From the IMG/VR virus record IMGVR_UViG_3300038701_001945, positions 1 to 21,456 of that record: a stretch of DNA of 21,456 nt, one strand, 5' to 3'. The translations under genes and the position numbers were made by a program. Positions within the stretch are counted from its first letter, which is position 1, and each line of letters begins with the position of its first letter. The notes beneath the pieces were generated by a model. It was not told the origin of the DNA, searched no databases, and was given only the letters and a program-made list of their open reading frames with translations. This DNA is from a virus. Positions 1-21,456 of the stretch are shown in pieces.

Positions 1-282
1 AGTTCTTGAAGCTGGTTCCCAAGTCATTTTAAACTTTGATCCTGCTCTTCGCGTTCTGAATATTGACTGAACAACATCAACATCCGAATACCTTCCGTCT
101 TGATTGCGAAGCTTCAGAGGGAAGTCTGAGAATTTAAACTGACCGACGTTAAACTCATCGTTATCAATTTGTTGTTTTATTAATCCTGTTGAATTGAAGT
201 CAACGTCTTCGGTAACTTCAATGAAGTCTGTGAAGTTTCCTTCGTCATCTCTAGGGTTAATGTAAGCTCTAAAACGTCCCAT
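1..282 (-). CDS. Tail-tip protein, N-terminal 94 codons (runs off window)
   Basis: An open frame begins with ATG at 282-280 and stays open to the left edge, so only the first 94 codons are present. The ATG overlaps the stop of the preceding gene as TAATG, a usual coupling signal in this operon. The protein begins MGRFRAYINPRDDEGNFTDF and has alternating hydrophobic and polar residues suggesting beta structure, with the pieces GLIKQQIDNDEFNVGQFKFSD and LRNQDGRYSD. No family is recognised firmly. Its place two genes after the tape measure suggests a baseplate hub or tail-tip component, which is inference from gene order. The reading frame is secure; the function is not. Confidence 0.7.
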   Translation of the reverse strand, partial: MGRFRAYINPRDDEGNFTDFIEVTEDVDFNSTGLIKQQIDNDEFNVGQFKFSDFPLKLRNQDGRYSDVDVVQSIFRTRRAGSKFKMTWEPASRT

Positions 283-1118
283 TAGTTTATAGATTCCCTT
301 AACTTAAGAGTTATCTTTACGCCATTAACATAAACTCCTGAAACATATTCAGGGCTATAGTTATTGACAGCTCTCATTAGATAAATATCTTCGTTTCTGT
401 AGCCGATTCTTTTGAATTGAAATTGCTCTTCGTCACCAGCTGATAACCATATAAGAACCCCACGCTTTCCTAAATAAATTTCTTCAACAATGTTTAAATC
501 GGAATCAATAGACCAGTGCCTAACTTGAAGATCAAAGCCAAAGCCTCCAACACTTTCAGTAACATTAACTTTACCCGAAAGCATTTTAGAGATTTTTTTG
601 TTTGTATCAAATGTTGGTTTTTTAATAATGGGCCAACCAGCAAGTTGACCAGTTACTAAATTTTCTGTAGCAATAAATTGTTTCATTTTTTTATCAGCAT
701 CGGGAACTATAGTTCCTTGAATGATAAGCCTAAGTCTAGATGTTTCAACTTTATCGAACTGATGGAACGTCGTTTCTTTAGTGTTGCCAGTAACGGCAAT
801 AGGTGTTGAGAAGTCTTGATATAAAGCACCGTCCCAGTATTGTATAGTGTAAGAATCAAAGTTGTGACAAACGAGAATCAAAGTATCTAAGTCGCGCTCA
901 TCAGTAAGTTCAAAATCTAACTGAGTTAAAGCCGCATCATCAGAGCCCGTCGTGAGCCACGCAGAAGTGTTGTTTCTGTTCCTAAGAAAATCAACAAAAG
1001 AAGATCCGTCATTTGTAGCGGTCCCATCAGTAACAGTAATCGATGCCAGAGTGTTACTTATATCTAATTTGTTTTTCTTAAAGGCTCTAATCTGTCCTGT
1101 TTTACATTCGATACTCAT
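282..1118 (-). CDS. Distal tail/tail-tip protein with discoidin-like domain
   Basis: This 278-residue protein follows the tape measure directly; its ATG overlaps the tape measure stop as TAATG. Residues about 45-165 look like a coagulation factor 5/8 type C (discoidin, galactose-binding-like) fold: LDFELTDERDLDTLILVCHN, then SYTIQYWDGALYQDF, then a strand ending SRLRLIIQGT. Such domains often bind sugars. The C-terminal part, from about residue 180, is beta-rich (LSGKVNVTESVGGFGFDLQVRH). The first gene after a tape measure in siphoviruses often encodes the distal tail protein, which nucleates the tip complex and may carry carbohydrate-binding insertions. That role is inferred from position; the discoidin resemblance is from the sequence pattern and is moderate. 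Confidence 0.6.
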   Translation of the reverse strand: MSIECKTGQIRAFKKNKLDISNTLASITVTDGTATNDGSSFVDFLRNRNNTSAWLTTGSDDAALTQLDFELTDERDLDTLILVCHNFDSYTIQYWDGALYQDFSTPIAVTGNTKETTFHQFDKVETSRLRLIIQGTIVPDADKKMKQFIATENLVTGQLAGWPIIKKPTFDTNKKISKMLSGKVNVTESVGGFGFDLQVRHWSIDSDLNIVEEIYLGKRGVLIWLSAGDEEQFQFKRIGYRNEDIYLMRAVNNYSPEYVSGVYVNGVKITLKLRESIN

Positions 1119-4096
1119 TATAAATTACCCGTTCCTATGGCTCTTCTTTCGAGCAGTTTTTGTTCAATGAATGGAATAGCCTCATCAGTAAATCCGATAA
1201 CCACATTAGTCCCAGCTTCACCCTCTTCGTTATCCACCTCTGGTCTACCTACCGCTGTGATAAAGTCAGGAGCCAGAGGTGCTGGCACAAGCAATTCTCC
1301 TGGCTGGGTTAGCGTAAGCTGACTGTCACTTGCTCCGCCTAACCCAGGAACTCCTGGGCCGTCAGGTATCAACCCACCACGCTGAGCTGAGGTCACTGCT
1401 GCAGCTTGCTCCGCTCCGTAAAGAACTAAGGCTCCTGCCGCTGCTACGCCAAGAGCTGGACCGATGATCGGAATACCAGCCAAAGAAGAGTATGCTGCGA
1501 TCGCACCTTGAGCTGTTTTAATACCTATCTGAGTAAGCGCTGCAGCTTTACCGATTGCTTTTAGAGATGAGTTTTTAGAGTTCTGCAATTGAACCAATTG
1601 GCCAGCTGTTTGATCAGCAAGCTTAACTTCTTCAGAAGAAAAGAACTGTTTCAATTTAGCGAAGTCAGTTCCAAACTTAACCTCATCTTTTATGAACTGA
1701 TTGCGCCTAGCAATATTTTCTTTTAGCTGATCTTGAGCAGCTTGCTTTTCAATATCTCTTTTTGTTTGTATTTGATTTTGAAACTTTAATAAATCTTCTT
1801 CGTCAAGTAAGTCTCTTTGCTCTTCAGAAAGCTCATTAAGCTCAGCTCTTAAAGCAGCCTCTTCTTCAGCCTGCTCTGTGATCCTATCAAGCTTTGCTTG
1901 ATTGCGCTCTTCTTGCTCCAACACTTGAGCTTCAGCTTCAGCAGAGATCGCACCACTGACTGCCATTAATTGTTCTTTTGTTATTTCAAGTTCACGCTGA
2001 TTAGCTTCTAGAATAGCTTGCTCTTTAGCGTTCAACTTTTCTTTTTGAGAAAGAGCTTCGTTCTCATTCTCTAGTTTATTAATAGACTTCAATAAGTTTA
2101 TTTGTTCAGACTTTAGTTTTAACTGTTGATCAATCGCTTTCTTTTCAGCGTCATCAATCTTTTTTAATTCAGCATCTTTGATGTCAATTCTGTCTCTTGC
2201 TGCTCTGTCATTTTGCTCTTTAAGTAATTCGTTCTCGCGCGCGCGTATCTCGCGTATGCGCGCGGCAGCTTCCTTTTCTTTAGCAATTAATTTTTCAAGA
2301 TTCTTATTATCTTCACCTTCTGGTTTTGAAGCTGGGCCTCTGTCATTAATACCTTCAGGCAATGGAACTTCTTCAGGAGGTGGAAGCTCAGCAGCTTCAC
2401 TCTCTGCAATTGACTGGTTATACGCATCGCTAAAAGCGTCGCCTACACCTTTACCAAGATCAGCCGCCCCTTCAGTGTAAGCTTTTTCTAATTTCTCAAG
2501 ACCTTGCTTTACTTTATCAGTATCAAAAGTAAATGCTCCTAATAAGATATCAGATATTGCTCCGAACCTTTGGCTGAAGAAATTAGAGAAGTTCTCAATT
2601 AGTTTTTTAATTGATGCGAAAGTCCCTAAAGCAATAGCCTTAGTTTCTTTCATGTGAGTTATCATTAACGATAACGCTACAAGAACTAAACCAATCCCAG
2701 TCGCTGCAGCAAAACCTCTTACAGTTGTTGTTGCTGCAATCATCCCAGTTCTAAATAATTGTAAAGCTTTTTTTCCGTTAACTAATGTGAAGTTGTAAAG
2801 CTTCTGAAGCTTAGCCCCAATCCCAGTCGCCGCATTGAAAGCTATAGCTGTGTTTCTTGCTTTAAGATAAACGACTGCTAGGGTAGTCAGCAGAGCTATA
2901 CTTCCCGTAATTGCAAGAGTCCATTTAGTTAAAGTAACAAGAGTAGCCTTTGTGTCTTTATCAAGCTTATTAAACTCTTGAGCCATTGCAGTTAAGGCTT
3001 CTGCTGCAGAAAGTATTGTAGGAGCAAAAGCCTCACCTATTGATACTGCGGCAGCATCATAACTTGCCGTTAACCTTTTGGTGGCCTGATCTAATGTTGC
3101 TTGCTTTGTAGCTAAAGCTTCCTGGAATGTTGCAGACCTTTCGGTTGCATCACCCATGGCATCAATTTGTTTTGCAACAAGTTCTGATTGGGCTCCTGTT
3201 AATGAAAGAACAACGCCCAAAGATTCACTTGATCCAACAAGCCTTTGCATCTCTGCAATGTTTCCATTGGTTGCTTTCTTAAGTAATTCAAGCGACGGGA
3301 CTAAGCCACGCTGTCTAATGTTCTGTAAACTAAGTGCATCTTGTACAGCGGCACTTTCATTTTTAAGTTTTGATTGAACTAAAATAATAGAGTTCAACGC
3401 TGCTTTAAGTTGTGTTGCTGCTTCAGCAGTTGGCTTTGCACCATCGGCAGTTAGGGAAGATAACGAAGCTAGAGTTTCGTCAAAACTTAAACCTAAGTTT
3501 TTAGATATACCAGCAACCTTATTAAATTCTTTTGCTAATTCTCCAACGGTAGTTACACCAAACTTCTGAGCAGTAAAAAACTTTTCAGCAATCTCTGTAG
3601 CAGTGCCAGCCTCATCGCCAAAAGATGTTAGTGTTGCGGCCAGAGCTTTAACGGCTGTGTTTGTATCAGTCGCACCAGCAATCGCTAACTGTGTTGCGGC
3701 CTCTAATGTTTCGATCGATTGTTCTGCAGCTACCCCAGAAGAAACGAGGTTAAATAAACCTTCGTTAAGAGTTTCTAAACTTTCACCACTCTTGGCTGAT
3801 AAGTCTAGAACGCCTGACTTTAAATCATCGATACCTTTAGATAATGTTTTTGTTGAGAACGATCCTTTGTCTAAAAGGGTAACGACGTTTGAAAAACCCT
3901 TTTCAAAAGAAGCGAACCTCGCTACGGCTACGCCGACAGCCCCAGCCAAACCAACGAACGCAGCTGTAGAAACTTTAGCTACGCTGGTTAAGGCCTTCTC
4001 TAGGTCCTTGGTTTTCTTCTTTGCTTTGTCAAGTTCATCGGTAAAGTTTTTAGCTGTCCCGTTGATCCTTATCAGTAGTTCCTGATCGTTTGCCAT
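1118..4096 (-). CDS. Tail tape measure protein (TP901-type)
   Basis: This 992-residue protein is the longest in the window and sets tail length while being threaded through the tail tube. Residues about 60-360 resemble the TP901 tape measure core (FEKGFSNVVTLLDKGSFS, then Ala/Thr-rich helices). Two strongly hydrophobic segments lie at about 391-412 (WTLAITGSIALLTTLAVVYL) and 461-480 (GFAAATGIGLVLVALSLMIT). From about 600 to 840 it is a charged Glu/Lys/Arg/Gln-rich coiled coil. A third hydrophobic stretch near the C-terminus (AGIPIIGPALGVAAAGALVL) precedes a Gly/Pro-rich end, as in many tape measures. At about 0.15 nm per residue the tail would be roughly 150 nm (inference). The start overlaps the frameshifted chaperone end by 47 bases, with AAGG 7 bases upstream. 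Confidence 0.92.
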   Translation of the reverse strand: MANDQELLIRINGTAKNFTDELDKAKKKTKDLEKALTSVAKVSTAAFVGLAGAVGVAVARFASFEKGFSNVVTLLDKGSFSTKTLSKGIDDLKSGVLDLSAKSGESLETLNEGLFNLVSSGVAAEQSIETLEAATQLAIAGATDTNTAVKALAATLTSFGDEAGTATEIAEKFFTAQKFGVTTVGELAKEFNKVAGISKNLGLSFDETLASLSSLTADGAKPTAEAATQLKAALNSIILVQSKLKNESAAVQDALSLQNIRQRGLVPSLELLKKATNGNIAEMQRLVGSSESLGVVLSLTGAQSELVAKQIDAMGDATERSATFQEALATKQATLDQATKRLTASYDAAAVSIGEAFAPTILSAAEALTAMAQEFNKLDKDTKATLVTLTKWTLAITGSIALLTTLAVVYLKARNTAIAFNAATGIGAKLQKLYNFTLVNGKKALQLFRTGMIAATTTVRGFAAATGIGLVLVALSLMITHMKETKAIALGTFASIKKLIENFSNFFSQRFGAISDILLGAFTFDTDKVKQGLEKLEKAYTEGAADLGKGVGDAFSDAYNQSIAESEAAELPPPEEVPLPEGINDRGPASKPEGEDNKNLEKLIAKEKEAAARIREIRARENELLKEQNDRAARDRIDIKDAELKKIDDAEKKAIDQQLKLKSEQINLLKSINKLENENEALSQKEKLNAKEQAILEANQRELEITKEQLMAVSGAISAEAEAQVLEQEERNQAKLDRITEQAEEEAALRAELNELSEEQRDLLDEEDLLKFQNQIQTKRDIEKQAAQDQLKENIARRNQFIKDEVKFGTDFAKLKQFFSSEEVKLADQTAGQLVQLQNSKNSSLKAIGKAAALTQIGIKTAQGAIAAYSSLAGIPIIGPALGVAAAGALVLYGAEQAAAVTSAQRGGLIPDGPGVPGLGGASDSQLTLTQPGELLVPAPLAPDFITAVGRPEVDNEEGEAGTNVVIGFTDEAIPFIEQKLLERRAIGTGNL

Positions 4097-4771
4097 CCTG
4101 ATGCCTTTTTCTCATGCGCGCCATTAAACTGTGCGCTTGCTGCTCTTGTTCTTTTTCCCTCTTTGGAGAAACGATGTTTGGCTTTATAGCTCCTTGCATT
4201 TTTTTATTATGAAGGCCTGCGTGAAATTCCCTTTCTTCTAAATTTTTTCTTTCAATAACTTTCTTAATTCCGTGTAACTGCTTCATTGTTAAGGAGTAGA
4301 ACTGCTCTAACGTATGCCCGTATCTGCTAGCGAATAAGTCATAAACTTCTGCGAAACAAGGATCGCTTAACCTTGCGCCGCCAAGGACTTTTTTAATTCC
4401 ATCTCCTGCTTTATTTCAGCAAGCTGAGGTTGGCTGACTCCCAGAGTTTTTACTATAGCCCCGTAAATCTCCATGATCTTATTCCAAAAATTGTTATCAG
4501 TCTTTTCTTTTTCCACTGCATTTAAAAATGTCGAGTAGTTTCCAAAGTAAGTTTTTCTTCTGAGTAAATGCCACGTCAATCTTAAGACCGCATCAGCGTC
4601 CTTAAAATCAGATATGCGCTCTGATAAAACAGTGATGCCGTCTTTGTTCTCTGGTGTTGCGAACTCATTGTAGCACCACACCTGGGCCGCTAGATCAAAC
4701 GCTCTGATAGTAAACTCTTCACCATCTAATTCAAATTTTGCATCACTTGGATTTAACTCATGGTATTCCAT
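4050..4771 (-). CDS. Tail assembly chaperone, long form made by -1 frameshift (gpGT-like)
   Basis: The long chaperone is read from ATG at 4771, shifts to the -1 frame at A AAA AAG (4394-4388) and continues to a stop at 4052-4050. It would have about 240 residues: 128 from the first frame and 112 from the second. The second frame is open through the shift site without its own start and reads VLGGARLSDPCFAEVYDLF, then YGHTLEQFYSLTMKQLHGIK, ending in a very basic, Gln/Lys/Arg-rich tail. In lambda-like systems gpG and gpGT bind the tape measure and recruit tail tube subunits; the T part contacts the tube. The position between tail tube and tape measure fits exactly. An annotator ignoring the shift would call a separate 78-residue gene from the ATG at 4286, which lies inside the second frame and has no clear binding site. 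Confidence 0.85.
4367..4771 (-). CDS. Tail assembly chaperone, short form (gpG-like)
   Basis: The unshifted product has 134 residues from ATG at 4771, ending LKKSLAAQG at TAA 4369-4367. An in-frame GTG at 4783 would add four residues, but GGTGAGG sits 6 bases before the ATG at 4771, so I prefer the ATG. The protein is acidic to neutral, begins MEYHELNPSDAKFELDGEEF and contains AFDLAAQVWCYNEFATPENK, a pattern typical of tail chaperones that cap or stabilise the tape measure. It is the major product when the ribosome does not slip; the ratio to the long form is normally important for tail assembly. The family is inferred mainly from position and the frameshift arrangement. Confidence 0.85.
   Translation of the reverse strand: MEYHELNPSDAKFELDGEEFTIRAFDLAAQVWCYNEFATPENKDGITVLSERISDFKDADAVLRLTWHLLRRKTYFGNYSTFLNAVEKEKTDNNFWNKIMEIYGAIVKTLGVSQPQLAEIKQEMELKKSLAAQG
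4388..4394 (-). promoter_or_regulatory. Programmed -1 ribosomal frameshift site A AAA AAG
   Basis: In the chaperone frame the codons are TTA AAA AAG TCC, giving the heptamer A AAA AAG, the same slip sequence as E. coli dnaX. AGGAG lies 8 bases upstream and can act as the stimulatory internal Shine-Dalgarno. One base downstream is a GC-rich hairpin, CCTTG-GCGGCG-CAAGG (minus strand 4386-4371). After the shift the next codon is GTC at 4388, in the long open frame. All three elements of the dnaX-type signal are present, although the hairpin is closer to the slip site than in dnaX. Confidence 0.85.
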
Positions 4772-4794
4772 TATTAACCTCACCTTTATTATAG

Positions 4795-4823
4795 TTGAAC
4801 CAAAAAACTTTTCAACGTATTAT
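4795..4823 (+). promoter_or_regulatory. Sigma70-like promoter for the plus-strand gene
   Basis: TTGAAC (4795-4800) and TATTAT (4818-4823) are separated by exactly 17 bases. The -10 box matches the consensus at 5 of 6 positions and the -35 at 4 of 6. Transcription would start near 4830, about 30 bases before the GTG start of the small gene. It points against the late operon. Confidence 0.65.
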
Positions 4824-4824
4824 C

Positions 4825-4848
4825 TGTTATGACAATTTGTTATGACAA
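4825..4848 (+). repeat. Perfect 11-base direct repeat, candidate operator
   Basis: TGTTATGACAA occurs at 4825-4835 and again at 4838-4848, a 13-base period. Each copy is nearly palindromic (TGT-TATG-ACA). The pair lies just after the -10 box, covers the expected transcription start and abuts the AAGGAG ribosome binding site, so a bound protein would block both transcription and translation. Ribbon-helix-helix proteins typically bind such tandem short sites; autoregulation is inference. Confidence 0.6.
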
Positions 4849-4859
4849 GGAGTTACAGC

Positions 4860-5048
4860 GTGCGGCGACTTAAAAAAAGAAAGGAAACTCGATCAGAGAG
4901 ATCTAGCTTTAGGGCGAGTCCAAAAGAGATGAATAAAATAAAATTAAAAGCCAATATGTACACTGAAGGTAATGTGAATGAGTGGATTGTTTTTGCTTCA
5001 ACGAATCACAAGCCACATAAAAATGATTTTGAAGATGCCCCCCAATAA
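4860..5048 (+). CDS. Small ribbon-helix-helix-like DNA-binding protein (antisense cassette)
   Basis: This is the only convincing gene on the plus strand. An ATG at 4842 would give 68 residues, but AAGGAG (4847-4852) followed by 7 bases and GTG at 4860 indicates a 62-residue product. The N-terminus is very basic (RRLKKRKETRSER), then a short strand (SSFRAS), a first helix (PKEMNKIKLKANMYTEG) and a second helix beginning NVNEWIVFAST. This strand-helix-turn-helix order, with the GN(V)xEW turn, resembles small ribbon-helix-helix repressors and antitoxin-like proteins. It has its own promoter, a candidate operator and a terminal hairpin. Late transcription from the other strand would run through it as antisense, so it is probably expressed when the late operon is silent. 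The gene is likely real; its target is unknown. Confidence 0.6.
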   Translation: MRRLKKRKETRSERSSFRASPKEMNKIKLKANMYTEGNVNEWIVFASTNHKPHKNDFEDAPQ

Positions 5049-5058
5049 AGAGGGGCAT
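5035..5058 (+). terminator. Hairpin between the convergent small gene and tail tube gene
   Basis: ATGCCCC (5035-5041) pairs with GGGGCAT (5052-5058) around a 10-base loop that contains the stop codon of the plus-strand gene. It also lies just after the tail tube stop on the other strand. Neither side has a clear run of T, so it may be a weak bidirectional terminator or only an RNA stabilising hairpin. Confidence 0.5.
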
Positions 5059-5063
5059 ACAAA

Positions 5064-5960
5064 TTAGCAGTCTGCAGCTTCTCCTGCACTTGCTGTAATC
5101 TTAGCAATCTTGTCTTCACACTCATCATAGAGTAGGTCAACAGTCAGCTCAGGAATAGCAAACACAGTTTCTTCTAGAGCGATTGGAAAACCAGTTCCAA
5201 CAGCTTTGTACATCTCAATTTCAAAAAGCGATTGATCAGAACGCTTCTGAGAAAGAGCGACAATGCCGTGCTCAGGAAAGTTAGTTGTGCCTTTACCGAT
5301 AATAATTTCACTAACACCACCATTAGCTGCAGCAACTTGGAAAGTAGCTGAGTCACCAACGACTAAAACTATAGGACCGGCAGCTCCTGTGATCTCCAAA
5401 CCAGTGTTCGGGATATCAGCAGCAGTAGCGGCAACCACAGTAATAGGTGCAGCGTTAATCTTAAGACTGTCGTCAACATATTCAAGGGCAGCGCCTTTGT
5501 CGAAAGCGATATCAGACATTAAGTAAACGTCAACAGTTGTAGCCGAAACTGCAACAATAACATACTTGCCATCTTTAACATCAGCCTCAGAGCCAGCTTT
5601 AATTCCAACACTTGCAAGACCAGCAGCGGAAACTAACGAAGTTCCGTTTTTGTTTGCAATAGATTGAAGCACTGAGCCCGTAGCACTTGCAGCAGTCGTG
5701 TTGACTGATGCCCCTAAATAAACTTCAAACAGAAAATCAGGCATAGACTTAACAGTTGACGTGAACGTAGAATCAATTGTTTTAGATTCTGAAGCCCAAG
5801 CAAACTTGTTAGATCCACCGAAAAGTTTTTCTGTCTCAGCAGCGAAGGTAATAGTCCCGCCACCGATTACTTTAAGTATTCCGTAAGGCAACGCATCGGT
5901 TCTACGATAAGGTGCCATACTGTGAATACCGTACACAATACGATTAGATTTTAAACCCAT
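5064..5960 (-). CDS. Major tail (tube) protein
   Basis: This 298-residue protein lies directly before the frameshifting chaperone and tape measure, the usual place of the tail tube gene. It starts MGLKSNRIVYGIHSMAPYRR and is rich in beta-forming, Ala, Val, Thr and Gly residues. The N-terminal 90 residues (ITFAAETEKLFGGSNKFAWA) and the C-terminal 80 (FEIEMYKAVGTGFPIALEET, then a closing PELTVDLLYDECED) look like the two halves of a tube fold. Residues about 95-215 are low-complexity Ala/Val/Thr-rich and may be a surface domain. Hundreds of copies would form the tail tube. AGGAG lies 9 bases before the ATG. The call rests on gene order plus composition; no catalytic motif is expected. Confidence 0.7.
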   Translation of the reverse strand: MGLKSNRIVYGIHSMAPYRRTDALPYGILKVIGGGTITFAAETEKLFGGSNKFAWASESKTIDSTFTSTVKSMPDFLFEVYLGASVNTTAASATGSVLQSIANKNGTSLVSAAGLASVGIKAGSEADVKDGKYVIVAVSATTVDVYLMSDIAFDKGAALEYVDDSLKINAAPITVVAATAADIPNTGLEITGAAGPIVLVVGDSATFQVAAANGGVSEIIIGKGTTNFPEHGIVALSQKRSDQSLFEIEMYKAVGTGFPIALEETVFAIPELTVDLLYDECEDKIAKITASAGEAADC

Positions 5961-5961
5961 C

Positions 5962-6144
5962 TTAAATTACTCCTTCAGTTTTTAAGTTTTGAAGATACAT
6001 TTCAGGAACCTCAACTTTGTCACCCTTCTTGATTTTTATATTCACATCATTGTGCATAATATGAAAATCTTTCTTGGCAACAAGGCTACCTTTAGAAGGC
6101 TTGTCAGCTTTCTTTTTTGTACCCTCATCATTTTCTCCAAACAT
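5962..6144 (-). CDS. Small basic protein before the tail tube gene
   Basis: I choose ATG at 6144 (60 residues). GGAG with 5 bases spacing stands directly in front of it; a TTG at 6168 would give 68 residues but lies inside the previous gene without a binding site. The product begins MFGENDEGTKKKADKPSKGS, a charged, probably disordered lead, followed by a compact part (FHIMHNDVNIKIKKGDKVEV) that reads like a small beta domain. No family is recognised. Small proteins at this place between tail terminator and tube genes are common in phages and usually of unknown role. Confidence 0.7.
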   Translation of the reverse strand: MFGENDEGTKKKADKPSKGSLVAKKDFHIMHNDVNIKIKKGDKVEVPEMYLQNLKTEGVI

Positions 6145-6154
6145 TCTTACTCCT

Positions 6155-6667
6155 TTATCTGAGTCCAAACGAAGCGGAAACGTTTATCCCAGAAGTTCTT
6201 AACATCTTGCCATCAATACTCACTAAAGTCGGTGACAAGCTCTCGACTTGAATACTGCCGTAACCTTGAATCTTATCAAAGTTTTTTAAAGCGATATCCT
6301 GAAGGGCGCGTGAGTATCTTAATAATTTATAAATTGTTGATTCTCTATACTTCTCGCCTTTGTCTGGGATTACTACCTCAACAAAGACTGTTATCTTTTG
6401 CTTAGCACCATCGGGCTGAGCTTGCTCAATAGTTACATCGTCAAGCCCCCAGCAAACGAACTGTTCATAGTTCATTACTTTTGGGACGTGACTTAAGTAC
6501 CAAGCTTTGTCGCTGATTTTGTCAATTGCAAAATCATCCTCTGTGCCAGAAGTTATTGTTTGCTTCTCTGTATTTATTAGATCAATCCTATCATTCAGAT
6601 TAGCTCTAAATATATTCCTTACATCAACCAAAAACATTTCTGCGTCGTATTTATATTTTGCCATCAT
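6155..6667 (-). CDS. Probable tail terminator / head-tail joining protein
   Basis: The protein has 170 residues and its ATG overlaps the gpG-like stop as TAATG. It shows alternating helices and strands: DAEMFLVDVRNIFRANLNDR, then a Trp-containing stretch (VCWGLDDVTIEQ), then IYKLLRYSRALQDIALKNFD and a C-terminal strand (GINVSASFGLR). No strong motif is visible. In siphovirus clusters the gene between the gpG-like tail completion protein and the tail tube normally encodes the tail terminator that caps the tube and joins it to the connector. That assignment is by position and length (many terminators have about 130-170 residues). Confidence 0.5.
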   Translation of the reverse strand: MMAKYKYDAEMFLVDVRNIFRANLNDRIDLINTEKQTITSGTEDDFAIDKISDKAWYLSHVPKVMNYEQFVCWGLDDVTIEQAQPDGAKQKITVFVEVVIPDKGEKYRESTIYKLLRYSRALQDIALKNFDKIQGYGSIQVESLSPTLVSIDGKMLRTSGINVSASFGLR

Positions 6668-7209
6668 TACACCTGCGCATCGCCAGTTAAAACTTGTTTT
6701 ACATAATCAGAAATAATATTAACCCATGCTTCAACTCTTCCTGATATTAAAGCGTCCTTCGCTGTTTCGGCTGGGCCACCATCTATAAAAACCACTTTCC
6801 TTTGTGGCAATAAATCAGTGCCGTCTTCTTTCTTTTTTCTAGGCCTATCTGACTGGTGGAATTTAGCGACGGGATCTTTTGTTCCCATGATCAGAGTTTG
6901 CCGTCCAACAAAGAACTCAGCCAAAGTGTCGTTCTTACTTGAAAGAGATTTAGCTAATCGACCTTTTCTTTTTAATATTGGATATTCAAAACCAACATCA
7001 CGCTTCTTAACTTTTTTGTAATTATCAGAAAGATCTTCATAAAGACCTGGGCCTTTTAAGCTGAAAATCTTTTTGTTACCTTTGTAAAAATGATTGGCAA
7101 TTAAACCAAAAGGAATACGAAGATCACTGACTTGCTCTGCCGCTTTGTCAATAGCCTTCGTAAACTCTTTATCATTTTCAGTAACAAAACTAATAATAGG
7201 ATCACTCAC
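6667..7209 (-). CDS. Virion morphogenesis / tail completion protein (Mu gpG-like)
   Basis: The protein has 180 residues. It starts at GTG 7209, which overlaps the preceding stop as GTGA. The central region has the pattern of the phage virion morphogenesis family: YPILKRKGRLAKSLSSKNDT, then FVGRQTLIMGTKDPVAKFHQ, then LLPQRKVVFI. In this family a 'GRL..SL' stretch, a strand and turn ending in a His-Gln, and a 'P.R' motif are typical. These proteins act in tail completion or head-tail joining. It sits next to the gp36-like gene, as in Mu-like and related clusters. Confidence 0.7.
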   Translation of the reverse strand: MSDPIISFVTENDKEFTKAIDKAAEQVSDLRIPFGLIANHFYKGNKKIFSLKGPGLYEDLSDNYKKVKKRDVGFEYPILKRKGRLAKSLSSKNDTLAEFFVGRQTLIMGTKDPVAKFHQSDRPRKKKEDGTDLLPQRKVVFIDGGPAETAKDALISGRVEAWVNIISDYVKQVLTGDAQV

Positions 7210-7697
7210 CAGTTATTCCCACCTTTTTTAATCACAGGCTCGTGAACACTAGAGTCAAACACAGCTGCCGTTTTAGGGCTCACAGCTTTCATGCTAGCGT
7301 CCGTAAGCGGAAGCCTTGGATCAATCCACTCGCAACACTTCTGATCCCAGTGAGGGATAATCTGATCGATCATTTCATTAGCCTTCTTCTCAAGGTTCGT
7401 TTGAACGTCAGCCTTCTTGTCTGAGTTTTCGTTTGTTGCTTCAAGAATTGTTTTAATTATATGAGCTACTTTGTAAGTTGATATTCTGCCAACAATAAGA
7501 AGCGCATTTGTTCCTGTAATTGGGGTGTCATAATAATCATAAAGAAGGCCGTTAATTTCAGCGTCAACTTCGTCGATAAACCTTTCGACTTCTTCAGTTG
7601 TTACAGCTGTATTCTCCTCTGGTGAACCAACATTTTCTGGTTCAATTTCAATACCCCTAAACATTGATTTAACATTGTCGACTGTAGTGTATGCCAT
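7206..7697 (-). CDS. Connector protein, gp36/DUF1320-like
   Basis: This 163-residue protein begins MAYTTVDNVKSMFRGIEIEP and has helices VERFIDEVDAEINGLLYDYY and ISTYKVAHIIKTILEATNEN. The pattern of an N-terminal loop, a helix ending 'I...L..YYDTP' and a second helix after 'L..VGRIS.Y' is that of the Mu gp36-like (DUF1320) family, related to head-tail adaptor proteins that sit under the portal. AGGAG lies close before the ATG. The next gene, gpG-like, overlaps its end by four bases. The family match is by eye and moderate. Confidence 0.62.
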   Translation of the reverse strand: MAYTTVDNVKSMFRGIEIEPENVGSPEENTAVTTEEVERFIDEVDAEINGLLYDYYDTPITGTNALLIVGRISTYKVAHIIKTILEATNENSDKKADVQTNLEKKANEMIDQIIPHWDQKCCEWIDPRLPLTDASMKAVSPKTAAVFDSSVHEPVIKKGGNNW

Positions 7698-7706
7698 AAC
7701 CTTCTC

Positions 7707-7895
7707 CTATCCGAACCAGTGGCCCATTAAAAAGCCCACTGCAAAACTTATTAAGCTGGGGACTATGAACGGGTGCTTTTTTGACCAGTTAATAATTCTT
7801 CGACTATAAGTATCTCTTCCCGTTAACTTAAGCCAAAGATCAACTAATAAAATTGAAACAATCCAAAAGACTATTAAAAAATTTGTTAAGTCCAC
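7707..7895 (-). CDS. Small two-helix membrane protein
   Basis: The 62-residue protein starts at GTG 7895, with AGGAG 7 bases upstream, and overlaps the preceding gene by 10 bases. It has two hydrophobic segments, residues about 5-22 (NFLIVFWIVSILLVDLWL) and 42-59 (PFIVPSLISFAVGFLMGH), joined by a positively charged loop (TGRDTYSRRIINWSKK). The positive-inside rule puts the loop in the cytoplasm and both ends outside. Size and topology would suit a small holin or an accessory membrane protein, but it lies within the head-tail block without a neighbouring endolysin, so no function is assigned. Confidence 0.7.
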   Translation of the reverse strand: MDLTNFLIVFWIVSILLVDLWLKLTGRDTYSRRIINWSKKHPFIVPSLISFAVGFLMGHWFG

Positions 7896-8464
7896 GAGTA
7901 AGCTCCTATTAATTGAAATGCTAGTAACTGCATTATAGTTAAGTTTCCAAACTCTGCTATTTGATAATTTAAAGTTCCAAGGCGGACCTCATCATCTTCA
8001 TTTATTAAAGCGTCTTCAAGGGATAATGATCCAATGTTTTCGTAGTCAGTAATCTCTGTTCCGTACCAAGAATAAATAGAATCTATAAGGCCTTGACCTC
8101 CTGGAACCGCTTTCGCGTTCTCTCTTAAGTCAGTCATTCGTCCTTTGCGAACAATTTGATTAAGCTCACCTAAAGACTTAGGGGTGAACTCTTTAGATAT
8201 ATCTTTAGTTAAACCCACAGAGCCATCATCTTTATACCACGTTATTTGTCTGGCGACGGTAGCTAAATCTCTGTTGCCATTGCCCATGGTGTAATTGTAA
8301 TGATCTTTAATTTTTAATTTTTCAGGTTCTTCTATACACATATATTTTCTATCTGTTCTAGCGCCACGAGAATAATCCCAAGCCTTCTGATTAAAGCCTA
8401 AGAAAGTAATATCAGTTATTAAAAGTTCATCTTCAGAGTACTCATCAAAAAGTTTAAAACCCAT
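7886..8464 (-). CDS. Unknown virion-block protein (192 aa)
   Basis: The 192-residue protein starts MGFKLFDEYSEDELLITDIT and overlaps the preceding stop as TAATG. It has several aromatic-rich patches (DHYNYTMGNGNRD, DSIYSWYGTEITDYENIG) and ends with a helical segment (NLTIMQLLAFQLIGAYSWT). No signal peptide, catalytic motif or known family is seen. Its place between fibre- or decoration-like genes and the connector genes suggests a structural or assembly role, which is inference only. Confidence 0.72.
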   Translation of the reverse strand: MGFKLFDEYSEDELLITDITFLGFNQKAWDYSRGARTDRKYMCIEEPEKLKIKDHYNYTMGNGNRDLATVARQITWYKDDGSVGLTKDISKEFTPKSLGELNQIVRKGRMTDLRENAKAVPGGQGLIDSIYSWYGTEITDYENIGSLSLEDALINEDDEVRLGTLNYQIAEFGNLTIMQLLAFQLIGAYSWT

Positions 8465-9132
8465 TACTCAGTCCTCCATACTTCTATAGTGGAGTAATAC
8501 ATTCTTGAGGTTCTGGAGGCGTTGGCGGGCCTATATTCCAAAGAGAGAGTATGATTGCCAATAGAAAGATTTTCAACATACCTTAATAAATTGTTTTGTA
8601 TTCTCTGATCAGTTCCAGCATCTTTAGGTTCTATGCGCATCTCTTCACCCTGCTGAGCGCCATCGACCATTAGCCTAACTCTAATATCATTTGATGTTGC
8701 ATCATGCCCCCAATAAAAATCGATGTTACATCGAAACTTATTTACCGCTGAATTGGTAACTGCAAAAGTCATTGAATCATATTCATCAAATGCGTTACCT
8801 GTTGTTGTTTCACTAGCAAATTTAATTTGTGATTTAGCATCTTTTCCAAAATGTCTATTAGCTAATTCAACTAAAGCTAACTGAACATCGGCCTGAGTTA
8901 AGTCAGAGGTAGTGGGATCAAACGAAACACCTGTGGCTGGGTAATATCTCCAGTCTGTAATGGTGTCGCCTGCCCCAAACTTCTGCCATATAAAGATGCC
9001 GCTCGCTGTGTTCTGAACGTACACAGTGTTAACAGGTAAGCCTTGACCTACAGGTGACGTAGGCCCGCCATTAAAGTGCGGGCCATTCGTTACTAAAAAA
9101 CCTTTGCAGGCCTCAAGGATACCTTTAAACAT
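8464..9132 (-). CDS. Fibre- or decoration-like virion protein
   Basis: This 222-residue protein is coupled by TAATG to the genes on both sides. Residues about 1-60 form a beta-rich head (NTVYVQNTASGIFIWQKFGA). Residues about 73-93 contain TSDLTQADVQLALVELANRH, a short helical motif very common in phage fibre and head-decoration proteins as a trimerising stem. The C-terminal 120 residues are a probable jelly-roll: KFRCNIDFYWGHDATSNDIR, IRVRLMVDGAQQGEE and SIGNHTLSLEYRPA. That design, stem plus jelly-roll, suggests an exposed head fibre or appendage. The place among head genes favours head fibre over tail fibre. Confidence 0.6.
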   Translation of the reverse strand: MFKGILEACKGFLVTNGPHFNGGPTSPVGQGLPVNTVYVQNTASGIFIWQKFGAGDTITDWRYYPATGVSFDPTTSDLTQADVQLALVELANRHFGKDAKSQIKFASETTTGNAFDEYDSMTFAVTNSAVNKFRCNIDFYWGHDATSNDIRVRLMVDGAQQGEEMRIEPKDAGTDQRIQNNLLRYVENLSIGNHTLSLEYRPANASRTSRMYYSTIEVWRTE

Positions 9133-9752
9133 TAGATGATCACGGCCTTTCCTGCAAACCTGCAGTCAGGATTTTCAGGAACAGTAATCTCAATGTCACC
9201 GTTGGCTAAAACTTTTACACTAGCCTCGACTGCAACAAAATCAGAACCACTCTCTTCAAAGAGGTCGACCTGTGGATTGGTCCCGCGCGTGTGCGTAGCC
9301 TGCGTGATTGTTTGAGTATAGATACCACCTGCAGCAACACCCCAATCAGTAGTAGCGTCAAACGTTTCAACGTGCCTTGCTGTAGCAATTAAATCAGCTT
9401 CTTCAAGTTGATTGGCGTGCCATGTACCTGCAGCAGCTCCGTTTGTTAACAATGTAAACTTATAAGCCTTACCAGCTTCAACAGCCTTTCTTAAGACTGG
9501 GGTAACAGCATCATAGGTCTTCACGTTAAGAGTTGAGGTGTTAGCCTTAACTACAACTTCCCAACCCAGAGGCAATCCTGTTGCGTCAGGTAGGATCACG
9601 TCTTGCGTGGCTACTGCCGTCAACTCTTGCCAGTGTGCTGAGTGAAGATCTAACTGTTCCGCTCCAGTAATGGTGTCAGTGTTAAGACCTTGGTTAACTC
9701 TTCTTGCGTTTATCGACCTACATACTCTCAAGTCGCCTTTGTATTCACTCAT
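9132..9752 (-). CDS. Head fibre/decoration-like protein with shared PDCRF C-domain
   Basis: The 206-residue protein begins MSEYKGDLRVCRSINARRVN, with AGGAG 8 bases before the ATG. The first 115 residues are beta-rich (DVILPDATGLPLGWEVVVKA, then AYKFTLLTNGAAAGTWHA), like small virion decoration domains. The last 70 residues (from about TTDWGVAAGGIYTQTITQ to NPDCRFAGKAVII) match the neighbour at 9764-10066 in layout and final motif, so the two share a domain. The protein probably decorates the capsid or forms a short fibre. The function is inferred from position and composition. Confidence 0.6.
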   Translation of the reverse strand: MSEYKGDLRVCRSINARRVNQGLNTDTITGAEQLDLHSAHWQELTAVATQDVILPDATGLPLGWEVVVKANTSTLNVKTYDAVTPVLRKAVEAGKAYKFTLLTNGAAAGTWHANQLEEADLIATARHVETFDATTDWGVAAGGIYTQTITQATHTRGTNPQVDLFEESGSDFVAVEASVKVLANGDIEITVPENPDCRFAGKAVII

Positions 9753-9763
9753 TGATGTTTCTC

Positions 9764-10066
9764 CTATGTTGTTAAAATAATAGCTTTACCGTCGAACCTA
9801 CAATCGGGATTAAATGTGACATAAATCCTAATCGTATTTGTATTAATAATTTGTATGCGATGTACTGAAATTTCAGTATCACCTTCGTAAACTTCAACCG
9901 ATACATCTTCAGATTCCAAGTTGTGCTGAAGATCTAGCTGATAAAGCCCTGCTGATAAAACCCAATCGGCTACAACGAAGGGTATAGAAGCGCCTGTTCC
10001 TGGGATAACATTGGTTCCACCAATATCATCGAATGTTCCCGTAAACGGATTAAACCTAAAAGCCAT
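9764..10066 (-). CDS. Small virion protein with PDCRF C-domain
   Basis: This 100-residue protein consists of a short Phe/Thr/Gly-rich lead (MAFRFNPFTGTFDDIGGTN) and one beta domain. The domain, ADWVLSAGLYQLDLQHNLES through FNPDCRFDGKAIILTT, is shared with the next protein, which ends NPDCRFAGKAVII. Common points are the 'DW...G.Y...I/L' start, the 'V.VE' strand and the closing 'PDCRF.GKA(I/V)I'. The N-terminal 'FNPFTGTFD' piece is common at the start of phage particle proteins. A surface or fibre-base role is likely but not shown. It overlaps the preceding stop as TAATG. Confidence 0.62.
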   Translation of the reverse strand: MAFRFNPFTGTFDDIGGTNVIPGTGASIPFVVADWVLSAGLYQLDLQHNLESEDVSVEVYEGDTEISVHRIQIINTNTIRIYVTFNPDCRFDGKAIILTT

Positions 10067-10341
10067 TAGGGATAAGTCCAGACTGATGATATTAAAGTAT
10101 TTAACGAAGCGTTGGTGTAAGTTAAAACACCTGTAGCAAGTTTCGTTCCTGCTAGCCCACCTTTAAAAAATTCATACGTTACCACATTGCTCACCACCGT
10201 TTCTCTATGAGCGTCCCAATCAATGCCTGACAAGGGGCCACCACCACTTTCTAACGAAACTTTGAGGAGCTGGTCTGCGACCGTGCCCCCCGTTTTTGGT
10301 AACCTGCTAAGCCAAGCTTTGGCATCATCGATTAAAGACAT
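10066..10341 (-). CDS. Small virion-block protein (91 aa), unknown
   Basis: The 91-residue protein begins MSLIDDAKAWLSRLPKTGGT and overlaps both neighbours as TAATG. After a short amphipathic helix it is beta-rich (TVVSNVVTYEFFKGGLAGTK, then ATGVLTYTNASLNTLISSVW). The 'Y.F..G...G.....G.LTYT' pattern occurs in small phage virion proteins, but I cannot name a family. It lies in the group of small structural genes after the capsid gene. Confidence 0.65.
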   Translation of the reverse strand: MSLIDDAKAWLSRLPKTGGTVADQLLKVSLESGGGPLSGIDWDAHRETVVSNVVTYEFFKGGLAGTKLATGVLTYTNASLNTLISSVWTYP

Positions 10342-10718
10342 TATTGCTCTTCGTTTCCTTTGTTCTCTTCTTCAAGTTGTTGTTTAAGTAGAGCTTCTTT
10401 TTCAAGATTCTCTAAACGTTGTAACTCTGCAAACTCTTCTTCTTCTTTTTTCTTTTGTTCTGCAGCTAAACGTTCCTGCTCTTCTTTCTGTTGCTGAGCT
10501 TTCATTTCATCAATTTCTTTTTGAGTTTTTTTAGTCATCTCTTTTAAGACTTTAAACTCGAACCAGTGACAAGGACCTTGGCCCTTTAAATCATGCAGCT
10601 CATCAGCGTTGAAATTAAGAACTTGAGGCTCTGGTGTTATCCAATGCCTGCCGTGCGCCATCTTCCCTTTAGGGTGTCTTTGTTTTAAACTAATTTTTAC
10701 TGTTGCGAAATTTTCCAT
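10341..10718 (-). CDS. Unknown protein with charged C-terminal coiled coil (FluMu-N-like?)
   Basis: The 125-residue protein is the first gene after the capsid terminator hairpin. Residues 1-55 form a small domain (VKISLKQRHPKGKMAHGRHW, then FNADELHDLKGQGPCHWFEF) whose plan loosely recalls the FluMu N-terminal domain of Mu-like prophages (basic strand, then 'L....L', then a final strand). Residues 60-125 are almost only Glu, Lys, Gln and Ala with Leu spacing, a clear long charged helix or coiled coil. GGAG lies just upstream of the ATG. The family link is weak. Placement after the capsid gene agrees with Mu-like order. Confidence 0.6.
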   Translation of the reverse strand: MENFATVKISLKQRHPKGKMAHGRHWITPEPQVLNFNADELHDLKGQGPCHWFEFKVLKEMTKKTQKEIDEMKAQQQKEEQERLAAEQKKKEEEEFAELQRLENLEKEALLKQQLEEENKGNEEQ

Positions 10719-10740
10719 TGATTCTCCAATTGTTAAATAA

Positions 10741-10762
10741 CGAGGGGCTATTACACCCCTCG
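10741..10762 (-). terminator. Terminator-like hairpin after the major capsid gene
   Basis: On the minus strand CGAGGGG (10762-10756) pairs with CCCCTCG (10747-10741) around an 8-base loop, a perfect 7-base-pair stem, followed by TTATTT. It begins 13 bases after the capsid stop codon. It could end part of the transcripts and keep capsid expression above that of downstream genes, or protect the 3' end of the mRNA. The T run is short, so termination is probably partial. Confidence 0.7.
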
Positions 10763-10774
10763 AAGTTAATAAGT

Positions 10775-11683
10775 TTAGTACTTAAGCTTTGCAGCTTTTT
10801 CCCAAAGTCCATAACCAAACCCAATACGATAATCGATACCGTACTTAAGAAGTTTGTTCATAAACGCTTGCTCACCTTTTTCCATGGCTTCAAACTTAGC
10901 AGGCTGTCTCATTTGTTTAACGATAGGTTTAACGTTAGTGTTAGTAACGAAAACATACCAGTCAGCTCCAGAGATTCTGCTAGTTGTTCCATACTTAGCT
11001 GCACCTTTAATAACGTTTGTGGCGCTATCAAGTTGATCAGCTTTGAAAGCTTTATCCATAACAGACTTCATATCAGGGCTGGCCCAGATAAATAGATCCA
11101 ACTCACCTTCGTTAGCTGGCTCACCGTTATCAAACTTAAGCTTTTCAATTCCGGCTCTTACCTTTTCAAAGTCAGCAATAAATTCAGCAACCGTAGGAAG
11201 TGCGCCAGCTTTTGTACCAGAGTACAAGTTAGACTGAGCAACAGCATCGGCTGTGTATTTATGCGTAGTTGAAAAGAACGGAGAACCGTCATAACAAAGT
11301 CCAATCTCACCAGCATTAACAAGCTCAAAGAAAAGTTTTCTAGGATGGTTTCGTGCAACACGAGCCATGTCCTGAATACGAATCTTGATATTGCCAATCT
11401 GATCATCGTCAACTTCGTCGCGATCAACCTGAAGAGTTGATTCATACGATACGTTTTTAATTTCGTAGTCGTAATCTAACAAGCCCTTTAGGGTTCTTGA
11501 ATCTTTCCACTCGATCATTTGTGGCGCTTGGCCTAACCAACCATACTTCTCTTTGTTTGAAGTTGATTTAGTTTCCATGATCATTGGAGCAACATCAGCA
11601 GGAGTCTCACCATTAGCAAAAGATTTTACGAACTCAGTTCGCAATGCTTTTTCTAAAACAATAGTACTTTTAATAACACCCAT
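10775..11683 (-). CDS. Major capsid protein (Mu gpT-like)
   Basis: The 302-residue protein has the layout of the Mu gpT major head family, which forms the icosahedral shell. The recognisable stretch is KLFFELVNAGEIGLCYDGSP followed by FFSTTHKY; the Mu family has 'YDGQPFF.T.H' at this place. Other pieces are QAPQMIEWKDSRTLKGLLDY near the N-terminus and a C-terminus ending LKYGIDYRIGFGYGLWEKAA. Length agrees with gpT (about 305). GGAGGTGTAATAATG gives the strongest ribosome binding site in the window, as expected for an abundant product, and the site lies in the end of the preceding gene. A terminator-like hairpin follows. Confidence 0.88.
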   Translation of the reverse strand: MGVIKSTIVLEKALRTEFVKSFANGETPADVAPMIMETKSTSNKEKYGWLGQAPQMIEWKDSRTLKGLLDYDYEIKNVSYESTLQVDRDEVDDDQIGNIKIRIQDMARVARNHPRKLFFELVNAGEIGLCYDGSPFFSTTHKYTADAVAQSNLYSGTKAGALPTVAEFIADFEKVRAGIEKLKFDNGEPANEGELDLFIWASPDMKSVMDKAFKADQLDSATNVIKGAAKYGTTSRISGADWYVFVTNTNVKPIVKQMRQPAKFEAMEKGEQAFMNKLLKYGIDYRIGFGYGLWEKAAKLKY

Positions 11684-11685
11684 TA

Positions 11686-12090
11686 TTACACCTCCAATCT
11701 AACGTAAACTTCTGTAGCAGAAATAAAACCCTCAACCTTACCAACTAATTGCTCGTTGGCACCTTGAGTGTCACTTATTGTCTGGTCATCAGAAGCATAC
11801 ACTGATGCTTTAAGACTGCCCTGAGTAAACCCAGAACCAGTAATTTGATGTAACCCTTCAGTGAAAACATCACAATCAACGTCGCCATTAGCTCCGTCAG
11901 TATTGTCAACAGTCTCTGAAGATACACCTGCGAAAGCAGCGCCAGCCTCGGCTGCACAAGGGGCAAGAAAACCACCAGGAGTAATCTTAACCAAAGCTCC
12001 ACGAAAAATCTTTACACCAGCTGCTACTGGGTAATTGATCATGCGCGATGCTTTTTCGTTAATTTCTTTCGTGTCAGTTAATGCTGCCAT
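11686..12090 (-). CDS. Capsid-associated protein, DUF2190-like
   Basis: This 134-residue protein lies between the protease/scaffold and the capsid gene. It is beta-rich with YPVAAGVKIFRGALVKITPG, then AFAGVSSETVDNTDGANGDV and a final strand EVYVRLEV. The pattern 'V..G..(I/V)..G.L(V/L)......P......FAGV' is that of the DUF2190 family, small proteins next to capsid genes thought to decorate or cement the capsid. GGGAGGT stands before the ATG, and the start overlaps the previous stop (TAATG). The role as cement is inferred from the family. Confidence 0.65.
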   Translation of the reverse strand: MAALTDTKEINEKASRMINYPVAAGVKIFRGALVKITPGGFLAPCAAEAGAAFAGVSSETVDNTDGANGDVDCDVFTEGLHQITGSGFTQGSLKASVYASDDQTISDTQGANEQLVGKVEGFISATEVYVRLEV

Positions 12091-12521
12091 TATTGACCTC
12101 CCATGCTATTAGCCGAAATGTACTCTTCTTCAGTGATTCCTAACAACACACAAGCTGCCTTGTCTTCTGCAGACAATTTAACTGTTGGTGCAGGTGTTCC
12201 ACCGTTTCCACCTTTAGGATCAGGGTTCATTCCTACAGAAAGAGAAAGGACTTCCATCATTGTAGCGCCTTCTTTTAATTTCTCTAACTGTGCTTTGTTA
12301 ATCTTTTGCTCAGAAAAAAGTTTGTCATACTCAGCGTTTTTCTGAGTAGTTTCTTTTTCGAGCTTCAATGCGTCACGCTCTTCAGTCAATTGCTCAACTT
12401 CTTTTTTGCGAGACTCAAGTAAATCTTTTGATTTATCCACGCTTAACTTTAAAGTGTTAACCTGATTTTCCAAGGCTTGCACTTTGTTGTTATGCTCAGA
12501 CAAAAGAATAGTATCACCCAT
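12090..12521 (-). CDS. Nested scaffold protein from internal start (Mu gpZ-like)
   Basis: Codon 275 of the protease gene is an ATG (12521-12519) preceded by GGAGAG with 6 A bases spacing, a good ribosome binding site inside the gene. Translation from it gives a 143-residue protein, MGDTILLSEHNNKVQALENQ onward, made of the coiled-coil scaffold region and a C-terminal tail (KAACVLLGITEEEYISANSM). Mu makes its scaffold gpZ in the same way from within the gpI gene. The short form would give a scaffold excess over protease. The start signal is seen; expression is inference. Confidence 0.7.
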   Translation of the reverse strand: MGDTILLSEHNNKVQALENQVNTLKLSVDKSKDLLESRKKEVEQLTEERDALKLEKETTQKNAEYDKLFSEQKINKAQLEKLKEGATMMEVLSLSVGMNPDPKGGNGGTPAPTVKLSAEDKAACVLLGITEEEYISANSMGGQ

Positions 12522-13343
12522 TTTTTTCTCTCCATTTTTTAAGTTAAATTTTTCACTAAAACCAACGATAGCATCCATCTTAAGGAAAGGATTATTCACA
12601 AGCGCTCCACCTAATAGTGTTGCACCGTGATTCTCGCCCGTGTGCGGATGTACCCAATCGAGGTTAAACATAGGGCTAAAATACCTGAAATCTCGGTTGC
12701 TCAAAGCGAGCGCCCCTCCAGGTGTCCATTTTACAACTCCTAATAATGTCTGCTCATCATCACTCAAAAACACTTCGCTCAACCAACCTGCCGCTTCTCT
12801 AGTCTCGTGATCGAAGTCCAGTGAGAGATCAATCCCAGTCACCTTATCCTCAAAATTCTTTTTAAAACTTTTTAAATGCTCTGTTGTTAAACTAACTTTT
12901 CCGTAGGCGGCATGATAGCCCTCTACGACTGTTGCTAGCTCAATAATATAAGGAAGGTCAGCTGATAGCTTCATAGTTCCTTTTCCGCCTGGTGTTTTGA
13001 ATACCAGTGGATTCTCCGAAGTCATTGGCCGAAGAAAACCTACGATGATCATTACACCATCTCGAACTTCAACGCTCAACATAGTGTCATTAATGAAAGC
13101 AATTTCATCAAAGAATATGACTGTGTATTTCTTGTCATCCTCTTCGATTGTTAATCCGTAGTCGAGGTAATGAGCTTTTAAAAAATCATTAACAAGCTCT
13201 TCGCTTGTGTAGACTGACTTATCGAACTCAAGGCGTTGATGAATCATTCCATCTTCAACACCCTTTGCTTCGAGAAACTCATCGACTTCTTCTTTTGCTT
13301 CTAAGATTTTTTTATCTAAAAGTAATTCTCTTAATAAACTCAT
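12090..13343 (-). CDS. Prohead maturation protease with C-terminal scaffold (Mu gpI-like)
   Basis: This 417-residue protein has the Mu gpI protease pattern. Residues about 147-253 contain TTEHLKSFKKNF, the IDLSLDFDHETREAAGW block, GVVKWTPGGALALSNRDFRY and ALVNNPFL. The LDFDH and RYFSP stretches are the most conserved and probably carry the active site region. Residues 1-110 are an extra N-terminal domain (LEFDKSVYTSEELVNDFLKA, then GVMIIVGFLRP) resembling one found at the front of other phage proteases; its role is unknown. Residues about 285-355 form a coiled coil (VQALENQVNTLKLSVDKSKD) typical of scaffold. The protease cleaves itself, scaffold and often the capsid during prohead maturation. 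ATGA overlap with the 81-residue gene; GAGG 7 bases before the ATG. Confidence 0.85.
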   Translation of the reverse strand: MSLLRELLLDKKILEAKEEVDEFLEAKGVEDGMIHQRLEFDKSVYTSEELVNDFLKAHYLDYGLTIEEDDKKYTVIFFDEIAFINDTMLSVEVRDGVMIIVGFLRPMTSENPLVFKTPGGKGTMKLSADLPYIIELATVVEGYHAAYGKVSLTTEHLKSFKKNFEDKVTGIDLSLDFDHETREAAGWLSEVFLSDDEQTLLGVVKWTPGGALALSNRDFRYFSPMFNLDWVHPHTGENHGATLLGGALVNNPFLKMDAIVGFSEKFNLKNGEKKMGDTILLSEHNNKVQALENQVNTLKLSVDKSKDLLESRKKEVEQLTEERDALKLEKETTQKNAEYDKLFSEQKINKAQLEKLKEGATMMEVLSLSVGMNPDPKGGNGGTPAPTVKLSAEDKAACVLLGITEEEYISANSMGGQ

Positions 13344-13585
13344 TTAGGAACCTCGCCATTCTTTAATCTTTCAATGTCTTCTCTTAGGAGTTTCACATTT
13401 TCATTTAGCTTTATAATAATTTGATGAGCTATAAGAGGTACGTCTTTCTCAAGCATACCAGAGTAATCAATATTAGGGTTACTGTGAGCCATTACCCATG
13501 AAGCATAAACATCTAAAAATGCCCCTTTAACTACAGGATCTAAGTCTTTCACCATTTCTATAATATCTTTCTCTGTTAATTTCAT
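13340..13585 (-). CDS. Small unknown protein between portal and protease
   Basis: The 81-residue protein begins MKLTEKDIIEMVKDLDPVVK and ends in a charged helix (LNENVKLLREDIERLKNGEV). It is mostly helical. It overlaps both neighbours by four bases (ATGA), with AAGGA before its ATG, so it is co-translated with portal and protease. No family is recognised. Small helical proteins here may help prohead assembly, which is only a guess from position. Confidence 0.72.
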   Translation of the reverse strand: MKLTEKDIIEMVKDLDPVVKGAFLDVYASWVMAHSNPNIDYSGMLEKDVPLIAHQIIIKLNENVKLLREDIERLKNGEVPK

Positions 13586-16008
13586 AACCCATCCTTAAAT
13601 TTTATTGACGCTTTTGCAGAATCACTAATCGCAGGAAGGCCAGTTACTTCAGGTAAATTTTTACTGGTCTTCAGATTAGCTCTTATATAACTCTTACAGT
13701 TGTGGTGAAGTGGCGGTTGGTATCTAACCAAGTCCGTATCTTCCGCTCCGAAAGTTACACCCGCTAAAGTCTTACAGATATCTGTTTTAGGATCGCTGTT
13801 GACAAAGGTGTATGAAGCTAAAGATTCTTGTACTTCAGGAGCTAATAAAAAAGTGTTTCTTGTTTCGTTAACTATTGTCGCCGCAAGATCAGCTGCCACA
13901 ACATCTTTAGCACCACTATTAATATTATCTGATGCCGCTTGCTTAAGGTCTTGCCTTAACACTTCGATATCATCAGTGGATGCTTCAGAACTATTGAATT
14001 GAAAAGCTACAGCATCGGTAACTGACTGTGCTTCTTTTTCACTTAACAAACTCGCTTGAGATGCAATGAGAATTTGAACTCTCTTAGGAAGTTTTTTGAA
14101 GTCGTTAAATTTAAAGTTATCCATACTGAACTCTAAGCGAAGTGCGTCGAGGTCTTCAGAGAGCTTAACATTTTTCTTGTCAGGAACTTCGCTCTTCGCC
14201 ATGTCGTAAGACTTGCTTGCAGCAACAGTTTCAATACTCTCTAATTCTTTTCTAAATTTAGCAACGCCACCTATCTTAATTCCCTCTGTCGCTTTTAATT
14301 TGTTAGCGTCAGAAAGATCTTTATATTTTCTAAGAACATCAGCAATGTACTTGTCAGAAATATTGAACAGGTGTCTTCGGATTACTTCAGCCATTTCAAG
14401 CTGACTTCCTTCGATTAAAGTTTTTGGGTTTTTAGTCGGCTCTTTAGTTTCCTTAACTTCGATTGGCTTTCCAGTTTTTTTGTTAGCATCAATAACGTGA
14501 GTGTGGTCAGCCGTATCTTCAGCGAGCTGAGTTCTACCCGTAACGTTACCATCTTTGTCGAGAGTTTCATGGTAATGCTTTTTCCCTTTCTTAATATTAG
14601 GGCCAGTGTTTTTGTGAGTGTGACCTAGCTCAGCTAGGGCCACCGATTGTGATCGTCCCCCACTAAGAGAAACACTGTCCAGAGGATTGTCATTACTATT
14701 ATTGTTATTATTATCTGATCCACCGTCGCCATCTTTACCATCCTTGTCAGGGGTTGTCGTAGGTTCATCGTCAGTAGTTTGATTTTCAACCATCTCACCT
14801 TTAGCTTTTTTAGGTAGGTTGAACACGCGCCTTACATGATCTTCGAGCTGCTCATCCTTAGAGACAATTCCCGATGCTGTAAGGCCGGTAATAACTTGCA
14901 TTAATTCTAAGCCAGCATTATCAGTAATTCCTGAATAAGTTAGCTTAGGCATAACTTCAGAATATTCATCGCCAAAATTGAGCTTTAACAATTGTGGAAT
15001 TAAGCACCTGTTCATTATGTCTAAAATAATGTCAGCATAATAAGTAAGTCCTGCAAAGAAGAAGTCTGATAGGTCAGCACTTAGCGCATACGCGCCCGTG
15101 TTACCACCAGTGCCAAGCTCTAAGAAAGAACCGAGAATGGCTGATGCCATATTCTCATCTTCCGCCTTGAGTACTACTGCAATTTTAGTTGGATCAAAAT
15201 TATTAGATTGAAGCACTAGCTTCCATCCCTCGGGATAAGCAATGAAAGAATCTTCAGCACTCGTAAAACCCTTAACAACCTTAATAGCTTTCTTGTATTC
15301 AGCGCTATCAATTTTGACTGTCTTAGGAACCTCAACGACTGGGGTTGGAATGGCGAAACGCTCCATGCCGATGTACTGTAATTCTGTTGCTAATAACTTT
15401 CTTTTATAAGGGCCGTAAACATTACGCAGTAAAGGAAAGCCAATATTGTCACCCTCTTGCTCACTATAAAACATTAAGAGAAACTCTGCAGGTATCTCAG
15501 CGTCGACTTCGATATCTCCATTAGCTTCCTGCTTAACCTTCTGTAGTGCCCCTGTAACGCGATCATGGAACCACTCGATGATTGTGGCTTGCCTCCTAAA
15601 TCCAAGCTGCCCAAGGCCCGTATAAGGGCCGAAGTCTTCAGCTTCTCTGTTCATGTGAACAACCTCAAACATAGAATAACCATGAGGCACCATCGTTAAG
15701 CACTCGTTAAGGAACTTTTTAAAGTCAATATCTTTGAATAAAATTTGTTCGATGAGTGCCGCTGATTCGAGGTCTTTAGTTTCTTCTGATGCTGGCTCTA
15801 CGGCCCAAGTCGCTGACTTAATTGGATTGGTTATCGCTGTAATAATTTTTCTAACTTGAGTGTCAGACCTACGCATTTTATCGTAGACTTCTGCAGCTTC
15901 GTAACCCTTAAGTTGTTCAATGTGATCATCTTGATTGTGAACCTGGCCAATAACGTCAGTACCGGACGCACCAATGGCCTTCTCGTGTTTTTTTAGAATG
16001 TCCCCCAA
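13582..16008 (-). CDS. Portal fused to MuF-type minor head protein
   Basis: This 808-residue protein joins two proteins that Mu encodes separately. Residues about 1-400 match the DUF935 portal (Mu gp29-like): YDKMRRSDTQVRKIITAITN, then TMVPHGYSMFEVV and IEWFHDR; it forms the DNA channel at one vertex. Residues 405-445 are a low-complexity Asp/Gly/Asn linker. Residues 461-505 hold three HxH motifs (GHTH, HYH, DHTH). The C-terminal part is MuF/SPP1 gp7-like, ending with TDICKTLAGVTF (about 742-753) and PPLHHNCKSYIRAN (about 765-778), which in this family carry conserved Cys and His residues. The start is TTG at 16008, chosen because AGGAG (16020-16016) lies 7 bases before it. Confidence 0.88.
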   Translation of the reverse strand: MGDILKKHEKAIGASGTDVIGQVHNQDDHIEQLKGYEAAEVYDKMRRSDTQVRKIITAITNPIKSATWAVEPASEETKDLESAALIEQILFKDIDFKKFLNECLTMVPHGYSMFEVVHMNREAEDFGPYTGLGQLGFRRQATIIEWFHDRVTGALQKVKQEANGDIEVDAEIPAEFLLMFYSEQEGDNIGFPLLRNVYGPYKRKLLATELQYIGMERFAIPTPVVEVPKTVKIDSAEYKKAIKVVKGFTSAEDSFIAYPEGWKLVLQSNNFDPTKIAVVLKAEDENMASAILGSFLELGTGGNTGAYALSADLSDFFFAGLTYYADIILDIMNRCLIPQLLKLNFGDEYSEVMPKLTYSGITDNAGLELMQVITGLTASGIVSKDEQLEDHVRRVFNLPKKAKGEMVENQTTDDEPTTTPDKDGKDGDGGSDNNNNNSNDNPLDSVSLSGGRSQSVALAELGHTHKNTGPNIKKGKKHYHETLDKDGNVTGRTQLAEDTADHTHVIDANKKTGKPIEVKETKEPTKNPKTLIEGSQLEMAEVIRRHLFNISDKYIADVLRKYKDLSDANKLKATEGIKIGGVAKFRKELESIETVAASKSYDMAKSEVPDKKNVKLSEDLDALRLEFSMDNFKFNDFKKLPKRVQILIASQASLLSEKEAQSVTDAVAFQFNSSEASTDDIEVLRQDLKQAASDNINSGAKDVVAADLAATIVNETRNTFLLAPEVQESLASYTFVNSDPKTDICKTLAGVTFGAEDTDLVRYQPPLHHNCKSYIRANLKTSKNLPEVTGLPAISDSAKASIKFKDGL

Positions 16009-16026
16009 GTTGAAACTCCTGTGATG

Positions 16027-17658
16027 CTAATATTCTCTAGGTGTAATTCTGCTGCTATATTCAGAATCTCGATCTTGCTTAATTCGAGGTTCATCTTGCT
16101 CTGTTTTTTCAAAACTTCCAATAGTTATATTAACATATCTTCCGTAATTGGCCAGCGCTAAAGAGTCACTGTAATCTGGACTTGGCCTTTTGGTCCTGGC
16201 CTTATATTTGTCTTTGGATTCCATAACAATGCGGCCCTTGCTGTCAAACTTATATTGAATACTTGGAAGCTCCTCATAATAAACTGTTTCGTCTTTGAGC
16301 TTAATGTAATTCTTGAGATCGCTAGCTAAGAGGTCGAATTGCTTAGCTTTTAGGTTAGAATAACGGGCCTTATCTTGTTCTTGTTTTTCATCGTCATCTT
16401 CTTCAAAGGTTGCCTTGGCACCGTTATGCACCTCAATAATTTCAACGTGTTGGCCGATGATGCCCTGTTCCTTGGCTTCCACTAAATTATCATAAACCCC
16501 AGCCCCTAGACCAGTAGCATCAACACAAACAGTACACGGTGTGGTGGTTCCATCATTAATAATATTAATGACCTCGCCCGTTACATGAGTTAAGTTTCGC
16601 TTGACTAAAGACTTGAGTCCCACTTGCTCATAACCGAGCAATTCTGTGATTACTGTTTTGTCAGGACCGAACCTCGCAACATCGACTCCGATTAATCTTT
16701 TAAGTTCAGTTTCAGGACATACAAAAGCAGTCTCTCTTTTTACTGCCAATTCAACGTCTTCATATTGAACTAAAACATTATCGTCATTTTTAGGAAACTC
16801 ACCGAAGGCTTTTGATAAAACAAGTGGGTGATTCATTCCTAGTCTTAGGACGTATGGCACACACCACTGAGCTGTCATTAAATGAGGGACGGGCTTTGCG
16901 TAATTTTGCATGAAGCTTATTCTCTCATCATCAGGCATCACTGAAAGCCTGTCAAGCTCCAATTGCAAAGACACCTTATCAACTAGCCCATTGGCGATCA
17001 TGTTTGGTGAATCGAAACAATTGATTTTTATTTTGTGCCAACTTGGATCAGAAAAACATTTAAAGAAACTACAGCTCTTAGTCGTGGGGTTTGCAATAGC
17101 AACAAATTTAACCATCACTCCCGACGTTAGTAAGCCTTCAGCCATCGTCCATATATCGGGGCTAATTCCCGTAGCCTCATCGAAGATAATTAAAACATAC
17201 TTACTATGGAAGCCTTGAAAGCTCGAACCTTCTTGCTCGCCAGTGCTGCTAGTAGCGGCCTTGGCTTGCGTGCTAAATCCCATCGCATAATGTTTTTCAT
17301 TATACTTAAGCTCCATATCAAGAAGCTTTCCACCAAGAGGAGTTTTGGACTTATTGTAAGCGTCCCTAAGCTCACCCCACAATAGGGCCTTTACCTGACG
17401 ATGGGTTGGTGCTGTTGTGATTACTATAGACTCATCAAATGAGTTTAAAAACCAAAGAGCTATTCGAGCCATGTAATAAGTTTTACCGAGTGAGTGAGCG
17501 GCTCTAATTGCAACCCTATCGTACTTAACAATGTCATCGCCCATACGGTCTTGATAATCTTCGAGGGTAGTTACACCAAGGGTGTCTTCCATCCACGCAG
17601 TAGGGCTACGCTCATGGAGTGCTGCAAGCCTAATCTCGTATTCATCTTGGCTCAACAT
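16027..17658 (-). CDS. terL: Terminase large subunit
   Basis: The 543-residue protein is the packaging motor: an ATPase that drives DNA into the prohead and a nuclease that cuts the concatemer. Walker A is AAHSLGKT (residues 53-60) and Walker B is YVLIIFDEA (154-162). The nuclease domain shows IGVDVARFGPDKT (Asp 326), VCVDATGLG (Asp 380) and SPDYSDSLAL (Asp 495 and 498), the acidic residues expected of the RNase H-like fold. All parts are intact and the length is normal. It overlaps the small subunit end by 17 bases and is followed 18 bases later by the portal gene. The Cys-containing stretch TTKSCSFFKCF (192-202) is typical of this terminase group. Confidence 0.95.
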   Translation of the reverse strand: MLSQDEYEIRLAALHERSPTAWMEDTLGVTTLEDYQDRMGDDIVKYDRVAIRAAHSLGKTYYMARIALWFLNSFDESIVITTAPTHRQVKALLWGELRDAYNKSKTPLGGKLLDMELKYNEKHYAMGFSTQAKAATSSTGEQEGSSFQGFHSKYVLIIFDEATGISPDIWTMAEGLLTSGVMVKFVAIANPTTKSCSFFKCFSDPSWHKIKINCFDSPNMIANGLVDKVSLQLELDRLSVMPDDERISFMQNYAKPVPHLMTAQWCVPYVLRLGMNHPLVLSKAFGEFPKNDDNVLVQYEDVELAVKRETAFVCPETELKRLIGVDVARFGPDKTVITELLGYEQVGLKSLVKRNLTHVTGEVINIINDGTTTPCTVCVDATGLGAGVYDNLVEAKEQGIIGQHVEIIEVHNGAKATFEEDDDEKQEQDKARYSNLKAKQFDLLASDLKNYIKLKDETVYYEELPSIQYKFDSKGRIVMESKDKYKARTKRPSPDYSDSLALANYGRYVNITIGSFEKTEQDEPRIKQDRDSEYSSRITPREY

Positions 17659-18229
17659 CGATTACTTCGCCCATCTCTTCTAGCTGTTGTTCACGACGTT
17701 TTTTGACTGAAGCTTTCCAATCAACATAACTCGATACTCGAACGTCAGCTTTTACGTTTACATTTTGAGCGAACATTCCTAACTGTTTTCCAAGAAGCTC
17801 TAAGCACTTTGTCTTATCCATCATCTTGAACTTCACAGTGACTGTAGTTTCTGTGGTTGATGGATTATAGACCTCTTTGCGTTCGATTCCTGTAACGAGT
17901 TTTCGCACCTCTGGAGGCATCTCTCTAAGCTCTCTTAACGAAGCACCTTCTTCACCCTTAAGAGCCCACTCAACAAGATCGACTTCAATCACCTCAACAA
18001 GGCGTTGAATAACATAGTACATATCGGCTTGAGCGAGGTTGTTACGTTTAGCAATTTCAATTGATAGCAAACGTTGTACCGCTGGCTTTTTGAAAATGTT
18101 GTAACCTGCAGCATAGAGATTGTTCGCTTGAAGGCCCAGGTTTTCTGCTGCCCTTGCGATATTAAAGTGCTGAAGATATTCAGTTACGAACAATTGTTCT
18201 TTTGTTGTGATGCCGTTCTCTGCTGCCAT
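17642..18229 (-). CDS. terS: Terminase small subunit
   Basis: The 195-residue protein recognises the packaging site and regulates the large subunit. The N-terminus (LFVTEYLQHFNIARAAENLG) is the 'FV.EYL...N...AA...G' helix-turn-helix of small terminases, followed by QANNLYAAGYNIFKKPAVQR. A central coiled region (YYVIQRLVEVIEVDLVEWAL) would oligomerise, and the basic end (VKKRREQQLEEMG) meets the large subunit. The ATG at 18229 has no Shine-Dalgarno, unlike nearly all neighbours; a -10-like TACTAT ends 5 bases upstream, so the mRNA may be leaderless. The neighbouring intergenic region is the natural place for a packaging site. Confidence 0.9.
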   Translation of the reverse strand: MAAENGITTKEQLFVTEYLQHFNIARAAENLGLQANNLYAAGYNIFKKPAVQRLLSIEIAKRNNLAQADMYYVIQRLVEVIEVDLVEWALKGEEGASLRELREMPPEVRKLVTGIERKEVYNPSTTETTVTVKFKMMDKTKCLELLGKQLGMFAQNVNVKADVRVSSYVDWKASVKKRREQQLEEMGEVIDVEPR

Positions 18230-18504
18230 TAAAATAGTATGACAAAGTGTATGCCAGTTTTCAAGGTTGATGTAGGCCAGGCGCTAACTGGGCCAGAGCA
18301 AGGGTTAGTGGTTTAAGCCTTTCTGTCAGCCCCTATTTCTGTGCGCGTGTCTTAATGGCCTTCAGGAATCATTCTACTAACTCGCGTTAGCGGACTAGCA
18401 CTCTTGCCCTACGGATACCACAGCTTCCCACGCCGCTACATCCCAAACACAACTACGACTGCAAGCATTACAAGTCAACATTTTGACTGCACAAAAATTA
18501 GGCG
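18230..18504. other. Gene-free stretch beside terminase; possible packaging-site region
   Basis: About 275 bases hold no open frame over about 20 codons and no tRNA-like sequence that I can see. It is less AT-rich than the genes and carries small inverted repeats: CTAAC-TCGC-GTTAG (18377-18390), AGTCAA-CATT-TTGACT (18473-18488) and an imperfect GGCCAG/CTGGGCC pair near 18276-18294. Because phage packaging sites often lie next to the small terminase gene, this is a candidate pac or cos region. That is inference; no known cos sequence was recognised. Confidence 0.35.
18234..18264 (-). promoter_or_regulatory. Possible promoter for the terminase-late operon
   Basis: On the minus strand TTGAAA is followed after 19 bases by TACTAT (18239-18234). 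The -10 box matches the consensus at 5 of 6 positions, but the spacer is longer than the 17-base optimum. The start of transcription would fall at or next to the ATG of the small terminase gene. Confidence 0.35.
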
Positions 18505-18786
18505 CGGCCAACCGGCCAACCTCAAGCCAACTTTTATTCTCCCCCTATATTTATATATAGCCCACAGCGTCATTGCCCAATAGTTTTGCATATATATAAA
18601 TTTATTTTTTAAAAGAAAATAGGAGGTCTAGTTGGCCGGTTGGCCGAGTTATCGGAATCATTAAGCAATTCACGGCCAACCTCGGTTTTGCGGCCAACCT
18701 CTGACTCGGCCCGCATTGAGAACGAATCTCATCACCTAATTGATAACGAGAATCATCCGCAAACGGCCAACCTTTACGGCCAACCT
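18505..18786. repeat. Cluster of CGGCCAACC(T) repeats in both orientations
   Basis: CGGCCAACC occurs at 18505-18513, 18513-18521, 18673-18681, 18691-18699, 18764-18772 and 18777-18785; the last four continue with T. A degenerate copy (AAGCCAACTT) is near 18524. Inverted copies lie at 18631-18638 (GTTGGCCG) and 18638-18646 (GGTTGGCCG). The region directly follows the primase-helicase gene. Such iteron-like repeats usually bind an initiator or regulator, so it is a candidate replication origin or control region. Confidence 0.8.
18536..18620. other. AT-rich core between inverted repeat arms (candidate unwinding element)
   Basis: This stretch contains TATATTTATATATAG and CATATATATAAATTTATT and long A and T runs. 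It is framed by a perfect 16-base inverted repeat, CGGCCAACCGGCCAAC at 18505-18520 and its complement at 18631-18646. Iterons around an easily melted core are the usual plan of a replication origin. The plus strand also shows TTGCCC-16-TATAAA (18573-18600) and AGGAGGT (18621-18627), which could be a promoter for a short transcript. Confidence 0.5.
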
Positions 18787-18819
18787 CAAAGTACGTCGTA
18801 ATGCGTTCAACGCACCTTA

Positions 18820-21000
18820 TTATTTAACGATTATTGCGCCGGTATATATGCGCGTATTTTTACCATTAGAACGATTGCGCTCTTTTTTGATGCCATCTTT
18901 TTCGGCAAGAATTTTGCCTATTTTCATATCAAAGCCGCGCTTAGTCATTTTACTCGAACCATTGAACTTCAAAAATTCATCCCACAGAGTATCAGCACTA
19001 ACGCTGGGCGTGCCCATCATTAGAACAGTACCGAGCTGAGCCCTATCTTCAGCGGTCAACTCTTCCACACTTTGCACACACTTATCCACAAAATCCATGA
19101 CCGGATCAGATTGCAGCACCAATTCACGGTAACGCGCTTTACCAGCTTCAACCTGAGTGAAATGACCTCTTTCCTGAACCATCTTAAATGCAATGAGGCA
19201 CTTGTTGATGATAGCTCCATATTCCCTTGCTACGCGAGGTTGGAGGTTAGATATCTTAAGCTCTGGGCTCTTCTCTAAATCGGTAATACAAGGCAATATC
19301 ATTAGCCTACGTTCCATTCCTGAAGTTCGATCAGGAAGGAATGGCATTTCATTGTAACTGATTACAAATTTAGCATAGTTCACATAGTTAAAACTTCTCA
19401 AGTGTTTCGGCTCAACCATGACCGGATCATTACCCGTAATTTTCTTTAGAATACCTGTAGCGTTAAAGCAGTGCTTAGGCTCCTCAGAGCAGAAGTTAAC
19501 CATTTTTCCCACTAATGACTGTGCAGCAAAGCGGTTTTCGCCTAAAGAAACGAGGGACTCACTGGAATAGTTAGCGTCCCCCACGAGCCCTTGAATGATA
19601 TTGATGAGTGAAGTTTTTCCGTTTGCTCCACCACCATCTAAAATTAATATCTTATTAAATTTAGAATAATCACAACCACTCAAAATGTAACCGATGTACT
19701 CTTGAATAAGGAGAACCTTAGCCTGGTCTTCTGTAGATACGAGGTTTAAGAACTGATCGAACACAGGAGTTTCTGTTGAGGTGGAGAAGTCATGCTTTAA
19801 TCGGTATGTAAAAAATACATTAGGGTTGTGCTTTGTCAGAGTCATTGATCCTGCATTAAGTATGCCATTGTTAAGATTCAATTTATCCGATGGGTTTATG
19901 AAGTCTTTATCATAGTGTGAATAAATTCTAGCCATCTTAGCAAACTGCGTGAGGTGATTAGGGCCTGCTGCATTTTTAGTAATTTCATAAACTTTATTTT
20001 CAATTCCTAAGCGACCTATGGGTTTGTAAAATTCACCATTATAAATATAAGCACAATCGTCCTTAGTTTTTAAGTGAAGCTCGCCCTTCATATATTGAGC
20101 AAGGCCAAGGTAGTCTGGAGTGCGACTGATGACTTTCCCTTCGTCATCATGTTCGATTTTAAAGAAGCCCGTTTTTAGAGTCTTATATTTGTCATAAATG
20201 GGGTTAGGCTTGTGGTTCCTACACACTTCTTCAACGAAGGACCTAGCGTTCTCAAAGACGTTGTTACTCTTCCACTTACGAGTGGGGCAAAGGAAGTAAA
20301 GAAAATCTTCTGTCTGATTTATCTCCTCATCCTTTTTAATGAGAAGCTCTGCAATCATACCAGGAGCCTCATTGTGGTGTCTTTTAGCGACTGCCATACG
20401 ACTGAGGTAGTTGTGCGATCCTGACTTACAGCGGCCCTTCTGAGAGCTTAAGAGAACGTCCTTAGTGTTTTCCTTCTTCTCGTAATTTAGCTGCCTTAAC
20501 GTTTCTAATAGGTCTGCACTCATTACAGGAAGTTCGTCAGGTTCAACCTCTTGCAGTGGAACTCCAACCCATTCGTATTCATATCCTTTAGGGTGCATTG
20601 AAGGTGGCAACACAACTTGATTGCCATTGGATAAAATTTCGACACTAATATGTATAAATTTTTCAGCACGCTCACCGTTGTATTGAAAGAACATCGCTGT
20701 TGGTTTATTCTTGTCTCCATTACGACCACTATAAATAGGAGGCAATAATGCTTGTATTTCTTCTAGGACGGGCGCAAGCTTTTCATCATTTTTAAGTATA
20801 TCGATATCGAGACATATAACACCTGAGACTTCACCTAAGATGAGGCCCATACCGTTAGCTCTATTCCAAGAGTCAGTGTACTTATCGAGGAGTATTTCGT
20901 CGCCGTGGATATTTTGCCATTCATCTATGAATGGACGCTTATCTATTACAGGGGTGACCGAGTATCCATTCTCGATCAGAGCCTCTACATGATTGATCAT
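18820..21000 (-). CDS. Primase/polymerase-D5-like SF3 helicase
   Basis: The 726-residue protein combines priming and unwinding. Residues about 1-170 are a Prim-Pol domain: GYSVTPVIDKRPFIDEWQN, VICLDIDI with the catalytic-type DID at 65-67, and SNGNQVVLPPSMHPKGYEYE (124-143). Residues about 290-440 are a D5 N-terminal-type domain. The SF3 helicase follows, with Walker A DGGGANGKTS (456-465), Walker B-like VNFCSEEP (502-509), motif C FVISYNEMPFLPD (546-558) and an arginine pair in GMERRL. The helicase would form a ring that unwinds the origin while the N-terminal domain makes primers. GGAG lies before the ATG, two bases after the zinc-ribbon stop. It is intact and of usual length. Confidence 0.92.
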   Translation of the reverse strand: MINHVEALIENGYSVTPVIDKRPFIDEWQNIHGDEILLDKYTDSWNRANGMGLILGEVSGVICLDIDILKNDEKLAPVLEEIQALLPPIYSGRNGDKNKPTAMFFQYNGERAEKFIHISVEILSNGNQVVLPPSMHPKGYEYEWVGVPLQEVEPDELPVMSADLLETLRQLNYEKKENTKDVLLSSQKGRCKSGSHNYLSRMAVAKRHHNEAPGMIAELLIKKDEEINQTEDFLYFLCPTRKWKSNNVFENARSFVEEVCRNHKPNPIYDKYKTLKTGFFKIEHDDEGKVISRTPDYLGLAQYMKGELHLKTKDDCAYIYNGEFYKPIGRLGIENKVYEITKNAAGPNHLTQFAKMARIYSHYDKDFINPSDKLNLNNGILNAGSMTLTKHNPNVFFTYRLKHDFSTSTETPVFDQFLNLVSTEDQAKVLLIQEYIGYILSGCDYSKFNKILILDGGGANGKTSLINIIQGLVGDANYSSESLVSLGENRFAAQSLVGKMVNFCSEEPKHCFNATGILKKITGNDPVMVEPKHLRSFNYVNYAKFVISYNEMPFLPDRTSGMERRLMILPCITDLEKSPELKISNLQPRVAREYGAIINKCLIAFKMVQERGHFTQVEAGKARYRELVLQSDPVMDFVDKCVQSVEELTAEDRAQLGTVLMMGTPSVSADTLWDEFLKFNGSSKMTKRGFDMKIGKILAEKDGIKKERNRSNGKNTRIYTGAIIVK

Positions 21001-21002
21001 GC

Positions 21003-21281
21003 TTAGCTCCTGATTTTTGCAATGATTGTGACTGATTTACCTTCGAGTCCTTCGATCGATCTAAGCCCGTCGCCGACGTACCCACATAAATCATCTATGC
21101 AGTAATCGTTTTTAATTGGAGCGTCCTTAATTAAGAGTTTATCAAAACCATTATGTTGTTTTGCATAACCATTACCACGGCCACACTCTGTGCAAACTAT
21201 TTTAATATGCTTGGTTTTGTCTCTGAAAATTTGTTCTTGGTGGTCTAATTTGTCTGAACCACAATACTTGCAGAATCCCAT
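21003..21281 (-). CDS. Small zinc-ribbon protein upstream of primase
   Basis: The 92-residue protein has two CxxC pairs, Cys 4/7 (FCKYCGS) and Cys 30/33 (IVCTECGRG), the plan of a zinc ribbon; Cys 61 and 66 are further Cys residues. The C-terminal half (GYVGDGLRSIEGLEGKSVTI) has no known pattern. GAGGGG lies before the ATG. The stop is two bases before the primase start, so the two are co-translated. Small zinc ribbons beside primases may act in DNA or nucleotide handling; the exact role is unknown. Confidence 0.8.
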   Translation of the reverse strand: MGFCKYCGSDKLDHQEQIFRDKTKHIKIVCTECGRGNGYAKQHNGFDKLLIKDAPIKNDYCIDDLCGYVGDGLRSIEGLEGKSVTIIAKIRS

Positions 21282-21334
21282 TGTTGTCCCCTCTGGTTGG
21301 ACTGTCCTTTAAAGTGTACAGCCTGTTGAATTTC

Positions 21335-21414
21335 TAAGTTCTGAGAGAGCATACTTAACCTATCTTTAGCTGGGATGCTTGTTGTTAGAAAAGCAATACT
21401 CTCTCAGAAACTTA
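21335..21414. repeat. Long imperfect inverted repeat upstream of the replication genes
   Basis: TAAGTTCTGAGAGAGCAT (21335-21352) is answered by the complement of TAAGTTTCTGAGAGAGTAT (21414-21396). The arms match over about 18 bases with one extra base and one mismatch, separated by about 43 bases. It lies in the leader of the zinc-ribbon and primase genes. It could be a dyad operator or an RNA hairpin. No clear promoter was found in this 175-base region. Confidence 0.6.
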
Positions 21415-21456
21415 ATATTAAAATGATCACCGCGCGTTAATCAAACTAATGATAGT

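Follow-up and report, generated by a model that had tools for sequence, protein, structure and literature searches.

An inverted ribbon-helix-helix gene between tail tube and tail chaperone in a lineage of uncultured phages looks like a divergent, autoregulated switch

The DNA analysed here, referred to as the window, is a whole IMG/VR record of 21,456 bases, occupied for the most part by a head–tail–primase block whose genes lie almost all on the minus strand; profile searches of the window recognise the primase, terminase, portal, protease, major head protein, connectors and tape measure. From 282 to 18229, all called genes are on the minus strand but one, a gene of 62 codons that is the sole plus-strand gene of the structural block, as a preliminary description of this DNA had observed. 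It sits at the junction of two tail genes. On one side, and convergent with it, is the putative major tail tube gene (5064-5960, minus strand), which lies upstream of the tail assembly chaperone gene and whose product shares 30-80% identity with its relatives; since this product has no convincing match in Pfam or PHROG, the name rests on its position in the order from the head–tail connector genes to the chaperone. On the other side is the chaperone gene (4367-4771, minus strand; 134 aa from ATG 4771, aligned with relatives), the likely target of the regulation discussed below. The tape measure gene follows downstream in the same putative operon (1118-4096, minus strand; PhageMin_Tail at 1.1e-23 and PHROG tape measure families). 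Near the 3' end of the chaperone gene, a -1 slippery heptamer AAAAAAG (4388-4394, minus strand) leads into a GT-like extension in frame -1 (4050-4367, minus strand), for a G/GT-like frameshift product of 240 aa. Relatives with a split chaperone gene keep AAAAAAG or AAAAAAA together with an extension of 100-117 aa; in two others, L021 and L022 (loci are denoted by number), the chaperone is one longer ORF of 226-229 aa and is not split.

The small gene (4860-5048, plus strand) starts with GTG, 7 nt after a ribosome-binding site, AAGGAG (4847-4852). An alternative in-frame ATG upstream, at 4842, would make a protein of 68 aa; the homologues, however, begin with M(K/R)(L/I)K aligned at GTG 4860 and not at the ATG, and have a ribosome-binding site of their own upstream, so that the GTG is the likely start. 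The other elements that the preliminary description had listed around this gene (a promoter, a repeat and a closing hairpin) are, like AAGGAG and GTG, all present in the sequence, at the coordinates given below. Taken without relatives they would carry little weight, an ORF of 62 codons being common.

The aligned homologues have a core consensus of roughly fRvt.eEyNkIK.KAnlYt.GN.SEyv.yAalN, and 21 of 23 members match the Pfam NikA-like family, a ribbon-helix-helix (RHH) family, with a best E-value of 6.5e-9. The window protein itself scores 15.2 bits against this family (PF21983), under the curated cut-off of 27, and by its sequence is thus to be called related to NikA-like proteins, not filed as a member; PHROGs hold no named family for it. 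An AlphaFold model built with 23 sequences reaches a mean pLDDT of 82.9, and 91-96 for residues 21-50; it places helices at 21-34 and 39-49 in the RHH arrangement, with the conserved GN.SE turn between them. The β strand of the fold is unformed in this monomer model, because it pairs between the chains of the dimer. Structural neighbours found by Foldseek are mostly RHH proteins (AtaR2 as the best, CopG, ArtA, NikR, Reg576; TM about 0.5); their E-values of 2.7 and above, not significant by themselves, are expected for a chain of only ~60 residues, and the matches support the RHH fold without proving it. The helix-helix topology, the G/N turn and the S or T at the start of helix B are those of the RHH superfamily. 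The RHH-like character that had been read from the letters alone is thus upheld by family and model, and the product is predicted to be a ribbon-helix-helix (MetJ/Arc) protein, which would bind DNA.

As the closest sequence family is NikA-like and the best fold match an antitoxin, AtaR2, the protein could also be understood as an antitoxin-like (TacA/AtaR2) or mobilization-like (NikA/MobC) RHH protein that binds a partner or a DNA processing site, with autoregulation secondary; MobC of plasmid RA3, an autorepressor, indeed both regulates itself and aids transfer (PMC4175270). Yet the gene has no constant partner, being alone in most loci and having differing neighbours elsewhere; its C-terminus past the RHH core is very short; no relaxase is found among the genes examined and no oriT context is seen; and it is located in a tail operon. 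Such a role is very improbable.

Relatives were found via the tail-tube protein, which yielded 30 loci from uncultured phages. The junction 3' of the tube gene is intact in 25 of these, so that with the window 26 loci could be compared (L024 and L025 are near-identical within this set). A profile built from seven of the small proteins detects an RHH homologue at the tube/chaperone junction in 24 of the 26, inverted every time, with E-values from 7e-9 to 1e-31; 17 of the 24 are outside the profile-building set. A 25th carrier, L045, was retrieved independently of the tube, by a single RHH homologue as query, and has the same junction arrangement. The gene is absent from L035 and L038, which are among the loci with the most distant tubes; the tube tree is too poorly resolved to tell loss in these two from the gene never having been present. 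Purifying selection is indicated by a dN/dS of 0.03-0.2 in close pairs of RHH genes and by pN values lower than pS in 274 of 276 pairs; the gene is real and is kept, not disrupted, in related phages. It is present as a single copy per record in 16 of 16 carriers (18 records searched), and where near-full records of relatives were mapped, it is the sole opposed gene of a structural block of ~20 kb, on a longest-ORF map made without a trained gene caller. By comparison, the gene, its position, its orientation and the selection on it are thus properties of the lineage.

The lineage is represented by uncultured phages throughout. A phage collection searched by tblastn with tube and RHH queries gave no isolate relative and no detectable homologue, and a tube alignment searched against genome contigs found no prophage or host; viral contigs queried with the window RHH protein alone gave no match either, because the protein is short and divergent, and the RHH alignment offers no stretch sufficiently conserved to scan the collection with. 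In 13 records, possibly incomplete, neither a tyrosine integrase nor a resolvase is found, which leaves a role in lysogenic immunity unsupported. Genes for DNA polymerase A and an SNF2-type helicase are present in relatives.

About 90 bp separate the RHH start from that of the chaperone, and on the RHH strand the order of elements is -35 box, -10 box, repeat, repeat, ribosome-binding site, start. The putative RHH promoter, TTGAAC (4795-4800)-17-TATTAT (4818-4823), is by itself unremarkable, with 9 of 12 matches to the E. coli sigma-70 consensus used for all promoter scores here, which may differ from that of the host; promoter-like sites in 20 kb number 31, against 39.6 ± 6.3 in shuffles. The preliminary description had proposed this promoter, and the family bears it out (Fisher p 4e-5, with a fixed overlap); what had been missed is a stronger site overlapping it on the minus strand, TTGAAA-16-TATAAT (4815-4788), which matches 11 of 12 positions, is the best promoter-like site in the 20 kb and points at the chaperone. 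This putative chaperone/tape-measure promoter and that of the RHH gene overlap such that each -35 box adjoins the -10 box of the other, a geometry also seen in L002, L005, L006, L015 and L019. The promoter pair scores 44.4 at the corresponding offset of -8, for which shuffles give 11.9 ± 5.3; no other relative offset peaks as high, and shuffled sequences reach 26.2 ± 3.9 (maximum 35.5 of 60) when their best offset is taken. This test was framed after viewing the sequences, with all other offsets as controls. In L035 and L038, which are without the RHH gene, the gaps between tube and chaperone are short and mostly hairpin, with no room for a promoter pair. The leader predicted for the chaperone mRNA, of about 9-17 nt, is very short and calls for caution. 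A stronger minus-strand promoter that overlaps the RHH promoter and faces the chaperone suggests a divergent regulator/target pair.

Just 3' of the RHH -10 box, and reaching its ribosome-binding site, lies the putative operator (4822-4848, plus strand), with two tandem copies of TGTTATGACAA (4825-4835 and 4838-4848) at a period of 13. Such a perfect repeat is locally rare (p about 0.002) and is the one element of the locus that stands out without comparison; the whole window contains just two runs of at least 9 at this period. Across 17 loci, the longest exact runs at spacing 13 sum to 76, against 46.9 ± 3.9 (maximum 57) in shuffles and 40-55 at other spacings (8-12 and 14-26); this test, too, was framed after viewing the sequences, the remaining spacings between 8 and 26 serving as controls, and a general test for 10-mer tandems at spacings 11-17 gives p=0.08. 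The period is kept while the letters drift, from TTGTCATAACA in the window to TGTTTAAC, GTATAAC and TGTTACCGC in other loci, the pattern that one would expect were protein and operator to change in step. The repeat is weak in L005, L007 and L034, and is not convincing in every locus. A palindromic operator, considered for TTTGTnnnACAAA in L002, L006 and L008, was rejected, as palindromy is at chance level (Fisher p 0.87). Self-overlapping registers aside, the window contains no second copy of the operator with up to 5 mismatches of 20; its action should therefore be local, and a global switch of the late genes was rejected on this ground. An own promoter, and a repeat that overlaps the start region as autoregulation needs, are elements of the preliminary description that now have support at the level of the family.

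At the end of the RHH gene is a hairpin, ATGCCCC...GGGGCAT (5035-5058; MFE -19.3, z -3.3), which contains the RHH stop codon and lies between the convergent ends of the RHH and tail-tube genes. Terminators behind highly expressed structural genes are ordinary, and at this place an intrinsic terminator on the late strand, with a T tract, directly follows the tube gene in 20 of 25 loci, against 0.16 ± 0.42 in shuffles; a terminator on the RHH strand is found in 1 of 25. The hairpin that had been described as closing the RHH gene is thus present, but what it terminates in relatives is the transcript of the tail tube. The sequences compared predict that, in the lineage, this transcript ends ahead of the RHH gene; this speaks against a silencing of the gene by antisense transcription of the late operon, and chaperone and tape measure would need a promoter of their own. 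In the window, the hairpin is without a T tract on both strands, and read-through from the tube is therefore possible there.

These findings bear directly on the model of the preliminary description, in which the locus is a self-contained moron that autoregulates through the repeat, is expressed during silence of the late operon, and is itself silenced by antisense from late transcription. Like a phage moron, the RHH gene is small and inserted between structural genes, inverted, with its own ribosome-binding site, repeat and a promoter backed at family level, and the missing T tract could allow some read-through in the window. However, the terminator in relatives mostly serves the opposite transcript, which leaves a self-contained locus unsupported; the promoter of the late strand, divergent from that of the RHH gene, is conserved; the gene is present almost throughout the lineage and is no sporadic passenger; it encodes a regulatory protein beside a conserved operator-like repeat; and the 13 records show neither integrase nor resolvase. 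The moron model is thus quite improbable.

Some relatives have further inverted small genes at the junction. They are found around the RHH gene in L024, L028, L029, L031, L032, L034 and L045, placed between tube and RHH gene in L024, L031, L032, L034 and L045, and between RHH gene and chaperone in L024, L025, L028, L029, L031, L032 and L045; in these last seven loci, the promoter pair therefore cannot abut the RHH start. The extra genes vary among loci, are mostly without family matches, and are candidates for anti-defence or host-takeover genes. They span 4954-5779 in L024, 5123-5600 in L028, 4957-5645 in L031, 4935-5733 in L032, 3888-4118 in L034 and 2822-3398 in L045; one in L024 encodes a lipoprotein-like protein of 144 aa with weak similarity to DUF4468.

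Such variable neighbours, together with the tandem repeat at the RHH start, recall the Aca repressors of acr operons, which are likewise small autoregulators in the structural region of phages. Read in this way, the protein would be the autorepressor of a moron or anti-defence locus, controlling its own strand only and limiting antisense traffic into the tail genes, and in some relatives that strand would hold small genes of benefit to the phage at an early stage of infection. Helix-turn-helix proteins prevail among known Acas, though, and no acr gene is recognised here; in most loci, the window included, the RHH gene is alone and without cargo; it is nearly universal in the lineage; and a promoter divergent to it, in front of structural genes, is conserved along with it. 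An Aca-like role is therefore rather unlikely.

The arrangement as a whole looks like a divergent, autoregulated switch on the chaperone–tape-measure operon, and we consider it somewhat probable that the locus is a transcription switch that acts locally in the tail operon, is conserved in the lineage and works by autorepression and promoter exclusion. Autorepression is frequent among RHH dimers. For the present protein, an RHH dimer would bind the tandem repeat of 13-bp period next to the promoter of its gene and repress itself, as MobC of plasmid RA3 binds and represses its own promoter (PMC4175270). The RHH and chaperone promoters would lie divergently on a common stretch of ~36 bp; since two RNA polymerases could not sit on both overlapping promoters, only one would be used at a time. 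Rising protein would shut its own promoter and thereby free the chaperone promoter, or help it, the upstream edge of the latter abutting the operator at about -44; AmrZ, by the account in PMC3325190, is an RHH protein that both activates and represses. The sign might also differ, with the RHH protein dampening both promoters. Where the tube transcript ends at the hairpin, the output of chaperone and tape measure would depend on the separate, regulated promoter, which could set their timing or dose independently of the abundant tube protein. Whereas the gene, the selection on it, the repeat, the promoter geometry and the terminator emerge from the comparison of loci, we infer from this arrangement that the protein binds DNA and represses its own gene, that the promoters exclude each other and that the tail genes are affected.

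The nearest precedent for the proposed switch is the immI region of phage P22, where promoters and operators overlap at the regulator. As in the present lineage, RHH repressors (Mnt and Arc) are there placed inside the late operon. P22 immI differs in that it controls an antirepressor, belongs to a temperate phage and varies greatly from one relative to the next; at the present locus, neither an antirepressor nor a Mnt/Arc pair nor an integrase is found (in the window, no neighbouring gene lies on the RHH strand that could be an antirepressor of the P22 type), the junction is that of tube and chaperone, and the gene is nearly constant. Judged from its sequence, the RHH locus is probably a local switch for tail-assembly genes.

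Phage late genes are usually seen as one block that comes on as a whole, in which chaperone and tape measure are tuned by frameshifting and translation. A more specific, tentative reading, possible but short of probable, is that of a dedicated tail-assembly switch in apparently non-integrating siphophages, in which the operon is split by a terminator after the tube, the RHH gene is inverted and the two promoters are mutually exclusive. If true, it would add a transcriptional layer to the control of tail assembly, by way of a conserved local regulator, with promoters facing each other, between tube and chaperone. It would also be a small, naturally occurring case of promoter exclusion where protein and operator drift in concert, the period being kept and the sequence changed, and thus useful for the study of RHH specificity. 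None of the literature searched describes an RHH gene inverted between tube and chaperone; as the phage collection searched holds no cultured member of the lineage, such a switch would have gone unannotated.

Several minor observations concern the remainder of the window and its relatives. An intrinsic terminator (10762-10741, minus strand) lies directly 3' of the major head protein gene, and the head block may therefore also be transcriptionally split. Iteron-like repeats of CGGCCAACC occur in both orientations at 18505-18787, with AT-rich stretches alongside, in a 590-bp gap between the terminase small subunit and the primase; this region is a possible replication origin. In L054, the closest relative, a C5 cytosine DNA methylase gene (11815-13023, minus strand) stands beside the terminase and possibly serves self-protection against restriction. 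A protein of the Pam3_Gp34 family, named after phage Pam3, is present in 9 of 13 records of relatives (for instance at 5768-6598 in L053 and 12358-13086 in L055), and is a possible clue to the host or the lineage.
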